Shown: positions 1-64,000 of the stretch, piece after piece | Layout: each line of letters begins with the position of its first letter | How positions within the stretch are numbered: position 1 is the first letter of the stretch | From: Clostridium massiliamazoniense | Lineage (GTDB): Bacteria; Bacillota; Clostridia; Clostridiales; Clostridiaceae | Length of the DNA: 64,000 nucleotides | Direction: 5' to 3' | Assembly (NCBI RefSeq): GCF_001403635.1 | Contig: NZ_LN879467.1 | Coordinates: forward strand, 124,001 to 188,000 | Made by a program: the position numbers and the translations under genes | Notes under the pieces: model-generated | What the model saw: the letters and a program-made list of their open reading frames with translations, nothing else | Databases searched by the model: none | Told to the model about the DNA's origin: nothing

Positions 1-120
1 CTATTTGTGAAGTAATACTTTCTAACAAAACTTGCTTGGATATAAAAAATCAATTATTATTATAACAAATTGATTCTCCCTGCATATAATAATATATATT
101 AATATTTGGGAGAGTTTTTT

Positions 121-366
121 ATGTCTAAAAAACATAGACGGCAAAAAAGTTGTTGTTGTTGTGACCCTTACTCTGTAGATCCTTGTGTGTTTAATACACT
201 TCAACAAAGTCAGCAACAAAATCAACAAATACTTTTTATATTGTTACTATATGCTTTGTGTATAAATAATACATTCAATTCTAATATATTATGCAAGCAT
301 GATAAACTAGAAAATTACTTGATCTGTAGCCATGAGTTATTGCTTAGAAATGCTATAAATAATTGA
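121..366 (+). CDS. Small Cys-rich protein, unknown function
   Basis: An 81-residue protein I do not recognise. The ATG at 121 is chosen because GGGAGAG at 108-114 is a good ribosome binding site 6 bases upstream; an upstream in-frame TTG at 106 would overlap that site. The N-terminus is basic (MSKKHRRQK), followed by four consecutive cysteines at residues 11-14, a fifth at 22, a Gln-rich stretch (28-36), a hydrophobic segment (37-47) and further Cys at 47, 58 and 69. Cys-clustered small proteins occur among clostridial spore-coat and metal-binding proteins, but nothing here proves such a role. A bidirectional terminator follows directly. Confidence 0.65.
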   Translation: MSKKHRRQKSCCCCDPYSVDPCVFNTLQQSQQQNQQILFILLLYALCINNTFNSNILCKHDKLENYLICSHELLLRNAINN

Positions 367-383
367 TTTGTAATATATAAATT

Positions 384-420
384 AAGCTTAGAGCTATTTA
401 AAAACTCTGAGCTTATTTTT
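384..420. terminator. Bidirectional intrinsic terminator
   Basis: AAGCTTAGAG (384-393) pairs with CTCTGAGCTT (405-414), with one mismatch-free core and a T-run after it on the plus strand and before it on the minus strand. It lies between the convergent genes ending at 366 and 419. Confidence 0.8.
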
Positions 421-832
421 ATTTAAAAGTTATATAATTGTATATCTTAGTTAAAATCCCTTCTCCATTATTCTCTTTATAAAAAAATCTCTTTATTCCT
501 TTTTTCAATACAAAACATTCTATGTTCAGTGTTCTAGCATAAAAGTACATAGATGGACTTCTTAATCTTCCTCTTGAACATCCAAAGATTAATTCTTTCT
601 TTTTATTTTCTGATAATTTAATAAGTTCTTCTTTTATAGATTTTCTTTTATGAAATAGTGCTTTAAAAATTATAAAAAAGGCTATTGGATAACATTTTTT
701 TATTTTTTTGTGTTCATCTTCATTTATTATTTCTATATTATATTGAAACAAAGGCATCTCCTTAAATTCTTTTTTAGTCCTTACATCTATAGTTATCATA
801 TTACTATCTATATCCTCTAAATCTATAAACAA
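419..832 (-). CDS. Rhodanese-like protein resembling the MnmH/SelU N-terminal domain
   Basis: A 137-residue single rhodanese-like domain. The opening TIDVRTKKEF (14-23) and the loop GCSRGRLRS around Cys85, followed by LKKGIKRF, match the order of the rhodanese half of tRNA 2-selenouridine synthase (DVR..EF, then CWRGGMRS, then GGYKxFR). That enzyme replaces tRNA wobble 2-thiouridine sulfur with selenium and normally carries a second P-loop domain, which is absent here. The start is a TTG at 832 with GAGGTG about 6 bases upstream. It may be one half of a split enzyme whose partner lies elsewhere, a stand-alone sulfurtransferase, or a remnant. The catalytic-type Cys is intact. Confidence 0.6.
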   Translation of the reverse strand: MFIDLEDIDSNMITIDVRTKKEFKEMPLFQYNIEIINEDEHKKIKKCYPIAFFIIFKALFHKRKSIKEELIKLSENKKKELIFGCSRGRLRSPSMYFYARTLNIECFVLKKGIKRFFYKENNGEGILTKIYNYITFK

Positions 833-1011
833 ATAAGCACCTCACTTAGTTAAAATTTTTAACTATATATTATTTTATGTATTTCCTTATATTTTGTTTC
901 AAAAATAATTAAATTTCTATAACTTTTTTATTAATCTTGTTTTTAATTAATTACTGCAATATAATAGTAATCATATATAAAAGACAAATACAATTAAGAG
1001 GTGATACATTA

Positions 1012-2163
1012 TTGAACTTAAAAGATTCTAAGATGAAATTCTATTTAATTATAAGTTCTTATATTTTAATACTAGGGTTTCTACTTTATAATTTTAAAAC
1101 AGTTTTTGGATTTTTTTCATCAGGATTATCAATAATAAGTCCTTTTATAGTTGCTTTTGGAATAGCATTTGTAATTAACTTATTAGTAAAATTTTTTGAA
1201 AAAAGAATTCTATTTTTTCTTAATAAAAGTAAAAATAATTTTATAAAGGGGACTACAAGACCTCTAGCAATAACCTTATCATGGCTAACAATAATAGGAA
1301 TTATTGCTGCACTTATAACCTTTGTTTTACCAGAACTTCTAAAAAGCGTTTCTACACTTGCACAATCTATTCCAGGTTATTATAAGCAAAGTGAAGACCT
1401 TTTAACTTCTTATCTAACATCTAAAGGTGGTTCAGAAGAAGTTCATAAACTACTACAAAGCATACTAACTATGTGGAAGGATCTTTTAAATGCATCGACA
1501 CAAATAATAGGTACATTAGTATCTCATGCTATAGAAATAACAATATCTATAACTACTAGTGTTATAGATATGGCAATTGCTTTAGTATTCTCTATTTATT
1601 TACTTGCAAATAAAGAAAAACTTTTACTACAAACAAAGAAAATACTATACGCTCTCTCACCAAGTACTAAAGTAGCAGATTCTATAATAGAAGTTGGTAG
1701 ACTTACTAATAGTACATTTGCTGCATTTATATCAGGTCAATGTATAGAAGCTGTCATAATTGGTACACTTTGTACTATAGGTATGTTTATATTTAGACTA
1801 CCATACGCTCTATTAATAGGTACTTTAGTTGGAGCAACAAGTATTATACCTATATTCGGTGCATTCTTAGGAACAATACCTTCTGTGTTTATAATATTCC
1901 TAATAAGTCCAATAAAGGCTTTTTGGTTTATTGTATTTATATTGGTTCTTCAACAAATAGAAGGTCATTTAATCTATCCAAGGGTTGTAGGTAACTCTGT
2001 TGGGTTATCAGCAATTTGGGTTATATTAGCCCTTGTAATTGGCGAAAGCGTTGGAGGGGTTCTTGGTATATTTATAGGCATACCTCTATTTGCAGTATTC
2101 TATAAATTATTTGGGCGATATGTAAATAATAAGATAAAGAAAAAAAATATAAACATAGAATAA
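1012..2163 (+). CDS. AI-2E/PerM-family membrane permease
   Basis: A polytopic membrane protein of the AI-2E transporter family (PF01594; YtvI/PerM-like), about 383 residues, close to the family's usual length. Hydrophobic helices are at the N-terminus, a hydrophilic extracellular-type stretch lies near residues 110-165, and a dense block of helices fills the C-terminal half. That half includes the typical PIFGAFLGTIPS and QQIEGHLIYPRVVGNSVGL segments. I choose TTG at 1012 because AAGAGGTGA lies 7 bases upstream; reading from further upstream adds an unlikely leader, and ATG at 1033 lacks a site. Substrate is unknown; AI-2 export is only a family name. Confidence 0.85.
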   Translation: MNLKDSKMKFYLIISSYILILGFLLYNFKTVFGFFSSGLSIISPFIVAFGIAFVINLLVKFFEKRILFFLNKSKNNFIKGTTRPLAITLSWLTIIGIIAALITFVLPELLKSVSTLAQSIPGYYKQSEDLLTSYLTSKGGSEEVHKLLQSILTMWKDLLNASTQIIGTLVSHAIEITISITTSVIDMAIALVFSIYLLANKEKLLLQTKKILYALSPSTKVADSIIEVGRLTNSTFAAFISGQCIEAVIIGTLCTIGMFIFRLPYALLIGTLVGATSIIPIFGAFLGTIPSVFIIFLISPIKAFWFIVFILVLQQIEGHLIYPRVVGNSVGLSAIWVILALVIGESVGGVLGIFIGIPLFAVFYKLFGRYVNNKIKKKNINIE

Positions 2164-2175
2164 GTTAAAAATACA

Positions 2176-2209
2176 AAAAGGATTGAAGGAAGTAATTCAA
2201 TCCTTTTTA
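2176..2209 (+). terminator. Intrinsic terminator of the PerM-like gene
   Basis: AAAGGATTGAA and TTCAATCCTTT form a perfect stem around an 8-base loop, followed by a T-run. Confidence 0.9.
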
Positions 2210-2234
2210 TTGCTATAAAGCCTTTAAATTTAAT

Positions 2235-2263
2235 TTGCATATATGTGAAATTCAATGTATATT
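2235..2263 (+). promoter_or_regulatory. Sigma-A type promoter for the 2327 gene
   Basis: TTGCAT at 2235-2240 and TATATT at 2258-2263 are separated by 17 bases. They lie about 65 bases upstream of the next start codon and downstream of the preceding terminator. Confidence 0.5.
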
Positions 2264-2326
2264 TAAATTATAAAAAGGAAAATATAAAATAAGTTAGTAG
2301 TTAAATTTAACTTAAGGAGTGATTTT

Positions 2327-2650
2327 ATGGAGAAAATAATTAGTAAAGATATTTTTATGAACTTTTCCCTTGATAATTACTATTTTACAGAAAAGTCTAT
2401 AGTTGTTGCAACAGTTAACTATTTGAAAAGCACTAATAATAACTGTTCTTTTATAGGATTTGATTCTTTAAATAATCCTATACTTTATGTTAATGGCTTT
2501 AATTACAAACTTAAATATCAAAAAAACCCTTTAGGTCTTATTTCATTTCAAAGTATAGACTTAGAAGAGGTAAGTATTCTAAAAGATTTAATTAAAAATT
2601 CTAAAGACGCAATTATAATACATGAAAGATTAAGTGGTATATATGATTAA
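2327..2650 (+). CDS. Hypothetical protein, 107 aa
   Basis: Not recognised. It is a soluble 107-residue protein with no signal peptide or membrane segment. The ATG is supported by TAAGGAGTGA 7 bases upstream and by a promoter at 2235-2263. Predicted beta-rich centre (residues 40-75: SFIGFDSLNNPILYVNG) followed by a helix. It stands alone between two terminators, so it is probably monocistronic. Confidence 0.65.
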   Translation: MEKIISKDIFMNFSLDNYYFTEKSIVVATVNYLKSTNNNCSFIGFDSLNNPILYVNGFNYKLKYQKNPLGLISFQSIDLEEVSILKDLIKNSKDAIIIHERLSGIYD

Positions 2651-2710
2651 AAATATGATGCATCTAATTATATTCTCAATTTTTTAGATTTTTATTAAAA
2701 TTAATATATA

Positions 2711-2743
2711 AAAAAAGGAGTGTACTTTATACGCTCCTTTTTT
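2711..2743. terminator. Bidirectional intrinsic terminator
   Basis: An A-run, GGAGTGTA, a short loop, TACGCTCC and a T-run form a symmetric hairpin. It sits between the convergent genes ending at 2650 and 2757. Confidence 0.85.
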
Positions 2744-2756
2744 ATATAAATATGTA

Positions 2757-3323
2757 TTATCCAAATAATAATTCCTCTTCATTTTCATTCTCTGTTATAC
2801 TTATTACATTATTAGAATCTGAAATTTGTAATCCTATATTACTTCTTCTTTCCATTAAGTAAGAATCTCTCCAAACACCATATTTAGTTTGTGCTATTTT
2901 TTCTCTGTATCCTACTTCTCTAAATCCACATTTTAAATGTAATTTCTTACTTCCTATATTATCTACTATAACTGTAGATTGAAGTGTCCAAAATCCAGCT
3001 TTTTCAGACATATCAATTAAAGTGTTTAATAAAATAGTACCTATACCTTTACCTCTTTGTCCATTTTTTATATAAATACTAACTTCAGCAACTCCAGCAT
3101 AAGCCTCTCTATTATTTATTTTAGTTAACGATGCAAAACCTATAACTTCTTCAGCTTCCTTAATAATTATATTAAATCCCTTAATATGATTTTCTATCCA
3201 TTGCTCATAAGTTGGAACTTCTCTCTGAAATGTTGTAACTCCATTATCTATTCCATCTTGATAAATCGCTGCCATTTCGTCCCAATATTTTCTTTCCAAT
3301 TGAACTACTTCATATCTTTTCAA
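2757..3323 (-). CDS. GNAT acetyltransferase, phosphinothricin acetyltransferase-like
   Basis: A 188-residue GNAT-fold N-acetyltransferase that would move an acetyl group from acetyl-CoA to a primary amine. The acetyl-CoA loop is NGQRGKGIG (87-95) after strand VSIYI. The segments GVTTFQREVPTYEQW (28-42), GVAEVSIY, NIGSKKLHLKCGF and WRDSYLMERRS (151-161) are the pattern of the Pat/Bar (phosphinothricin or methionine sulfone) subfamily. The last 25 residues form an acidic tail not typical of that group. ATG with GAGAGGAAT upstream. Natural substrate unknown; detoxification is an inference from the subfamily. Confidence 0.85.
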   Translation of the reverse strand: MKRYEVVQLERKYWDEMAAIYQDGIDNGVTTFQREVPTYEQWIENHIKGFNIIIKEAEEVIGFASLTKINNREAYAGVAEVSIYIKNGQRGKGIGTILLNTLIDMSEKAGFWTLQSTVIVDNIGSKKLHLKCGFREVGYREKIAQTKYGVWRDSYLMERRSNIGLQISDSNNVISITENENEEELLFG

Positions 3324-3585
3324 TTATACATTCCTCTCTTCGTTTAATAATTTAGTGCAAGTAATATTGTATTATAAAAAAACTCATAAGGGAATAGTTT
3401 TTTATTTAAATATTTAATATTTTTAAAGAATATTTATTAAGAATGTTAAATATATGTTTTTTCATTCTTTTATAGATAGTATTTATAATATTTCACATTA
3501 ATTTCTTACCTGTTTATCACATTTATATTTACATATTAAGTATATAATGTAAAATAATATTATAACTTTTATTTGGAGGGATATT

Positions 3586-3963
3586 ATGAAACCTATATCT
3601 GAAAAATATTTAAATATGACTATACTAAAAACCTTGAAAGACGATATGTCTATATATGATAGTAACAACAATATACAAAATGCTACTATTTTCTATACTG
3701 CTTTTGGAACTGTAATAAGTGGACAATCTACTGAGAATGACTCCATTAAGTTATCTGAGTTATTTTTAAGTGAAAAGAAGAAAACTATAGAAAATTTTGG
3801 TGCTGATTCATTCAGAAATGATGGTGAAATAATCTGTGTGAAAAACGCATCTATATTACAAAATAATGGGAAAGTTATATATAACGATTGTCTCTTCATA
3901 CACATTGATTCAATATTAGGATTTTCATTATGTAATTTAGAAGAAGTCAAAAAAATATTTTAG
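3586..3963 (+). CDS. Hypothetical protein, 125 aa
   Basis: Not recognised. A soluble 125-residue protein without signal peptide. The ATG has TGGAGGGATA just upstream. The residues suggest alternating strands (NATIFYTAFGTVISGQ near 31-46; EIICVKNASILQNNGKVIYNDCLFIHIDSILGFSL near 80-115), a compact beta-rich fold. No operon partner: the upstream gene is divergent and a repeat-containing terminator region follows. Confidence 0.65.
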   Translation: MKPISEKYLNMTILKTLKDDMSIYDSNNNIQNATIFYTAFGTVISGQSTENDSIKLSELFLSEKKKTIENFGADSFRNDGEIICVKNASILQNNGKVIYNDCLFIHIDSILGFSLCNLEEVKKIF

Positions 3964-3995
3964 ACAATTAATATTAAAATTTTTATATTACTCTT

Positions 3996-4045
3996 TATCT
4001 TAGATTTATAGAAAATTAGACTGTTACAGACACTAATGATTAAAT
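3996..4045 (-). repeat. Dispersed repeat family B, left-half fragment
   Basis: In reverse orientation this reads like the family's left half (variants of TAGTGTCTGTAA, then TCTATAA, then TAAGATAAA). A second fragment follows at 4062-4104. Confidence 0.55.
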
Positions 4046-4053
4046 AAAAAAGT

Positions 4054-4132
4054 CCTATTAAATAAACTAAGATTAAAATACTACAGACACTAGTCATTAG
4101 CTAGCTTCTTTTTCTCTGTTTATTTAATAGGG
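4054..4132 (-). terminator. Terminator-like inverted repeat with a repeat fragment in its loop
   Basis: CCTATTAAATAAAC (4054-4067) and GTTTATTTAATAGG (4119-4132) are perfect 14-base inverted repeats. The roughly 50-base loop holds a reverse-oriented fragment of dispersed repeat family B (about 4062-4104). The stem is followed by T-rich sequence on the minus strand, so it probably ends the DUF488 transcript. Confidence 0.6.
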
Positions 4133-4141
4133 TACTTATAT

Positions 4142-4765
4142 TTATAATTTTTCCATTCTATATCCTATTTCTTTATTAGCAAGTCTATACCCTTCTTCTA
4201 TTAGCATAGAATCATCTTTATTTTCCCCTAGTATATTATCTATAGTCAATTGATTTCTCTCAGGAAAATATTTATCTAAAAGCATAGTTTCAATTTCTTT
4301 TTGGGTAGCTAATTCTTCATTATGTAAAATATGCTTTATATTAAATCCTAATTTATCTAACTCTCTTCCAACAAGTATAGCTCTATGACATCTAACTGGC
4401 TCCTGCATAGCACCTAATAAAACTATGTTATAACCTTTTTCTAAACCTACCTTTAATCTCTCAATTCCATTTTTAAAGAATATTTCATCTTTAACCACAT
4501 TAAAATCAGCATATCCTTCTTCGTTATATGATTCTCTTGTAGTTCTCTTAGCAGCAAACTCTTTTGCCATATATATGTATACATAACCTAATTTCCTTAA
4601 TTCTATGGCTAAGTCTTCCTTATTAAATTGAACATTATATTTAGAATATGGTATACCTCTTATATCTACAATTACATTAATTTTATATTTCTCTATTCTT
4701 TTTATTAATTGATCAAAGCTATAATTAGAATGACCTATTGTATATATAATATTATCCTTTATCAT
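4142..4765 (-). CDS. DUF488 family protein
   Basis: A 207-residue protein of the DUF488 family. Diagnostic features are YTIGHSN near the start (8-14), VDIRGIPYSKY (33-43), the LGYVYIYMAKEFAAKR segment, and the Cys-His-Arg motif RCHRAILVGREL (125-136) in place of the usual CHR. DUF488 proteins are uncharacterised but carry a rhodanese-like conserved Cys; their biochemical role is not established. ATG with GAGGATAG upstream. Stands alone; terminated by the hairpin at 4054-4132. Confidence 0.85.
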   Translation of the reverse strand: MIKDNIIYTIGHSNYSFDQLIKRIEKYKINVIVDIRGIPYSKYNVQFNKEDLAIELRKLGYVYIYMAKEFAAKRTTRESYNEEGYADFNVVKDEIFFKNGIERLKVGLEKGYNIVLLGAMQEPVRCHRAILVGRELDKLGFNIKHILHNEELATQKEIETMLLDKYFPERNQLTIDNILGENKDDSMLIEEGYRLANKEIGYRMEKL

Positions 4766-4900
4766 TTCTCTATCCTCATCTTAAGTTAATTTATAAGTAC
4801 AAATTTATACCTTTATTTACTTAATGTCAATTATAAAATTCGTATTTATATGTTATAATAATTATTAATATAAAGAAAAAATCCTAGGGAGTGAAGAAAT

Positions 4901-5473
4901 TTGGGTATAGTTAGCTCTATAATTAAAAATATTGCTAAAATAATTGCTGTTACTGGCAAAATAGTAATTATTTTAATAGGAAAAACTGTAATTACTTTAA
5001 CTAAAAATGATAATTCAAAAAGTTCTTCCTCTGAACATAGTTACAAAAACTTAGCAAAAATATTCGAAAACATTACAATTGAAGCTGGCGATTTCACTGG
5101 AAATATTATAGATAAAATAATATCTTCTATTTCATCTAATTTTTCTTCTTATAAATTTAAAAATATCCATAGTGAAATGGAAGAAACTTTAAATAAAGAT
5201 AAGGATCCTTACTTAAAGAAATGCAAAGTGGGAGAAACCTTAAGATTAGAACATGAAAAATTTAGCCTATATAAACCAAACTCCATAGCTGTTTATAAAG
5301 GATTAGAACATTTAGGATATTTAAATGAAGAAAGTAGCAAAATTCTTATTCCTCTCTTTAATGAAGGATATACTTTTAAAGGAAAAATAGAAAAAGTTAT
5401 AAAAGGAAAAAAAGGAAGAGGTTATAACTTGAAAATTTTAGTTTCACAACTATCTGAACCTACAAAGAAGTAA
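4901..5473 (+). CDS. Membrane-anchored HIRAN-domain protein
   Basis: A 190-residue protein. Residues 1-33 are hydrophobic (a membrane or re-entrant helix), 35-100 form a polar linker, and about 104-182 match the HIRAN fold: KVGETLRLEHEKFSLYKPNSIAVY, then LGYLNEESSKILIPL, then KVIKGKKGRGYNLKILV. HIRAN domains bind single-stranded DNA ends in HLTF/Rad5 and also occur in small bacterial proteins of unknown role. TTG at 4901 is preceded by AGGGAGTGA with 6-base spacing. Membrane attachment of a HIRAN domain is odd and argues against a DNA end-binding role, unless the first segment is amphipathic. Confidence 0.65.
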   Translation: MGIVSSIIKNIAKIIAVTGKIVIILIGKTVITLTKNDNSKSSSSEHSYKNLAKIFENITIEAGDFTGNIIDKIISSISSNFSSYKFKNIHSEMEETLNKDKDPYLKKCKVGETLRLEHEKFSLYKPNSIAVYKGLEHLGYLNEESSKILIPLFNEGYTFKGKIEKVIKGKKGRGYNLKILVSQLSEPTKK

Positions 5474-5510
5474 GTAAAGAGTTACTCTTTACTTACTTCT
5501 TCTTTATTAT
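5468..5510. terminator. Bidirectional terminator shared by two overlapping gene ends
   Basis: AAGTAAGTAAAGAG, a three-base loop and CTCTTTACTTACTT form a perfect 14-bp stem. It contains the last codons of both convergent genes (stop codons at 5471-5473 and 5482-5484). Confidence 0.85.
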
Positions 5511-5634
5511 GAGTTTCTTCCTCTTCTTCTTTATCCTTATTATCAAATGATATTTTAACCTTTAAAGATTTAAATAGTTCCTCTTCTATATCATTTAACA
5601 AATTTGTTGTTTTTACTTTATGTTCTAATGCCAT
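5482..5634 (-). CDS. Small acidic protein, 50 aa
   Basis: A short gene of 50 codons reading MALEHKVKTTNLL and onward to a highly acidic C-terminus (DNKDKEEEEETHNKEEVSKE). A textbook ribosome binding site (GGAGGAATGAAAT) precedes the ATG, which strongly supports translation. Its stop codon is in the loop of the terminator shared with the HIRAN gene. No transmembrane segment and no recognised family. Divergent from the 5873 gene. Confidence 0.7.
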   Translation of the reverse strand: MALEHKVKTTNLLNDIEEELFKSLKVKISFDNKDKEEEEETHNKEEVSKE

Positions 5635-5809
5635 ATTTCATTCCTCCTTCAATTTTAAAATATTAACAAATGCTATTTTCTTACATAAATATGGTTAACA
5701 AGTTATAAAGTGAATACTACTTTTAAACTTTCATTAAAATTTATTATGCACAAAAAATTATTTATTAGTTATATAATGCACTATAATATATTAAATTTTA
5801 TTAATTATG

Positions 5810-5839
5810 TGGACAGCTATAATTAATTTATTCTATAAT
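5810..5839 (+). promoter_or_regulatory. Probable sigma-A promoter for 5873-6930
   Basis: TGGACA at 5810-5815 and TATAAT at 5834-5839 with an 18-base spacer, about 33 bases upstream of the first gene. Confidence 0.5.
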
Positions 5840-5872
5840 TAATTATTATATCATAACAAAGGAGGCTTTAAT

Positions 5873-6205
5873 ATGAAAAGGATAGCTGATTATGACTTAA
5901 GTGATTTTAAAAAATCATTTGATTTGGTAATGAAAAAGGAAGAAAAAGATGCTCTTAAAGGAATAAAATATGTTAATTCATTAACAATAGATGGCAAATA
6001 TAAAGCTCTCATTGTAAAAGATCAATGTAATATGCATTATTACGTTTTTGATAATGGAAATGGTGCTGAAGTTTTTGATTATGACATAGAAAATGAAAAA
6101 ATAGGTGAAATCTCTTATATATCTATATCAAATAATAATTCTAGAACCTTAATAGCTGATGCTATTAAAAAATTCTATTATGACTATTTAGAAGCGATTC
6201 AATAA
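5873..6205 (+). CDS. Hypothetical protein, 110 aa
   Basis: Not recognised. A soluble 110-residue protein. ATG with AAAGGAGG 9 bases upstream. Amphipathic N-terminal helix rich in Lys and Asp (1-30), then strands (VNSLTIDGKYKALIVKDQ; MHYYVFDNG; EISYISISNN) and a C-terminal helix with KKFYYDYLEA. Only 29 bases separate it from the next gene, so the two are likely co-transcribed from 5810-5839. Confidence 0.65.
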   Translation: MKRIADYDLSDFKKSFDLVMKKEEKDALKGIKYVNSLTIDGKYKALIVKDQCNMHYYVFDNGNGAEVFDYDIENEKIGEISYISISNNNSRTLIADAIKKFYYDYLEAIQ

Positions 6206-6234
6206 GTTAAAATATTCAGAGAAGGCTTGTACTA

Positions 6235-6930
6235 ATGAAAAAGAATAAAAAAACAAGAACAAGAAAAAATGTTACTAATTATAGAACAGCTACAGTGAGT
6301 AGAGGTAATTCAATTCACCAAAGAAATAATTCAAGAATTGTTAAAAAAGCAACAAGACGAAAAAAAGTGAAAATTAATAAAGCTAAAATTTATAGAAACT
6401 TAGCTATTATTTTTATAATTATTATTGCAGTAGGTGCAGTGCGTATATATCTATCACAGAGAGCTTTAGCTAAGCAACAAGCAATAGCAGCAGCACAGCA
6501 ACAACAAAAAGCTGCTCAAGCAGCTCAAGCTACAACAACAAAAAAAGATGAATTTTTCAGCAAAGAAAATACTGTTTTAAGTGATTTACAAAGATATAAC
6601 CAAAATGTCGGTTTAGCAATGGATTATCCTAGTAGTGAAATTAATATATATCCAGACTCTTTAAATGCAGCTGCAAGTTTAAAAAGTAATTTAGAGAACT
6701 ATGCACAATATTTAACCCCTGCTGAAATTTCATCTATAACTGACTTTGTAAATAATCTTATTTCTGCAAATACAACATATATAAATGATATAAAAGCTTA
6801 TATTAAAATGATTGACTCACCAAATCCAAATATGAATGCAATAAAACAACAAAAAACTACTATAAATAATGATTATACCAATCTCAATAACCTTATAAGT
6901 AAAAATCAAAATATTTTCCAATCTAAATAG
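6235..6930 (+). CDS. Single-pass membrane protein with very basic N-terminus
   Basis: 231 residues in three parts: a strongly basic, cytoplasmic-type N-terminus (1-50, many Lys/Arg/Asn), one transmembrane helix (about 54-72), and an outside domain. The outside part starts with a Gln/Ala-rich, coiled-coil-like stretch (75-100) and continues with a helical domain (105-230). No catalytic motif seen and no family recognised. It follows the 5873 gene by 29 bases. A strong terminator follows, ending this two-gene unit. Confidence 0.65.
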   Translation: MKKNKKTRTRKNVTNYRTATVSRGNSIHQRNNSRIVKKATRRKKVKINKAKIYRNLAIIFIIIIAVGAVRIYLSQRALAKQQAIAAAQQQQKAAQAAQATTTKKDEFFSKENTVLSDLQRYNQNVGLAMDYPSSEINIYPDSLNAAASLKSNLENYAQYLTPAEISSITDFVNNLISANTTYINDIKAYIKMIDSPNPNMNAIKQQKTTINNDYTNLNNLISKNQNIFQSK

Positions 6931-6936
6931 TTAAAT

Positions 6937-6976
6937 ACACTCTAAATACTAAAATTAAGTATTTAGAGTGTTATTT
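6937..6976 (+). terminator. Intrinsic terminator
   Basis: ACACTCTAAATACT pairs perfectly with AGTATTTAGAGTGT, followed by TTATTTAT. Confidence 0.85.
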
Positions 6977-6985
6977 ATCTAATCC

Positions 6986-7105
6986 TAGTCTTTATAATAC
7001 TTCAAGATTCTATAAACTAAAGATAAATAGATATATATTACTAGATAACTTCCACTAAAGTTTATCTAAAATAAGAATTCTATCTAAGATTAAGTCTTAG
7101 CTTAT
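6986..7105 (+). repeat. Dispersed repeat family B, near full-length copy
   Basis: Left half contains TAATACTTCAAGATTCTATA and AACTAAAGATAAATAG; right half contains TAGATAACTTCCACTAAA and CTATCTAAGATTAAGTC. The same order is seen at 24304, 44955 and 47143. It overlaps the end of the GDPD gene. Confidence 0.65.
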
Positions 7106-7930
7106 ATCCTCTATATTTAAATAATCTGTATATATGCCATCGGCTCCTCTTTTAATAAAATTTATAGCCTCTTCTTTAGCATTTATAGTATGAACATATA
7201 CATTAGCATCCATATCTTTTACTTTTCTTATAAATTCATCATCAAAATCATATCCCCACATAGATACTGCAAATATATTTTCCTTTTTTATAAATTTTAT
7301 AATTTTTTCTTTTTCTTTTGAAACATTAGTAGTATATAAACCATAAAAAACTATAGGAAAATCTCTTATTTCCTTTAAATCATAGTACATTTCTTCACTT
7401 AGAACTTGAGGTATTATTCTATTTATTATTTCTTTATTTCTTAGCTTTAATTTTTTATCTATGTAGCTAAAACTTTCTTTAATTTCCTTTTTATTAGGTT
7501 CTTTAATATCTAAAATAAAAAATACATCTTTATTTTGTTCTAATAAATCTAATAATAAATCAAAATCTATGGAAGTGTATTTATTCAAAATCTTTGAATT
7601 TTTGAATTCCTTTAAAGTTAATTTATCATTTAAATTTCCCTTATTAAGCTCATTTTTGTTCCAATAATGCCTTAATACCAAATGTTTATCAGATGTCATA
7701 ACCAAATCAACCTCAAAGATTCTAATCCCTTTATTATAATTTTCTTGAAAAGCCTCTAAACTATTTGTATATGCCGTTTTATTTACAGCTCCCATGGCAT
7801 GTGCTACGATTTGTTGATTTTTTATTTCATTACTATAATTTCGTTTAGCTATAACTATGTAAGTAATTAATATCATTAATATAGAAGCATATGCTATCAA
7901 TTTATAGAAAAATTTATTTCTTGTAAACAT
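7097..7930 (-). CDS. Membrane-anchored glycerophosphodiester phosphodiesterase family protein
   Basis: 277 residues: an N-terminal membrane anchor (about 8-27) followed by a GDPD/PI-PLC-like TIM barrel. The first catalytic-site segment is IVAHAMGAVN (His44) in place of the usual AHRG. Then come YTNSLEAF, FEVDLVMTSDKHLVLRH (Glu73, Asp75 metal ligands; His88), LDIKE (metal-binding Glu region) and GADGIYTDY near the end. This is the family that hydrolyses glycerophosphodiesters or lipoteichoic-type polymers outside the cell. The HAMG variant is shared with the phosphatidylinositol-specific phospholipase C/GDPD subgroup, so the substrate is uncertain. ATG with GAGGAGGAAAT upstream. Confidence 0.8.
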   Translation of the reverse strand: MFTRNKFFYKLIAYASILMILITYIVIAKRNYSNEIKNQQIVAHAMGAVNKTAYTNSLEAFQENYNKGIRIFEVDLVMTSDKHLVLRHYWNKNELNKGNLNDKLTLKEFKNSKILNKYTSIDFDLLLDLLEQNKDVFFILDIKEPNKKEIKESFSYIDKKLKLRNKEIINRIIPQVLSEEMYYDLKEIRDFPIVFYGLYTTNVSKEKEKIIKFIKKENIFAVSMWGYDFDDEFIRKVKDMDANVYVHTINAKEEAINFIKRGADGIYTDYLNIEDIS

Positions 7931-8011
7931 ATTTCCTCCTCTATATGAAAAATTATATATTTATGGTTTTAATTTTCCTTTTAAATAATAATTTTATACA
8001 TTAAATAAAAA

Positions 8012-8057
8012 AGAACCTATGTGTAGACTCTTTTTATAGTATCTACCATATAGGTTC
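8012..8057 (-). terminator. Intrinsic terminator of the 8068 gene
   Basis: AGAACCTATGTGTAGA and TCTACCATATAGGTTCT form a long stem with a single bulge; a T-run follows on the minus strand. Confidence 0.8.
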
Positions 8058-8067
8058 TAGTTTATAT

Positions 8068-8475
8068 TTAAACTGCTTCGTTTTTAACTTTATTTTCTAT
8101 TCCCTTTAATAAATTATATATTTCCTCTGTTCTCTTTTCTGCATAATGGTTATACCCTATCTTTTCAATCCAACTATTAATAGGCATTCTTCCATAATAA
8201 AGTTCTATATTTTCTCTTTCATCTAATATTAATTTTAAAGTATCCCCATTTACTCTACTATTATCTATTTCTGATATATTTTCTAATTTGTAGATTTTAT
8301 CCCCAAAAAATTCATCTTCTAAGAAAATGTCTCCTGTTTCAGTAACGTTAATATCTACTATTGTATTTTCTATTATTGAAGTTAATAACTCTTCTCTTTC
8401 TTTTATTAATTTACAAGCCTCTCTAGCTAATTCAAATCTTAATTCCTCTTTTTTGTTAATAACTTTTTTATCCAT
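8068..8475 (-). CDS. Hypothetical protein, 135 aa
   Basis: Not recognised. An acidic soluble protein of 135 residues: an N-terminal helix rich in Glu/Lys (1-38), a short beta region (IVDINVTETGDIFLEDEFFG, 39-58; TLKLILDERENIELYYG, 79-95) and a C-terminal helix. ATG with AAGGAGT 10 bases upstream. Monocistronic, with its own terminator. Confidence 0.65.
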   Translation of the reverse strand: MDKKVINKKEELRFELAREACKLIKEREELLTSIIENTIVDINVTETGDIFLEDEFFGDKIYKLENISEIDNSRVNGDTLKLILDERENIELYYGRMPINSWIEKIGYNHYAEKRTEEIYNLLKGIENKVKNEAV

Positions 8476-8758
8476 AGCTGTTACTCCTTTTAGTCAAATT
8501 CTTTCCACACTTATATAATAAGTAATATTTTAGAATTCCGTATAGACAATTAGTTAAATTATTTTAAATAATACGCCCTTTTTAACAAAAAAGTTCTTTA
8601 AAGAAGTTTTCTTAATAAACTAGTAATAATTCTGTCTTTATTTTTTAACATTTATAAATTCTTTTATTTAATTAACAATTTATCATAAATAATTCCATTA
8701 TATTAATATTATCCTTTTATTTTTTCTATTTTATTGACTATTAATAAAAAAAATCGAT
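8476..8758. other. Intergenic region without recognisable gene
   Basis: AT-rich spacer between the divergent genes at 8475 and 8826. I see no open reading frame with a ribosome binding site and no convincing structured RNA; only the promoter at its right edge is supported. Confidence 0.5.
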
Positions 8759-8788
8759 TTGAATATAGAAATTTATTTAAGTTATAAT
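8759..8788 (+). promoter_or_regulatory. Sigma-A type promoter for the NlpC/P60 gene
   Basis: TTGAAT at 8759-8764, an 18-base spacer and TATAAT at 8783-8788, 38 bases before the start codon. Confidence 0.6.
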
Positions 8789-8825
8789 TTTAATTATAGT
8801 ATATTATGACATCGGAGGAAAGCAA

Positions 8826-11378
8826 ATGAATAAAAATAAAATAGCAGGATTGGTTCTTGCAGGAGCTATAATCTCAGGTGCTAGCACTGGAGCAAGTAGT
8901 TCAATTATAAAATCCCCAATAAAAACAAAAACTTCAACTAAAAATGAAAAATTATTAGTAGCTGATCAATCAGTAGAAATGGATTCTACTGCAGTTGTTG
9001 TAAATGGAGACAACTCATTAGTACTTAAAAACAATGTAAATGGTTCTATAGTAAGTTATCTTTCAGCTGGTGAGATGCTTCATATAACATCTAAAATCGG
9101 AAATTATTATAAAGTTACAGTAGAAGAAACTGGTGCTACAGGATTTATTTCTGCAAGTAATGTTGAAATAATTCTTAATGGAGAAAATTCAAACTTTACA
9201 GCCTTAAATGAAAATGGACATGTTATCAATGTAAGTAGTGAAGTTCATTTAAGAGGTAAAGCTTCTTTAAATTCTAATATAATAGGATTCTTAAAAAATG
9301 GAGATAATTTCAAAATATTAGGTAAAGAAGGACAATGGTACAAAGTAAATTCAAATGGTCATATTGGATTTATATTCGAAGAATACGTAGCAAAAGATTC
9401 TAATACTACTACTATATCAGTTAATACAAATGTTTCAACTTCAACGCCAAATAATAAGACAGTAAATAGTACTGTAACTTATTCAAATGAACATAGTGCT
9501 AATACTTCAAAAAATACTATGGTAGAGAATACTACAGTAAAAAATAATAAAGTACAAGAAGTAAAGCCTTCAATTACTTCTGAGAATATTAATAATACAG
9601 CAAATACTAATAATAACAATAACAATAATAATACTAAGAACACAAAAAACGCTACTACTGTTGTAAAAACTGTATCACATAACAATAATAACAATATTGC
9701 AAAGAAAAACAATGAAAAAAGTAGTGTTATTCATTTGATAAATAATTCTAATTCTGAAACTGGAACAGCTACTATAAAATTAATAGATACTAATACATCT
9801 ATACCACTTGCTAATAAGTCTGTTTCTATAGATGGTAAAAATTTAACTACTAATTCAAAAGGGGAAGTTAGTCTTATAAAATTAAAACCTGGACAAACAA
9901 CATTAAATATAAGTTCATCTAATTATAATGCTACTACGTTAAAATTAGATGTAATTGCTAATAAAAATGTTGATGCTACAGTTAGATTAACTCCTGATAA
10001 CGGAACAGCATTACTAACTTTCTTAAATGCTGGAAATTCAAGAGCTATTGCTCATATAAATGTTTCTATTGATGGAACTACTTATACTACTAATTCAAAG
10101 GGAGAAATTCTTCTTAAAGATTTAGAACCAGGAAATCACACATTATCAATTTCAGCTAAAGGTTTTAATGACACTACTGCTAAAGTTAACATAACACCTG
10201 ATGGAAAGGTTGTTGGAAATATAAATCTTTATCCTAAAGAAAATTTAATTTCTTTTATTAGTTTAAATCAAAATCTTAATAAAAAAGTAGACAATAGTTC
10301 ATTAACTACTAATACAAATAAAGCTGTTAAAGAAACTGAAAATAAACCAGAAGTAAAAATAAGTACAATAAATAGCACTAGCATAAACACAGAAAAGACT
10401 AAAACTATTACTAATGCAGATACTAATAAAACTTCAAAAGATCACGTTACAGTAAATACTGATGATCAAAATACTAAAGAAAATAACAATAACGTGGTTA
10501 AAAACACAAATAATACAACTAAGAATAATGGCACAAGCAAAAATGATAATATAACTGAAAATAATAACAATAGTAATAACAATGTAAATACTACTTCTAA
10601 GAAAAATTCAACTTCTACTATTGCTAAATCACATAATAATTCTAGTGAATCAGTGAATCATAAAGAAAACAATAAAGTAAGTACTAATAATAACAATACT
10701 AACAGTAATAATAGCAAAGAGAACAATAATGAAAATACTCATGTTGTAAATAACAACAACAGCAATAATAATAATAATACTGTGAACACTAGCAGTGGAA
10801 ATAATCATAAAATAGATAATAATACTACTAACAACAATAACAGAAATCATGTTGTAAACATTCATAATAATGAAAATACTCATGTTGCAAATAACAACAG
10901 TAACATTAATAATAACAAAAAAAGTGAACATGTTGTAAATACTAATAATTCAAGCAATAGCAATAAAAATGTTGCTCCTAAAAAACAACAAAATGTATCT
11001 TCTAACAACAATGAATCTACTGCACAATTACAACAAGCAATTGTTAAATATGCAGAACAATTCTTAGGAAGACCTTATGTTTGGGGTGCAACAGGTCCTA
11101 ATGCTTTTGATTGCAGTGGGTTAACATCATATGTTTACAGACATTTTGGATATAATATAGGACGTACAACTTATCAACAAATAGATGCTGGTACTCCTGT
11201 ATCATTAAATGACTTACAACCTGGTGATTTATTATTCTTTGGTAATCCTGAAGCACCTGATCACGTTGTTATGTATATAGGAAATCATCAATATATACAA
11301 GCTCCTCAACCTGGACAATGTGTTGACATATCTTCTTGGAACTGGGGCGGAATAGTAGCTGCTAGAAGAATCGTTTAA
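8826..11378 (+). CDS. Secreted SH3_3/NlpC-P60 peptidoglycan endopeptidase
   Basis: An 850-residue exported cell-wall hydrolase. Order: signal peptide (1-30); two bacterial SH3 domains (about 52-116 and 130-190); a Thr/Asn-rich linker; two carboxypeptidase-regulatory-like beta sandwiches (about 312-390 and 392-466) with matching TTNSKGE cores; a very Asn-rich, low-complexity spacer (about 470-730); and a C-terminal NlpC/P60 domain. The catalytic set is visible: Cys763 in FDCSG, His813 in DHVVMYIG and Gln825 in the third position (YIQAP). Such enzymes cut D-Glu-meso-DAP-type stem peptide bonds. GGAGGAAAGC precedes the ATG. The Asn-repeat spacer is likely length-variable between strains. Confidence 0.9.
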   Translation: MNKNKIAGLVLAGAIISGASTGASSSIIKSPIKTKTSTKNEKLLVADQSVEMDSTAVVVNGDNSLVLKNNVNGSIVSYLSAGEMLHITSKIGNYYKVTVEETGATGFISASNVEIILNGENSNFTALNENGHVINVSSEVHLRGKASLNSNIIGFLKNGDNFKILGKEGQWYKVNSNGHIGFIFEEYVAKDSNTTTISVNTNVSTSTPNNKTVNSTVTYSNEHSANTSKNTMVENTTVKNNKVQEVKPSITSENINNTANTNNNNNNNNTKNTKNATTVVKTVSHNNNNNIAKKNNEKSSVIHLINNSNSETGTATIKLIDTNTSIPLANKSVSIDGKNLTTNSKGEVSLIKLKPGQTTLNISSSNYNATTLKLDVIANKNVDATVRLTPDNGTALLTFLNAGNSRAIAHINVSIDGTTYTTNSKGEILLKDLEPGNHTLSISAKGFNDTTAKVNITPDGKVVGNINLYPKENLISFISLNQNLNKKVDNSSLTTNTNKAVKETENKPEVKISTINSTSINTEKTKTITNADTNKTSKDHVTVNTDDQNTKENNNNVVKNTNNTTKNNGTSKNDNITENNNNSNNNVNTTSKKNSTSTIAKSHNNSSESVNHKENNKVSTNNNNTNSNNSKENNNENTHVVNNNNSNNNNNTVNTSSGNNHKIDNNTTNNNNRNHVVNIHNNENTHVANNNSNINNNKKSEHVVNTNNSSNSNKNVAPKKQQNVSSNNNESTAQLQQAIVKYAEQFLGRPYVWGATGPNAFDCSGLTSYVYRHFGYNIGRTTYQQIDAGTPVSLNDLQPGDLLFFGNPEAPDHVVMYIGNHQYIQAPQPGQCVDISSWNWGGIVAARRIV

Positions 11379-11394
11379 TAAAAAAACAATCAAT

Positions 11395-11442
11395 AAAAAC
11401 TCTATCATGGCTTATAGTTCGCCTATGATAGAGTTTTTTATT
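11395..11442 (+). terminator. Intrinsic terminator of the NlpC/P60 gene
   Basis: AAAACTCTATCAT and ATGATAGAGTTTT form a perfect stem around a 16-base loop, followed by T6. Confidence 0.9.
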
Positions 11443-11518
11443 AATTCTATTTGCTAAAAAACTATAAAGATATTAGAATTATATTGTACAATATAAAAAA
11501 CGGAAAGGTTCAATTACT

Positions 11519-11806
11519 ATGAATTCATTAAAAAATCCTAAAGGTGTATTTATGCTAGCTCTGGTATTATTCGGAATAATATTCATAATGTCATTAATAA
11601 ATGCTAGTTACATTACATCTATTTGTTCAATATTATTCATAATAGTAATAGGAATAAACTTATCTTTAAATAAGTTTAATATATCTGAAAAATCAAGAAA
11701 AGTAATTTCTAATATATTAATGATTATTATTTTGATTTTATTAGCTATAGTGTTATATTCAATGTTTGACAGTATACATATTATTAGACTAAAAAATAAC
11801 TATTAA
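11519..11806 (+). CDS. Small three-TM membrane protein
   Basis: A 95-residue hydrophobic protein with three probable transmembrane helices (about 11-27, 31-49, 64-82). Family not recognised. ATG preceded by CGGAAAGG 10 bases upstream. It has its own terminator and no obvious operon partner. Confidence 0.65.
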   Translation: MNSLKNPKGVFMLALVLFGIIFIMSLINASYITSICSILFIIVIGINLSLNKFNISEKSRKVISNILMIIILILLAIVLYSMFDSIHIIRLKNNY

Positions 11807-11836
11807 AAAAATGGGCTGAATTCTCAGCCCATTTTT
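11806..11836. terminator. Bidirectional intrinsic terminator
   Basis: AAATGGGCTGA, ATTC loop, TCAGCCCATTT with A- and T-runs on the two sides. It separates the 11519 gene from the convergent larA. Confidence 0.9.
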
Positions 11837-11897
11837 ACTTCATAATAATTATCTTTCATAATCTCTCTCTTTAATAGAAAATTGCTAAACTTTTTCA

Positions 11898-13172
11898 TTA
11901 TCTTACTATAACAGATACACCATCAGGTATAACAGTTACAGTTGCATCTTCACCTTTTATTTCAAAAGCCTTCTTTAAAGCCTCTTCAAATGTAAATGCA
12001 TGTTGCATATGCATATTTTTTATCATTTCTGGATCACACATATCAGTAACCATAATTACAGTAAACTTATCTAGAATTCTAGCAAGTATTTGGAATTCCC
12101 ATTGATCTGGTACAGTTTCATTTCTTGGTACTTTTGCTATTTTATCTAAAAGTGCCTTTGGACTTTCAGCACCAGCTACATTATCATAAAAAGATTGTCC
12201 ACCATGACCATCATTACATGCAGCTACCATTATTATTACACCATCTTCTTTACAATTTGCCTCTGCTGCTGTCATTCCCTTAACTGCTTGATAAATATTT
12301 TGGTCTAAAGGATATCCTCCATTTGTAGATACAACTATATCAGATGGTGTTTTTTCTACTTTAGCTAAACTCATAACAAATTCACAACCTGTTAAATGAG
12401 CCTTCGCACTATCTCCAGCAAAAGCATTTATAACTTTCTTTTCACTATCTATAACAACATTTAATATGAAAGCAAGTTTTGATTTTTCTGCTGCATAAAG
12501 CATATCTTTATGAATAGGGTTGTTAATAAGAACACCTGTTCTTGCATTAGGACTTGCTATAAATTCACCGCAATGATTAGCCATTATAGTTTTGGCTGAT
12601 GCTACTCCAGGAAGTACACTCTTTCTTCCCCCTGAAAATCCTGCAAAAAAGTGTGATTCTATAAATCCTTCTGAAATTAATAATTCTGTTTCAACAGCAA
12701 TTTTATTTATTATTAAATCTCCACCTGAAGGTAAAGTTCCTAAGTTAACCATCATACTATCATCTGTAGAAATATGGTTCACTATTTTTTCATTTTCTAC
12801 TATTTCAATTCCAAATTTATCAATCATTTCTTCCCTAGTTGTAGGTCTGTGGAATCCTGTTGCTATTAATATTGTTATATCTATAGTAGGGTTAACTTTT
12901 CTAATTCTTCTAAGTAATATAGGTAGAGTTACCTTACTTGGAACTGGTCTTGTATGGTCACTTGTTATAAGAACCATATTCTTTTTCCCTTCAACTAACT
13001 CTTCAAGAGTTTTGCTTCCTATAGGATTATCTAATGCTCTTTCTACTATTTCTTCTTGTGTTTCTGTTACTTTAAATTCATCTGCTTTAGATTCTAAAAC
13101 TCCAATTAGATTCTTTTCAGGAATTTCAATATCAATTAGTCCTTTATGATAAGGAACTTGTAGTTTTTTCAT
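11898..13172 (-). CDS. larA: LarA, nickel-pincer-dependent lactate racemase
   Basis: 424 residues, full length. LarA interconverts D- and L-lactate (homologues racemise other 2-hydroxy acids) with a nickel-pincer nucleotide bound to an active-site lysine. All residues known from the Lactobacillus plantarum enzyme are present at identical numbers: Arg75 in SDHTRPVP, His108 in GFHRPTTREEM, His174 in ESHFFAGFSGGRKS, Lys184 (cofactor attachment) and His200 in ANHCGEF. AAGGAG lies upstream of the ATG. It lies 133 bases downstream of larB in a larC-larE-larB-larA order. I see no lactate permease or Ni transporter beside it. The exact hydroxy acid is inferred from residues, not proven. Confidence 0.93.
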   Translation of the reverse strand: MKKLQVPYHKGLIDIEIPEKNLIGVLESKADEFKVTETQEEIVERALDNPIGSKTLEELVEGKKNMVLITSDHTRPVPSKVTLPILLRRIRKVNPTIDITILIATGFHRPTTREEMIDKFGIEIVENEKIVNHISTDDSMMVNLGTLPSGGDLIINKIAVETELLISEGFIESHFFAGFSGGRKSVLPGVASAKTIMANHCGEFIASPNARTGVLINNPIHKDMLYAAEKSKLAFILNVVIDSEKKVINAFAGDSAKAHLTGCEFVMSLAKVEKTPSDIVVSTNGGYPLDQNIYQAVKGMTAAEANCKEDGVIIMVAACNDGHGGQSFYDNVAGAESPKALLDKIAKVPRNETVPDQWEFQILARILDKFTVIMVTDMCDPEMIKNMHMQHAFTFEEALKKAFEIKGEDATVTVIPDGVSVIVR

Positions 13173-13305
13173 TAATCTTTCTCCTTAACTTTTCTTTAGT
13201 ATTTGAAATTTTTAAGATTTCTCTTTAAGATTATACCACAATTATCTCATTTAATTTATTTTAATTTTTATCTCATGACTAAATCTTCTATAAGCTGAAT
13301 ATAAC

Positions 13306-14055
13306 TTAAAGCTTATTTATCATACTAGCGCTATATCCTGCTCCAAAACCATTATCTATATTTACAACAGTTATACCACTAGCACAACTATTTAACATTG
13401 TTAAAAGAGCTGTTAGACCATTAAAATTAGTACCATAACCTACACTTGTTGGTACTGCAATTAAAGGTTTATCAATAAGACCTCCTACAACACTTGCAAG
13501 TGCACCTTCCATACCAGCTATTACTATAACAACTTTAGCCCCTCTTATTACATCTAATCTATTAAATAATCTATGTATACCAGCTACTCCTACATCATAA
13601 ACTCTTTCAACTTTATTTCCAAAAACCTCACAAGTTATAGCTGCTTCCTCTGCTACTGGAATATCTGATGTTCCTGCTGTTACTACAGCTATATAACTTT
13701 CTGTTATTTTCTCATCATCTCTTTTTATCCATAGAGTTCTTGATGTCTCATTATATTTAGTTCTAGGTTCTATTTTAACTATTTCATCATAAATATCTTT
13801 ATTAGCTCTAGTTCCTAATATATTTGAATCACATCTACTTAACATAGCTTTTATAATTTCAATTGCATGTTCATTAGTTTTTCCTTCACAATATATAACC
13901 TCTGGATATCCAACTCTTAAAGCTCTATGATTATCTATGTTAGCAAAACCAAGTTCTGTAATGTCTAATGCTGAAATTTTTTCAACAGCATCTTCTATTT
14001 TAATTTCATCACTCTTAACCTTTTTCATAAGTTCTTCTAGGCTTTTTTTATCCAT
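13306..14055 (-). CDS. larB: LarB, pyridinium-3,5-biscarboxylate synthase
   Basis: 249 residues of the PurE-related AIR carboxylase-like LarB family. LarB carboxylates and hydrolyses nicotinic acid adenine dinucleotide as the first step of nickel-pincer cofactor synthesis. Characteristic parts are [19 protein letters not shown] (49-67), [34 protein letters not shown] and [24 protein letters not shown], the last being the PurE-like catalytic loop. It starts 4 bases after larE, so the two are surely co-transcribed and perhaps translationally coupled. Confidence 0.92.
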
Positions 14056-14059
14056 TATA

Positions 14060-14851
14060 CTACTCCTTTACATTTAAACTTCCTGTTTTATATCCTTCCA
14101 TATCTAAAGTTACAAACTTAAATCCAAAGGACTTAAATGCTTTAGATATTTCTTCTAATAAAGTTTTATTTAATATATCATCCATTAACTCTGGATTAAC
14201 CTCTATTCTAGCTAAATCTCCGTGAACACGAACTCTAACTGCTTTAAAGCCTTTACTATGTAAATATTCTTCACCTTTTTCTATTCTATCTATTTTTTCC
14301 TTAGTTATTTCTGTACCAACTTCCATTCTTGTTAAAAGACATGCGTACGCTGGTTTATCCCAGGTTTTTAATCCTAATTCCTTTGAGTATTTTCTAATTT
14401 CATCCTTTGTTATATTTAATTCCTTTAATGGGCTTTTAATATTAAGTTCAGAAAGAGCTTTTAGTCCAGGTCTATAATCTTTTGTATCATCTATATTAGT
14501 TCCATCAATTACATAGTCTATACCTAATGCTTTACTTTCATTTAAAATTTTCTCAAATAAATTTCTTTTACATAAATAACACTTATTTGCTGGATTAAAT
14601 TTTATATTTTCAGGCACTTCATCTATTTTGATAAAATGATGAGTACAATTTAAGTTCTTAGTTAATTCCTTAGCTTCGTTTATTTCCCACTCTGGTATAT
14701 AAGGTGATACTATTGTTATAGCAACTGCATTATCACCTAATACTTCTTTACAAACATTAAGTAAAAATGTACTGTCTACCCCTCCTGAAAAAGCAACAGC
14801 TACCTTACCTAAATTTTTTATATATGCTCTTAATTCATTCAATTTATTCAT
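14060..14851 (-). CDS. larE: LarE, sulfur insertase for the nickel-pincer cofactor
   Basis: 263 residues, PP-loop ATPase family. The PP-loop is AFSGGVDST (20-28). LarE adenylates the cofactor precursor carboxylates and inserts sulfur. Cys171 (AYACLLTR) aligns with the sacrificial Cys176 of L. plantarum LarE. However, this protein also has CYLC (91-94), giving the three-cysteine set (91, 94, 171) of the group reported to hold a [4Fe-4S] cluster and not destroy its own cysteine. Assignment to the cluster type is inference. Two bases separate it from larC. Confidence 0.92.
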
Positions 14852-14853
14852 AT

Positions 14854-16089
14854 TTAAATTCCTCTGTTTTCATTCTTAATTTTTTCATATGTGTATAATA
14901 TGTTATTATATACTTCATTTAACGATAAATTGTTTTCTATGGCAATAGCTTTACAATAATCATACTCTGGTTTTACTCTTATTATATGTCCATTGTATTT
15001 TGAAAGCTTAAGTGGAACAAAGCCATACTTAGATTTTATTTCTATTATTTCTCTTTCTAATTTAGTTCTATCTATTCCTATTTCTCTAATTCCTATAGTT
15101 GATGAGTTATTAAATATTATATTTTTTAATATATCTTTATTTTCATAATTACATATAACAGAAAGTTTTATTGCTGGACGTTGTTTTTTCATTAATATAT
15201 TAGTGTAAAAAACATCTAAAGCCTTAGCTTTTAAAAGTCTTTCCATTAAAAGTTCAAATTCTTCTCCTCTCATATCATCTATATTACATTCTAAAATTAA
15301 TTCTTTATCTTCTTCATTTCTTTTATTATTTTCTAATTCTCCTAAAAATACTCTTAAAGCATTAGCCATAATTTTATTATCCTTTTGACCTATACCATAA
15401 CCTATTTTTAATATTTTAAAATTCTTTTTATCAGTAAAAGTTGAAGAGGTTCCTTTAATAATAGCAGCCCCTGTTGGTGTTGTTGCTTCAAAAGGAACAT
15501 TCTCAGCTCTTATAGGAATATTCTTTAAAATTTCTGCCGTTGCTGGAGCTGGTATTGGTAACATTCCATGGGCTGAATTAACCATACCATAGCCAATTTC
15601 TATGGTAGAACACTTAACTACATCAGGATTTATATATGAAATAGCAATAGCTGCTCCAACTATATCAATTATAGAATCAATAGCTCCAACTTCGTGAAAA
15701 TGCACTTCACTTATAGCTTGGTTATGTATTTTTGCTTCAGCTATAGCAATTTCCTCAAAAATATGCAATGCCATATCCTTAGCTTTTTCACTAATCTTTG
15801 AATCTTTTATTATAGTTACAATATCCTTGTATGTTCTTCCATGTACATGATTATAACTATGATTGTGATTATGACCGTGATTATGAAAATTTAAATCATT
15901 AACTGTAACCTTCGTCCCACTTATACCATTTTTAATAGACCTTTCACAGCTTATATCAAATTCATCATTTAATCCTAATTTGTCTAGCTCTTTAACTAGA
16001 TAAGAAAAAGGAACACCTAAATCAACTAAAGCTCCTAAATTCATATCTCCACTTATTCCTGAAAAGCAATCATAATATAATATCTTCAT
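14854..16089 (-). CDS. larC: LarC, nickel insertion cyclometallase (unfused single ORF)
   Basis: 411 residues. LarC uses CTP and inserts nickel into the dithiolated pyridinium precursor, the last step of cofactor synthesis. The N-terminal YYDCFSGISGDM motif (5-16), the His-rich nickel-loading stretch (69-83, about eight His), SEVHFHEVGAIDSIIDIVGA and ATTPTGAAI are family hallmarks. In L. plantarum larC1/larC2 is joined by a programmed frameshift; here the frame is continuous. The ATG has AAGGAGAAA upstream. It is the first complete gene of the lar operon. Confidence 0.92.
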   Translation of the reverse strand: MKILYYDCFSGISGDMNLGALVDLGVPFSYLVKELDKLGLNDEFDISCERSIKNGISGTKVTVNDLNFHNHGHNHNHSYNHVHGRTYKDIVTIIKDSKISEKAKDMALHIFEEIAIAEAKIHNQAISEVHFHEVGAIDSIIDIVGAAIAISYINPDVVKCSTIEIGYGMVNSAHGMLPIPAPATAEILKNIPIRAENVPFEATTPTGAAIIKGTSSTFTDKKNFKILKIGYGIGQKDNKIMANALRVFLGELENNKRNEEDKELILECNIDDMRGEEFELLMERLLKAKALDVFYTNILMKKQRPAIKLSVICNYENKDILKNIIFNNSSTIGIREIGIDRTKLEREIIEIKSKYGFVPLKLSKYNGHIIRVKPEYDYCKAIAIENNLSLNEVYNNILYTYEKIKNENRGI

Positions 16090-16152
16090 TGGTATTTCTC
16101 CTTATCTTTATCCTACTTTAATCCATTCCATTCTAAATAAAGTTCTAAAAAT

Positions 16153-16290
16153 TCATGCCTTTTTATAGCGAGTTTTTTCATTTTCTTTATTAGCTATTTT
16201 ACTAACTCTTTCTGCATGATAATGATCATGTCCTGAATTATCATCTTTTAATATTACCCTTGAGTAATCTTTTATTCTATCTAAAATCAT
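16153..16290 (-). pseudogene. Truncated HD-domain hydrolase fragment
   Basis: A 45-codon frame (MILDRIKDYSRVILKDDNSG, then HDHYHAERVSKIA) with AAAGGA upstream of its ATG. The HDxxHxxRV pattern is the start of an HD phosphohydrolase domain, which normally continues for 150 or more residues; here a stop follows shortly. It reads as a degraded N-terminal remnant directly upstream of larC. Whether it is translated as a leader peptide is unknown. Confidence 0.55.
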
Positions 16291-16501
16291 ATTAAATCCT
16301 TTCAAATTGAATATTAAATAGTATACAACAATTATATAACATCAATAGTATTTAAGTCATCTTTGTATATTTTTTATCGAACTTGATGAAAAACAAGTAA
16401 AAGACCTCTATTTACTTATTTAGATAGTTTTTCTTTTTTATTTTTAATTTAATACTCTTTTAAGAGTATTTCTAATACGAATATATTCTGACAATAAATA
16501 T

Positions 16502-16551
16502 AAAAAGAAACCTAATAATTTCTATTTCAAAGAATTATCAAGTTTCTTATA
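16502..16551 (-). terminator. Intrinsic terminator of queT
   Basis: On the minus strand TAAGAAACTTGATAATTCT pairs with an almost complementary arm and ends in a T-run. It lies about 110 bases past the queT stop. Confidence 0.6.
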
Positions 16552-16662
16552 AGTTTTTTTATTAATCACTAATAGTTTAATTTTAATCTTTTCTAAGTTA
16601 AATATAAGCAAGTTCAAAATTCTAAGTTATTTTAATTTATGTATCTCAAAATAAACATATAA

Positions 16663-17157
16663 TTATAATAAATTGATTAATTTCTTTTTGAATAGGGAGA
16701 AAAATGGAACGCCTATAATGGTTACAACTACAAATTCTCCCATCATAACTTCTAAAATTGATAACACTAAAGGTAGATTATAAAAGTTATTAAGCATTAA
16801 TCCTATTATTAACCCATTTATTATACTTGGCCATATTGATGATACTATTAATGAATACTTACTATCCTTTAAATATTTTTTTGTTTGTATTATTGCTAGA
16901 CAGCTTATAAATGTAGCTAAGGTTCCAAATATAACATCCCCAATGCCATTTGGACCTAACATATTAGCAATAAAGCATCCCACTGTTAAAGCCCATGTGT
17001 AAGAGGAATTCATAAATACTAATAATACTAGTATCTCTGATATCCTAAATTGAACATTTAAATAACTAATAGGTGCTAATCCTATAGTTAATGCAGCATA
17101 TATTCCTGCTACCATAGCTAACTTCACTAATTTCTTTACATCTTGATTTTTATTCAA
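16663..17157 (-). CDS. queT: QueT-family queuosine-precursor (preQ1) transporter
   Basis: A 164-residue membrane protein with five or six helices. The motifs NVQFRISEILVLLVF and GPNGIGDVIFGTLATFIS are those of the QueT family, predicted S-component-like importers of the queuosine precursor preQ1. I choose the TTG at 17157 because a G-rich Shine-Dalgarno-like stretch (GGGGGGG) is directly upstream; an ATG at 17187 would place that site inside the gene. Many queT genes have a preQ1 riboswitch; I found none in the leader, which is instead close to a large repeat element. Confidence 0.8.
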   Translation of the reverse strand: MNKNQDVKKLVKLAMVAGIYAALTIGLAPISYLNVQFRISEILVLLVFMNSSYTWALTVGCFIANMLGPNGIGDVIFGTLATFISCLAIIQTKKYLKDSKYSLIVSSIWPSIINGLIIGLMLNNFYNLPLVLSILEVMMGEFVVVTIIGVPFFSLFKKKLINLL

Positions 17158-17256
17158 ACTAATCCCCCCCATTAATAAAAATAACATTCAAAATTATATC
17201 ATAGATTTTACCATAAAAAAAAGAGAACATATAAATATAATTATCTAAATGATAAA

Positions 17257-17487
17257 AAGGAGCTTTGTTAAATCAGCACCTTAATTTATATTATTTCTTC
17301 ATCTGCTGAGATAGCTATATAGGTACAAAATGCTGTGACCATTGAACTAGTACTAGAAGCTCTTTATTTTAGAAACTGTTGTAGAAAAAATATTAGAGCT
17401 TCTTTACGTAAGTGAGTGGTCACAAATGATGAACCTATATAGCTAGATAAAAATCAGAGAGGATGTATCTGTAATTCGATACATCCT
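17257..17487 (+). repeat. Element A, copy 1 (long imperfect hairpin bounded by hairpins)
   Basis: First of three near-identical copies. Order: a weak hairpin (AAGGAGCT/CAGCACCTT); the spacer TTAATTTATATTA; nested inverted repeats AGCTATATAGGT/ACCTATATAGCT, TGTGACCA/TGGTCACA and AGAAGCTCT/AGAGCTTCT; and a final hairpin GAGGATGTATC/GATACATCCTC followed by T5. It sits between queT (minus) and the 3' end of the exporter gene (minus). No coding potential is seen. It may be a miniature inverted-repeat element or a structured RNA. Confidence 0.8.
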
Positions 17488-17503
17488 CTTTTTCAAATAA
17501 TCT

Positions 17504-19201
17504 TTATGCTACTTTTTTTAATTTATTAGGTATAAATAAAGTTACTACAATTGCTATAGCTGCTATTACTGCTAATGTTATAAACATCTTCTCAAAACCT
17601 TGGTTCATAACATGTTGGTAAGTACTTTCTATTGTATTCTTTACTTTATCTAACTCTAATAAATAAGTGTTTTTCATTTGTTCTACAGCATCTGCTGGTG
17701 ATACATTAGGTGGTAATTTTCCCTTTACTCCAGCTTCTATTTTTGGTGCCATAGTTGTAAATTGTTTACTTACGAAATTTTTCATTATAGGGAATATAGT
17801 TGTAACATTGGCATTTTGGAATGCATTTACCATTGATGAACTTCCTGCACCAGCATTCATAGATAAAGCCATTCCATGAGCTTTAGGAAGTAATGGCATT
17901 ATTTTTCCTGGCACCTTTGTTCCTGCTTCAACTATAAATCCAACTAAAAGATTTGGTGATAAAGCTATTCCTAAAGATCTTATAAGTGATAATGTTGATT
18001 GTGCTGATCCTATTTCATCCTTAGGTACAGAACTTTGAACTACATAGTTAAGAGGTGTTCCCATTGTAAACCCTACTCCTAATCCAAGGAATGCTAATCC
18101 TATTATTAATGCAGTCATACTTAATGTTGATGTTACAATAAATGCTAATGTTAATAATCCTATTAATGAACAAATAAATCCAAATAATAAAACTATTTTA
18201 GCTGACATTTTGTCTATAAGTCTTCCACCAAAAGGAGCTGCAAATCCAGAGAATAAAGCCATTAAAGTTACGAAATATCCTCCTGAACCTAATTTTAATT
18301 TTAAAACATTACTACAGAATTGAGGTAAGAATACAACTACCATAAGGCTTGCTCCTACTAAAAATGCTATAATAAACACAGCAACCATTTGTCTATTTTT
18401 AAAATATTTAAGGTTTATTATTGGATCCTCAGCCTTAGATTCAACAAATATAAGTATAGGTAATAATATTATTGCTGCTATTAAGTAAGGATAACATCCT
18501 ATTGACTTAAAACTCTCCCCTAGTTTTACAAAATTTAAGTTTGTTATAAATAACATAAGAGATATAATAAATAATCCTGATACTACACTTCCAGCAAGGT
18601 CCATTTTTTTCTTTATTCTTTCAACTTTAGGTATTTTTATTCTAATTAAAGCAATTAAAACAATTAAACATATTGGAAGATTTATAAAGAATAATATTCC
18701 CCATCTATCAGCACCCCAAGTATCTAAAATAAATGATCCTAATGATGGTCCTATAAGAGTGGCTATTCCATTTATTCCACCAACCATTCCAAGAGCAGCT
18801 CCTCTTTTTTCTGGCGGGAAACTATCTCCTATAAATGCAGTAGCTATTGGAAGTACTCCTCCAGCTCCTATAGCTTCTATTACTCTAGCAATTAATAAAA
18901 ATTCATAACTTGAATAGTAATTTGATATTCCACATAGGAATGATCCTACTCCAAATATCAACACACTAATTGTAAACATTAATTTTAAACCATTTCTATC
19001 TGCTAGTTTACCTATTATAGGCATAGATACAGCATAAATTAAAGAATATAATGTTATTATCCATATACTAGCATCTGCAGAAATATGTAAGGTATTTCCC
19101 ATTACAGTACGTGCTGGTGAAATTATAGCAGTATCTAAGGATCCCATAAATATACCAGCTAAGAACATTATAAGCAATACTTTAGATGATTTCTTATCCA
19201 T
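17504..19201 (-). CDS. DHA2-family (EmrB/QacA) 14-TM drug exporter
   Basis: 565 residues, 14 predicted transmembrane helices, major facilitator superfamily. The loop GKLADRNGLKLMF (motif A), the antiporter-type motif GAALGMVGGINGIATLIGPSLGSFI (motif C) and a long final loop place it with proton-coupled multidrug exporters. The large C-terminal loop (about 430-530) is longer than average and outside. ATG with AAGGAG upstream. A MerR-type promoter lies at 19278-19308. No regulator gene is nearby. Substrates cannot be read from sequence. Confidence 0.88.
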   Translation of the reverse strand: MDKKSSKVLLIMFLAGIFMGSLDTAIISPARTVMGNTLHISADASIWIITLYSLIYAVSMPIIGKLADRNGLKLMFTISVLIFGVGSFLCGISNYYSSYEFLLIARVIEAIGAGGVLPIATAFIGDSFPPEKRGAALGMVGGINGIATLIGPSLGSFILDTWGADRWGILFFINLPICLIVLIALIRIKIPKVERIKKKMDLAGSVVSGLFIISLMLFITNLNFVKLGESFKSIGCYPYLIAAIILLPILIFVESKAEDPIINLKYFKNRQMVAVFIIAFLVGASLMVVVFLPQFCSNVLKLKLGSGGYFVTLMALFSGFAAPFGGRLIDKMSAKIVLLFGFICSLIGLLTLAFIVTSTLSMTALIIGLAFLGLGVGFTMGTPLNYVVQSSVPKDEIGSAQSTLSLIRSLGIALSPNLLVGFIVEAGTKVPGKIMPLLPKAHGMALSMNAGAGSSSMVNAFQNANVTTIFPIMKNFVSKQFTTMAPKIEAGVKGKLPPNVSPADAVEQMKNTYLLELDKVKNTIESTYQHVMNQGFEKMFITLAVIAAIAIVVTLFIPNKLKKVA

Positions 19202-19277
19202 TTTTTTCTCCTTTGTATAAATTTAAATAGTTATAATTTCCAATAAAGATTATTAATAAATAATCTTTATGGAATAT

Positions 19278-19308
19278 ACTATAATCTATTACCTTAGGTT
19301 ATAGTCAA
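19278..19308 (-). promoter_or_regulatory. MerR-family-type promoter (19-bp spacer with dyad)
   Basis: On the minus strand TTGACT (19303-19308) and TATAGT (19278-19283) are spaced by 19 bases rather than 17. A dyad with ends CTATAA/TTATAG fills the spacer. Such long spacers with a central dyad are the signature of promoters remodelled by MerR-type activators. Confidence 0.6.
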
Positions 19309-19328
19309 TAGTTTATTAAAAGTTTTGT

Positions 19329-19357
19329 AAAAAAATAAGGTTGTATAAAACAACCTC
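19329..19357 (-). terminator. Intrinsic terminator of the YdjM-like gene
   Basis: AGGTTGT and ACAACCT form a short stem directly after the stop codon, followed by TTATTTTTTTA on the minus strand. Confidence 0.75.
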
Positions 19358-19360
19358 ACT

Positions 19361-20095
19361 TTATTTACAACTTAATACATTAATTAAACTTATAGCAATA
19401 ACTATAAGACTACAAACTTTAACAACCCATTCTATACCTGAACCTGTTTTGAATGGACTTAAGCTAACTTTAAACTTAAATAGTGGTCTAAATAAAGGAA
19501 CCCCTTCTCTAGTTATCATATCTAAAACTATATGGCTTAAATAACCAATGTTTACTCCTAATAAATATACTTGAATATAACCTAACATATCCATATCATA
19601 TTCTTTAGTTAAATATAACGTTATTATTATAATAGCTAAAATAATGTATAGTTTATACTTTTTAACTTCTTTCTTTCCATGCTTTATAGGCATACTATTT
19701 AATAGAAAAAGAACTGATGATGTCATTATAAAGGAATTTATTATGGCAAATACTAAAATCTTTTTCAGTCCACCACCTACTCCTAAATATCTTTCTAATT
19801 CACTTCCTAAAAAAATGGTAAATATACTGAATAAAACCCAAGCTAATAGGGTATGGGTTCCTCCTCTATGGCCAAAAGTTCCTGCTATAGCTTTTGAAAC
19901 TGGTTTTACTCGTCTTCCTAATGTACTACTTGGTGAATCTATATCTGGTATTAAACTCCCTATTGCTCCTCCTGCCATAGTGACACTTACGAATAAAATT
20001 GGATCTTGTATTGGAATATTTAATACTTTTTCTATAGCTACGGTAACTAATGCCCCTGCTGCTATCCCACCTAGTCTATGTGTCGGTCCTAACAT
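19361..20095 (-). CDS. YdjM/DUF457-family metal-dependent hydrolase, membrane-bound
   Basis: 244 residues with about five transmembrane helices. The metal-binding type motifs are visible: N-terminal GPTHRLGG, LIPDIDSPSSTLGRR (48-62), GHRGGTHTLL, and GYLSHIVLDMITREGVPLFRP near the C-terminus. These define the YdjM/DUF457 family (LexA-regulated membrane protein in E. coli; related to phospholipase-like membrane hydrolases). Activity is unproven. Single gene with its own terminator. Confidence 0.8.
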   Translation of the reverse strand: MLGPTHRLGGIAAGALVTVAIEKVLNIPIQDPILFVSVTMAGGAIGSLIPDIDSPSSTLGRRVKPVSKAIAGTFGHRGGTHTLLAWVLFSIFTIFLGSELERYLGVGGGLKKILVFAIINSFIMTSSVLFLLNSMPIKHGKKEVKKYKLYIILAIIIITLYLTKEYDMDMLGYIQVYLLGVNIGYLSHIVLDMITREGVPLFRPLFKFKVSLSPFKTGSGIEWVVKVCSLIVIAISLINVLSCK

Positions 20096-20295
20096 ATGAT
20101 TTCCTTTCTTTTATTTCTTTGTCTTATAGTTACTCAATATAATAATAAACTGTTCTAAATATCTAACAAAACTTATTATTACCTAAATAACTTTTTTCTA
20201 GATTTTGTTTTATTTTATAAGAAATTATACCATATTTTCATTTCAAAAGCGAACTTTTGTTCCCATACATTTTATTATTTGTAAATTAAATTAAA

Positions 20296-20337
20296 AAAGC
20301 ACACCTAAAAAGAATAAATTCCATTTAGATGTACTCC
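20296..20337 (-). terminator. Probable terminator of the DUF1002 gene
   Basis: On the minus strand GTACATCTAAAT pairs imperfectly with TTTTTAGGTGTGC and is followed by T6. Confidence 0.6.
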
Positions 20338-20350
20338 TATTTTTTACAAT

Positions 20351-21562
20351 TTATTGAGTTACAGCGCTATTTTCATTTGATGTTGGTGCGTCAGCATTAA
20401 TTGATTGCTCTTTTTGCCCTTCATCCTCTGTAATATTAGCATTATTCTCCTCTTGATTTTCTACCTTTTCTTGAGTATTATTTTCTTTGTCTTTACTTTC
20501 ATTTGTATTTTCTTTTGAAGGCGTTGTCTCTTCCTTATTAGTTTCATCCATTATTTGCTCTGTTGCTGTATCTGTTACTTGATCTTCCTTTATATTTCCA
20601 TTGCTGTCATATTGAATATCACTATTTGTATTAGAAGATTTATCACCTTTAAATAAATCACCTATCCAAGAGAAGAACTCTTTTATTTTGCTCCATAGCT
20701 TTTCAAATATTCCACTTTCCTTTATCTCTTTTCCCATTTCCTTTAAAGTTTCTTTTAAATTTTTATTCATTTGATTTAAGGATTCTTTCATATCATTATA
20801 ATTATAATCTAACTTATTTATATCTGACATAAGTTTTACAACTTGAGCTCTTTCCTTTTTAGGTAATTCAACACCATAATTATTAGTAATATTTATTACT
20901 ATATTTTCAATATCAATATCATTTTTAGGTGAATCCTTAATTACTTGCGTTTTTATATCATTTATTATTACAGCTGCCTCATCTTTATCAAGTTTAGTTC
21001 CATCTTCTTTAGTAACATTATTCCCTAAATCAGTTGTAACTTTAATTTCATCTCTAGCTGCTTCTTTTTGATTCAATGATAATTCTTCCCCAGTAGCATC
21101 TTCAAAGCCCTTCAGTATTCCTGCAAGAGCTGCTGTTCCCGTTACAGGATAAGGCGCAGAAGCAATTACATTTGCATCTGTTACACCAGATGTAAGTAAT
21201 GCATTCATTAACATAGTAGGAGTAACCTCAGTTAAATTATTTGCTTTAACTCTAATACCCCCCTTATCTAAAACTTCAACATAAGAACTAGAAATAGATT
21301 TACTACTTGCTGGTACTGGTTTACTTCTATCCATTCCTAACTGAATTCTTATATCATCATTGGTTATTTCTATAATCTTTGCTTCATTTTTATTAATATT
21401 GAATTCATTTAACATTTGTTGTTTTTGAGCTTCTGTAAGATTTGCTCCTAAACTAACTGCCTTTTGACTACCTTGTGCAAAAACCGATGTTGCCATAGTA
21501 CAAATGAAAGCTGAAGTAACTCCTAAAACAACTAACTTCTTTTTTAAATTTTTACTAATCAT
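20351..21562 (-). CDS. Secreted DUF1002-family protein
   Basis: 403 residues. A signal peptide (1-29, cut likely after SVFA) is followed by a DUF1002 domain (about 35-250) with the segments RIQLGMDRSKPVPASSKSIS-like and VTDANVIASAPYPVTGTAALAGILKGFE. A helical part follows (250-300), then a Glu/Asn/Thr-rich disordered tail of about 100 residues. DUF1002 proteins are common in spore-forming Firmicutes and exported, but their function is not established. The acidic tail is longer than I expect for the family. ATG after GGGGGATA. Confidence 0.8.
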   Translation of the reverse strand: MISKNLKKKLVVLGVTSAFICTMATSVFAQGSQKAVSLGANLTEAQKQQMLNEFNINKNEAKIIEITNDDIRIQLGMDRSKPVPASSKSISSSYVEVLDKGGIRVKANNLTEVTPTMLMNALLTSGVTDANVIASAPYPVTGTAALAGILKGFEDATGEELSLNQKEAARDEIKVTTDLGNNVTKEDGTKLDKDEAAVIINDIKTQVIKDSPKNDIDIENIVINITNNYGVELPKKERAQVVKLMSDINKLDYNYNDMKESLNQMNKNLKETLKEMGKEIKESGIFEKLWSKIKEFFSWIGDLFKGDKSSNTNSDIQYDSNGNIKEDQVTDTATEQIMDETNKEETTPSKENTNESKDKENNTQEKVENQEENNANITEDEGQKEQSINADAPTSNENSAVTQ

Positions 21563-21836
21563 TTTATCCCCCTAAATACTTTTATTAGCTTCTCAATGAA
21601 GCTCTAGGTCTATAAGTCGTATATTTTACTACTGTAAGATAATCCCCTAAATCATCCTTAGTTTCCCTTAAAGTATTTTTCCCTTTTTATTCTAATCAAT
21701 ATATTATAGTATATTAATTTCATATAGCTTTCTAATTAATAACAAAATAATAACCTTTTAATTATTTTTTTATTAATTATATACTTTTATCTTTAATAAA
21801 TGACTATTTTAATAATTTATTTAAAATTAATTTACT

Positions 21837-22367
21837 TTATTCCTTTTTCGTTACATAATAATTTAAATATTTTTTTATCTCTATACCCACAATTCCAAAA
21901 TTCTGAATTTCATTAAATTCTTGAAGATTAAAATCTCTATCTACTCTTCCTTGAACTAACTTAAATGTAATTATTCCTTTTCTAATATCCAATAATAAAC
22001 CTACTCTTGTATTAATTGATACCTTTAAATCTCCTATATCAATTAATCTTCCAGAACTAGGAACGTAACAAAGCCCTTCTATGTATTCAGCTCCTAAGCC
22101 TTCATTTAAATCAACTTCATCTCCATTTAGCATAGTCATTTCATCATATACTGCTGTTGTCACAGGTAAATATATCATTACATCCTTACCTAATAATTCT
22201 TGTATCATTTCATCTTCTAAACTACTGAATTCTCTATCCTTATCCACTAAGTATATCTTTTCTCTTTTTCCCCTTCTATCTAATAGAAACTTATTTATAT
22301 CCTTTATATAACTATAGATAAACCCAACTAAATCAAACTCTTCTTTATTTAACATAATTTTTTCCAT
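21837..22367 (-). CDS. Hypothetical protein, 176 aa
   Basis: Not recognised. A soluble, acidic 176-residue protein without signal peptide, and no recognisable motif. Predicted mixed fold: an N-terminal helix (8-30), then beta-rich stretches (DVMIYLPVTTAVYD, 62-75; LIDIGDLKVSINTRVGLLLDIRKGIITFKLV, 109-139). ATG with AGGAG upstream. Single gene. Confidence 0.6.
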   Translation of the reverse strand: MEKIMLNKEEFDLVGFIYSYIKDINKFLLDRRGKREKIYLVDKDREFSSLEDEMIQELLGKDVMIYLPVTTAVYDEMTMLNGDEVDLNEGLGAEYIEGLCYVPSSGRLIDIGDLKVSINTRVGLLLDIRKGIITFKLVQGRVDRDFNLQEFNEIQNFGIVGIEIKKYLNYYVTKKE

Positions 22368-22547
22368 TAAAACTTCTCCTTTGTCCTAATAATTCACTTA
22401 TTTATTCTTCATTCAATAAAATTAAAGCTTCTATATCCATGTAAGAATTAAAAGTTTCACCATTGAATTAATTTTAAATCTAAGCTAATTCTTATTTTAC
22501 CATAATAACTAAAGCTTTAATAACTTTATAAGGTTTGCCTTATATTA

Positions 22548-22598
22548 CAACTAATAGCTGAAATACTTCAATATTCTATAAGTTTAATTAACATAAAA
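22548..22598 (+). repeat. Dispersed repeat family B, left-half fragment
   Basis: TGAAATACTTCAATATTCTATAA matches the left-half core of the family, truncated before the right half. Confidence 0.4.
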
Positions 22599-22634
22599 AA
22601 GACTATCCCAAATATACACTTTGAGATAGCCTCT
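22598..22634 (-). terminator. Intrinsic terminator
   Basis: GAGATAGCC-type arm and GGGATAGTC-type arm form a stem with TTT loop flanks, followed by T6 on the minus strand. Confidence 0.75.
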
Positions 22635-22640
22635 TTAATA

Positions 22641-22973
22641 TTATACAAAATCACCATAATGCTCTTTTAAATTATCATAATTTTTATCTTCTAAGTCTCT
22701 TATTATATTTACAGTTATAACAATCCATTCTTTAACCTGATAAAAAACACCCTTTATTAATCTACTACAATTATCTATACCATAAGGCTCATTAGCTGTT
22801 AAGATACCTTCCTTTAGCTTTATAAGCTCTTCGTTTAATTCTTTAAAATTCTCTAAATCTTCTTCAAAATTATTGATTACTATATTATTAATCTTGAGTA
22901 ACATTTTTTCTATGGAACTTAATATACTAGATTCCAAAGTTAAAAAGTTTTCATGTATTAATTCATCCTTCAT
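22641..22973 (-). CDS. Hypothetical helical protein, 110 aa
   Basis: Not recognised. About 110 residues, nearly all helical, with heptad-like Leu/Ile spacing (10-60) and no signal. An upstream ATG at 22985 lies in the Shine-Dalgarno stretch (GGAGGG); the second ATG at 22973, 4-5 bases after that stretch, is the better start. Close to a minus-strand small membrane gene at 23049, but separated by about 75 bases with no terminator between, so possibly an operon. Confidence 0.6.
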   Translation of the reverse strand: MKDELIHENFLTLESSILSSIEKMLLKINNIVINNFEEDLENFKELNEELIKLKEGILTANEPYGIDNCSRLIKGVFYQVKEWIVITVNIIRDLEDKNYDNLKEHYGDFV

Positions 22974-23048
22974 AAAACCCTCCATAGAATAATAAATCTA
23001 ATATTCTCTTTTATTTTATCATAAATGCTTTAATTTAAACATAGTATT

Positions 23049-23297
23049 TTATTTAATTTTCTTCTCTATAAAATCAAAATCTATAATCTTACATTGACCA
23101 TTTTCTAGCTTGTTTTTTTTCTTACTCTTCATTAAACTACGCTTTAATATATTATCAATAATATATAGAAAAATTCCTCCCCATAATGTAAAATAAACAT
23201 TAAAAAATATTGACAATAGTATACTAATAGCCGAAATACATACTAATATATTTTCTTCTAATAGAAATTCTAATTTCTCATTTACAGATTCTCCCAT
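23049..23297 (-). CDS. Small two-TM membrane protein
   Basis: An 82-residue protein with two hydrophobic helices (about 14-31 and 33-49) followed by a basic, Lys-rich segment (50-67) and an acidic end. Family not recognised. ATG with AAGGG upstream. Could be co-transcribed with the 22641 gene. Confidence 0.55.
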   Translation of the reverse strand: MGESVNEKLEFLLEENILVCISAISILLSIFFNVYFTLWGGIFLYIIDNILKRSLMKSKKKNKLENGQCKIIDFDFIEKKIK

Positions 23298-23332
23298 AAA
23301 ACCCTTGCCCCTTAAATAAATTTTATTTGTGA

Positions 23333-23380
23333 ACTAGTATCTGTAATATTCCCATCTTCTATAAGCCTAGGACAAACAGA
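23333..23380 (+). repeat. Dispersed repeat family B, left-half fragment
   Basis: CTAGTATCTGTAATATTCCC followed by TCTTCTATAAGCC matches the left part of the family consensus. Confidence 0.45.
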
Positions 23381-23516
23381 TACAGTTACCTATTTATACC
23401 CTATCCTTATACCAAATTTTACTATTTTAATTAAGTTTATTCAATATTATTATAGTAAATCTCTATCACTAAAGTGACGTCTTTCCCTTATTACTTATTT
23501 AATCCTTGCTTTCAAA

Positions 23517-24266
23517 TTATTTATTCATTATTGTAAATAATTTATCTAAATCATTTTTTGTAGATTCATTTACTCTTTCAATATTTCCACCAAAACCAAT
23601 TTCTAAGCTTTCCTTAGCTAATCCTTCCATAACTTCATCTACATATTTATCAACTTTTAAATCAAATGTAAATCCTGTTTCATCAAATCTCTTCTTTCTT
23701 CCCTCTTCATTTAAATTAGTATCAACTGCTGGTGGAATAATTTCTATAACTTCAACCTTATCTTTAAGTTGATATCTTAAAGACATAGTAAGAGAATGCA
23801 TTGCTGCCTTTGTAGCACAATATATAGGTACATTTGCTAAAGGTGTAAATGCTAATCCAGAACTTACATTAAGTATTGCTGGATTTTCATTATTCTTAAT
23901 TATTGGCAATAAATCTTTTATTAAATGTATAGGTGCTTCTAAATTTATTGCTATTTCATCCATTCTTATTTCATCATCTGTATTAAAGTTAACATCTCTT
24001 TGTATTCCTGCATTATTTATAAGTATATTTAAATTTCCATAGTTCTTCTTTATTATATCTATCATATTATTACGTTCATCTTTATTACTTACATCACATT
24101 TTATTACATCTATTTTAGGATATTTTTCTTTTATATTTATTAAGTCTTGTTCTCCTCTTGCACAAATTATAACATTGTTATCTAAATTCAAAAATCTTTT
24201 TGCTAGTTCTAACCCTATTCCTTTAGATCCTCCAGTAATTAAAATTGTATTGTTATTTAACTTCAT
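23517..24266 (-). CDS. Short-chain dehydrogenase/reductase (DltE-like)
   Basis: 249 residues, classical SDR. The cofactor site TGGSKGIG (11-18), NNAG (84-87), Ser135/136, Tyr149 and Lys153 (YCATK) are all present. Sequence resembles Bacillus DltE-type reductases whose substrate is unknown. It should use NAD(P)(H). No operon partner: the neighbour on the same strand is 220 bases away across a repeat fragment. Activity confident, substrate unknown. Confidence 0.85.
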   Translation of the reverse strand: MKLNNNTILITGGSKGIGLELAKRFLNLDNNVIICARGEQDLINIKEKYPKIDVIKCDVSNKDERNNMIDIIKKNYGNLNILINNAGIQRDVNFNTDDEIRMDEIAINLEAPIHLIKDLLPIIKNNENPAILNVSSGLAFTPLANVPIYCATKAAMHSLTMSLRYQLKDKVEVIEIIPPAVDTNLNEEGRKKRFDETGFTFDLKVDKYVDEVMEGLAKESLEIGFGGNIERVNESTKNDLDKLFTIMNK

Positions 24267-24303
24267 AATTTTCTCCTTAGTTTATTAATATTTTTATTTT
24301 ATC

Positions 24304-24415
24304 TTGCACCTAGCGTCTATAAATGCTCTATAAGATACATTTAACGGCCACATATTCCTAGATAATTTTCACTAAAATTCAGATAAAGTTTTAGCTCTAT
24401 CTGAATTAAGCTTTC
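24304..24415 (+). repeat. Dispersed repeat family B, near full-length copy
   Basis: Order of family features is kept: CTAGCGTCTATAAATGCTC, then TCTATAAGATA, then TAGATAATTTTCACTAAAAT, then AGCTCTATCTGAATTAAG. It sits alone in the 313-base gap upstream of the SDR gene. Confidence 0.6.
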
Positions 24416-24579
24416 ATTTATATTATAGCTTATTTTCAATTATCACTTAATATTTTTCTTAAGAATATTTTCATTTATTTAAATTACTATATTTTTTCTA
24501 ACAATAAAAGTGATTTTTTTCTTAACTTTTGTTAAAATAGTATTTGTTGATTAAAATATAATAACTTGGAGGCAATCTA

Positions 24580-25173
24580 ATGATAAAAAAAGTATTTCTA
24601 GCACTAACTGGAATATTAATAGTTTGTGATTTAATATTTATAGGAGTATCATTCACTTCTAAAAGCACTCCAGCAGCTAGCTCAAATTCAGTAAATCCCT
24701 TATATTCTAGTAATAATGATGGGGTTAGCCCTACTGATGTAAGAACTATAGTAGAAAATAAAGCTAAGGGTGGAATAGTAACATCATTAACATTCGACCA
24801 AGAGAAAAAGCAATATGATGTTAAGGTAGATACTCTTAATGATACTTATAGTGCAGTTGTGAATGCTACTAATGGTGATATAATAAGCTTTAAAAATGAT
24901 GATAAAAAGCCAAATGTAGATCTTGATATCACGCCAACTAGTTCTACTACAAATGGAGCTAATTTTATACCTGCATCAAAAGCTGTAGAAATTTTAAACA
25001 AAGAAGTTCCTGATGGTACAATTAATGAATTAACTTATAATATAGTAGGAATCACTCCTCAATATGATTCAACTATAACAAAGGACAATACAAAATATTA
25101 TGTTGATATAAATGCTACTACTGGTTCTGTGATTTCAAAATATAGTGAACCTTTAAGCAAAGAAAATTCTTAA
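24580..25173 (+). CDS. Exported or anchored PepSY-domain protein
   Basis: 197 residues: an N-terminal hydrophobic segment (5-27; signal or anchor, no lipobox seen), then two PepSY-like modules (about 49-108 and 125-190). The modules share the pattern of helix, Y.V.VD..., and N(A/G)T(N/T)G(D/S)(I/V)ISxK at the end of each. PepSY domains in such proteins are thought to inhibit peptidases or act as chaperones outside the cell. TTGGAGG lies upstream of the ATG. Confidence 0.75.
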   Translation: MIKKVFLALTGILIVCDLIFIGVSFTSKSTPAASSNSVNPLYSSNNDGVSPTDVRTIVENKAKGGIVTSLTFDQEKKQYDVKVDTLNDTYSAVVNATNGDIISFKNDDKKPNVDLDITPTSSTTNGANFIPASKAVEILNKEVPDGTINELTYNIVGITPQYDSTITKDNTKYYVDINATTGSVISKYSEPLSKENS

Positions 25174-25196
25174 AAAAATACTATCTATGAGAAAAT

Positions 25197-25240
25197 AAGA
25201 CTATCTTAGGTGAATAAAGCTTTGCCTAAAATAGTCTTTT
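25197..25240. terminator. Bidirectional intrinsic terminator
   Basis: AAGACTATCTTAGG and CCTAAAATAGTCTT form a stem with a 14-base loop and flanking A- and T-runs, between the convergent genes ending at 25173 and 25246. Confidence 0.8.
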
Positions 25241-25245
25241 TATAT

Positions 25246-25809
25246 TTACTTCATATTATTTAATTTCTTTATTAGTTTACTATATACAACTTGCATATGT
25301 GGTTCTTTTTCAGTAAAGTTCAATAATTTATTAATATCAATCCACTTAACAGCGCTATTTTCATCTAATTTTACTCTTAAATCTTCCTTTTCACTTGCTT
25401 CCACAACATAAGCTACCGACAAATGTAAATGGCTTGATATAAATTTCCCTCTTTTTATATGTGACTTTACTGGTAAAACATCTAAAGCGAAAATTTCCTC
25501 ATTTACAAATTCTATATCTTTTACACCTGTTTCCTCCTCTAGTTCTTTAATAGCTACCCTTTTAAAATCACCATCTCCATCACAGTGTCCACCTATCCAA
25601 CTCCAACTATCATATATATTATGATAAACCATAAGTACCTTATCCCTATTTTTATTTACTACAAATGTAGAACTAGTAAAATGTGCTATATTATTTTCTC
25701 TACTTAATAAATCCGAAAATTTATCCAGAGCTTCTAGTATCAAATTTTTATCTGCCTCTTCTTGTTCATTAAAAGGTTTATAATTCAAAATAATATTTTT
25801 TAAATTCAT
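25246..25809 (-). CDS. Nudix hydrolase
   Basis: 187 residues. The Nudix box lies at 73-95 (GGHCDGDGD, then KELEEETGV): the EEETG half is intact, while the first Glu of the consensus is replaced by a Gly/Asp stretch. The family cleaves nucleoside diphosphates linked to other groups. N-terminal 40 residues form a separate helical part. Substrate not inferable. Single gene with a terminator between it and the convergent PepSY gene. Confidence 0.8.
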   Translation of the reverse strand: MNLKNIILNYKPFNEQEEADKNLILEALDKFSDLLSRENNIAHFTSSTFVVNKNRDKVLMVYHNIYDSWSWIGGHCDGDGDFKRVAIKELEEETGVKDIEFVNEEIFALDVLPVKSHIKRGKFISSHLHLSVAYVVEASEKEDLRVKLDENSAVKWIDINKLLNFTEKEPHMQVVYSKLIKKLNNMK

Positions 25810-25835
25810 TATTCTCTCCTAAACTTCATTTTTCT

Positions 25836-25900
25836 AATAGATAACTTATACTAAAATTCAGATTAAATTTTTACTTTACCTTGAATTAAGGCTCCTTTAT
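25836..25900 (+). repeat. Dispersed repeat family B, right-half fragment
   Basis: TAGATAACTTATACTAAAAT, then CAGATTAAATT, then CCTTGAATTAAGG: the right half of the family without its left half. It overlaps the 3' end of the membrane protein gene by a few bases. Confidence 0.5.
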
Positions 25901-26359
25901 TAATTCATCTTTTTCCTCCGTTGATTCAATTTCTTTAAATTTTAAATAACTAACTAAAAAGAAGAAAATTGATATAATCATAATTGCATATATTTTATAA
26001 ATACTATATGGAAACAAAAAGTCCCCGATTGGATATATTTCTGATATAAAAATTAATGCTGCTGGAGCAAAGTATTCTCCTGAATACCCTATTGAATAAA
26101 TAAAATAATAACTTATAGAAACTAAAGTAGTTATAATCCAAAAAAAAGTGCTATATTCAAAAAATAAGAAATTTTTCTTTGTTTTTTGTATAATATAAAA
26201 CCATAGAACTACATAAAGAATACTTATAACAAAACTAAATATACTACTTTGACCCTTTGATATAAAATTTCTAAAATTTAGTATCATAGTAACTACAATT
26301 AATATTAGTATATAAATAGTTTCTTTATTTTTTTTAAAAGCTTCTTTTATTTCTTCCAT
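25886..26359 (-). CDS. Membrane protein, about 157 aa
   Basis: A multi-pass membrane protein with four to five predicted helices (residues about 14-30, 38-56, 62-80, 90-110, 115-136) and an acidic C-terminus. An upstream ATG exists at 26380, but GGAGG lies 7-8 bases before the ATG at 26359, which I choose. Family not recognised. Single gene. Confidence 0.65.
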   Translation of the reverse strand: MEEIKEAFKKNKETIYILILIVVTMILNFRNFISKGQSSIFSFVISILYVVLWFYIIQKTKKNFLFFEYSTFFWIITTLVSISYYFIYSIGYSGEYFAPAALIFISEIYPIGDFLFPYSIYKIYAIMIISIFFFLVSYLKFKEIESTEEKDELIKEP

Positions 26360-26485
26360 AAAAAACCTCCAAATTATCAATTTAATAATATTAATATATC
26401 ATAATTGTAATTTTTTGGAAATATTTTATGTAAACTTTATATTTTTTTACCCTAATTATGATTAAAAATTTTCTAAATATAGAAA

Positions 26486-26527
26486 AAAGACTGTCTTTAA
26501 AATAAAATTCAATTTTTAAGACAGCCT
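26486..26527 (-). terminator. Intrinsic terminator of the transglycosylase gene
   Basis: AAGGCTGTCTTAAAA-type arm pairs with an AAAGACAGTCTT-type arm and is followed by T6 on the minus strand. Confidence 0.8.
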
Positions 26528-26548
26528 TCATAACTTAATTAACTAAAT

Positions 26549-27100
26549 TTAAGAATATAGTTTTTTGTATGTATTCGCATATTTTTGAACTTTTTGAACA
26601 TAATTAGCAGTTTCTGTATAAGGTATACTATTTAAAGTTACTCCATCAGAAGAATAAGCTGAATTATTAAGCCAACTAGCCACTTTAGCTCCTCCCGCAT
26701 TATACGCTGCTGCAACTAATTCCTCATTATTACTAAATTGTTTGCTTAGGTATTCTAAATACCAACATCCAAACTCAATATTTATTTGAGGATTATAAAG
26801 CATAGATGGAGTAAAATTTGTTATTCCTAAATTTTTTGCTATAAATTCTCCTGTAGAAGCAGTTATTTGCATAAGCCCCATAGCACCAACATTAGATTCT
26901 GCATTAGGATTAAAACCACTTTCAGTTTTTATTATTGCTCTAACGAACATTGGATCCATATCAAATTTTTCACTATACTCTACTACATAATTATTATACT
27001 TTTCCGGATAAAAATATTTTTTCATAATATGAGTCTTAATTGGACCATAAGTCATAATACATAGTATGACTATGATAATAAATGCTATTAATTTCTTCAT
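26549..27100 (-). CDS. Lytic transglycosylase (SLT family)
   Basis: 183 residues: an N-terminal membrane anchor or uncleaved signal (5-23) and a single SLT domain (about 40-175) that cuts the glycan strands of peptidoglycan, forming 1,6-anhydro ends. The catalytic Glu is Glu60 in IIKTESGFNPNAES; GAMGLMQIT (72-80) and AAAYNAGGAKV complete the family pattern. ATG with AGGAG upstream. Monocistronic. Confidence 0.9.
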   Translation of the reverse strand: MKKLIAFIIIVILCIMTYGPIKTHIMKKYFYPEKYNNYVVEYSEKFDMDPMFVRAIIKTESGFNPNAESNVGAMGLMQITASTGEFIAKNLGITNFTPSMLYNPQINIEFGCWYLEYLSKQFSNNEELVAAAYNAGGAKVASWLNNSAYSSDGVTLNSIPYTETANYVQKVQKYANTYKKLYS

Positions 27101-27566
27101 TAGTTACTCCTAAAATTTAAATTCTTCTTATAAACTATAAAATTAACCCTTAATTTATCACCTTCTATTATTAATACATCTATTTATTGTATTAATTTGC
27201 TTTAATTAGATTACTATTTATTTTAACATCTTATTCCCTTAATTGCATTAGCAATTTTAACTGTTTTATAGAAATATTTTTTATTTATAGGTATAAATAA
27301 AAAAGTTTTACTAATACTATTATTGTAGAAGTTGCTTTAGATAATTTCTACAAATAATTTAAAATTTAAGTTTACTAGGGGATATTAGTGCTTTACTTAT
27401 ATCCTCTAAAATTTTTATTAGTTTTTTAATTTATAATTAAAATTAAAGAAATCTATTAGAAAAACATACTATTTCTTGTTCTTTTTTCAATTATTATAAT
27501 ATTACTATAATAAGATTATCATATATGCTATAATTTTTATAAGATTATATATGGGAGCTGATTAAA
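27101..27566. other. 466-base gap with a possible small RNA
   Basis: Between the divergent transglycosylase gene and the small gene at 27567. At 27242-27271 TTGCAT and TATAGA are spaced 18 bases (a promoter). Downstream are hairpins TTGTAGAA/TTCTACAA (27325-27354) and GGGGATAT/ATATCCTC (about 27376-27404) with a U-rich stretch after. This may be a short non-coding transcript. No protein frame is supported in the rest. Confidence 0.35.
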
Positions 27567-27737
27567 TTGAAAAAAAACAAATGCCTACTTATTCTTATAG
27601 TAATAATAGCTCTTTTAGCAATTATTGCCCTAATTACAAGCTCATATATGATAATGAATAGTATCTTCAATGCGAATCAAGGAAATACCTTATATAGTTT
27701 ATATATACCTAATCCCATATCACCTAAAGTAGTATAA
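27567..27737 (+). CDS. Small single-TM protein, 56 aa
   Basis: TTG start with GGGAG 8 bases upstream, then MKKNKCLL and a strongly hydrophobic segment (6-24), and a short outside tail of about 30 residues. Not listed among longer frames but has the hallmarks of a translated membrane micropeptide. No family recognised. Confidence 0.55.
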   Translation: MKKNKCLLILIVIIALLAIIALITSSYMIMNSIFNANQGNTLYSLYIPNPISPKVV

Positions 27738-27912
27738 TAATTTATTAATGAAAAACTCTACCAAATTGATTTGAATAAATTTTACTTCCTCATACTACAA
27801 TAATTATGTTACAAAATATTAACACATCACTCCTATTTTAATCTTATTATCTTTTTTAATCTTTCTTTTTAAAATTCAGCTTATCTCAAATATTTATATT
27901 ATCTAAATAATA

Positions 27913-28006
27913 AAAAAGGATATCTATAAAAGTAAAATTTATACAACTATACACTAAACTTAAATGCATGTTTTACAAATAAAATACTCTTTATAGTATC
28001 CTTTAT
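27913..28006 (-). terminator. Probable terminator of narK with a large loop
   Basis: AAAGGATATCTATAAAAGTA and TACTCTTTATAGTATCCTTT form a long imperfect stem with a 50-60 base loop on the minus strand. Confidence 0.5.
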
Positions 28007-28024
28007 TAAATATTATTAAAACAC

Positions 28025-29335
28025 TTATTTTTTATTATTTTTAAATAATAATACCATCAAGAATGATAATATTGTTAATCCTATAAATACTGAGAATCCC
28101 ATTGGAAATCCAGTATTACTATTTCCTGATATAAATGTAGCCATTATTGGAGGTATTACAAATCCACCAAAGGCACCTATACCACCAATCCATCCAGCAG
28201 CTCCACCAACTGCTTCTGGTACAGCTTTAGGAACAATTTTAAATACTGCTGCATTAGCAATTCCCATTCCAACTGCTAAAAGAGTTAAACCAATAAATGC
28301 TAATGGTAAATTATGAGCAAAAGTTAAACATATTGATCCAACTATAGCTATTACTAATGAACACTTTGATACTATTTCTCCACCAAACTTATCTGATAAA
28401 GTTCCTCCCCATATTCTTATAAGGGATGTTAATAGTGAAAAATATGCTGTAGCAAGTCCTGCTGTTTTTATATCAAATTTAAAATATGACATCCAATAAT
28501 TAGGGAACCAACTTGTTAAGGCTAAAAATCCTCCAAATGTAGTAAAATAAACAATAACTAAAGGCCAAGTTCTCCAAGCTTTAGCTGAAATAATTAAACT
28601 TTCAACTGCATTATTGGTAGGAAATAACTCTTGTCCATTTGCTTTTGCTATTTTAATAGCTTCTTCTTCATTAACTCCTTGTTTTTTTAATTGGAAATAT
28701 CCTGCATTTAAGGCAACAATAGCGTATACTATTGTTCCTACTATTAAGAATATAAGCCATGCTAAGTATGAACCTGATAATCCTAACATAGGTAATGCTA
28801 AAAATGGTAATAATATAGAGAATATTCCAGGTGCTAGATTACCAACTCCTGCATAAAATCCTAATGCCCACCCTTGTTTATTTTGTGGGAACCAATAGGA
28901 TGTTTGACCTACTCCAACTGAAAATGTTGCAATACCACATCCTGATAAAATACCAAGTAAAAATAATATCCAATAATAATTGCTTAAATCATCTCTTTGA
29001 AATGCTATTACATAATATAAACCTGCCATTCCTATTATAGATAATATTAAAAGAACTAGGAATGGTTTTTTTCCACCTGTGGTATCAACCCATGCTGAAA
29101 AAGGGATTCTTAACAGTGACCCTGATAAGGATGGTGCTGATACTAACATGGCTAATAAAATAGGATTTATTCCATGAAATGCATGTTTAAAAATTGTTGC
29201 TGTTGGTCCATAAAGTGATACAGCTGCAAATCCAACAAAAAAACCTATTGTTGGTCCTAAAAGCCCTCTCATCATAGAACCTTTAATTAAATTTTGGTAA
29301 TTTCCTGCATTTCCATTTATCTTTCGATTTTCCAT
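28025..29335 (-). CDS. narK: NarK-type nitrate/nitrite MFS transporter
   Basis: 436 residues, 12 predicted helices. The two nitrate-porter signature loops are recognisable but altered: WFPQNKQGWALGFYAGVGN (near 160) in the first half and GGAAGWIGGIGAFGGFVIPP in the second. It should move nitrate in or nitrite out. I see no nitrate reductase in the window; the gene stands alone upstream of the dehydratase pair and has its own terminator. ATG is the first frame start; its ribosome binding site (GGGGGCATT) is weak. Confidence 0.8.
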   Translation of the reverse strand: MENRKINGNAGNYQNLIKGSMMRGLLGPTIGFFVGFAAVSLYGPTATIFKHAFHGINPILLAMLVSAPSLSGSLLRIPFSAWVDTTGGKKPFLVLLILSIIGMAGLYYVIAFQRDDLSNYYWILFLLGILSGCGIATFSVGVGQTSYWFPQNKQGWALGFYAGVGNLAPGIFSILLPFLALPMLGLSGSYLAWLIFLIVGTIVYAIVALNAGYFQLKKQGVNEEEAIKIAKANGQELFPTNNAVESLIISAKAWRTWPLVIVYFTTFGGFLALTSWFPNYWMSYFKFDIKTAGLATAYFSLLTSLIRIWGGTLSDKFGGEIVSKCSLVIAIVGSICLTFAHNLPLAFIGLTLLAVGMGIANAAVFKIVPKAVPEAVGGAAGWIGGIGAFGGFVIPPIMATFISGNSNTGFPMGFSVFIGLTILSFLMVLLFKNNKK

Positions 29336-29610
29336 TGCATAATGCCCCCTATATTCAATTGTTTTATTTTTATCAATTATGTTATTTATTTAACAAATAA
29401 CACCTTTTATTATAAAGAAATTTAATATTATTTCAATATTTTTTAATTTCTTTATTTGTTTTTGATATTTTTCATCTATATGGTTCTATATTGTTAATAA
29501 TTTTACGAATTTTAATCTCTATTCTTTGTATAAATAGGTTTTTATTAAAAAATTATCATTTTAATTTTATAAATTTATTAGAAAAATCAATAAAAATTAT
29601 TAAAATATAA
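29336..29610. other. Gap upstream of narK, nothing recognised
   Basis: AT-rich, with no open frame supported by a ribosome binding site. Probably holds the narK promoter, which I could not pinpoint. Confidence 0.4.
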
Positions 29611-29640
29611 AAATAACTGTGATAATTATCACAGTTATTT
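29611..29640 (-). terminator. Perfect palindrome terminator
   Basis: AAATAACTGTGATAA and TTATCACAGTTATTT are perfect inverted repeats of 15 bases each with flanking A/T runs. Ends the dehydratase-activator transcript and may serve both strands. Confidence 0.8.
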
Positions 29641-29657
29641 TTATATTTATCTATCTT

Positions 29658-31313
29658 TTACTTAGTAACTTTCTCTAAAGCAATTAAAGCTGCACCCATT
29701 GCTCCACAAATTTGAGGCTCTTCTGCTATAAATAATTTAGTATTTAACTTAGCTTCTATTTCTTTTACAACCCCTTCATTTTTGGCAACTCCACCAGTCA
29801 TCATGTACTTCTCATTTCTTCCAACTCTATCTACAAGACCTACTGTTTTTCCTGCTATAGACTTATTAACACCATGGATTATATCTCTCTTTTCTTTATT
29901 ATCAGCAATTAATGATACAACCTCTGACTCAGCAAAAACTGAACATACACTTGTTATATTTAGGTCTTCTTTAAATGTTAATCCTTCTGTTGACATCTCA
30001 GCTAATTCTATTTCCAATGTTTTTGCAATCATCTCTAGAAATCTTCCAGTCCCAGCAGCACATTTATCATTCATAACAAAACTTTTTACATTCCCATTTT
30101 CATCCAGACTTATAGCCTTACTATCTTGTCCTCCAATATCAATTATTGTTCTAACCTCTGGATTGAAAAAGTGAGCTCCCTTTCCATGACAAGTTATCTC
30201 TGTTACATTTTCATCAACAAAGGATATATTATATCTACCATATCCTGTCCCAACTATCATTGCTAAATCATCTCTTTTAATTCCAGCTTCTTCAAGAGCT
30301 AGATTTATTGACTTTTCAGCAGAATCCATACTCTTTGCTCCTGTTCTTACAATTACACTACTTAAAACATTCTTATCTTTATCTAAAATAATTACATTAG
30401 TTGATGTTGAACCACTATCTATACCTGCTACGTATATTTTCTCTTTATCAATAATCTTCTTCATTTTTATATTCCCTCCATTTAATTGCTCATTAAATGC
30501 TTCTATACGAGTTTTTATTTGTCCATTACTTTGATTAGTTAAATCAGTTTCAACTTTTAAAATTGGAATTCCAGCCTTTTGTAAATTTACATATTCAAAA
30601 GAATAATGATCACAGAATTTGACTGTATGATAAACTATCCCTTTTAACTTTGGATCCTCTATTAAGGCTTTTCTATTTGTTGTATCAGCCATTCTCATAC
30701 AAGGAGTATAGGATAGTATTTCATCAGCATACCATTCTATAGCTTTCTCCACATTATCAAAATTCTTTATATGAGTTAAATAATGTTCTCTAGAACAAGT
30801 TTGATTTACTAGTGGATAAGGTAAATTTTCTTGAACCTTATATAAGAAATCCTTTGAAGCCTTAGCCCCTAAAACTGCAATATAATCGCTATCAGGTGTA
30901 CCTTTAGCAACATATTTATATAAACTATTATTAAATTTATTTATATCAAATTTTTTACCACTAAATTCTTCATATGCCTTTATGAACTTTAAAATTTCTG
31001 TCTTAAACATTCCTTTTGCGCAACAGTTATTTTTTCTTGGTAAATCCATCATATAAATAAACTTAATTGATGGTATTTTATCTAAAGTATCTTTAAGTCT
31101 CTTTATTGAATCACAACAGTTTACTAAAAATACCTTATCTATTTTTTTATCTATTATCATATCTAAGGCTACCTTACTATAGGAACACATTGTTGGATGT
31201 AGATATTTTTCAGACTTTGAAAATTCCTCTATATTACTATCCATTATAAATCCTTCTTCATCAAAGGCATCAAATACAGCAAAAGGACTATATTTACAAA
31301 TACAAGCTATCAT
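29658..31313 (-). CDS. 2-hydroxyacyl-CoA dehydratase-type subunit fused to its ATPase activator
   Basis: 551 residues in two parts. Residues 1-285 are a short HgdB/D-like component with several conserved Cys (for example 43, 66-67, 97-98, 173, 205, 234). Residues 293-545 are an ASKHA-fold activator (GIDSGSTSTNV, IGGQDSK, DKCAAGTGRFLE with Cys418, SVCSVFAESE with Cys457). In this family the activator, with a [4Fe-4S] cluster between two subunits, injects an electron at the cost of ATP. Fusion of the two is unusual. An internal GGAGGG and ATG at Met284 (30464) suggest the activator may also be made separately. Two bases separate it from the upstream gene. Confidence 0.85.
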   Translation of the reverse strand: MIACICKYSPFAVFDAFDEEGFIMDSNIEEFSKSEKYLHPTMCSYSKVALDMIIDKKIDKVFLVNCCDSIKRLKDTLDKIPSIKFIYMMDLPRKNNCCAKGMFKTEILKFIKAYEEFSGKKFDINKFNNSLYKYVAKGTPDSDYIAVLGAKASKDFLYKVQENLPYPLVNQTCSREHYLTHIKNFDNVEKAIEWYADEILSYTPCMRMADTTNRKALIEDPKLKGIVYHTVKFCDHYSFEYVNLQKAGIPILKVETDLTNQSNGQIKTRIEAFNEQLNGGNIKMKKIIDKEKIYVAGIDSGSTSTNVIILDKDKNVLSSVIVRTGAKSMDSAEKSINLALEEAGIKRDDLAMIVGTGYGRYNISFVDENVTEITCHGKGAHFFNPEVRTIIDIGGQDSKAISLDENGNVKSFVMNDKCAAGTGRFLEMIAKTLEIELAEMSTEGLTFKEDLNITSVCSVFAESEVVSLIADNKEKRDIIHGVNKSIAGKTVGLVDRVGRNEKYMMTGGVAKNEGVVKEIEAKLNTKLFIAEEPQICGAMGAALIALEKVTK

Positions 31314-31315
31314 TA

Positions 31316-32587
31316 TTATTTTCCTCCATTGTTTTCTAACATCTCAAAAAAAGCCTCTAATCTAGTTTTATTTTGACCCTCTTGGCTATTTCTTCTATCC
31401 ACAGCATCCCCATCAATACTAAGCATAGGTATACTATTTTCATTTAACATATCCTTTAAAATTAAAGTTCCACCACTACTTTCCTTACATCCCCAATGAC
31501 AAAAATTAACTACACCATCTGCATTTAATTCTTTTGCAAATTTTACTATATTGTTTCCTCTTCTTTCAAAAGGCCCATTATAACTATTATTAATTATTTT
31601 TCTCGCAATAGAGCCATAAGGATCATTTACATCTAACTTATGAAGATAATCAACATTCATATCTGATATTAAAAGCTGATAATCCTTATTACAATCTAAA
31701 TATTCTCTTATAGATTCACTATAAAAAGGAAGTACATGTGCCCAAAGAATTTTTTTCTTTGGCTTTAATTCTGGGTAATTTTCTATATCCTTTAGTAACA
31801 TTTCATAAAACTTAAGAGTATCTTTTCTTCCCATCCCTGGATGAGTTGTAAATACCTTAAACATCTCACTTGTTACTGTGTTTGGAAAATACTTATTTTT
31901 TAATAAGTTTAAATATTTTTCATGATATTCTATAGTTTTATTTTCTGTTAATATTATTTCCTTTAATTTATCTTCATTTAATTTTTCTTTTAAATTGTCC
32001 TCAATGAAAGTAACCATCTCTTTTAATTGTTCTTTAACATATTCCTCGCCGTCCTTAGAGTACTCATAAGGAATATCTAAAACAAAACTCTCAATTCCAT
32101 AAATTTCAGATGCTAATCTAAAAGTATTTACATTTGCATCACAAGCTGTCGTTGTTGTAATAGCAAATCTAGGTGTTGGTAATACTTTAGACATTGCAGC
32201 TCCAACAAAGGTTTTATGATAAGAACATAAACTCTCTGTTATTCCCTCTCTCTCAGCCCTATCTATAAAACCATCTTCACATTTTGTTCCTGATAAATAT
32301 GATGACATTGCTTCAATAAGTTGAGGATACATATCAAAAGCATGTAAAAATTCAGTAGGAGTAAATATATTTACAAATGCAGCTCTATCTGGCTTTTTTA
32401 GAGGTTCTAAGGTAAACTTCATACATAGTTCAGATAGGTAATTTAATGATTTAGGTAAATTTTTATCTCCTTTAAGTTTCAATGATAAGTACTGCAAATT
32501 GTATCCTACTTTTAAATATTTAAGTACTTTATCTGGATTATCCATATTGTTTTTTAAAATATTACCATAAGTTTTTATAACATCCAT
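31316..32587 (-). CDS. 2-hydroxyacyl-CoA dehydratase or double-cubane-type Fe-S subunit
   Basis: 423 residues, same family (2-hydroxyglutaryl-CoA dehydratase D-component, PF06050) as the fused partner. Cys residues that may bind clusters lie in SLCSYHKTF, TTACDAN and NFCHWGCKESSGG. The gene starts the two-gene operon, with ATG after AAAGGATGAT. The pair could be a dehydratase for fermenting 2-hydroxyacyl-CoA, or a double-cubane reductase. Lack of a CoA transferase or hydroxyacid dehydrogenase next to it favours the second or an unknown reductive role; that is inference. Confidence 0.82.
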   Translation of the reverse strand: MDVIKTYGNILKNNMDNPDKVLKYLKVGYNLQYLSLKLKGDKNLPKSLNYLSELCMKFTLEPLKKPDRAAFVNIFTPTEFLHAFDMYPQLIEAMSSYLSGTKCEDGFIDRAEREGITESLCSYHKTFVGAAMSKVLPTPRFAITTTTACDANVNTFRLASEIYGIESFVLDIPYEYSKDGEEYVKEQLKEMVTFIEDNLKEKLNEDKLKEIILTENKTIEYHEKYLNLLKNKYFPNTVTSEMFKVFTTHPGMGRKDTLKFYEMLLKDIENYPELKPKKKILWAHVLPFYSESIREYLDCNKDYQLLISDMNVDYLHKLDVNDPYGSIARKIINNSYNGPFERRGNNIVKFAKELNADGVVNFCHWGCKESSGGTLILKDMLNENSIPMLSIDGDAVDRRNSQEGQNKTRLEAFFEMLENNGGK

Positions 32588-32954
32588 AATATCATCCTTT
32601 ATTTTTTCAAATTTCTCCCATTATCTAATTATCTACAAAAAAATAACTCGATATACGTTACTAAATCGTTAAATAAGTTACTAAATTGTATCTTTTTAAT
32701 TTTATTTCATATATTATTCTTTTTCAACCTATACTATCTAAATATTAAAAAATTATGATAAAACAACATATTTAATCAAATTATAGTAACTTTAATATAA
32801 TACTTAAATTATAATTAATTAATTTAGAGAAATTAGCTCTGTTTATACTTATTTCTTTATTTAAATCCTTCTTGTATAACACTATTTTCTTATTTTATAA
32901 TATAAATAAAGACTCTCCATAAACTTTAGAGATTCTTATATGAAAATGTGTATT
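32588..32954. other. Gap without recognised gene
   Basis: Long AT-rich stretch between the divergent dehydratase operon and the rhodanese gene; no supported frame or structured element apart from the repeat copy that follows. Confidence 0.4.
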
Positions 32955-33066
32955 TATTTTAGACTTATAGAAGATTAAAATATTACAAATACTAGGTATC
33001 TAGGGATGTGTGTTTGTTTATCTTCAGCTTATATAGACTTTAGTATTACAAGCATTAATCATTTAG
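32955..33066 (-). repeat. Dispersed repeat family B, copies in reverse orientation
   Basis: In reverse the two halves read TGCTTGTAATACTAAAGTC, then GAAGATAAACAAACACAC, then CTAGTATTTGTAATATTTT: two left-half-like segments in tandem rather than a left and a right half. Confidence 0.5.
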
Positions 33067-33110
33067 ATAAAATAATTTTAAACTAAAGAAGAAAGAAGGA
33101 TTTTAATACA

Positions 33111-33407
33111 ATGGTAAAATCAATAAACGTAAATGATATAGACAATATAATAAACGATATAAAGCTTATAGATATAAGAGAACCTTTTGAAACAGTACCA
33201 AAAGCATTACTTAACTCTGTTAACATTCCTATGGAAACCTTATTATCTAAACCAAAGGAATATCTTGATATGGATAAAGAATACTATATAATTTGTCATT
33301 CTGGTGCAAGAAGCCTAAGAACTTGCTCTGAATTAGATAAAGAAGGCTTTAACGTTATTAACGTCGTTGGTGGAACAGCTGGTTATACAGGAACAAAACT
33401 AAAATAA
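33111..33407 (+). CDS. Single-domain rhodanese
   Basis: 98 residues with the catalytic Cys62 in ICHSGARS and the family's DIREPFE motif (20-26). Rhodanese domains carry sulfur as a Cys persulfide. It may deliver sulfur or bind a protein; no operon partner proves which. ATG with GAAGGA 10 bases upstream. A methyltransferase gene follows after about 110 bases. Confidence 0.85.
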   Translation: MVKSINVNDIDNIINDIKLIDIREPFETVPKALLNSVNIPMETLLSKPKEYLDMDKEYYIICHSGARSLRTCSELDKEGFNVINVVGGTAGYTGTKLK

Positions 33408-33516
33408 TTTTATTTGGATAAATTTGATTAGTATCTTATTAAAGTTAAAGTACAAAAATAATATTATGCTAGGTTTAACCTTAAATTTAAATTTTCAATA
33501 TTAAGGAGTGTTAATT

Positions 33517-34131
33517 ATGAACTTTGATGAATTAGCAAAAGAATGGGATAATGAAAAGAATCTTACAAGAGCAAAATCAATAGGTGATGAAATAAAAAGA
33601 TTATTGGATAACAAAAAAAGTTTAAGAGCCATGGACTTTGGGTGTGGAACAGGTCTTGTTTCATTTTATCTGAAAGATTATTTCTCTGATATATTATTAG
33701 TTGATTTATCTGATGGCATGATAGATGAAGCTAATAAAAAAATCCAAGATACTAAGGTAGAAAACCTACATACTTGGAAGGGTAACATATTAGAATACAA
33801 TGAAAACAAAAAATTCGATGTAATTTATGCACCTTTAGTATTACATCATATAGATAACTATAGAGAAATAATTGTTAAGTTAAAAAATCTATTAGAAGAT
33901 GGTGGTTCACTTATAATAATAGATATGATAAAGGATAATGGTGCTTTCCATAAAGGTTCAACTGTAGTTCCAATGCACAATGGTCTTGACCCACAAGTTA
34001 TTAAAACTATGCTTGATGATATAGGTTTTGATTCTATTACTGATTCTAATGAATTTTTTGAAGGTATTAAAGAAAAAGAAGGTAATACTGTTCACTTTAA
34101 ATTATTTAGTGTTTCAGGAGCAACAAAATAA
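33517..34131 (+). CDS. Class I SAM-dependent methyltransferase
   Basis: About 204 residues. The SAM-binding motif I is AMDFGCGTGLVSFYL, then LVDLSDGMIDEA (motif II), and APLVLHHIDNY; these put it in the methyltransferase_11/12 group (UbiE-like). AAGGAG at 33503-33508 places the start at ATG 33517; a GTG at 33508 would overlap it. Substrate unknown. Its terminator is the leading hairpin of element A copy 2. Confidence 0.85.
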   Translation: MNFDELAKEWDNEKNLTRAKSIGDEIKRLLDNKKSLRAMDFGCGTGLVSFYLKDYFSDILLVDLSDGMIDEANKKIQDTKVENLHTWKGNILEYNENKKFDVIYAPLVLHHIDNYREIIVKLKNLLEDGGSLIIIDMIKDNGAFHKGSTVVPMHNGLDPQVIKTMLDDIGFDSITDSNEFFEGIKEKEGNTVHFKLFSVSGATK

Positions 34132-34156
34132 ACAAAAGTTAATTGAAATAAATTAA

Positions 34157-34390
34157 AAAGGTGCTGTATCAAATCAGCACCTTAATTTATATTACTTTTA
34201 TAAATGTATTTTTTCATCTGCCGAGATAGCTATATAGGTACAAAATGCTGTAACCATTGAACTAGTACTAGAAGCTCTTTATTTTCGAACAATAGTTTCG
34301 TTACGTAAGTGAGTGGTCACAAATGATGAACCTATATAGCTAGATAAAAGGCAGAGAAGATCTACCTGTAATTTTTATACCCTTCTTTTT
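34157..34390 (+). repeat. Element A, copy 2
   Basis: Same order of parts as copy 1: GGTGCTG/CAGCACC hairpin, spacer TTAATTTATATTACTTTTAT, CTGCC...GGCAG outer pair, AGCTATATAGGT/ACCTATATAGCT, TGTAACCA/TGGTCACA, then a shortened tip (CGAAC/GTTTCG), ACGTAAGTGAGTGG, and a weaker end hairpin. Lies between a plus-strand gene end (34131) and a minus-strand gene end (34391), so both genes read into it. The tip differs from copies 1 and 3. Confidence 0.8.
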
Positions 34391-35437
34391 TTACTCTCCA
34401 ACTACATTTAAGATCATTTCTTCATTTACTACCAAATCTTCCTCTGCACTTTTGTTATCAACATACTGTTCTAAAAAACTAGAAACTTTTTCCCAATATA
34501 ATTCTGGTTCTAAAACTATAGATTGTGCATGTCCAGCACCATGAACAACAAATTTTTCCTTTGGACATTTTGCCGCTTCATATAGCTTGTCTAACATATA
34601 ATAAGGCACAAATTTATCTTCATCTCCATGAATAAATAACATTGGAATCTTTGAGTTTTCAAGTTGTTTTATAGCTGAAGCTTCTCTTAATCTATATCCA
34701 GCCCTTACTTTTGTTATAATATCAGCAACTGTTAACACAGGTCTTTTAAGAGCCTTTTGGTTAAACATCTCAATTTGATAACCAAATTCCTCCCATGCAG
34801 ATGTATATCCACAATCTTCTATAGCAGCTTTTACATTAGGCACTAATTCTTCTCCAACAGTCATCATAACAGTTCCTGCTCCCATTGATATTCCATAAAG
34901 AACAATTTCAGCATTTTTGTCTTTTTCTAATATATAATCAATCCATTTAAGTATATCCTTCCTATCATGCCATCCCATTCCTATGTATTTTCCTTCACTT
35001 TTACCATGTCCTCTTAAATTTGGAGTTAAGACGTTGTAATCACTTTCCTTAAATTGTTGAACCAGATAAGACATATCCTTACAATTCCCAGCATAACCAT
35101 GGATTGTTATTACCCACTTATGACTTTCTTTATTAGCTATTACTTCACACCCATGCAATTTTAATCCGTCATAAGAATCTATATACACATCTTTATAGTT
35201 AGATTCATTTTCAAACCATCCTATATATACCTCTTCTAATTTATGTATTTCCTTAGATACCTCTTCGTGTTTCTTTTCTGTATCACTTGTAAACCTCTTA
35301 TAAAAGTCTGTTCTCTTTTTTGGATCTCTATCTAGGGCTATATCATAAAAGTAATTACTTATAGCTCCTATTGCGCCTGCAGCTGCAATTCCAACTAAAG
35401 ATGTTGCCCCTATTATCGCTAAACTTTTCTTTTTCAT
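34391..35437 (-). CDS. Alpha/beta hydrolase with N-terminal anchor
   Basis: 348 residues. A hydrophobic N-terminus (6-33) is followed by an alpha/beta hydrolase fold: HGYAGNCKDM oxyanion loop, LRGHGKSEG, nucleophile Ser184 in YGISMGAG, Asp in HGDEDKFVP (272/274) and His303 in GAGHAQS. Similar to Bacillus YqkD/YfhR-type acyl hydrolases; substrate unknown. The GGAGATGAG ribosome binding site is part of a 12-base inverted repeat with the leader upstream. Confidence 0.82.
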   Translation of the reverse strand: MKKKSLAIIGATSLVGIAAAGAIGAISNYFYDIALDRDPKKRTDFYKRFTSDTEKKHEEVSKEIHKLEEVYIGWFENESNYKDVYIDSYDGLKLHGCEVIANKESHKWVITIHGYAGNCKDMSYLVQQFKESDYNVLTPNLRGHGKSEGKYIGMGWHDRKDILKWIDYILEKDKNAEIVLYGISMGAGTVMMTVGEELVPNVKAAIEDCGYTSAWEEFGYQIEMFNQKALKRPVLTVADIITKVRAGYRLREASAIKQLENSKIPMLFIHGDEDKFVPYYMLDKLYEAAKCPKEKFVVHGAGHAQSIVLEPELYWEKVSSFLEQYVDNKSAEEDLVVNEEMILNVVGE

Positions 35438-35440
35438 ACA

Positions 35441-35515
35441 AACTCATCTCCATCCCATTTAAACTTTATTAATATTTTATTAATATAATCATAACATTTT
35501 TGTTGGAGATGAGTT
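35441..35515 (-). promoter_or_regulatory. Leader inverted repeat that could hide the ribosome binding site
   Basis: AACTCATCTCCA (35441-35452) and TGGAGATGAGTT (35504-35515) are a perfect 12-base inverted repeat. The copy nearer the gene is the ribosome binding site of the hydrolase gene. In minus-strand RNA the distal arm can pair with it over a loop of about 50 bases. On the plus strand the same structure ends in T6 and could be a terminator. Confidence 0.5.
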
Positions 35516-35620
35516 TTTTATTGATTTATAATTTTTCAAGAAATACTTGTTAAAATTGTATCACTTAAAATTTATTTTATTATTTAAAAATACTTAATCA
35601 CTTTTTTAGAGATAATTTTT

Positions 35621-36421
35621 TTATTCTTTTAAATCTTTTTCATAGATTTCAATTTCTTCTTTTTTACTCCTCACTTCACTTTCATACTCCACTAAACCAG
35701 TATCTCTATGAAAAGTAACCATACCTTTCTTCAAAAATTCTTCTATGGATTTATTACTATTTAAATCTTTCTCTTCCAAAGCTATAAAATATGGTATATC
35801 ATTTTCAAAATAATTTACTGAGAACACCTTGAAACCATTATAATTCTTTTTCCTAAGAATATCTTTCATTCTTTTAGCCACTAAAATTGCTTTTTCTTTA
35901 TCTTTCACACTTATGTCTATAGCCATAAAGTCATCCATATCCTTATTATACTCAATATCCCTATCTCTATATTTTCCTTGCTTCACTATAATATCTACAA
36001 ACAAAAAATCACTTTTGGAATTATCTATATCTAAATTTAAAATATCTTTAAGTTCTCTTTCAAGCTCCTCACTAACAGTTTTTGAGAACCTTCTTTCTAA
36101 ATCCAAATCTTCAAGATAAGGACTTTCTTTATATTCATCATAAACTCTACCATATTTCCAATCTTCTATACAAAAGTCCAATCCCTCTTCCTTTGACTGT
36201 ACTCTTGCACTATATCTACCAAACTTAAAATCAAAAAATACATCATAAACTTCAAAATCCTTATTAGGATATGTTTTTTCTATATATTTAATAATCCTTG
36301 ATTTTGTTATAGCCTTTCCTATAAAATTACCATTAAATGAATTATATAAAATAGCTATCACAGAAATTAATACAATTAAAACTAATAACATTATTTTTTT
36401 CACTCTTGACCATGTTCTCAT
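35621..36421 (-). CDS. Membrane-anchored YfjL-like protein
   Basis: 266 residues with one N-terminal transmembrane helix (8-27). The following part (KYIEKTYPNKDFEVYDVFFDFKFGRYSARVQSKE-type) resembles Bacillus YfjL/DUF3139-type proteins, where short repeats of Y.A.V.S are typical. The C-terminal half is acidic and helical. Role unknown. AGGGTTTAT ahead of the ATG. Single gene. Confidence 0.55.
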   Translation of the reverse strand: MRTWSRVKKIMLLVLIVLISVIAILYNSFNGNFIGKAITKSRIIKYIEKTYPNKDFEVYDVFFDFKFGRYSARVQSKEEGLDFCIEDWKYGRVYDEYKESPYLEDLDLERRFSKTVSEELERELKDILNLDIDNSKSDFLFVDIIVKQGKYRDRDIEYNKDMDDFMAIDISVKDKEKAILVAKRMKDILRKKNYNGFKVFSVNYFENDIPYFIALEEKDLNSNKSIEEFLKKGMVTFHRDTGLVEYESEVRSKKEEIEIYEKDLKE

Positions 36422-36724
36422 AAACCCTTCCCCCTTTTTTTCTTAAATTAATTAAACATCCCATTAAATCTTCTCCATCATCCATCTTTGCTCCTTGTTA
36501 AAAAGGAAAATATCTGTAGATTTTATTTCTAGGTAACCCATATTATTACCTTATAATTGTTCTACCTATTGATTATTTTCCCTCTTCTTATATTTTTAAT
36601 ATAGAAAAATTTCGTGAAATTTCATAAGCTAAGTTATTTTTCTTTTTTTTAATGATATAATAAATATAAATATGAACTTTGTGTAACTAAATTCATATTA
36701 AAAATTATTTTGGAGGTTTATTTT

Positions 36725-38503
36725 ATGAACGGAAATTGGAGCTTAACTGAACTTTATAATGATTTCAATTCAATAGAGTTTAAAAATGATATGAAACTAT
36801 TAAATGAAAAAATAGAAAGTTTTAAGAATTTTGTTGATAACATTACTTCTAGTTATGATAACTTAGAAGATAAATTAATAAATTACATAAATGAAACTAA
36901 TGAGTTTAAAAATCTTTCAAATAAGCTTTTAATGTATTCTAACCTTGTTGTTAGTGTTGATACTAAAAATAGTACTGCCTTAAAAACTTTAGAAATAATA
37001 GAACAAAACCTAGCGAAAATGGCTGATTCTTCTGCTAAGTTATATAAATGGATTGGTTCTATAAATAATTTAGATGATGTACTGTCTAATTCTGAACTAT
37101 TAATGGAGCATAAATTCCACTTTAATGAAATAAAAGAAATGAGCAAATATTTATTATCTGAAAAGGAAGAATTACTAATAGCTCAAATGAGAGGTTCTGG
37201 GTCTTCATCATGGACAAAACTAAAAGACCTTGAAACATCTTCTCTTTTAGTTGATATTATTCTAGATGGAGAAAATAAAAGTCTTCCTCTTAGTGTAATA
37301 AGAAATATGGCATTTTCTAATGATGCTAATATTAGAAAAACTGCTTATGAAGCTGAACTAAAAGCTTATAAAAAAATTGAAAATTCTGTAGCTGCTGCCT
37401 TAAATGGTGTTAAAGGTGAGGTAATAACAGTTTCAAAAATAAGAGGCTACCATAGTCCACTTGAAGAAACTCTTATAAATTCTAGACTTGATGAAAAATC
37501 TTTAAATGCAATGTTAGCAGCTATGAAAGAAAGCCTTCCTATGTTTAGAAAGTACTATAAAAGAAAAGCTGAAATTTTAGGACATAAAGGTGCTTTACCT
37601 TTCTATGATTTATTTGCTCCAATAGTAGAAGGTGAACCAAGCTTTACTTTTGAAGAAGCTAGAGATTTTATAGTTACTAATTTTAGCACTTTCTCACCTA
37701 AATTAGGTAACTTTGCAAAAAGAGCAATAGAAAATAATTGGGTAGATGTATATCCAAAGGAAGGGAAAGTTGGAGGAGCTTTTTGTGAAAACCTTCATAT
37801 GATAGGTGAAAGTCGCATAATGCTTAACTTTGGTGGTACTCTTAGTGATGTTATAACTCTTGCTCATGAATTAGGTCATGGATATCATGGAGATTGCTTA
37901 TTATCACAAAGCCCTATAAATGCAGATTATCCTATGCCAATAGCAGAAACAGCTTCTACTTTTTGTGAAACAATAGTAAAAAAAGCAGCTGTAAAAAATG
38001 CTACTCCTAAAGAAGCTTTATCAATTTTAGAAAAAGAAATATCAGATTGCGGACAAATAATTGTTGATATTTTAAGTAGATTTCTTTTTGAAAGTGAAGT
38101 TTTTGAAAAAAGAGCAGTTTCTTCATTAAGTGCATCTGAATTAAATGAAATAATGCTTAAAGCTCAAAAAGCTTCTTATGGAGACGGACTAGATGAAAAC
38201 TTCTTACATCCATATATGTGGGCTTGTAAACCACACTACTACTATGCAACAACTAATTTTTATAACTTCCCTTATGCCTTTGGTTTACTATTCTCAAAGG
38301 GATTATATGCTGAATATCTAAAAAGAGGAAATGATTTTGTAGAAGCTTATGATCAATTACTTAGTGTTACTGGTAAAAATAAACTTTCTGATATAACAAA
38401 ATTAATGAACATTGATATTCAATCCACAGATTTTTGGAAAAATTCATTAAAATTAATAGAAGAAGATATAGAAAACTTCATTAAACTTAGTAAAGAAATT
38501 TAA
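36725..38503 (+). CDS. pepF: M3-family oligoendopeptidase F
   Basis: 592 residues of zinc metallopeptidase. His381-Glu382-x-x-His385 in LAHELGHGYHG and Glu408 in IAETAST, 24 residues downstream, are the metal site. The C-terminal GLLFSKGLY segment is also typical. It cleaves oligopeptides in the cytoplasm (no signal peptide). The ATG at 36725 has GGAGG 8 bases upstream; the in-frame TTG at 36710 would overlap it. Single gene, ended by element A copy 3. Confidence 0.93.
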   Translation: MNGNWSLTELYNDFNSIEFKNDMKLLNEKIESFKNFVDNITSSYDNLEDKLINYINETNEFKNLSNKLLMYSNLVVSVDTKNSTALKTLEIIEQNLAKMADSSAKLYKWIGSINNLDDVLSNSELLMEHKFHFNEIKEMSKYLLSEKEELLIAQMRGSGSSSWTKLKDLETSSLLVDIILDGENKSLPLSVIRNMAFSNDANIRKTAYEAELKAYKKIENSVAAALNGVKGEVITVSKIRGYHSPLEETLINSRLDEKSLNAMLAAMKESLPMFRKYYKRKAEILGHKGALPFYDLFAPIVEGEPSFTFEEARDFIVTNFSTFSPKLGNFAKRAIENNWVDVYPKEGKVGGAFCENLHMIGESRIMLNFGGTLSDVITLAHELGHGYHGDCLLSQSPINADYPMPIAETASTFCETIVKKAAVKNATPKEALSILEKEISDCGQIIVDILSRFLFESEVFEKRAVSSLSASELNEIMLKAQKASYGDGLDENFLHPYMWACKPHYYYATTNFYNFPYAFGLLFSKGLYAEYLKRGNDFVEAYDQLLSVTGKNKLSDITKLMNIDIQSTDFWKNSLKLIEEDIENFIKLSKEI

Positions 38504-38512
38504 TTTTTTAAA

Positions 38513-38761
38513 AAGGATGTATCAAATTATAGATACATCCTTTCTGCCTTTTATCTAACTATATAGGTTCATCATTTGTAACCACTCACCTACGTAAAGA
38601 ATCTCTAATATTTTTTCTACAACAGTTTCTAAAATAAAGAGCTTCTAGTACTAGTTCAATGGTCACAGCATTTTGTACCTATATAGCTATCTCGGCAGAT
38701 GAAAAAAACACATCTATAAAAGTAATATAAATTAAGTGGCTGATTGACACAGCCACTTTTC
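38513..38761 (-). repeat. Element A, copy 3 (inverted)
   Basis: Reverse orientation relative to copies 1 and 2. In reverse order it has GTGGCTG/CAGCCAC, a spacer ending in T7, CTGCC...GGCAG, AGCTATATAGGT/ACCTATATAGTT, TGTGACCA/TGGTTACA, AGAAGCTCT/AGAGATTCT, and GGATGTATC/GATACATCC. It is between the plus-strand pepF end and the minus-strand PAP2 gene end, so both neighbours read into it. Confidence 0.8.
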
Positions 38762-38766
38762 TAATA

Positions 38767-39318
38767 TTAATTATACTTTTTTTTATTATATCTTTTTCTA
38801 TATAACTTGTGCAGATAAATTGTTATCATAGCACTTATTATTCCTAATACAATCCCAGCTAATACATCACTAGGATAATGAACTGTTAAATATACCCTAG
38901 AAAAAGCTATTAAACAAGCTAGTATTATACTTGGCACAGCTGCTTTTTTCACATAATAAGCTAATATTATAGCACATGCAAAAGCTGAGGATGTATGTCC
39001 TGATGGAAAAGAATAAGATTGTGGTTTTTTTATCAATAAATCAAGATGTTGCAATGTATTAAAAGGTCTTGGCCTTTGAAACATATGCTTTAATATTACT
39101 TCTCCTAATATAGTGTTTATTACTAATGCACATAACATTAATATTCCAACTTTTCTAAACTTATTAGTGAATAGTAAAGCTATAGCTATCAATATCCATA
39201 TTAATCCCATGTTACCTAAATTGGTAATAAAAATCATTATTAGATTTAAAAAATGATTTTGAACATGATTTTGCATGAAATATAATATGGATGAATCAAT
39301 ATTTTGTATTAATGCCAT
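38767..39318 (-). CDS. PAP2-family membrane phosphatase
   Basis: 183 residues with about five helices. The three-part active site is present: KHMFQRPRPF (C1), PSGHTSSAFA (C2, His) and RVYLTVHYPSDVLAGI (C3, Arg/His). It is a member of the phosphatidic-acid/undecaprenyl-pyrophosphate phosphatase group, thus may recycle a lipid carrier of wall synthesis or remove phosphate from lipids. ATG after GGGGGAGTAGT. It reads into element A copy 3. Confidence 0.88.
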   Translation of the reverse strand: MALIQNIDSSILYFMQNHVQNHFLNLIMIFITNLGNMGLIWILIAIALLFTNKFRKVGILMLCALVINTILGEVILKHMFQRPRPFNTLQHLDLLIKKPQSYSFPSGHTSSAFACAIILAYYVKKAAVPSIILACLIAFSRVYLTVHYPSDVLAGIVLGIISAMITIYLHKLYRKRYNKKKYN

Positions 39319-39394
39319 ACTACTCCCCCTTACTGAATAATATTTTAAATAATATAACTTATTGCATTAGCCACTATTAATTTTAATTTAATTA

Positions 39395-42300
39395 TTAAGA
39401 AGCACAGTACTCACCATCTACCCATCCAATATTTCCATTGTAATTAACTTCATACCATCCGTTTTCTTCTCCTATTACCTGAAGTTCAGTGCCATAGGGT
39501 AAACATGTTATGACACCTTCAGTGCCATTTGGGCCATAAGTCATATATAACCCTATAGGAGATGCCACTGTTATTTCTTTATTTTTATTTTGGCTAACAC
39601 TACTGTTATTCCCATTATTTAAGGTTGTTGTATATTTACTATCAATCCATCCTATTTTACCATTATAAGTGATTTTATACCAGCCATTATATTCTCCAAT
39701 TACATTTACCCTTGTTTCATAATTTAAACATGTTATGTTTCCACTATTCCCACTTGGTCCTTCTGTCATCCATAATCCAATTGGTGACTCTACTACAACA
39801 CTTCCCATTGATTTAGAATTTCCATCTTCACTACTTTTCTCAGTATTACTTTCAGTATTACCTTGTGTTGTATTACTAATTTTATCACTAGAAGAATTAT
39901 TGTTACCATTGAAGTTTGCTGATGTTGTATAAGCTCCATCTACCCAACCTACTTGTCCATTATAGTTTACCTTATACCAACCATTTTCTTCTGCTGTTGC
40001 CATTACCTTTGTATTGTATGGTAAACATACTATATTCCCTGAGTATGGTTTTGGTCCTTTTGTCATCCATAACCCTACTGGTGATTCTATAGTTATTTCT
40101 TGTCCTACATTTTGCCTTGCTGTTTTAACTGCTTTTTTTGCAGTTGATTTTTCCTTCACTGATTTTGTTGGAGTTACATTATTAGATTGAGTTTTTAAAG
40201 CTGATGTATATGCTCCATCTATCCAACCTTTTTGTCCATTATAATTTATTTCGTACCAACCATTGCTTTCCCCGATTACATTTACTGTAGTATTGTAATT
40301 TAAACAAGTTATATTTCCACTATATGGTCTTGGTCCTTCTGTCATCCATAGTCCTACTGGTGATTCTATTGTAACTTGACCTAATATGTTACTCTTTGAA
40401 GAAACCTTTTTAGTAGTGTTAGTGCCATTACTATTTGAATTGTTACTATTGTTACTACTATTATTAGTATTAAAGTTAGCTGATGTTGTATAAGCTCCGT
40501 CTACCCAGCCTACTTGTCCATTATAGCTTATCTTGTACCAACCATTTTCTTCTGTTGTTGCCATTACCTTTGTATTATATGGTAAGCATACTATATTCCC
40601 TGAATATTGCTTTGGTCCTTTTGTCATCCATAATCCTACTGGTGATTCTATAGTTATTTCTTGTCCTGCATTTTGACTTGCTTTTTTATCTGCTTTCTTT
40701 GTAGTTGATTTTTCTTTTACTGATTTTGTTGGGGTTACATTATTATTAGATTGAGTTTTTAAAGCTGATGTATATGCTCCATCTATCCAACCTTTTTGTC
40801 CATTATAATTTATTTCGTACCATCCATTACTTTCTCCAATTACATTTACTGTAGTATTGTAATTTAAACAAGTTATGTTTCCACTATATGGTCTTGGCCC
40901 TTCTGTCATCCATAGTCCTACTGGTGATTCTATTGTAACTTGGCCTAATATGTTGCTCTTTGCAGAAACCTTTTTAGTAGTGTTAGTGCCATTACTATTT
41001 GAATTATTACTACTATTGTTATTTGAATTATTACTATTGTTACTATTATTAGTACTAAAGTTAGCTGATGTTGTATAAGCTCCGTCTACCCAACCTTCTT
41101 GTCCATCATAACTTATCTTATACCAACCATTTTCTTCTGCTGTTGCCATTACCTTCGTATTATATGGTAAGCATACTATATTCCCTGAATATGGCTTTGG
41201 TCCTTTTGTCATCCATAATCCCACTGGTGATTTAATAGTTATTTCTTGTCCTGTATTTTGACTTGCTTTTTTAATTGCTTTCTTTGCAGTTGATTTTTCT
41301 TTTACTGATTTTGTTGGAGTTACATTATTAGATTGAGTTTTTAAAGCTGATGTATATGCTCCATCTATCCAACCTTTTTGTCCATTATAATTTATTTCAT
41401 ACCAACCATTACTTTCTCCAATTACATTTACTTTAGTATTGTAATTTAAGCAAGTTATGTTTCCGCTATATGGTCTTGGACCTTTTGTCATCCATAATCC
41501 TACTGGTGATTCTATTGTAACTTGACCTAATATATTGCTCTTTGAAGAGTTTCCACTATTGGTTGAATTATTATTAGTAGTAGAATTACTTCCTTGATTT
41601 ATTCTTGATAATCCTGTTGTATATTCTGAATAAATCCATCCATATCTTCCGTTATAATAAACTTTCTCCCAGCCATTATTTGTTTCTTCAAAAACAAAAA
41701 CCTTCGTTGCATTAGGTATACTTGTTATGCTATTAGAATTAAATAATGGCACATAATTCATCTCTAGACCTTCTAAGGAATTTATAACAGTTGTTCCTAT
41801 AGCCTTACTTACACTTGGAGGTATATTTGCATTTTCAACATTTTCAGACTTACTCTCTGTTGGATTTCCTAATCCTGTTGTATACTGACTATCTATCCAG
41901 CCATATTGTCCATCATAGTAAACCTTATACCATCCATCTTTAACTTCTATTACATTTAATACTATGTTATCACCTATGCAATCTAATTTAGCAGTATTTG
42001 CACTAGGTCCAGCATTCATCCATAATCCTACTGGTGATGTTATAGCAATTCTCCCAATCCATTTGTTTGTTGGAGCATTTTGAACTGTTCCTCCTGTATA
42101 GTTCCCTGTATATTTCCAGAAACAAGTTGCTTTATATTGGTTATTCCATCCATTACTTGAATTAGCTACTTGACCATTAAGATTTCTATTTCCATAGCTT
42201 GAATTAAACATATAAGCTTCATCGCCCATTACATAGGCAATTCCTTTAGCTTTATCTTTCCATCCCATAAATAAAAATGTATGATATGGTCCTGCAAAAC

Positions 42301-42814
42301 ATATATCACCCTTTTGTATATAATTGAAATCTGTCTCTCTTTGCCACCCATTATTATTTAAAAAACTTTCTAAATTTGTAGTATAAGACATGCTGTCTGG
42401 AACAGGAACACCTATTGCCCTTAAACAAGAAGATTGAAAATAAACACAAGTATTTTCAGGGTTTCCATTATGTAGGCTTATAGCTTCATCCATAGCTGCT
42501 GTTTGGTTTGCTGGTGAACTTTCATATTCATATAATTTCTTATTTAGCGGTGATGCAAATCCATTAGGATTAAAACTTAGATCAGCTGCAAAACCATTTT
42601 CCTGTTCTGGAACACCTATAAATGCTGTAGTTATTCCTACCTTATACTTTTGTGAATCTGTTGAAGTTGCAGAACTTTGCTTAGTAACCTTCATAGGTCT
42701 TGCCAACAATACTTCATTAGCAGAATCTTTTCCTATATGTGTTGCCCCTGTTGCACCTACAGCTGTCAGCGCACTAGCTATAGCAATAAGACCAGTTAGT
42801 TGCTTTCTATTCAT
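39395..42814 (-). CDS. Secreted Cys-peptidase protein with ten SH3_3 domains
   Basis: 1139 residues. Signal peptide (1-24), a cysteine amidase/peptidase-like domain (about 95-236, candidate Cys123 and His178), then ten bacterial SH3 domains joined by Ser/Asn/Thr linkers. Each domain has the pattern SPVGLWM.xGP...W(Y/E)...NG..GW(I/V). Domains 3 to 8 alternate between an A type (ILGQVTIESPVGLWM) and a B type (GQEITIESPVGLWM), i.e. an AB pair repeated three times. The protein should bind and cut peptidoglycan. GGAGGGATGATTA upstream of ATG. Assignment of the Cys-domain to a family (CHAP or NlpC-like) is not certain. Confidence 0.85.
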   Translation of the reverse strand: MNRKQLTGLIAIASALTAVGATGATHIGKDSANEVLLARPMKVTKQSSATSTDSQKYKVGITTAFIGVPEQENGFAADLSFNPNGFASPLNKKLYEYESSPANQTAAMDEAISLHNGNPENTCVYFQSSCLRAIGVPVPDSMSYTTNLESFLNNNGWQRETDFNYIQKGDICFAGPYHTFLFMGWKDKAKGIAYVMGDEAYMFNSSYGNRNLNGQVANSSNGWNNQYKATCFWKYTGNYTGGTVQNAPTNKWIGRIAITSPVGLWMNAGPSANTAKLDCIGDNIVLNVIEVKDGWYKVYYDGQYGWIDSQYTTGLGNPTESKSENVENANIPPSVSKAIGTTVINSLEGLEMNYVPLFNSNSITSIPNATKVFVFEETNNGWEKVYYNGRYGWIYSEYTTGLSRINQGSNSTTNNNSTNSGNSSKSNILGQVTIESPVGLWMTKGPRPYSGNITCLNYNTKVNVIGESNGWYEINYNGQKGWIDGAYTSALKTQSNNVTPTKSVKEKSTAKKAIKKASQNTGQEITIKSPVGLWMTKGPKPYSGNIVCLPYNTKVMATAEENGWYKISYDGQEGWVDGAYTTSANFSTNNSNNSNNSNNNSSNNSNSNGTNTTKKVSAKSNILGQVTIESPVGLWMTEGPRPYSGNITCLNYNTTVNVIGESNGWYEINYNGQKGWIDGAYTSALKTQSNNNVTPTKSVKEKSTTKKADKKASQNAGQEITIESPVGLWMTKGPKQYSGNIVCLPYNTKVMATTEENGWYKISYNGQVGWVDGAYTTSANFNTNNSSNNSNNSNSNGTNTTKKVSSKSNILGQVTIESPVGLWMTEGPRPYSGNITCLNYNTTVNVIGESNGWYEINYNGQKGWIDGAYTSALKTQSNNVTPTKSVKEKSTAKKAVKTARQNVGQEITIESPVGLWMTKGPKPYSGNIVCLPYNTKVMATAEENGWYKVNYNGQVGWVDGAYTTSANFNGNNNSSSDKISNTTQGNTESNTEKSSEDGNSKSMGSVVVESPIGLWMTEGPSGNSGNITCLNYETRVNVIGEYNGWYKITYNGKIGWIDSKYTTTLNNGNNSSVSQNKNKEITVASPIGLYMTYGPNGTEGVITCLPYGTELQVIGEENGWYEVNYNGNIGWVDGEYCAS
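39905..41530 (-). repeat. Tandem repeats of about 550-595 bp in the SH3 gene
   Basis: Three near-identical copies of an SH3 domain pair with its linker. Matching segments such as GATGTTGTATAAGCTCC recur near 39920, 40470 and 41065, and ATGTATATGCTCCATCTATC near 40207, 40769 and 41350. Linkers differ in the number of Asn/Ser codons. Confidence 0.85.
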
Positions 42815-43047
42815 TAATCATCCCTCCATTTTTCATTTGTTGTTAATTAATAATTCACATTATACTTTAATTGTTAATATTTTTAAATTCTAGTTCTTTG
42901 ATAATCTCTAAAAATTTACAAGTATTCCTAGAAATATTTCCAATAAAAACTCAACTTCTATAACAAAGTATCACAGAAATAAATTATTTACCACTTATAA
43001 CTAATTAAATGTATATTAAATTACTCTTATTATTAAAATGTAATAAA

Positions 43048-43082
43048 AAAGTAACAACAATTTATCTGCTGTTACTTTTAAC
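43048..43082 (-). terminator. Intrinsic terminator of the OYE gene
   Basis: AAAGTAACA and TGTTACTTTT pair around a short loop, followed by a T-rich stretch on the minus strand. Confidence 0.75.
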
Positions 43083-43086
43083 TTAA

Positions 43087-44211
43087 TCACAAATTTATTT
43101 TTTTCTTTTTTATATTTAAAATACACCTTTTCCCTATAGTATTATAACAAGCATTACAGGAAACACATTTTGGAGCTTTCAAATCTCCTTTAGCCCATTT
43201 GTTTATTAAATCTGGTTCTGAAGTTAATGGACGTGATAATGAAAAATATTCTATTTCACTATTTTTAAGTATATCATCCATAACTTCAAAGTGTCTGTTA
43301 CCTCCAACTAGAATTACAGGTTTATCAATGCTTTTACTTAATTTAATAGCATAGTCTTTAAAATAAGATTCATTCTCTTTAGAAAGTGCTACTCTTCTTC
43401 TTGCTGCTCCTAAGTTATTTTCTTTAACATCTTTTATAGATTCATTTCCTCCAGTTACTTCAATAGCATCTATCCCTAATTCCGCTAATTTTCTTGCAAC
43501 ATATAAACTATCTTCTTCACTTAATCCATTAAAGCTTGTATAATCAGCTGAGTTTATTTTTATAAGTATTGGAAACTCTTTTCCTACAGCTTCCCTCATT
43601 GCTTCGTATATCTCAAAAATTATTCTTCCTCTATTCTCTATAGTTCCGCCATATTCATCTTCTCTCTTGTTATAATAAGGTGATAAAAATTGGCTTAACA
43701 TGTATCCATGACCACAATGTATTTCCACGCCATCAAATCCAGATGCCTTAACTCTCTTTGCTGCCTCTGCATACTTAGAAACTAAATACTTTATCTCATC
43801 TTTTGACATTTCTTTTGCCATAGTTCCAGTAACTTCATTTTTCATAGTTGAAGGTCCCCATATAACCCTTTCTCCAACATTAAAATTTGTCATAAAGCCA
43901 CCATAAACTATCTGCATTATTATATTGCTGCCATGTTTATGAATCATATTAGTAAAATCTTTATATTCATCTATAAATGAATCATTATAAATACCTAACA
44001 TATTTGGATTTGGCTGTTCATCTTCAGTAATAAATGTATACCCAGTAATAATAGTTCCTACGCCACCTTTAGCAATTTCTTCATAGACATCGCTTAATTC
44101 TTTTGTTACATGTCCTTTTTCATCTGCTAAAGCTACCCATAAAGCTCCTCTTAAAAATCTATTTTTCATCTCCATATTTAAAATTTTTGTTTTATCAAAA
44201 AGTGTTTTCAC
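43087..44211 (-). CDS. OYE-family flavin oxidoreductase with C-terminal Fe-S motif
   Basis: 374 residues, Old Yellow Enzyme/NADH:flavin oxidoreductase TIM barrel. Flavin and active-site segments: GVEIHCGHGYMLSQFLSP (around 160-180), and REDEYGG. The C-terminal CVSCNAC with a fourth Cys (349, 352, 355, 363) is the cluster motif of the 2,4-dienoyl-CoA reductase branch, but the second FAD/NADH domain is missing. It should reduce activated C=C or nitro compounds. Starts with GTG at 44211 after GGAG. It is divergent from a regulator of the HxlR type, which probably controls it. Confidence 0.85.
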   Translation of the reverse strand: MKTLFDKTKILNMEMKNRFLRGALWVALADEKGHVTKELSDVYEEIAKGGVGTIITGYTFITEDEQPNPNMLGIYNDSFIDEYKDFTNMIHKHGSNIIMQIVYGGFMTNFNVGERVIWGPSTMKNEVTGTMAKEMSKDEIKYLVSKYAEAAKRVKASGFDGVEIHCGHGYMLSQFLSPYYNKREDEYGGTIENRGRIIFEIYEAMREAVGKEFPILIKINSADYTSFNGLSEEDSLYVARKLAELGIDAIEVTGGNESIKDVKENNLGAARRRVALSKENESYFKDYAIKLSKSIDKPVILVGGNRHFEVMDDILKNSEIEYFSLSRPLTSEPDLINKWAKGDLKAPKCVSCNACYNTIGKRCILNIKKKKINL

Positions 44212-44238
44212 AAAATCAACTCCTAACTCTATTTTAAA

Positions 44239-44252
44239 TAGTACATGTACTA
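44239..44252. promoter_or_regulatory. Perfect 14-bp palindrome, candidate HxlR operator
   Basis: TAGTACATGTACTA lies 28 bases upstream of the OYE start codon in the divergent intergenic region. Confidence 0.5.
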
Positions 44253-44306
44253 GGTTGTTAACTATAAAAAAATATATAATAATATAAATCTTTTAACAAG
44301 TACGCA

Positions 44307-44340
44307 CTTTAAAGTAAGCATAGTTACCTTAAAGTTAGTA
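44307..44340. promoter_or_regulatory. Second candidate operator: repeated ACTTTAAAGT-type sites
   Basis: ACTTTAAAGT (44307-44316) and the imperfect copy ACCTTAAAGT, 10 bases further, lie between the OYE gene and the promoter of the HxlR regulator. Confidence 0.4.
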
Positions 44341-44374
44341 TTTTGAATTTTTCTTACCTTTCTCTATGTTATTT

Positions 44375-44403
44375 TAGACATATATTTCTATTGATGCTAT
44401 AAT
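44375..44403 (+). promoter_or_regulatory. Sigma-A promoter of the HxlR gene
   Basis: TAGACA (44375-44380), 17-base spacer, TATAAT (44398-44403), 35 bases before the start codon. Confidence 0.6.
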
Positions 44404-44438
44404 AAAAAAACATAATTAAACCAAAGAGGTGACTTTTC

Positions 44439-44777
44439 TTGATAGAATACAAAAATAAAAAATATGTTTGTTTACTCGACTTAGGATTTGAAACAATTAG
44501 AGGAAAGTGGAAAAGTGTAATTCTTTGTCATTTATATGATGGACAAAAAAGATTTTTAGAACTCCAAAGACTGACTCAGGGAGTTAGCCAAAAAGTTCTT
44601 ACTGAAAAATTAAAGGAACTAGAATCTGATGATTTAATAGAAAAAGTCGTCTATGCAGAAATTCCTCCAAGGGTTGAATACAAATTAACAACTAAAGGTT
44701 TAGAGTTAGCTGAAGCTGTAAAACTTATAGAACATTGGTCTACAAAATATTATAAGGATGAAATAAGCACAAACTAA
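44439..44777 (+). CDS. HxlR-family winged-helix regulator
   Basis: 112 residues, single HxlR winged helix. The core is the FETIRGKWKSVILCHL segment, RFLELQRLTQGVSQKVLTEKLKELESDDLIEK (recognition helix region) and VEYKLTTKG wing. HxlR-type proteins often sense thiol-reactive compounds; Cys residues here are near positions 8 and 28. TTG start with AGAGGTGA 6 bases upstream. Divergent from the OYE gene, its likely target. Confidence 0.88.
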   Translation: MIEYKNKKYVCLLDLGFETIRGKWKSVILCHLYDGQKRFLELQRLTQGVSQKVLTEKLKELESDDLIEKVVYAEIPPRVEYKLTTKGLELAEAVKLIEHWSTKYYKDEISTN

Positions 44778-44800
44778 GTCCCTATTTCTTAGTTTGTGTT
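44768..44800 (+). terminator. Terminator of the HxlR gene, overlapping its stop codon
   Basis: CACAAACTAAG and CTTAGTTTGTG pair perfectly over a 9-base loop, but no long T-run follows, so moderate strength. Confidence 0.6.
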
Positions 44801-44954
44801 GTAATATATTTTTCGTTTGTTTTTATAATAATCATTTACGAGTATTTTATTTTAGTGTATTTAATATAAATAACACCAAAATAAAGGAGATATATTGGTA
44901 AACTCCATATATCCCCCTTATTGCCTATTTATTTTATAACTAATATTTGTTATT

Positions 44955-45072
44955 CTCTAAATTTCTATTAACCTAAGATAAATAAATACTCTTCCTAAAT
45001 AACTTCCACTAATCATTCAGATGGAGTCAAAACTCCACTTAAATTAAGTCTATGCTTATCTCCTATATTTTT
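44955..45072 (+). repeat. Dispersed repeat family B, near full-length copy
   Basis: Contains AACCTAAGATAAATAAATAC, then AAATAACTTCCACTAATCAT, then ACTTAAATTAAGTCTATGC, in family order. Confidence 0.55.
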
Positions 45073-45114
45073 GATTTAAAATTATTCCACCAGAAAAGTT
45101 AATAAAAATAGGTA

Positions 45115-45336
45115 TTATAATCCATAAAAAAATGATCTACGAACTAATATTCCAGCTAATCCTATTATTATAAATAATATTCCTGTTACAACTAGTAATT
45201 TAATTTGTGCCTTTATATATTCCTCAACATCTTTTACTCCATTAACTCTATTTTCTTTATATATAAATCCCTTAGGTAACACTGGTGATAAACAAAGAAA
45301 AATACCTAATATAATTAATATAACATCAGTTGACAT
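45115..45336 (-). CDS. Small two-TM membrane protein, about 73 aa
   Basis: Two transmembrane helices (about 5-22 and 47-66) with a polar loop containing IKAQIK. The ATG at 45336 has AGGAGAG 4 bases upstream, better than an ATG 18 bases further out. Family not recognised; similar in outline to SdpI-like or DUF3899-type small proteins, but I cannot confirm. 46 bases downstream of the LUD gene, so probably the same operon. Confidence 0.6.
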   Translation of the reverse strand: MSTDVILIILGIFLCLSPVLPKGFIYKENRVNGVKDVEEYIKAQIKLLVVTGILFIIIGLAGILVRRSFFYGL

Positions 45337-45382
45337 TTTCTCTCTCCTAATCATTAGTTTATTTATAAATTTTAAATAGAAT

Positions 45383-46024
45383 TTAGTAACCTAAATTCTC
45401 ATTTAAAATTATGACATGCATCCTACCCTTTGTCCCTTCTTCTTTTATTAAAGTATACTTTTTGCATATTCTCTCTTCACTTTTACAATCCATACAGTAT
45501 CCTATTTTAGAACAAGGTGTTTTTCTATCTAATCGCTTAGCATTTGCTGGAGCTGAAATAGATTTATTCCTTTCAATAGCCTCATCTACATTTTTAACTA
45601 ATTTATTTACTCCACAAATAACAATAACTTTATTAGGCCCATATAACATAGCTGCAACTCTATTACCATTTCCATCAACATTATAAAGATATCCCTCTTC
45701 AGTGATTGCATTAGTACTTGTTATATAAACATCACTTAACAAACTTTCCCTAAATATATTAACTACTTCTTCCCTTGTTAAACCTTCTTTATATCTATCT
45801 AAAAAGTTATATCTACCACTTCTTAGGTAACTTAATAAATCAAGTTCATTCAATGTTGCAGACCCCCCAACAGCTACCTTATCTCCTTCTAGACTTAAAG
45901 TTTCTATTATTTCTATTAGTTCCTCTCTAGTATTTATAAAATATGAACTTATATTATTTTTCTCTAAATTCTCCATAGTTCTTTTTACCTTTGTAGCCAT
46001 AAGCCACTCCATATTTTTATCCAT
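45383..46024 (-). CDS. LUD-domain protein (YkgG/LutC family)
   Basis: 213 residues. The whole chain is a LUD domain (lactate utilisation, YkgG/LutC type): VAVGGSATLNELDLL, SLLSDVYITSTNAITEEGYLYNVDGNGNRVAAMLYGP and VIVICGVNKLVKN. A C-terminal Cys cluster (TPCSKIGYCMDCKSEERIC) is an extra, metal-binding-like feature that the short LutC lacks. Partners LutA and LutB are not next to it. Function beyond the family is unknown. AAGGAGG upstream of the ATG. Confidence 0.82.
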   Translation of the reverse strand: MDKNMEWLMATKVKRTMENLEKNNISSYFINTREELIEIIETLSLEGDKVAVGGSATLNELDLLSYLRSGRYNFLDRYKEGLTREEVVNIFRESLLSDVYITSTNAITEEGYLYNVDGNGNRVAAMLYGPNKVIVICGVNKLVKNVDEAIERNKSISAPANAKRLDRKTPCSKIGYCMDCKSEERICKKYTLIKEEGTKGRMHVIILNENLGY

Positions 46025-46109
46025 TCCTAATTCCTCCTTATTAATCTAACCGTACTTATATTATAAAACAAAAATATCCAAAAAAACTCAAAAATACGAA
46101 TTAACACAA

Positions 46110-46156
46110 AAAGTTGCATCAAATTATATAGCTAAAGCTAAAATTTGATGCAACTT
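46110..46156 (-). terminator. Intrinsic terminator of the 46161 gene
   Basis: AAGTTGCATCAAATT and AATTTGATGCAACTT are perfect arms with an AT-rich loop of about 17 bases and a T-run on the minus strand. Confidence 0.85.
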
Positions 46157-46160
46157 CCTC

Positions 46161-46577
46161 CTATTCCTCTACTTTTTCTATTACTACAAAGAATTCACCG
46201 CAATTTCTACATATTTCTACAAATACAATATAACTACTATCTACTTTACCTGCTTTTTTCATCTTATTAAAAGATAAATTTTCATTTTCCTTGCTAATAT
46301 TGCTTGTTACATATTTATTATCTTTAGTATTTATGTAAAATTGATACTCTAAAAATGGAAAAAATTTATCATTTTCATTTCCAAAATTACAACTTTCACA
46401 AGGTTCATCATAATAAGATTTTTCAAACTTAATATTCTCCTTACTTTCATTTAGTAAAGTTAATATTTTATCTAAATCTATATTCTCTACAGGATACTCT
46501 TCATCATTTATTAAATCAAGAAATCTCTCCTTATTTAGTATAAATTCTTTTCCTTCAAATACAAATTTATAATCCAT
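46161..46577 (-). CDS. Hypothetical protein with two CxxC pairs
   Basis: 138 acidic residues. Two CxxC pairs (CESC near 60-63 and CRNC near 124-127) suggest one zinc knuckle. Not recognised as any family. ATG with AGGAGGATTTT. The next gene upstream (46604) ends only 26 bases away, so both are likely one operon. Confidence 0.6.
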   Translation of the reverse strand: MDYKFVFEGKEFILNKERFLDLINDEEYPVENIDLDKILTLLNESKENIKFEKSYYDEPCESCNFGNENDKFFPFLEYQFYINTKDNKYVTSNISKENENLSFNKMKKAGKVDSSYIVFVEICRNCGEFFVVIEKVEE

Positions 46578-46603
46578 AAAATCCTCCTAATGATTAATCA
46601 ATT

Positions 46604-47053
46604 CTACAGTTCTCCATTATTTATTCTTTGAATATAATTTTCCAACTCAGAATCCATATAATAATATTTTGATTTAATTTCTTCTAATTTTACTTTAAAT
46701 TCTTTTCTTATTTTTTCATTTTTTAATATGTTATCAATTAAATCTATAACTAATTCGATTCCACAAATAGTTCCTCTTGCTATATTTTTATCTTCATCGA
46801 TAAATCTACTAGAAACATCATTTAATCTGGTAATTAATTTTCCCTCAACTGCATCGTATACAAGAACTTGCTTTTTTAGAAATAATACCTCTTCCTCTAA
46901 GTATTCCCTATGTTCCCCCATTATTTCTAAGGTATCATTTAATAGTATTTTCAATTCAGAATCCAATGCCATTCTCCACATTTTTCTTGTTTCTTTTTCT
47001 CCAACTATTATTCCTTGAAGCTGTTCATTTAATTCCTTTAAGCCTTGTTCCAT
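46604..47053 (-). CDS. Helical hypothetical protein, 149 aa
   Basis: Almost entirely alpha-helical, coiled-coil-like (residues 1-75 with many Glu/Leu/Lys heptads; 95-145 again). No membrane segment and no motif. ATG with AAGGAGAGGG upstream. First gene of a unit with 46161. Confidence 0.6.
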   Translation of the reverse strand: MEQGLKELNEQLQGIIVGEKETRKMWRMALDSELKILLNDTLEIMGEHREYLEEEVLFLKKQVLVYDAVEGKLITRLNDVSSRFIDEDKNIARGTICGIELVIDLIDNILKNEKIRKEFKVKLEEIKSKYYYMDSELENYIQRINNGEL

Positions 47054-47142
47054 TAAAATCCCTCTCCTTAGTACTTTTTCTTAAGTATCAATATTTATTA
47101 TACATCTCTTTAGTATTTTTAAATATACTTAATTTTTCATCT

Positions 47143-47262
47143 GATGCCTCATGTCTGTAATGCTCCGATGTTCTATAAATTTAATGCTAGATAACTCCAT
47201 CAAAATTCAAATGTAGCTTTAACTCTATCTAAGTTAAGTCTAAGTTTATCTATATAGTATCA
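47143..47262 (+). repeat. Dispersed repeat family B, near full-length copy
   Basis: ATGTCTGTAATGCTCCGATG, TTCTATAAATTTAATGC, TAGATAACTCCATCAAAATT, ACTCTATCTAAGTTAAGTC in family order. It lies 13 bases from the stop codon of the short gene at 47276. Confidence 0.6.
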
Positions 47263-47275
47263 ATTGCTCAATCCA

Positions 47276-47425
47276 TTAATTCCATAGACGCCACCACTTT
47301 TTACTTTTTCTATAATTTTGTTGTCTTTCCATTAACTCTAATCTTTTTATCCTTAAACGCCTATCTATTTCACTTAAGTTTTTAATATCTTCATTTACTA
47401 TACCTTCATTTTTATCAATATACAT
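47276..47425 (-). CDS. Small basic protein, 49 aa
   Basis: A frame below the usual length limit: MYIDKNEGIVNEDIKNL followed by a highly basic helix (DRRLRIKRLELMERQQNYRK) and a Trp-rich end. AGGGGGAATTCCT upstream of the ATG supports translation. No family. Confidence 0.55.
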   Translation of the reverse strand: MYIDKNEGIVNEDIKNLSEIDRRLRIKRLELMERQQNYRKSKKWWRLWN

Positions 47426-47641
47426 AGGAATTCCCCCTTAGATTTTTATTTAATTCTAACATTATAAAATTATCTTTAATTGTATATGTTTAAATTAATG
47501 TTTTATCCTATTTATATCCTAAAAATTTAAATTTTATTCTAAATTGCATTAATTAAAATATTAAGACAACTTTAAATACTGTAAAAACTACAATAAAAAT
47601 ATAAGGTCTATAATAAAAAACTCAATTATATAAACATAGAT

Positions 47642-47989
47642 TTAATTACTACCAAAAAATTCTTTTCGTCTTTGCTTATTAATATAATTAATAGCTCTCA
47701 TTTTGAATCTTTCTACTTCTCTACAATTATAAAAATTCATTAAATCAACTGATAAAAACATTAAATCTACTATCAAATAATTTAAGTCTTTTATGTTTTC
47801 ACTATCAGTACTTTCTATGCTCTCTATACTACTTTTTAACTGTTGAATTTTCATATTATACTCTTCTAATAAGTTAAATTCATCTTTACTCTCAAAATCA
47901 AAAACCTCCTTATTCACCATTTTTTCAATAAATTTACTATAATCATTATTTACTTTTTTATATCTTTCATAAATATCTAATAAAGTCAT
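47642..47989 (-). CDS. Helical hypothetical protein, 115 aa
   Basis: Not recognised. Helical throughout, amphipathic (10-55) and with a hydrophobic helix (68-84, NYLIVDLMFLSVDLMNF) that might be packed inside. ATG with AAAGGATGAG upstream. Stands alone. Confidence 0.6.
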   Translation of the reverse strand: MTLLDIYERYKKVNNDYSKFIEKMVNKEVFDFESKDEFNLLEEYNMKIQQLKSSIESIESTDSENIKDLNYLIVDLMFLSVDLMNFYNCREVERFKMRAINYINKQRRKEFFGSN

Positions 47990-48256
47990 ATCTCATCCTT
48001 TAATATTATTTAAAGTACTAAATTAATTTTTAAGAACTATTTACCTAATCCTTAATATATTTACTTAATTATTTAAAAATACACTTTAAATAATATCCCT
48101 TTCATCATAATATTTATCTAATAATTACTATATAATTATAACAAATAATATCTCTAATATAAATTTTTTATCTTTTTTAAAACCTCAATTTATTGAATAA
48201 AATTTAAATTCCTTGAATATATTAAATTTGAAATCTAATTTACGAGATGATATACA

Positions 48257-49921
48257 ATGAAATTTAATAAGTTTGCCTATAAAATCTTAATAAAAAAAGG
48301 ACATAAACTTTTTAATGAATTTAATGATAATACTAAAAATCCTCTAACTGTGAATTTCAATACTTTAATAGAAATTTTAAAAGATAATAAAACTACTGAA
48401 TATGGTCATATCCATAAATTCCAAGATATTTCCACTATTGAAGACTTTAAAATGATGGTTCCTTTAAGTGATTATACAAATTTTAAAGATTATATAGATA
48501 GAATGGCTAATGGTGAAAAAAATTTATTACTTAGTGATCCTATTGAATTTTTTAGTCATACTTCCGGCACAACTGGGTATCAAAAATTAATTCCAAACAC
48601 AAAAAAATCGAGAACAAATGCTTCTAAATATATGGGCTTATTAACTCAATTTATAGTTTTTGATTACCTAAAATATAAATGGACTTACAAAAAAGGTCTT
48701 ATGCTAACAGATATGCTAGAAACCAATAAAAGTTCTGGAGGTATAACTATAAGTTCTGCTACTTCTGGTGGAATGCGAGGAATAAAATTTCTAATCCCTT
48801 ATATCTGGACATCCCCCTTAGAAGTTATGAAAGTAAAAGATAGGGAATCTTCTTTATATCTTCATTTACTTTTTGCTCTTGAATATAAAGACTTAATGTA
48901 TATTGGAGGAACATTTATTTCTTCAATTCTTGATTTGTTTAGAATTCTTGAAAGTAACTATGATAAACTAATTTATGATATAAAAACAGGCACAATTAAT
49001 AAAAATCTTAATATTTCAAATGAACTAAAAAAAGCTATCATGAAAAAACTAAAACCTAACCCTGAAAGATCTAACTATTTGCAAAAAGAATTTAAAAAAG
49101 GATTTAAAAATATAGCAAAACGAATATGGCCTAATCTTAATGTTATTATAACTGTAACTGGTGGTAATTTTTCAATTTATGATAATAAAGTCAAATACTA
49201 CATCGCTTCAATCCCAATATACTCCAGTGCCTATGGAGCTTCTGAGTCCTCTATAGCTATAAATCCATACCTCAATAAGGTCTCTTACGTTTTGCTACCT
49301 GATGCTGCCTTTTTTGAATTTATTAAAGAAAATGATATATTTCTGAAAAATCCTAAAACCTATAACTTAAATGAACTAGAAATAAATCAAAACTATGAAA
49401 TTGTTGTAACAAGCTTCAATGGATTATATAGATATAGACTAGGTGATGTAATTAAAGTTATAGATTTTTATAATAAAAGTCCTGAACTTATATTTTTATA
49501 TAGAAAAAATCAACTTCTTAATATGGTATCTGAAAAAATGACTGAAGAGCAAGTTAAGAATGCTTTGAGTTCTCTTGAAAATAAATTATCACTTAAAATA
49601 ATAGACTATTGTACTAGTCCAAATAATTCAACTACTCCCGGAAATTATCTTTTTTTCATTGAATTAAATAAAGACTTTCCTCATAAAAAGAAACTTGAAG
49701 AAATGTTAGATTTAGAACTTTGTAATTCTAATAAAGCCTACCATCGGTTCAGAGAAAAAAATGCTCTTAGTAGGGTTCAAATAATATTATTAGAAAAAGG
49801 CTCCTTTGAAAAATTTAAAGAATTTTTAATAAAAAAAGGAGCCTCAAAAAACCAACTTAAAATTCCAAGAGTGATTACATCTAAAGAATTATTAAATATA
49901 TTTAATTATCATTCTATATAA
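48257..49921 (+). CDS. GH3-family (auxin-responsive promoter) acyl-adenylating enzyme
   Basis: 554 residues of the GH3 family, ANL-like enzymes best known in plants for joining acids such as jasmonate or auxin to amino acids. ATP/AMP-binding motif FSHTSGTTGYQKLIP (99-113), second motif YGASESSIAINP, then YRYRLGDVIKV with the Asp of the usual YRLGD, and EKMTEEQV in the C-terminal lid. Bacterial members exist but their substrates are mostly unknown. Weak ribosome binding site (GAGATGAT). Single gene. Confidence 0.85.
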   Translation: MKFNKFAYKILIKKGHKLFNEFNDNTKNPLTVNFNTLIEILKDNKTTEYGHIHKFQDISTIEDFKMMVPLSDYTNFKDYIDRMANGEKNLLLSDPIEFFSHTSGTTGYQKLIPNTKKSRTNASKYMGLLTQFIVFDYLKYKWTYKKGLMLTDMLETNKSSGGITISSATSGGMRGIKFLIPYIWTSPLEVMKVKDRESSLYLHLLFALEYKDLMYIGGTFISSILDLFRILESNYDKLIYDIKTGTINKNLNISNELKKAIMKKLKPNPERSNYLQKEFKKGFKNIAKRIWPNLNVIITVTGGNFSIYDNKVKYYIASIPIYSSAYGASESSIAINPYLNKVSYVLLPDAAFFEFIKENDIFLKNPKTYNLNELEINQNYEIVVTSFNGLYRYRLGDVIKVIDFYNKSPELIFLYRKNQLLNMVSEKMTEEQVKNALSSLENKLSLKIIDYCTSPNNSTTPGNYLFFIELNKDFPHKKKLEEMLDLELCNSNKAYHRFREKNALSRVQIILLEKGSFEKFKEFLIKKGASKNQLKIPRVITSKELLNIFNYHSI

Positions 49922-49927
49922 TTATTA

Positions 49928-50944
49928 TTATTTATAGAACATGTTATTCATCGCCTCTATAGCTGATGCATTTCTTATTCCTGGTGAAAGATCTGCTAAT
50001 CCTATTACATGTATATTATTATTTTTTATAGCAGTTACATCTTTTAGTGCTGGATTATTTTTAAGAAAATCTATTTTCTCCTTAACAGGTTTCCCAGCTA
50101 AATAATCAGTTACTATAATTACATCAGGATTTTTCTTAACTATGCTTTCAAAAGATACTGTTTCATATGGTTTACTCAAATCTCCAAAGACATTTTTTCC
50201 ACCTGCTAAAGTTATTAAGTTATTTGGTAAGCCACCACCTACAACCATAGCATCTTTTTCTCCTGAATCATAAATTAAAACTTTAGCCTTTTCTTCTTCT
50301 GTCTTTTTACTAACTTCTTTTTCAACTTGTGCTATTCTATTCTTCATTTCTGTAATTACAGAATTTGCATTATCTTCAACATTAAATATTCTTCCAAGCA
50401 TTGCAAAATCCTCATATACTGTATCAACTGTAGCATCTGGTCCTGCTGATTTTGCCATAAATGGTGCTATCCCTTCATTTACAAGCTCCTGAGCAGTTCC
50501 TGTTGTATCTGCTGATATAGAAGCTTCCCATCCACTTACAAAATCAGGTTTTGTAGCCATAAATGCTTCTTTTGATATTGAATGACCTTCTGCAACCTTT
50601 AATACAGGTATTTTATCATAAGCGGCCTTAAATTGTGGTAATATAGGATTATCTAAAAGAGCAGTTCCAACCATTCTATCCCCTAAATTTAAAGCTAATA
50701 ACATTTCTGTCATGAATTGAGAAAGAGTTACTGCCCTTGTAGGTGCTTTTTTAATTACTACATCAGCTTTTTCCTTTCCATTATCAAAAACATAACTTAC
50801 TTCTTTGTAACTTTCATCATTTTTTTCTGTTTTTATCTCATTATCCTTAGATCCTTTTTCTACTTTTGCTCCACATCCTACAAAAACTCCTGAAATAACA
50901 ACTATTGATAATCCCATTAACATTAATTTTATTTTTTTATTCAT
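49928..50944 (-). CDS. FecB/BtuF-type substrate-binding lipoprotein
   Basis: 338 residues, lipobox VISGVFVGCG with Cys24. TroA-like helical-backbone binding fold (PF01497). It delivers an Fe3+-siderophore, heme or cobalamin to the permease. Specificity not readable. It is 138 bases downstream of the ATPase gene, a gap that holds a Fur-box-like sequence, so it may also have its own promoter. ATG with GGGAGTG upstream. Confidence 0.88.
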   Translation of the reverse strand: MNKKIKLMLMGLSIVVISGVFVGCGAKVEKGSKDNEIKTEKNDESYKEVSYVFDNGKEKADVVIKKAPTRAVTLSQFMTEMLLALNLGDRMVGTALLDNPILPQFKAAYDKIPVLKVAEGHSISKEAFMATKPDFVSGWEASISADTTGTAQELVNEGIAPFMAKSAGPDATVDTVYEDFAMLGRIFNVEDNANSVITEMKNRIAQVEKEVSKKTEEEKAKVLIYDSGEKDAMVVGGGLPNNLITLAGGKNVFGDLSKPYETVSFESIVKKNPDVIIVTDYLAGKPVKEKIDFLKNNPALKDVTAIKNNNIHVIGLADLSPGIRNASAIEAMNNMFYK

Positions 50945-51014
50945 AACTTAACACTCCCTTACTTATCTGTTGTTTCTTAATAATTAATAAACAATTCTCA
51001 TTATTTTTTTATAT

Positions 51015-51034
51015 GATAATAATAATGCTTTATC
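51015..51034. promoter_or_regulatory. Possible Fur-box-like sequence
   Basis: GATAATAATAATGCTTTATC resembles the Fur consensus GATAATGATAATCATTATC, but with a 1-base shift and mismatches. Confidence 0.3.
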
Positions 51035-51082
51035 ATTTAAATCCTTTACTTTTCATAAAAAATAAATTGCATCAAGTAATAA

Positions 51083-51859
51083 TTAATTATTACTCATATA
51101 AAATATATGTTTCTTATTTGTTATTGGATTAACTCCTATATAACAATTCACACCAAATAAATATTTTAACAATTCTTCTGTTATAATCTCTTCACATTTG
51201 CCATTAGCTACTACTTCTCCATCCTTCATTGCAATAATATAATCACAATACATAAGAGCTATATTCATATCATGAATAGCTGATAAAGTGGTAATATTAA
51301 GAGTTTTAACAATATCCATTACTTGAATTTGATAGCCTATATCTAAATGATTAGTTGGCTCATCCAAAATTAAAAATTCTGCATTTTGAACTAATATTCT
51401 TGCAATTAAGGTTCTTTGTTTTTCTCCACCTGAAAGGGTATTAAAATTTCTATACTTATGTTCACTAAGCCCAACTCTTTCTATCATTTTAGAAGTTATA
51501 TCTAAGTCTTCTTTAGAATAATCCTCAAATATTGATTTATAAGGATATCGCCCCATTTTTACTATATCCTCAACAGTAAAATCAAATTGTGTACTACTTT
51601 CCTGAGCTAAGACTCCAATTTCCCTTGCACATTGTTTAGAGGACATTGTAAGAAGCTCTTTATTATCAACATATATTTTCCCACTAGTAGGCTTGTATAC
51701 CCTATATATATTTTTTAATAATGTTGATTTTCCTGAACCATTAGGACCAATTATTCCAACAAAGCTTCCCCTTGGAATTTCCATAGATATATTATTTAAA
51801 ATTCTTTTATTTTCTATAAAAAATTCTAAATTCTCAACTTTAATTTTAATATCTTCCAT
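51083..51859 (-). CDS. ABC transporter ATPase, FecE/BtuD type
   Basis: 258 residues. Walker A GPNGSGKST (38-46), Q-loop AQESSTQFDF, signature LSGGEKQRTL, Walker B FLILDEPTNHLD and the switch His SAIHDMN are all intact. Its start overlaps the end of the permease gene by 1 base (at 51859), typical translational coupling. It powers uptake of an iron complex or cobalamin. Confidence 0.92.
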   Translation of the reverse strand: MEDIKIKVENLEFFIENKRILNNISMEIPRGSFVGIIGPNGSGKSTLLKNIYRVYKPTSGKIYVDNKELLTMSSKQCAREIGVLAQESSTQFDFTVEDIVKMGRYPYKSIFEDYSKEDLDITSKMIERVGLSEHKYRNFNTLSGGEKQRTLIARILVQNAEFLILDEPTNHLDIGYQIQVMDIVKTLNITTLSAIHDMNIALMYCDYIIAMKDGEVVANGKCEEIITEELLKYLFGVNCYIGVNPITNKKHIFYMSNN

Positions 51860-52917
51860 TAGTTTCTCCCTCCAAATGAATATTCATTTTTAGAAATTAA
51901 CCATAAGAAAAATGGTCCACCTATTAAAGATGTTATAATCCCAATTGGAATTTCTCTAGGTGAAAATGCAGACCTTGCTATAGCATCAGCCCAAATTAAA
52001 AATATAGCACCTGTTATTGATGAAAGTATTATTAATTTTCTATGACTACTTCCTGATATATATCTACAAATATGAGGAATAACAAGTCCTATAAAACCAA
52101 TAGCACCTGTTATAGCTACTAAAGATGCTGTTAGAATTGTAGCTAAAAGTATTATCACAGATTTTACAACCTTTACATTCATTCCTAAAATAATAGCACT
52201 ATCATCACCAAATAATAATAAATCCATAGATTTCGAAAGAAATATTGATGAAATCATAACAATTAATAAGATAATAATCGGTAGATATAATTTCTCGTAT
52301 GTTCCTCCACCTAAGCTTCCCATTATCCAAAACATAGCTGATTTAGCTTGATTAGAATTTTTAGCAGAATAAATGATTATATTTGTTATAGCTGAAAAAA
52401 TTGTTGAAATTGCTAATCCAGATAAAACTAATCTTGTTGTAGATGTACTTCGTCCCCATTGTGTTCCTATAACAAAAACCATTATTCCACATAATACAGC
52501 CCCTATAAAAGCTCCAAATGCAACAGATAATCCAGTGCTTACTGCTATTGTTGAACCAAATACTATAATAAATACAGCCCCTGCTGAAGCACCTGATGAT
52601 ATCCCTAAAATATAAGGATCCGCTATTGGATTTCTAGTAACGCATTGCATTAAAACTCCACAGGTAGCTAATCCTGCTCCTGTAACTAAGCCTAAAATTA
52701 CTCTTGGTACTCTTATTTCCCATATAATTGTTTCTATGCTTTCACTAAAATTATGAGAGCCTGTTAATTTACTGCCTAAAACATTGTATACAACTTTTGG
52801 CTCTATATAGGTACTCCCTATTGCAATACATATAATCACTGATATTATAAGTAATGCCAATAAAGCTATTACCCAAAAAGCAAATCTTTTGTTACTCTTT
52901 TCTTTAATTTTTTCCAT
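51859..52917 (-). CDS. ABC transporter permease, FecCD/BtuC type
   Basis: 352 residues, about ten helices. Typical parts: [45 protein letters not shown], and [68 protein letters not shown]. Acts as a dimer with the ATPase. First gene of the operon (permease, ATPase, binding protein). GGAGGGACG upstream of ATG. Confidence 0.92.
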
Positions 52918-53158
52918 CGTCCCTCCATTCTTTCTACAACAAATTACTTAAAATTAGCTCTCCCACATATTATAAACTAAAAAATATAGATTATTAATAG
53001 ATTTTAAAGAATATTTTACAATTAAATATCTTTTTTTTTATTTATTTTATTTTTATCTTCTTTTTATAAGTCTTTTTTAAAAATTTCATTAATACAATAA
53101 AAGAAATTACAAATATTTATTTATCAACTTATTCCTTCCAAATATCTTTTTAAATAAA

Positions 53159-53197
53159 AAAAACTATTATTTAATATTTTAAATAATAGTTTTTTCT
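53159..53197 (-). terminator. Intrinsic terminator of the 53209 gene
   Basis: AAAACTATTATTTAA and TTAAATAATAGTTTT are perfect arms around TATT, with T8 on the minus strand. Confidence 0.85.
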
Positions 53198-53208
53198 TTT
53201 ATATTCAA

Positions 53209-53397
53209 TTATAATTTACTTCCTAAAAACAATAAAACTGATAATATTATTAACATTATAAAAATCAACAAAGTACTTTTATCTTCTTTACTTTGAGCTA
53301 ATACACAATTATTATTATTTTCTAAGTTTCCATCTTTTAAATTTTTTATTAGATATAGTATAAAGCCAATAATAATTATTATTATTAAAAAATACAT
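53209..53397 (-). CDS. Small two-TM protein, 62 aa
   Basis: Two hydrophobic helices (2-17 and 43-59) around an Asn-rich polar loop. AGAAGGG upstream of the ATG. Not recognised. Its own terminator supports it as a real gene. Confidence 0.6.
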   Translation of the reverse strand: MYFLIIIIIIGFILYLIKNLKDGNLENNNNCVLAQSKEDKSTLLIFIMLIILSVLLFLGSKL

Positions 53398-53639
53398 CTT
53401 TAGCCCTTCTCTCCAAATAACTATATTAGAGTTATAAACACTTAGATATTACACTGCACAATATTTATTTAATAATTAGTAGCTTTTATATTTTTCTTTA
53501 CTTAATATTCTATATTACATAATATGATAGTTCCTTATATTATGTTTATACATAATTGTATTTTTAGGGATTTATCCCATTTCTCTCGAACTTTTTACCT
53601 CAATACCAATAAATCTTACTCTCTGTACTATTATGCCCC

Positions 53640-54602
53640 TTATTTCTTACTATATGATACTTTTTCTTCATCAGCTATAATTTGAATATCCTTAAACCAT
53701 TTATAAATAAACTCCATAACTTCATCTTTACTTATCTCATTAAGTAATTCATGTCTACATTCCTTAAATAACTTAATATCTATATTTTCTATTTCAAGAT
53801 CTTTATATTGTTTATATAGTCTCTTTACAGATTCTCCATTTTTTCCAACAGGATCTTTTTCTCCTGACAAAACTAAAATCGGAAGTTTTTTATTTATATT
53901 TTCTAATCTATCAACTTTATATAGCTCATGTATTCCTAAAAATAAATTTCTATAAAAATTTATAGTTGGGACAAAAGCACAAAGCTTATCATTTATGTAC
54001 TTACTTTGCTCTTCTTCATCTCTTGTTAACCATGCAACTTTTGTTTTAGGGTTGTCTATATTTTTATTAAAGCCGCCAAAAGCAAAATTATCTATAAACT
54101 TAGCAGCTTTTCTATCACTTATAAATTTACTTTGCATGGTTGATACAAAAATTCCTGTTTTTACATCTACTCCATCGTTTTTTGCTGATCCAGATAAGAT
54201 TATTCCATCGATTTCACTTGAATATCGTATAATATACTCTTGTCCAATAAAAGATCCAAAACTATGTGCAAATATATACACAGGAATCTCCTTATATATT
54301 TCTTTTATATAGTTTGTTATTATATACTCATCTTCTACAATACTATTAAACCCATCATCACCTAAATATCCTAATTGACCATTTTTAATTGCTGTTTTAC
54401 CATGCCCTCTATGATCATCAGCAAAAACAATTATATCCCTATTATTTAAAAACTTTGCAAAATTTTCATATCTTCCACTATGTTCAGCCATTCCATGAAA
54501 TATTTGCACAACTCCTCTTGGATTTATAACATCATCCCATATTCTTAAAAATATTTCTTGTCCATCTTTTCCTTTTATGAATGTTTCCTTACTACTCATC
54601 AT
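53640..54602 (-). CDS. Alpha/beta hydrolase of the monoacylglycerol lipase/lysophospholipase group
   Basis: About 320 residues. HGMAEHSGRYENFA (oxyanion region), DDHRGHGKT, nucleophile Ser in IFAHSFGSFIGQEYI, Asp in LSGEKDPVGKNGE and His in FKECRHELLNE are those of Hydrolase_4 enzymes (MGL, PldB). It should cleave monoacylglycerols or lysophospholipids. Several ATG codons compete at the start (54617, 54608, 54602, 54599); AGGGTGATG best fits 54602 or 54599. Confidence 0.85.
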   Translation of the reverse strand: MMSSKETFIKGKDGQEIFLRIWDDVINPRGVVQIFHGMAEHSGRYENFAKFLNNRDIIVFADDHRGHGKTAIKNGQLGYLGDDGFNSIVEDEYIITNYIKEIYKEIPVYIFAHSFGSFIGQEYIIRYSSEIDGIILSGSAKNDGVDVKTGIFVSTMQSKFISDRKAAKFIDNFAFGGFNKNIDNPKTKVAWLTRDEEEQSKYINDKLCAFVPTINFYRNLFLGIHELYKVDRLENINKKLPILVLSGEKDPVGKNGESVKRLYKQYKDLEIENIDIKLFKECRHELLNEISKDEVMEFIYKWFKDIQIIADEEKVSYSKK

Positions 54603-54838
54603 ACTCATCACCCTCATTTTATAATTTAATTAAAAGAAATTTACATAGTTATATTCTAAAATAATTATAACATTTTTTATACTTTTTTCTACCTTCTCTA
54701 ATTTAACTATCCTCTTAACTTCTAACACTTTCAACTATTCAAAAAAGATTATTATTAAAAATTAAAAATTATTTACAGAAAAATTTTATATAATATGGTA
54801 AAATTAAACTAAATAAATTTATTTTAGGAGGATTTTCT

Positions 54839-55168
54839 ATGTCAAAGTACAAAGTTGGAGATGAATTAATAATAGTAAATGATCCAACTAAGGAACAAAA
54901 AGAATTAAAAAATATAAGTAAACTAACTATTGAAGATAATCTAGCAACTTTAAGTTTAGGAATAAAAATAATTGATATTCAATATGATGAACCTAATGTA
55001 ACTTTAACGTACAAAAATGTAAACAATGATGTAAATAAAGTTTTTGCAGTTTGTACTGATATAAAAAATTTCGATCATCAAAAAGTATTGGAAAAAGCAT
55101 TGTTAAAAGCATTTCAACAAGAAGTAAATCATATAACAGTATTAAAAAACTCTAAACTTAGCAAGTAA
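54839..55168 (+). CDS. Hypothetical protein, 109 aa
   Basis: Not recognised. Beta-rich soluble protein (KVGDELIIVNDP; NLATLSLGIKIIDIQYDEPNVTLTYKN) ending in a helix with FQQEVNHITVL. TTTAGGAGG upstream of ATG. Single gene with terminator. Confidence 0.6.
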   Translation: MSKYKVGDELIIVNDPTKEQKELKNISKLTIEDNLATLSLGIKIIDIQYDEPNVTLTYKNVNNDVNKVFAVCTDIKNFDHQKVLEKALLKAFQQEVNHITVLKNSKLSK

Positions 55169-55203
55169 AGAAAGAGAATGTATTTTTTGTACATTCTCTT
55201 TCG
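55168..55203 (+). terminator. Intrinsic terminator of the 54839 gene
   Basis: GAAAGAGAATGTA and TACATTCTCTTTC pair perfectly with a T-rich loop; the T-run after is weak (TTTT). Confidence 0.65.
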
Positions 55204-55299
55204 CTTCCTTTTGATAAAACTTTTGAATAAATTTAACTTTTTTTATTATTTTGTAATTATTGTATTTTATAATAAACATATAATTAATTAATTATTTAC

Positions 55300-55375
55300 T
55301 AACTAGCATCTATAATACTTCAAGGTTCTATAAACTAAAGATAAACAAACACAAGCCACAGTTTAGTTTTAACAA
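55300..55375 (+). repeat. Dispersed repeat family B, left-half copy
   Basis: CTAGCATCTATAATACTTC, AAGGTTCTATAAACTAAAG, ATAAACAAACACAAG: the left half plus a short tail, nearly identical to the copy at 6986. Confidence 0.6.
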
Positions 55376-55409
55376 AAAATATATAATGATCTTTACCTAG
55401 GAGAATATA

Positions 55410-55784
55410 ATGAAAAAAGAAATTATTTTTATTGTAATTACATTTTTAATAATAGGATTTATTTTACAAAAGACTAATATTTACGAATTTACATTAAATA
55501 TAATCGCTAATAAAGAGCTTAAAAATAAAATGAGGAAAAAACCTAGTAAAAAATTATATAGAGGTTTTTACGCTTTTGGAATTTCAATCTTTTTTGTGCA
55601 TTGGCTTAATAATAAGTACTCATTCCCTTTATTTTTAGAATCTCTTGTAATATTTGCTCCAATAATCTATGCAATTTTTATTATAAGAAAATTAAATAAA
55701 GATAGTTCTTTAGAATCTATTATAGATATAATATTTGCTGGAATAATTTCAATTTTATCCACTATTGCTTTAATATTTATATAA
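55410..55784 (+). CDS. Membrane protein, 124 aa
   Basis: Four predicted helices (about 4-20, 52-68, 73-92, 104-122) and a basic loop (ELKNKMRKKPSKKLYRG). Not recognised. AGGAGAATATA upstream of ATG. Own terminator. Confidence 0.6.
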   Translation: MKKEIIFIVITFLIIGFILQKTNIYEFTLNIIANKELKNKMRKKPSKKLYRGFYAFGISIFFVHWLNNKYSFPLFLESLVIFAPIIYAIFIIRKLNKDSSLESIIDIIFAGIISILSTIALIFI

Positions 55785-55788
55785 AGAG

Positions 55789-55823
55789 GCATGAATTAAA
55801 GAAAATTCTTTAATTCATGTTTT
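55789..55823 (+). terminator. Intrinsic terminator
   Basis: CATGAATTAAAGAA and TTCTTTAATTCATG form a perfect stem followed by T6. Confidence 0.85.
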
Positions 55824-55835
55824 TTATTTATATAA

Positions 55836-55876
55836 AACTTTAACTCTATTTAAAATTAAAGCTTAATTTATTACTT
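55836..55876 (+). repeat. Dispersed repeat family B, right-end fragment
   Basis: ACTTTAACTCTATTTAAAAT, then TAAAGCTTAATTTAT, similar to the right end of the copy at 47143. Confidence 0.35.
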
Positions 55877-56010
55877 TTAAAATCCTAATATATAGATTAT
55901 ATTATTTATCATATCAACTACTCTAATTATCTACCTCTCTTTTAAAAACATAAAAACTCAATAAAATATTCAAATATATTTCGTATTTTTTTCTTATTAT
56001 TAACTTTCAC

Positions 56011-56039
56011 TTGACATTTCAATATATATAATCTAATAT
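56011..56039 (+). promoter_or_regulatory. Sigma-A promoter of pnuC
   Basis: TTGACA (56011-56016), 17-base spacer, TAATAT (56034-56039), 72 bases before the start codon. Confidence 0.65.
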
Positions 56040-56110
56040 TAACATTATAAGAACGAACTTTATGTTTTATATTTATAAAATTATTCGTATAACAAAGGAT
56101 GTGTAATTAA

Positions 56111-56914
56111 ATGAACTTCTATAAAAGTTTTAGTAAATTCCAAAAAGTATTTTTTATATTCTTCACAGCTGCTAGTATTATAACTTTTCTACTTCCTTTA
56201 TTCTTAGGAAAAGACTCTCTTTCTAGCGTTTTTTCTCCTTTAGGAATAACAGGTCTAATTTGTACTATTTCTGGAATATTAGTTTCCATCTATACTGCTA
56301 AAGCTAATATCTATGGTTATGTTTGGTGGATTATAAATACTATAACGTTATCAATAATTGCTTTAGTAAGCAGCTTATACGGACAATTTATTGAAAACTT
56401 CTTTATAGTATTACCACTTATAATCTATGGTTTTATAGCGTGGAAATCTCATATGTCAAAAGAATCAACAAATAAAATTTCAATAAATACACTTACAAAA
56501 AAACAATGGTTATACGCTATTATAGTTTCAATAGCTTGTTTTATTGCTTATGCTATATTTTTAGATAAATTACCTTTAATTTTCTATAAATTATTTGACT
56601 TTAGAATTTCTGCTGATCCACAAGTATTCTTAGACTCCATAACTGCAACCTTAACAATAATGGCCGTACTTTTAACTGCTAAGAGATATGTAGCTCAATG
56701 GAACTTTTGGATTGTATCTAATTCTTTAGGAGTTATAATGTTCCTAATACAAACTATACATGTTGGAGTTGCTAATCCTTCTATTTTTGTAGGTGACTTA
56801 TCAAATACCTTATCACTTCTTCAATATTTAATCGGTTCAATTTATGGTTATATTATGTGGAGAAGAATGTACAATGAAGGAAAAAAATCTAAACTTCACT
56901 TAGTAACTCAATAA
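56111..56914 (+). CDS. pnuC: PnuC-type nicotinamide riboside transporter
   Basis: 267 residues, seven or more helices. The PnuC pattern of SIYTAKANIYGYVWWIINT, TAKRYVAQWNFWIVSNSLGVIMF (substrate-binding Trp/Asn segment) and YGYIMWRRMYNEG near the end is present. It imports nicotinamide riboside for NAD synthesis. The N-terminal part (1-45) is longer than in the shortest family members. Single gene; promoter at 56011, terminator at 56921. I saw no NAD riboswitch. Confidence 0.88.
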   Translation: MNFYKSFSKFQKVFFIFFTAASIITFLLPLFLGKDSLSSVFSPLGITGLICTISGILVSIYTAKANIYGYVWWIINTITLSIIALVSSLYGQFIENFFIVLPLIIYGFIAWKSHMSKESTNKISINTLTKKQWLYAIIVSIACFIAYAIFLDKLPLIFYKLFDFRISADPQVFLDSITATLTIMAVLLTAKRYVAQWNFWIVSNSLGVIMFLIQTIHVGVANPSIFVGDLSNTLSLLQYLIGSIYGYIMWRRMYNEGKKSKLHLVTQ

Positions 56915-56919
56915 AATAT

Positions 56920-56970
56920 AAAAAGATCCTCTATGAAAAAATCTTATCTTCATAGAGGATCTTTTTTATA
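56920..56970. terminator. Bidirectional intrinsic terminator
   Basis: AAAAGATCCTCTATGAA and TTCATAGAGGATCTTTT are perfect arms with flanking A/T runs, between convergent pnuC and the adhesin gene. Confidence 0.9.
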
Positions 56971-57004
56971 TTATTTATGACAACTTTCACTATTTAGTCA
57001 TTTA

Positions 57005-60000
57005 CTATTTTTTTCTTCTAAATAAGAATAGTCCACTAATCATTGCCATTATACCTGCAATTACTCCAGCTTCTTTTGCTGTATGCTCAGTACCTTGTAT
57101 ATTTAATCCAGTATGTGGTAATACAGTTTGTACTGTACTGTTATCTTCATTAGGTCCATTTACTAAATTGTTATCAGTATAAGTTGAACCTGTTGAGTCA
57201 TTAACACTTGAGCTATTAAATGGAGTTTCAGTGCTTCCATTTGTGCTTGTAGTATTATTTGCTGTTCTAGCACTTGATGTGTTTCCAGTTACTATATTTC
57301 CTTGTCCATTATTATTAACTACTGGAATATTGTGATTTACATTTGAAGTTGCTGAAGTTTTAACTTCTCCACCATTTGCGCTTGCATGTGCTGTAGCTGA
57401 ACTATGAGCTTCTCCATTTCCACTTACAGTAGCATGAGTACTTGTTGAAGTATGAGCCTCATTTCCTGTAGTTCCTTTATTATCATTATGATTTACATCA
57501 GTTTTCTTATTTGTATCTTTTCCTGTTGATGGTTTAACATCTGGTGTTTTGTCCTTACCAGTATTATCTCCAGTTGAAGGTCTTGCTGTATTATCCTTGT
57601 GTTCTGGTGTTACCGGCTTCACAGCTGTTGTTTTGTCTGTATCTTTTCCTGTTGACGGCTTAACATCTGATGTTTTGTCCTTACCATTATTATCTCCAGT
57701 TGAAGGTTTTGTTGTATTATCCTTATGTTCTGGTGTTACTGGCTTCACAGGTGTTGTTTTATCCGTATCTTTTCTTGTTGATGGCTTAACATCTGATGTT
57801 TTGTCCTTACCAGTATTGTCTCCAGTTGAAGGTTTTGCTGTATTATCCTTGTGTTCTGGTGTTACCGGCTTCACAGGTGTTGTTTTATCTGTATCTTTTC
57901 CTGTTGATGGCTTAACATCTGATGTTTTATCCTTTCCAGTATTATCCCCAGTTGAAGGTTTTATTATATTATCTTTATGCTCTGGTGTTACTGGTTTAAC
58001 TTCTGGTGTCTTATCAGTTGACACCTTAGTTATGTGATACACTATATGAATATCTTTCTTTCCAAATACCTTTGGCAAATCTTTTTCTGAAACTGTATGT
58101 CCATTAACAGTTATATTTTTTACCTTATAACCTTTTGGTATTGTTGGTGTATCTTTTGTTATAGGCGTTCCTACATCTCCAATTACTTTAATTATTGGCT
58201 CTTTTGCCCCCCCAACAACATTTACTGTTACAGTTGTTTTATCCTTATGTTCTGGTGATACTGGTTTCACAGGTGTTGTTTTGTCTGTATCTTTTCCTGT
58301 TGATGGCTTAACATCTGATGTTTTGTCTTTACCAGTATTGTCTCCAGTTGAAGGTTTTGCTGTATTATCCTTGTGTTCTGGTGTTACTGGCTTCACAGAT
58401 GTTGTTTTATCTCTATCTTTTCCTGTTGATGTTTTGTCCTTTCCAGTATTATCTCCAATTGTAGTTTTTGTTGTACTACTTGATGTAGAGCTTCCAGCTC
58501 CTGTAGTATTTGATGTGCTACTTCCACTTGGTGTAATTACTGTTTTATAGTTGTAAATTATAGTAACTCCATTTGGTTCAAATTTTCCATGATAATTCTC
58601 AAAGTTTTGTACATCACTTGGAGTAGTTATTGTCTTACCATTTACAGTTATACTTTCTAATTTTAAATACTTATTATGAGGTAAATCATAACTAGCTGTT
58701 TTTCCAGGTATACCCTGTAATTCTCCACTTCCATATGGTGCACCATTAATCTTTATTTCATATTTTAATGATCCTTTTTTTTCTACATTTTTTCCTATAA
58801 CATATTTAACAGTTTGTATCTTATCTGTTATTATGCTTGGTAAATTGTGTATTAAATCTTTGTCTTCTTTTGTTGTTAATGTCTTTCCGTCTACTATAAC
58901 TTTAACTATATGATATCCTTTTGGAGGTGTATAAGGTTTTAAGTTTGTATCTGCTCCAACTTCACCATTTGCAACTACAGTAGGTTCTTCTATAATTGTA
59001 CCTTTTGTTGTTACTACTTCTTGTTTTACTTCTCCTGTAGGTATCTTAGTTATGTGATACACTATTTTGCTTGGAATATTTCCATATACCTTAGGTAAAT
59101 CTTTTTTTGAAATTGTCTGTCCGTTAACAGTTATATTTATTATCTTGTATCCTTTTGGTATTACTGGAGTGTCTCCTGTTATTTTACTTCCCACATTTCC
59201 TGTTGTTGTAGTACTTGAGAATATTTTTGTTCCATCTGTAACTGTTACTGTAGCTGATGATTTATCAGGTGATACTACATAAGTAAGTTGACCTTCCTTA
59301 TCGCTAGGTATTGTATCTGGTAACATATAAATTACCTTACCTCCAGTTACTGTTGATATAACCTTTCCATTATATAATACCTTATCTAAATGATATCCAT
59401 TTGGAATAGCTGTTTTATCACATGTTACTTCACTACCTTCTGGACCTTTAGCAACTATTGTATCTTTTACTAATGTCTTTCCATCTTCTGTAACTACTTT
59501 AGCTTTTATATCATTAGGTTGATTTTCAACTAAATGATAAACTATAGTCTGATCTTTATCACCATAAGTTGTTGGAACTTTATCTACTATTTTACCATCT
59601 ACAGTTATGTTTCCTATATGATAACCTGCTGGAACATTCGGAGTAGTTATACCATTATCCTCACCAGGCATACCAGGTTTAGTAGTTGTAGTTGATATAG
59701 TTTTATTCCCTTCTACAACTTTCACTGTATCCTGTACAGGAACATGTTTTACAGTTATGACAATGTTATTGTCACTTTCTTTATTCGTATCACTATTATA
59801 AGTTACTTCATATTTACCATCTTTATTAGGTGTAACTTCTTTACCATTAATTGTTACCTTAACTATTTTATATCCTTCTGGAACATTAGGAGTTATTACA
59901 TCCTCTTTTGAATCAGGTTTTCCACTTCCTACTTCCTTTGAAGGAACTAATGTAACAACTTTTCCATTGATATCTGTTACTACTTTTGCATAAGTTTTGT

Positions 60001-63000
60001 CTTTTACATTCTTAGCTATTGTATAAGTAGTTGTATTATCTGTGTTACCAAAAGCTTTTGGTACACCATCCACCCCTTTAGTAGTATTAGTTACGTTAAC
60101 TATATGATATCCTTCTGGTATTTTGGGTACATTTAATCCAGTTTTACTTCCTGTATTTCCTGTAACTGATACTGAAGGCTCTGCTGGTTTACCATTTTCA
60201 TATACTACTTTAACTGTATCTGTAGGTTGTTTACCTATTGTATAAACAATTGTTTGATTGTCTTTCCCTTGTGTAGTTGGTACTTCACCTTGTGGTACTT
60301 CCTTTCCATTTACAGTTATTTTAGTAACTTGATATCCTTTTGGTAATTCTGGTAATCCTGTATTTACCTTTGCTCCTTGAAGATTTGTTGTTGTCTTACT
60401 TGGAACAACATTAGTACCATTTTCATAATGTTCTTCTACTGTAGTAGTTGGATTTTTAGCAATGTTATAAACAATATTTTGATCATTTCCTGTAAATTTA
60501 CTTGGTACTCCAGTAGTTATTACTTTACCGTTGTCTGTAATATTTACTATATGATAACCTTCTGGTATTTTGGGAGTTTTAAATCCTGTATCTGTTCCTT
60601 CAACTCCTGTAGCTGTAGTAGTTTTACCTACTTGAGTTATTACTTCCTTACCATTGCTATCTGTTGAATGTTCCATAACTTTTACAGTATCTGTTGAAAC
60701 TTTACCAATTGTATAAACAATTGTTTGATTATCTTTGCTTTGCGTTGTTGGTACCTCATTTTGTGGTACTTCTTTTCCATTTACAGTTACTTTAATTACT
60801 TTATAACCACTTGGAAGTTCTGGTAATCCTGTGCTTACCTTTGCTCCTTGAAGATTTGTTGTTGTCTTATTTGGAACAACATTTGTACCATTTTCATAAT
60901 GCTCTTCTACAGTTGTTGTTGGATTTTTAGCAACAATAACTTCTATCTTATCATCTTTCTCTACATTTTTATTATCTGAAAAAGTCTTTGGTAAGTTATA
61001 TAATCCATTTGCATTTGGAGTTATAACTTGGTTATTAACTGTTACTTTTACTATATGATAATCCTTTGGTATTTCAGGCATATTAACATTAGTATCACTT
61101 CCCGGTGCTCCACTTGAAACTACATGACTAGGAGTTAATATATTTCCTGTTGTTGTTTTTACATCAACATATACCTTATCAGTAACATTTTTAGCTATTT
61201 TATAAACAGTTGTATTATCACTGTTTCCAAATGTATCAGGTACACCTGTAACTTTATCTCCATTTCCATTAGTTATACTTACTATATGATAACCTTTTGG
61301 TATTTCTGGAGTGTTTAATCCTGTTTTATCACCAGTGTTTCCTGTAACTGATTTACTACTTATAACCTTAGGAGTGCTACTTCCTGGAATAAATTCTTCT
61401 ACTTTAACTGTATCTGTAGGTTGCTTTCCTATAGTATAAACAATTGTTTGATTGTCTTTTCCTTGTATTATTGGTACCTCATTTTGTGGTACTTCTTTTC
61501 CATTTACAGTTACTTTAGTAACTTGATATCCCTTTGGTAACTCTGGTAACCCTGTATTTACCTTTGTTCCTTGAAGATTTGCTGTTATCTTACTTGGAAC
61601 AACATTAGTACCATTTTCATAATGCTCTTCTACTGTAGTAGTTGGAGTTTTAGCAATGTTATAAACAATATTTTGATCATTTCCTGTAAATTTACTTGGT
61701 ACTCCATTAGTTATTACTTTACCGTTGTCCGTAATATTTACTATATGATAGCCTTCTGGTATTTTTGGAGTATTAAGTCTTGTGTTTGCTCCTTCAACTC
61801 CTGTAACTGTAGTTGTTTTACCTACTTGAGTTGTTACTTCCTTACCATTACTATCTGTTGAATGTTCCATAACTTTTACAGTATCTGTTGAAATTTTTGA
61901 TATTACAAACTTAATATGAGTCAAAGTACTATTATTTAGTATTCCTACAGTATTAAACCACTCTTTAGATACTTTTTGTCCATTAACATAAATACCATCT
62001 AACTTATAGCCTAGTTCTTTCATAGCTTCTTTATTAGTTGCTAAATTAATTTTTTCTTGCAATTCTTTTGGTGTTAAATCAGATTTACCATCATTATCTG
62101 GACCATGACCTATAAGATTATTTAAGGAAATCTTTTCACCATTATAATTAATAATATTACTTAAAGCACCACTTGATATTGCTTGTCCATTTAAATCAAC
62201 TACTTTCGAAATCCAATCATATGATAAATTTTCTCCCGGTGGAGTTAAATTAACAATATTACTTGTTGAGCCTAAATTACTATCAGGAGTATAATACTTA
62301 AAAGCTGAATTAACTATTTGATAAGTATTTCTATTTATTCCTGTCAAATGAACATTATAATTTATATAAAAATCTTTTCCAGGTTCTATTGTAGGAGCAA
62401 CAAAATAAGCAACCATCCTTGATAAATTTGTTTTTCCCGGTATATATCTAACCCATCCACTTCCTGGACTTTCAATATATTTAAGTTTTCCCTTTAAATC
62501 AAGTGCATTTGTATTATCCAGTATATCTTGATTAACAGAATTTAATGCTGATTTAGGTAATACCCATGTTGGTGCACCACTTGTATCTAATGATAAAAGT
62601 TCACTTCCAAGCCCTCCAACGCTTGTTGCTCCTTCATTACCCGGTAAATTATTTGAACCTACTGTTGGGATTTGACCAACAACAAAATATTTTTTAGTTT
62701 CATATTTTCCATTATGAATGACATCCGTAAGAGTTACATTACCACTAGAATCTACTCCATTAGAGTAATGCATACATTCATTTGAAGTTTCTCCAGTTAA
62801 AACTTGGCTATTAAATAATACTATTTGACTAGTAGCTCCTCCCTCAAGCTCACTTGAATTCGGATTATTATTATAATTATAAACTATTCCTTGATGTCCC
62901 ATTTTACCTTCTAAGTGAGCTGAAACAGTTATTGTTTGTGGTCCAAATGTAATATAATGAGCTTCAAATTCAACTCTTGGTTGAGGACTCATATTAAATC

Positions 63001-64000
63001 TTTGAGGAAATCTTATTAATATCCTATTTCCCTCTATTTTATAATCTTCCTTTGGAACTGTTACTCCATTTATAGTCACTGGTGAAGTTAAAACAAAAGG
63101 AGCATCCATATTAACATTTAAAACTGTATTTTTAGTATATTGTTCTGTAATTCCTGAGCCATAACCATATATATAAAAATAGAACTTATGGGAATTATCT
63201 AACCAACTTACTGGATGATTCTGAACTATATTACCAGCACCTTTAGGACTATCTATGGTAGTAGTGACTTTTTCATAAGCATATGTAATTGCACTTGATA
63301 TATCATGTGATATGCTACCATATCTACTTTCAGTAGTATAATAAGTACCATTTCCCACTGGTCCTTCTACTGGCTTTTGATCATATATATCTTGGTTAGT
63401 AATATTATCAGGTGGACTTAATAAAAATCCAGAAAATTCTCCATTATTTTTAATTATAGTATCACTAGATAAAGCCCCTTTTTCAATAGCATGTCCCATA
63501 TTTTCTTTTTCTTCTTTACTATAATTTCCTTGCAAAATTCCAAGAGTAAAAACTCTATTAATCATAGGAGTCCATGCACCATGTATAGGTATTTCATGAT
63601 AATAGCCTACCATATTTAATGGATTCCCATTATACTCTTCAGATTTATAGGTAAAATTTATTTGTGGAAGTTCTTCACCACTTTTATACATTTGAAGTAT
63701 TTTATCATAGGAAAAAGCTTGGCCAATTCCGCTCATATCTCCATTAACTATCCTTTGAAAAATAGCAGCTTTTTCACTAGGAGTTCCTGTTAAAAGTATA
63801 TTTTCTGCATTTTTATTTAAGCTAACATAAGTTTGATCTTTAATTGCTATAAGATTCTTTCCATCTATAACTACCATATTTCCATCTGAAAGTAGGGAAC
63901 CAGAATAAATTTTATATTTCCCAGGAACTCCAGCACTAAGCTTTGAAGAAAAGGTATCATAAATATTATACCAACCACTAGCCTGTGTCCCTTGTGACAT
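57005..64000 (-). CDS. LPXTG-anchored adhesin with MucBP-like repeats (5' end beyond window)
   Basis: At least 2331 residues; no signal peptide is visible, so the start must lie past 64000 and the ATG at the edge is probably internal. The N-terminal 600 residues form an adhesin-type region (isopeptide-domain-like). Then about 14 repeats of 70-90 residues follow, each with P.GYH/KI..(I/V)T..GK.V...P and ending in (I/V)Y.I.K, the pattern of MucBP domains. Next comes a Thr/Pro/Lys linker with 42-residue repeats interrupted by one more MucBP-like domain, then a Ser/Asn/Thr-rich region, LPHTG (2294-2298), a hydrophobic helix and RRKK. Sortase should attach it to the wall; binding to mucus is inferred. 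Confidence 0.88.
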   Translation of the reverse strand: MSQGTQASGWYNIYDTFSSKLSAGVPGKYKIYSGSLLSDGNMVVIDGKNLIAIKDQTYVSLNKNAENILLTGTPSEKAAIFQRIVNGDMSGIGQAFSYDKILQMYKSGEELPQINFTYKSEEYNGNPLNMVGYYHEIPIHGAWTPMINRVFTLGILQGNYSKEEKENMGHAIEKGALSSDTIIKNNGEFSGFLLSPPDNITNQDIYDQKPVEGPVGNGTYYTTESRYGSISHDISSAITYAYEKVTTTIDSPKGAGNIVQNHPVSWLDNSHKFYFYIYGYGSGITEQYTKNTVLNVNMDAPFVLTSPVTINGVTVPKEDYKIEGNRILIRFPQRFNMSPQPRVEFEAHYITFGPQTITVSAHLEGKMGHQGIVYNYNNNPNSSELEGGATSQIVLFNSQVLTGETSNECMHYSNGVDSSGNVTLTDVIHNGKYETKKYFVVGQIPTVGSNNLPGNEGATSVGGLGSELLSLDTSGAPTWVLPKSALNSVNQDILDNTNALDLKGKLKYIESPGSGWVRYIPGKTNLSRMVAYFVAPTIEPGKDFYINYNVHLTGINRNTYQIVNSAFKYYTPDSNLGSTSNIVNLTPPGENLSYDWISKVVDLNGQAISSGALSNIINYNGEKISLNNLIGHGPDNDGKSDLTPKELQEKINLATNKEAMKELGYKLDGIYVNGQKVSKEWFNTVGILNNSTLTHIKFVISKISTDTVKVMEHSTDSNGKEVTTQVGKTTTVTGVEGANTRLNTPKIPEGYHIVNITDNGKVITNGVPSKFTGNDQNIVYNIAKTPTTTVEEHYENGTNVVPSKITANLQGTKVNTGLPELPKGYQVTKVTVNGKEVPQNEVPIIQGKDNQTIVYTIGKQPTDTVKVEEFIPGSSTPKVISSKSVTGNTGDKTGLNTPEIPKGYHIVSITNGNGDKVTGVPDTFGNSDNTTVYKIAKNVTDKVYVDVKTTTGNILTPSHVVSSGAPGSDTNVNMPEIPKDYHIVKVTVNNQVITPNANGLYNLPKTFSDNKNVEKDDKIEVIVAKNPTTTVEEHYENGTNVVPNKTTTNLQGAKVSTGLPELPSGYKVIKVTVNGKEVPQNEVPTTQSKDNQTIVYTIGKVSTDTVKVMEHSTDSNGKEVITQVGKTTTATGVEGTDTGFKTPKIPEGYHIVNITDNGKVITTGVPSKFTGNDQNIVYNIAKNPTTTVEEHYENGTNVVPSKTTTNLQGAKVNTGLPELPKGYQVTKITVNGKEVPQGEVPTTQGKDNQTIVYTIGKQPTDTVKVVYENGKPAEPSVSVTGNTGSKTGLNVPKIPEGYHIVNVTNTTKGVDGVPKAFGNTDNTTTYTIAKNVKDKTYAKVVTDINGKVVTLVPSKEVGSGKPDSKEDVITPNVPEGYKIVKVTINGKEVTPNKDGKYEVTYNSDTNKESDNNIVITVKHVPVQDTVKVVEGNKTISTTTTKPGMPGEDNGITTPNVPAGYHIGNITVDGKIVDKVPTTYGDKDQTIVYHLVENQPNDIKAKVVTEDGKTLVKDTIVAKGPEGSEVTCDKTAIPNGYHLDKVLYNGKVISTVTGGKVIYMLPDTIPSDKEGQLTYVVSPDKSSATVTVTDGTKIFSSTTTTGNVGSKITGDTPVIPKGYKIINITVNGQTISKKDLPKVYGNIPSKIVYHITKIPTGEVKQEVVTTKGTIIEEPTVVANGEVGADTNLKPYTPPKGYHIVKVIVDGKTLTTKEDKDLIHNLPSIITDKIQTVKYVIGKNVEKKGSLKYEIKINGAPYGSGELQGIPGKTASYDLPHNKYLKLESITVNGKTITTPSDVQNFENYHGKFEPNGVTIIYNYKTVITPSGSSTSNTTGAGSSTSSSTTKTTIGDNTGKDKTSTGKDRDKTTSVKPVTPEHKDNTAKPSTGDNTGKDKTSDVKPSTGKDTDKTTPVKPVSPEHKDKTTVTVNVVGGAKEPIIKVIGDVGTPITKDTPTIPKGYKVKNITVNGHTVSEKDLPKVFGKKDIHIVYHITKVSTDKTPEVKPVTPEHKDNIIKPSTGDNTGKDKTSDVKPSTGKDTDKTTPVKPVTPEHKDNTAKPSTGDNTGKDKTSDVKPSTRKDTDKTTPVKPVTPEHKDNTTKPSTGDNNGKDKTSDVKPSTGKDTDKTTAVKPVTPEHKDNTARPSTGDNTGKDKTPDVKPSTGKDTNKKTDVNHNDNKGTTGNEAHTSTSTHATVSGNGEAHSSATAHASANGGEVKTSATSNVNHNIPVVNNNGQGNIVTGNTSSARTANNTTSTNGSTETPFNSSSVNDSTGSTYTDNNLVNGPNEDNSTVQTVLPHTGLNIQGTEHTAKEAGVIAGIMAMISGLFLFRRKK
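57505..58010 (-). repeat. 126-bp tandem repeats in the adhesin linker
   Basis: About four copies of a 42-residue unit (VKPVTPEHKDN, then PSTGDNTGKDKTSDVKPSTG). Copies are nearly identical in DNA and differ at few codons. A further one to one and a half copies lie at about 58260-58440, beyond a MucBP-like domain. Confidence 0.85.
60230..61900 (-). repeat. Large duplicated module pair in the adhesin
   Basis: The pair of MucBP-like domains with MEHSTDSNGKEV and VEEHYENGTNVVP is present twice (about 61430-61900 and 60230-60700). The copies have almost the same DNA sequence, offset by about 1.2 kb. Confidence 0.75.

What the first reader, a model, noticed from the sequence alone, without database searches (positions are those of the whole stretch)
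17257..17487. Triplicated 230-250 bp element: long imperfect hairpin bounded by terminator-like hairpins
Copies at 17257-17487, 34157-34390 and 38513-38761 share the same order of parts. Nested inverted repeats (AGCTATATAGGT/ACCTATATAGCT, TGTGACCA/TGGTCACA, AGAAGCTCT/AGAGCTTCT) would fold most of the element into one long hairpin. Conserved unpaired stretches (CATTGAACTAGTACTAG, TTACGTAAGTGAG) and end hairpins (GTGCTG-type and GGATGTATC-type) complete it. No protein is encoded. It looks like a MITE or a structured RNA. I do not recognise it as any named family, but cannot search.
Basis: partly seen in the sequence, partly recalled or inferred. Interest (0 to 1): 0.75.

Follow-up and report, generated by a model that had tools for sequence, protein, structure and literature searches.

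The report
Unnamed hairpin repeat at gene ends
Three copies of a non-coding DNA element that folds into a long hairpin sit right behind the stop codons of unrelated genes; they belong to a large hairpin family spread through many related genomes, and we found it in no RNA-family database or paper that we searched.

Summary
In detail: three non-coding copies (79.6-86.5% alike), the third inverted, with no Rfam match. A covariance model of the three finds relatives in 6 of 206 genomes of the host's likely family; a second model from 32 copies matches 81 of 206. Stems covary (29 of 38 pairs changed on both sides, 0 of 500 shuffles as high) around fixed internal-loop letters, so a folded single strand seems to be under selection. 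The element has a direction and an address: one end lies within 40 bp of a stop codon of a gene reading in for 80 of 119 copies, the other for 8 of 116; all 3 window copies obey. The genes are unrelated. Most orthologues of one window gene have a plain terminator there. Best reading: a REP/BIME-like dispersed palindrome, presumably spread by a hairpin-recognising enzyme, parked between stop codon and terminator and so becoming the mRNA's tail. Dispersal, fold and address are computed; enzyme, transcription and RNA function are inferred. No transposase, target duplication or expression evidence was found.

The parts
17257..17487 (+). Element copy 1, in the 316-bp gap between the QueT-like gene (16663-17187, -) and the MFS transporter gene (17504-19201, -). 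Its right end lies 16 bp from the transporter's stop codon, and that gene reads into it.
17259..17280 (.). Left end hairpin of copy 1 (one mismatch); on the - strand it is followed by a T run, so it could be the far terminator for the transporter mRNA
   Evidence: sequence; custom scan puts a terminator end 247 nt after the stop; the tool scan did not flag this one
17313..17444 (+). Long imperfect hairpin of copy 1, outer arms AGCTATATAGGT (17313-17324) / ACCTATATAGCT (17433-17444)
17340..17356 (+). Conserved 5' side of the basal internal loop, CATTGAACTAGTACTAG
17404..17416 (+). Conserved 3' side of the basal internal loop, TTACGTAAGTGAG
17458..17489 (.). Right end hairpin of copy 1 (12 pairs), next to the transporter's stop codon; flagged terminator-like in that gene's direction
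34157..34390 (+). Element copy 2; together with 25 bp it fills the gap between the convergent methyltransferase (33508-34131, +) and hydrolase (34391-35437, -) genes. Right end 0 bp from the hydrolase stop codon.
34158..34183 (.). Left end hairpin of copy 2, terminator-like on both strands
34228..34341 (+). Long hairpin of copy 2; tip shorter by 18 nt
34349..34367 (-). Small hairpin (7 pairs) near the hydrolase stop codon, flagged terminator-like in that gene's direction
38513..38761 (-). Element copy 3, inverted; fills the gap (but for 9 and 5 bp) between the convergent PepF-like M3 peptidase (36710-38503, +) and PAP2 (38767-39318, -) genes. Its right end (low coordinate) lies 9 bp from the peptidase stop codon.
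38557..38688 (-). Long hairpin of copy 3; internal-loop sides at 38645-38661 and 38585-38597
38512..38543 (.). Right end hairpin of copy 3 (12 pairs), next to the peptidase stop codon; flagged terminator-like in that gene's direction
38734..38758 (.). Left end hairpin of copy 3, with the compensated stem change; flagged terminator-like in the PAP2 direction, and followed by TTTTCT in the peptidase direction

Best explanation
The three copies belong to a dispersed, non-coding, imperfect-palindrome family of clostridia that behaves like the REP/BIME repeats of enterobacteria. SHOWN by computation: many copies per genome, no tie to particular genes, frequent inverted pairs, covarying stems around fixed unpaired letters, a defined direction, and one end at or next to the stop codon of a gene reading in, in most copies of the genomes examined. 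INFERRED: an enzyme that recognises the folded strand (an IS200/IS605- or RAYT-like single-strand transposase, or another hairpin-binding recombinase) spreads the element and tends to place it just behind stop codons, in the slot of the gene's terminator. Once there it is transcribed as the mRNA's 3' tail: stop codon, long hairpin, terminator. It ends the message and may protect or slow it. Later, copies at one site are replaced by other copies through recombination. The window copies are a divergent subfamily that lacks the tip motif of the relatives.
For: Copies: R1 gives 115 matches at E<=0.01 in 6 genomes. An HMM built only from relatives' copies (which R1 had picked) finds copy 2 at 1.3e-5 and two pieces of copy 1 at 4.3e-5 and 9e-4, not copy 3. 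R2 matches 81 of 206 family genomes. Fold: 29 of 38 pairs change on both sides; 166 such cells against 36 in shuffles (0 of 500) and 12-24 when slid. Loop letters are the same in 31-32 of 32 copies at columns 78-81, 85 and 86, and in 30-31 at 218, 219 and 221. Address: right end <=40 bp from (or overlapping) an inward stop codon in 80 of 119, left end in 8 of 116; 15 of 17 single copies from 17 further genomes, left 4 of 17. The element's conserved end runs up to the stop codon: TAG|AAATATTACGAC, TAA|AAGGATATTACGAC, TAA|GAATATTGTG; TAG is 25 of 58 there and 40 of 166 in other genes of those loci. Mosaics: 33 of 34 close pairs lie - then +. No gene tie. Swapping: at 15 orthologous-site pairs the cores are 76-99.6% alike while flanks are 88-97%. 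Site with and without: PepF/VOC gap 52 nt in L009 and L023, 343-358 nt with a weak R2 match (45 and 51 bits) in L005 and L008. Analogy: GTAG REPs often supply TAG stops (PMC3733652, passages); RAYTs are proposed to mobilise BIMEs (PMC2817692, abstract and passages).
Against: No transposase or RAYT was found: the longest stop-to-stop frame inside 34 close pairs is 116 codons, and genomes were not scanned for such a gene. No target duplication could be read. In three sister species a copy was present beside the gene in both relatives at all three sites probed, so recent jumping is not shown. 31 of 119 copies have a right-hand gene reading away. The laxer tool scan flags a stop-proximal terminator-like hairpin in the gene's direction in all three window copies, so messages there might end before the long hairpin; and 50 of 85 element-bearing gene ends have no terminator within 600 nt by my strict scan. 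The with/without case rests on weak matches (45-51 bits), and in L005 and L008 the left end, not the right, is nearer the PepF stop. RNA folding energy favours the + strand (97 of 129), opposite to the mRNA of the adjacent gene; most of the G-U excess comes from two pairs near the tip. Covariation could also arise from quasi-palindrome correction during replication. Three of the four genomes counted are sister species, so copies are not independent.
Confidence: 0.47

Rival explanations
1. A host-selected 3'-UTR structured RNA: a protein (ribonuclease, RNA chaperone or ribosome factor) binds the conserved loops of the hairpin at mRNA 3' ends and sets message stability or termination. It spreads only by recombination between copies.
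For: Covariation plus fixed loops, narrow distance to stop codons, a strict terminator within 80 nt of the stop in 0 of 85 element-bearing ends against 33 of 182 control ends, sites kept in sister species.
Against: No shared gene set across lineages, patchy distribution (81 of 206), copy replacement at one site, an orthologous gap with and without a (weakly matching) copy, composite mosaics, and the + strand preference.
Confidence: 0.28
2. Decayed non-autonomous copies (MITEs) of an ordinary DDE insertion sequence; the hairpin is only paired terminal repeats kept alike by replication slippage.
For: Long inverted arms; a solo copy with end repeats of the AAAAGGAAATTACGACATTTT type on both sides, read by eye (L187); mosaics; high copy number.
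Against: The most conserved letters are mid-arm mismatches and tip motifs, not the ends; correction would erase mismatches; a stop-codon address is not expected from DDE targets; no partner gene seen in composites.
Confidence: 0.15
3. Nothing more than unusually long intrinsic terminators that arose separately.
For: Placement at 3' ends; terminator-like end hairpins in all three window copies; terminator stems are known to covary (PMC5381666, passages).
Against: Sequence homology across copies and species, fixed loops, no T run on the long hairpin itself in the window; short terminator-like hairpins are present as well.
Confidence: 0.06

Closest known systems
REP / BIME repeats with RAYT transposases (enterobacteria, Pseudomonas, Stenotrophomonas)
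   Same: Imperfect palindromes with fixed unpaired letters, high copy number, alternating-orientation composites, gene 3' ends, element end supplying TAG stop codons (PMC3733652, PMC12306157 and PMC2817692; passages read).
   Different: About 190-300 nt instead of 20-40 bp; conserved internal loops instead of a GTAG/CGTC end tag; no RAYT seen; Clostridium does not occur in the text of those three papers.
EFAR elements of Enterococcus faecalis (recalled; no paper on them found)
   Same: As recalled: mosaic palindromic miniature elements inserted at stem-loop (terminator-like) targets.
   Different: No sequence available here to compare; a stop-codon polarity is not recalled for EFAR.
DDE-type MITEs
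   Same: Non-coding, inverted-repeat, dispersed.
   Different: No target duplication or partner IS shown; conservation lies inside the arms.
Intrinsic terminators, including bidirectional ones between convergent genes
   Same: Occupy the same slot; end hairpins have the stem plus T run.
   Different: A homologous long hairpin lies between the stop codon and the far end hairpin.
Candidate structured RNAs in Rfam and in the surveys PMC2864571 and PMC6429828
   Same: Covariation and conserved loops without a protein.
   Different: No Rfam 15 match at gathering score in the window; the passages read in the two surveys name nothing alike (supplements not read).

Membership tests
REP/BIME-RAYT system | Palindromic units of 20-40 bp with a GTAG or CGTC tag at one end | tested here: not met
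   Units are far longer (231-249 nt in the window; hairpins of about 190-280 nt in the 17 further genomes); conserved letters are in internal loops. A GTAG occurs inside the 3' loop of many relatives, not as an end tag.
REP/BIME-RAYT system | Composites of units in alternating orientation | tested here: met
   33 of 34 close pairs in four genomes are - then +.
REP/BIME-RAYT system | A RAYT gene flanked by two inverted units | tested here: inconclusive
   None inside 34 close pairs (longest frame 116 codons); genomes were not scanned for the gene.
REP/BIME-RAYT system | Extragenic, near stop codons | tested here: met
   80 of 119 right ends within 40 bp; no element block inside an ORF of 90 codons or more (84 blocks had both neighbours).
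DDE-type MITE | Terminal inverted repeats at the element ends | tested here: inconclusive
   Read by eye in a solo copy, L187; ends differ between lineages.
DDE-type MITE | Target-site duplication | tested here: inconclusive
   No empty site could be aligned base by base; TA at both ends is a trivial consequence of stop codons.
DDE-type MITE | Autonomous partner IS with the same ends | not tested
EFAR | Sequence kinship with EFAR units | not testable with these tools
   No EFAR sequence or paper found.
Known Rfam family | Score at or above a gathering threshold | tested here: not met
   0 matches in the window; in 10 relative loci only a tRNA-Sec outside the element reached its gathering score; two matches overlapping the element scored 26.3 (gathering 100) and 21.9 (gathering 62).
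Structured single-stranded element (RNA or ssDNA) | Stems kept by compensatory change beyond chance | tested here: met
   copies are related, so cells are not independent.
Intrinsic terminator | GC-containing short stem followed directly by a T run | tested here: inconclusive
   Met by end hairpins, not by the long hairpin itself.

The most novel reading that the evidence does not exclude
A mobile 3' untranslated region: a bacterial element that copies itself to the base directly behind stop codons and rides on mRNAs as their folded tail, using conserved RNA loops as the handle for its copying enzyme, much as eukaryotic SINEs use theirs. Each insertion would hand a gene a new 3' end.
Probability: 0.12. 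Interest if true: 0.88.

Novelty: new variant of a known kind. Interest (0 to 1): 0.66.

Why it matters
A family with strong covariation, fixed loops and an address at stop codons matches 81 of the 206 family genomes searched, yet no Rfam 15 model matched it and none of ten literature searches of open-licence papers found it. In the four genomes examined closely it stands behind about twenty genes each among the copies fetched, so it bears on transcription ends, message stability and genome rearrangement in clostridia. Its stop-codon polarity gives a direct handle on how bacterial palindromic repeats choose their sites, a long-standing question for REP elements.

Tried and rejected
An exact 21-mer of the loop in genome contigs and a 17-mer in viral contigs found nothing, and blastn against plasmids and phages found nothing: the family diverges in sequence and had to be reached by structure. 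blastn in 6 genomes and then in the 68 genomes of the genus gave only four matches of 29-40 nt, taken as chance. Viral contig L108 is a lone pattern match in what looks like coding sequence, without the rest of the element. A viral scan with the tip motif gave 12 contigs, of which one had an R2 match, L261 at 36 bits.

The idea that the element belongs to particular genes was rejected: across lineages only one orthologous pair of adjacent genes and one distant paralogue pair appeared. A TA-target (IS630/mariner) reading of the TATAG ends was considered and left open, because stop codons contain TA anyway. A transposase inside composites was looked for and not seen. Class-level R2 matches below about 60 bits are not counted as secure; the seven that I printed (L219-L221, L223, L226, L229, L232) carry the tip motif or a variant of it. 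The copies in L005 and L008 (45-51 bits) fall in the same weak range and are used with that warning.

My terminator scan demands a T run directly after the stem; the tool's laxer scan flags stop-proximal end hairpins in the gene's direction in all three window copies, so '0 of 85 within 80 nt' holds for the strict rule only.

Full report
What is there. The three copies are present at the stated coordinates, the third on the other strand. They are non-coding (30-34 stop-free codons at most) and match no Rfam family at gathering score. Each has an end hairpin on either side and a long imperfect hairpin in the middle, with a mismatched internal loop whose two sides, CATTGAACTAGTACTAG and TTACGTAAGTGAG (TTACGTAGGTGAG in copy 3), are nearly unchanged between copies. 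Copy 2 and copy 3 almost fill the gaps of two convergent gene pairs, and copy 1 lies behind an MFS transporter gene.

Relatives. The window's own genome is not held. Exact and blastn searches found nothing convincing. A covariance model from the three copies (R1) found matches in 6 of 206 genomes of the family of G001, the nearest named relative (taken to be Clostridiaceae, the tool names no family), and no further carrier among the 225 genomes of the order. A laxer search of those six gave 115 matches at E<=0.01: 23, 26, 19, 5, 5 and 37 per genome. A profile HMM built only from relatives' copies, which R1 had picked, recovered two of the three window copies over short stretches (E 1.3e-5 for 39 nt of copy 2; 4.3e-5 and 9e-4 for two pieces of copy 1; copy 3 not listed) in a search of window plus loci. 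I then fetched 79 loci of four genomes, of which three, G095, G096 and G097, are sister species by flank identity.

Wider spread. A second model from 32 copies, window copies included (R2), matches 81 of 206 family genomes at E<=0.001, often at the ceiling of 14 scored candidates, and 21 of 391 genomes drawn from the class; many of the latter are partial or below 60 bits and I do not rely on them. E-values of these models are rough. Of the 68 genus genomes, none is among the six R1 carriers but 18 are among the 81. Most of the 17 high-scoring copies from 17 further genomes (L216-L218, L240-L253; L244 printed only in part) show the basal loop (ATTGAACAAGC / GGCGNAGTGAA type) and a tip motif, CGTTAAGAA ... 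TGTTTGAGCGNNAGCGAGTTT ... TTTTAGC, with variants. The window copies lack that tip and are a divergent subfamily. A tip pattern occurs in 13 of 398 genomes drawn from the phylum; its backwards control is not independent because the motif nearly mirrors itself. Named records with R2 matches are C. yunnanense (L005) and C. zeae (L008), both weak at 45-51 bits; the genome of C. manihotivorum (G006, reached through L009) has 13 matches.

Fold under selection. In an alignment of 32 diverse copies (A4; not fitted to a structure) RNAalifold gives 38 pairs; 29 have changes on both sides with the pair kept. The count is 166 cells against a shuffled mean of 36 (0 of 500) and at most 24 for slid versions. 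The innermost stem reads AGAAGCTCT/AGAGCTTCT, AGAACGGCT/AGCCGTTCT, AAAAGGGCT/AGCCCTTTT, AGAACTTCT/AGAAGTTCT and AGAAATTCT/AGAATTTCT in different copies, while loop columns 78-81, 85 and 86 are the same in 31-32 of 32. Copies are related, so these are not independent events, and replication-driven correction of quasi-palindromes could imitate covariation; but correction would erase the conserved mismatches, so selection on a folded single strand is the simpler reading. Whether that strand is RNA or DNA is not decided. RNA energies favour the + strand in 97 of 129 copies (- in 31; all 3 window copies +), but the excess of G-U comes mostly from two pairs near the tip.

Address. Of 120 copies (117 in four genomes plus 3 in the window), 119 have a right-hand neighbour; in 88 the gene reads into the element and in 80 its stop codon is within 40 bp or just inside. 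For left ends it is 8 of 116. Distances cluster at 22-28 bp in G177 and mostly 4-12 bp in the sister species; the window values are 0, 9 and 16. In G147 and G176 an inward frame ends at the right end in 4 of 5 and 3 of 5 copies. Convergent gaps hold 39 of 84 element blocks against 27 of 186 other gaps, divergent gaps 4 of 84 against 48 of 186 (genes by a simple ORF rule, sister species included). Of the 17 copies from further genomes, 15 have an inward stop codon at the right end (-27 to 54 nt) and 4 at the left; over all 32 usable loci, weak matches included, it is 18 and 8 (2 of 34 too short and dropped). Conservation of the element's end runs to the stop codon: TAG|AAATATTACGAC or TAA|AAGGATATTACGAC in the sister species, TAA|GAATATTGTGAAGC in G177. 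TAG is 25 of 58 stop codons there, 40 of 166 in other genes of the same loci. Adjacent genes are not shared between lineages beyond one orthologous and one paralogous pair.

Slot of the terminator. Of 11 orthologues of the window's PepF-like gene, six (L001-L004, L009, L023) show a plain stem plus T run within about 20 nt of the stop codon, L007 one further off; L005, L008 and L014 have long hairpins and L006 another hairpin (read by eye). In five Clostridium loci the same convergent pair (PepF and a VOC-type protein; that name is recalled, not searched) is separated by 52 nt of bare terminator in L009 and L023, by 343-358 nt with a weak family match in L005 and L008, and by 243 nt with another hairpin in L014. 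By a strict scan 0 of 85 element-bearing gene ends has a terminator within 80 nt of its stop, against 33 of 182 control ends; 35 of 85 have one within 600 nt, median 294 nt, and the window copies at 231, 247 and 253 nt. The other 50 of 85 have none by that rule. The laxer tool scan flags a stop-proximal end hairpin in the gene's direction in all three window copies, which speaks against every message running through the long hairpin.

Dynamics. 33 of 34 close pairs (gap under 1.5 kb) are in - + order, forming mosaics of about 0.6-1.6 kb. At 15 orthologous-site pairs of the sister species the hairpin cores are 76-99.6% alike although flanks are 88-97%; for example one site holds a solo copy in L156 and composites in L172 and L199. 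So places persist while content is swapped. At three sites probed directly, L165, L151 and L149, a copy lay beside the right-hand gene in both sister genomes; the left flank lay elsewhere for L149 in both and for L151 in G096, by rearrangement or a contig break. Recent insertion is not shown there.

How it most likely works. I commit to a REP/BIME-like mobile palindrome whose folded strand is read by a hairpin-recognising enzyme and which ends up behind stop codons in the terminator slot, becoming the mRNA tail. The dispersal, fold, direction, address and copy swapping are computed results; the enzyme, transcription and effect on the message are inference. The strongest rival is a host 3'-UTR RNA kept for message control. 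Published REP work offers close parallels: REP ends that supply TAG stop codons (PMC3733652, passages), REPs within 15 nt of stop codons lowering translation (PMC12306157, passages), RAYT-driven BIMEs as a proposal (PMC2817692, abstract and passages), and stable stem-loops near stop codons in low-GC Firmicutes (PMC1590033, passages).

Novelty. Ten paper searches turned up no description of this family; they cover only open-licence papers, and no supplements were read. I rate it a new variant of a known kind: longer, with internal-loop motifs and a sharper stop-codon polarity than REPs as described in the passages read, and not placed in any named family.

Noticed in passing
window 39395-42814 (-): 1139-aa protein with ten SH3_3 stretches, the second gene from copy 3.
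   Followed up: no
window 57005-64000 (-): Open frame of 2331 aa reaching the window edge; not annotated.
   Followed up: no
window 29658-32587 (-): Pair of 2-hydroxyacyl-CoA dehydratase-like genes (HGD-D and BcrAD_BadFG matches).
   Followed up: no
L014 11777-12020: C. folliculivorans has a different long hairpin in the gap behind PepF, where relatives have either a bare terminator or a weak family match; R2 does not score it.
   Followed up: partly
L159 about 2250-2430: A broken composite that holds what looks like an insertion-sequence fragment between its parts; read by eye, not searched.
   Followed up: no
L089 624-716: A selenocysteine tRNA gene lies about 0.8 kb from a family copy in G176.
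   Followed up: no
L149 against G097 and G096; L151 against G096: The two flanks of one copy map to different places in sister genomes, suggesting rearrangements at copies or contig breaks.
   Followed up: partly
element copies, tip pairs 129-178 and 143-162 of A4: G-U pairs on the + strand in 24 and 12 of 29 copies, a hint at the folded strand that conflicts with the mRNA sense of the adjacent gene.
   Followed up: partly
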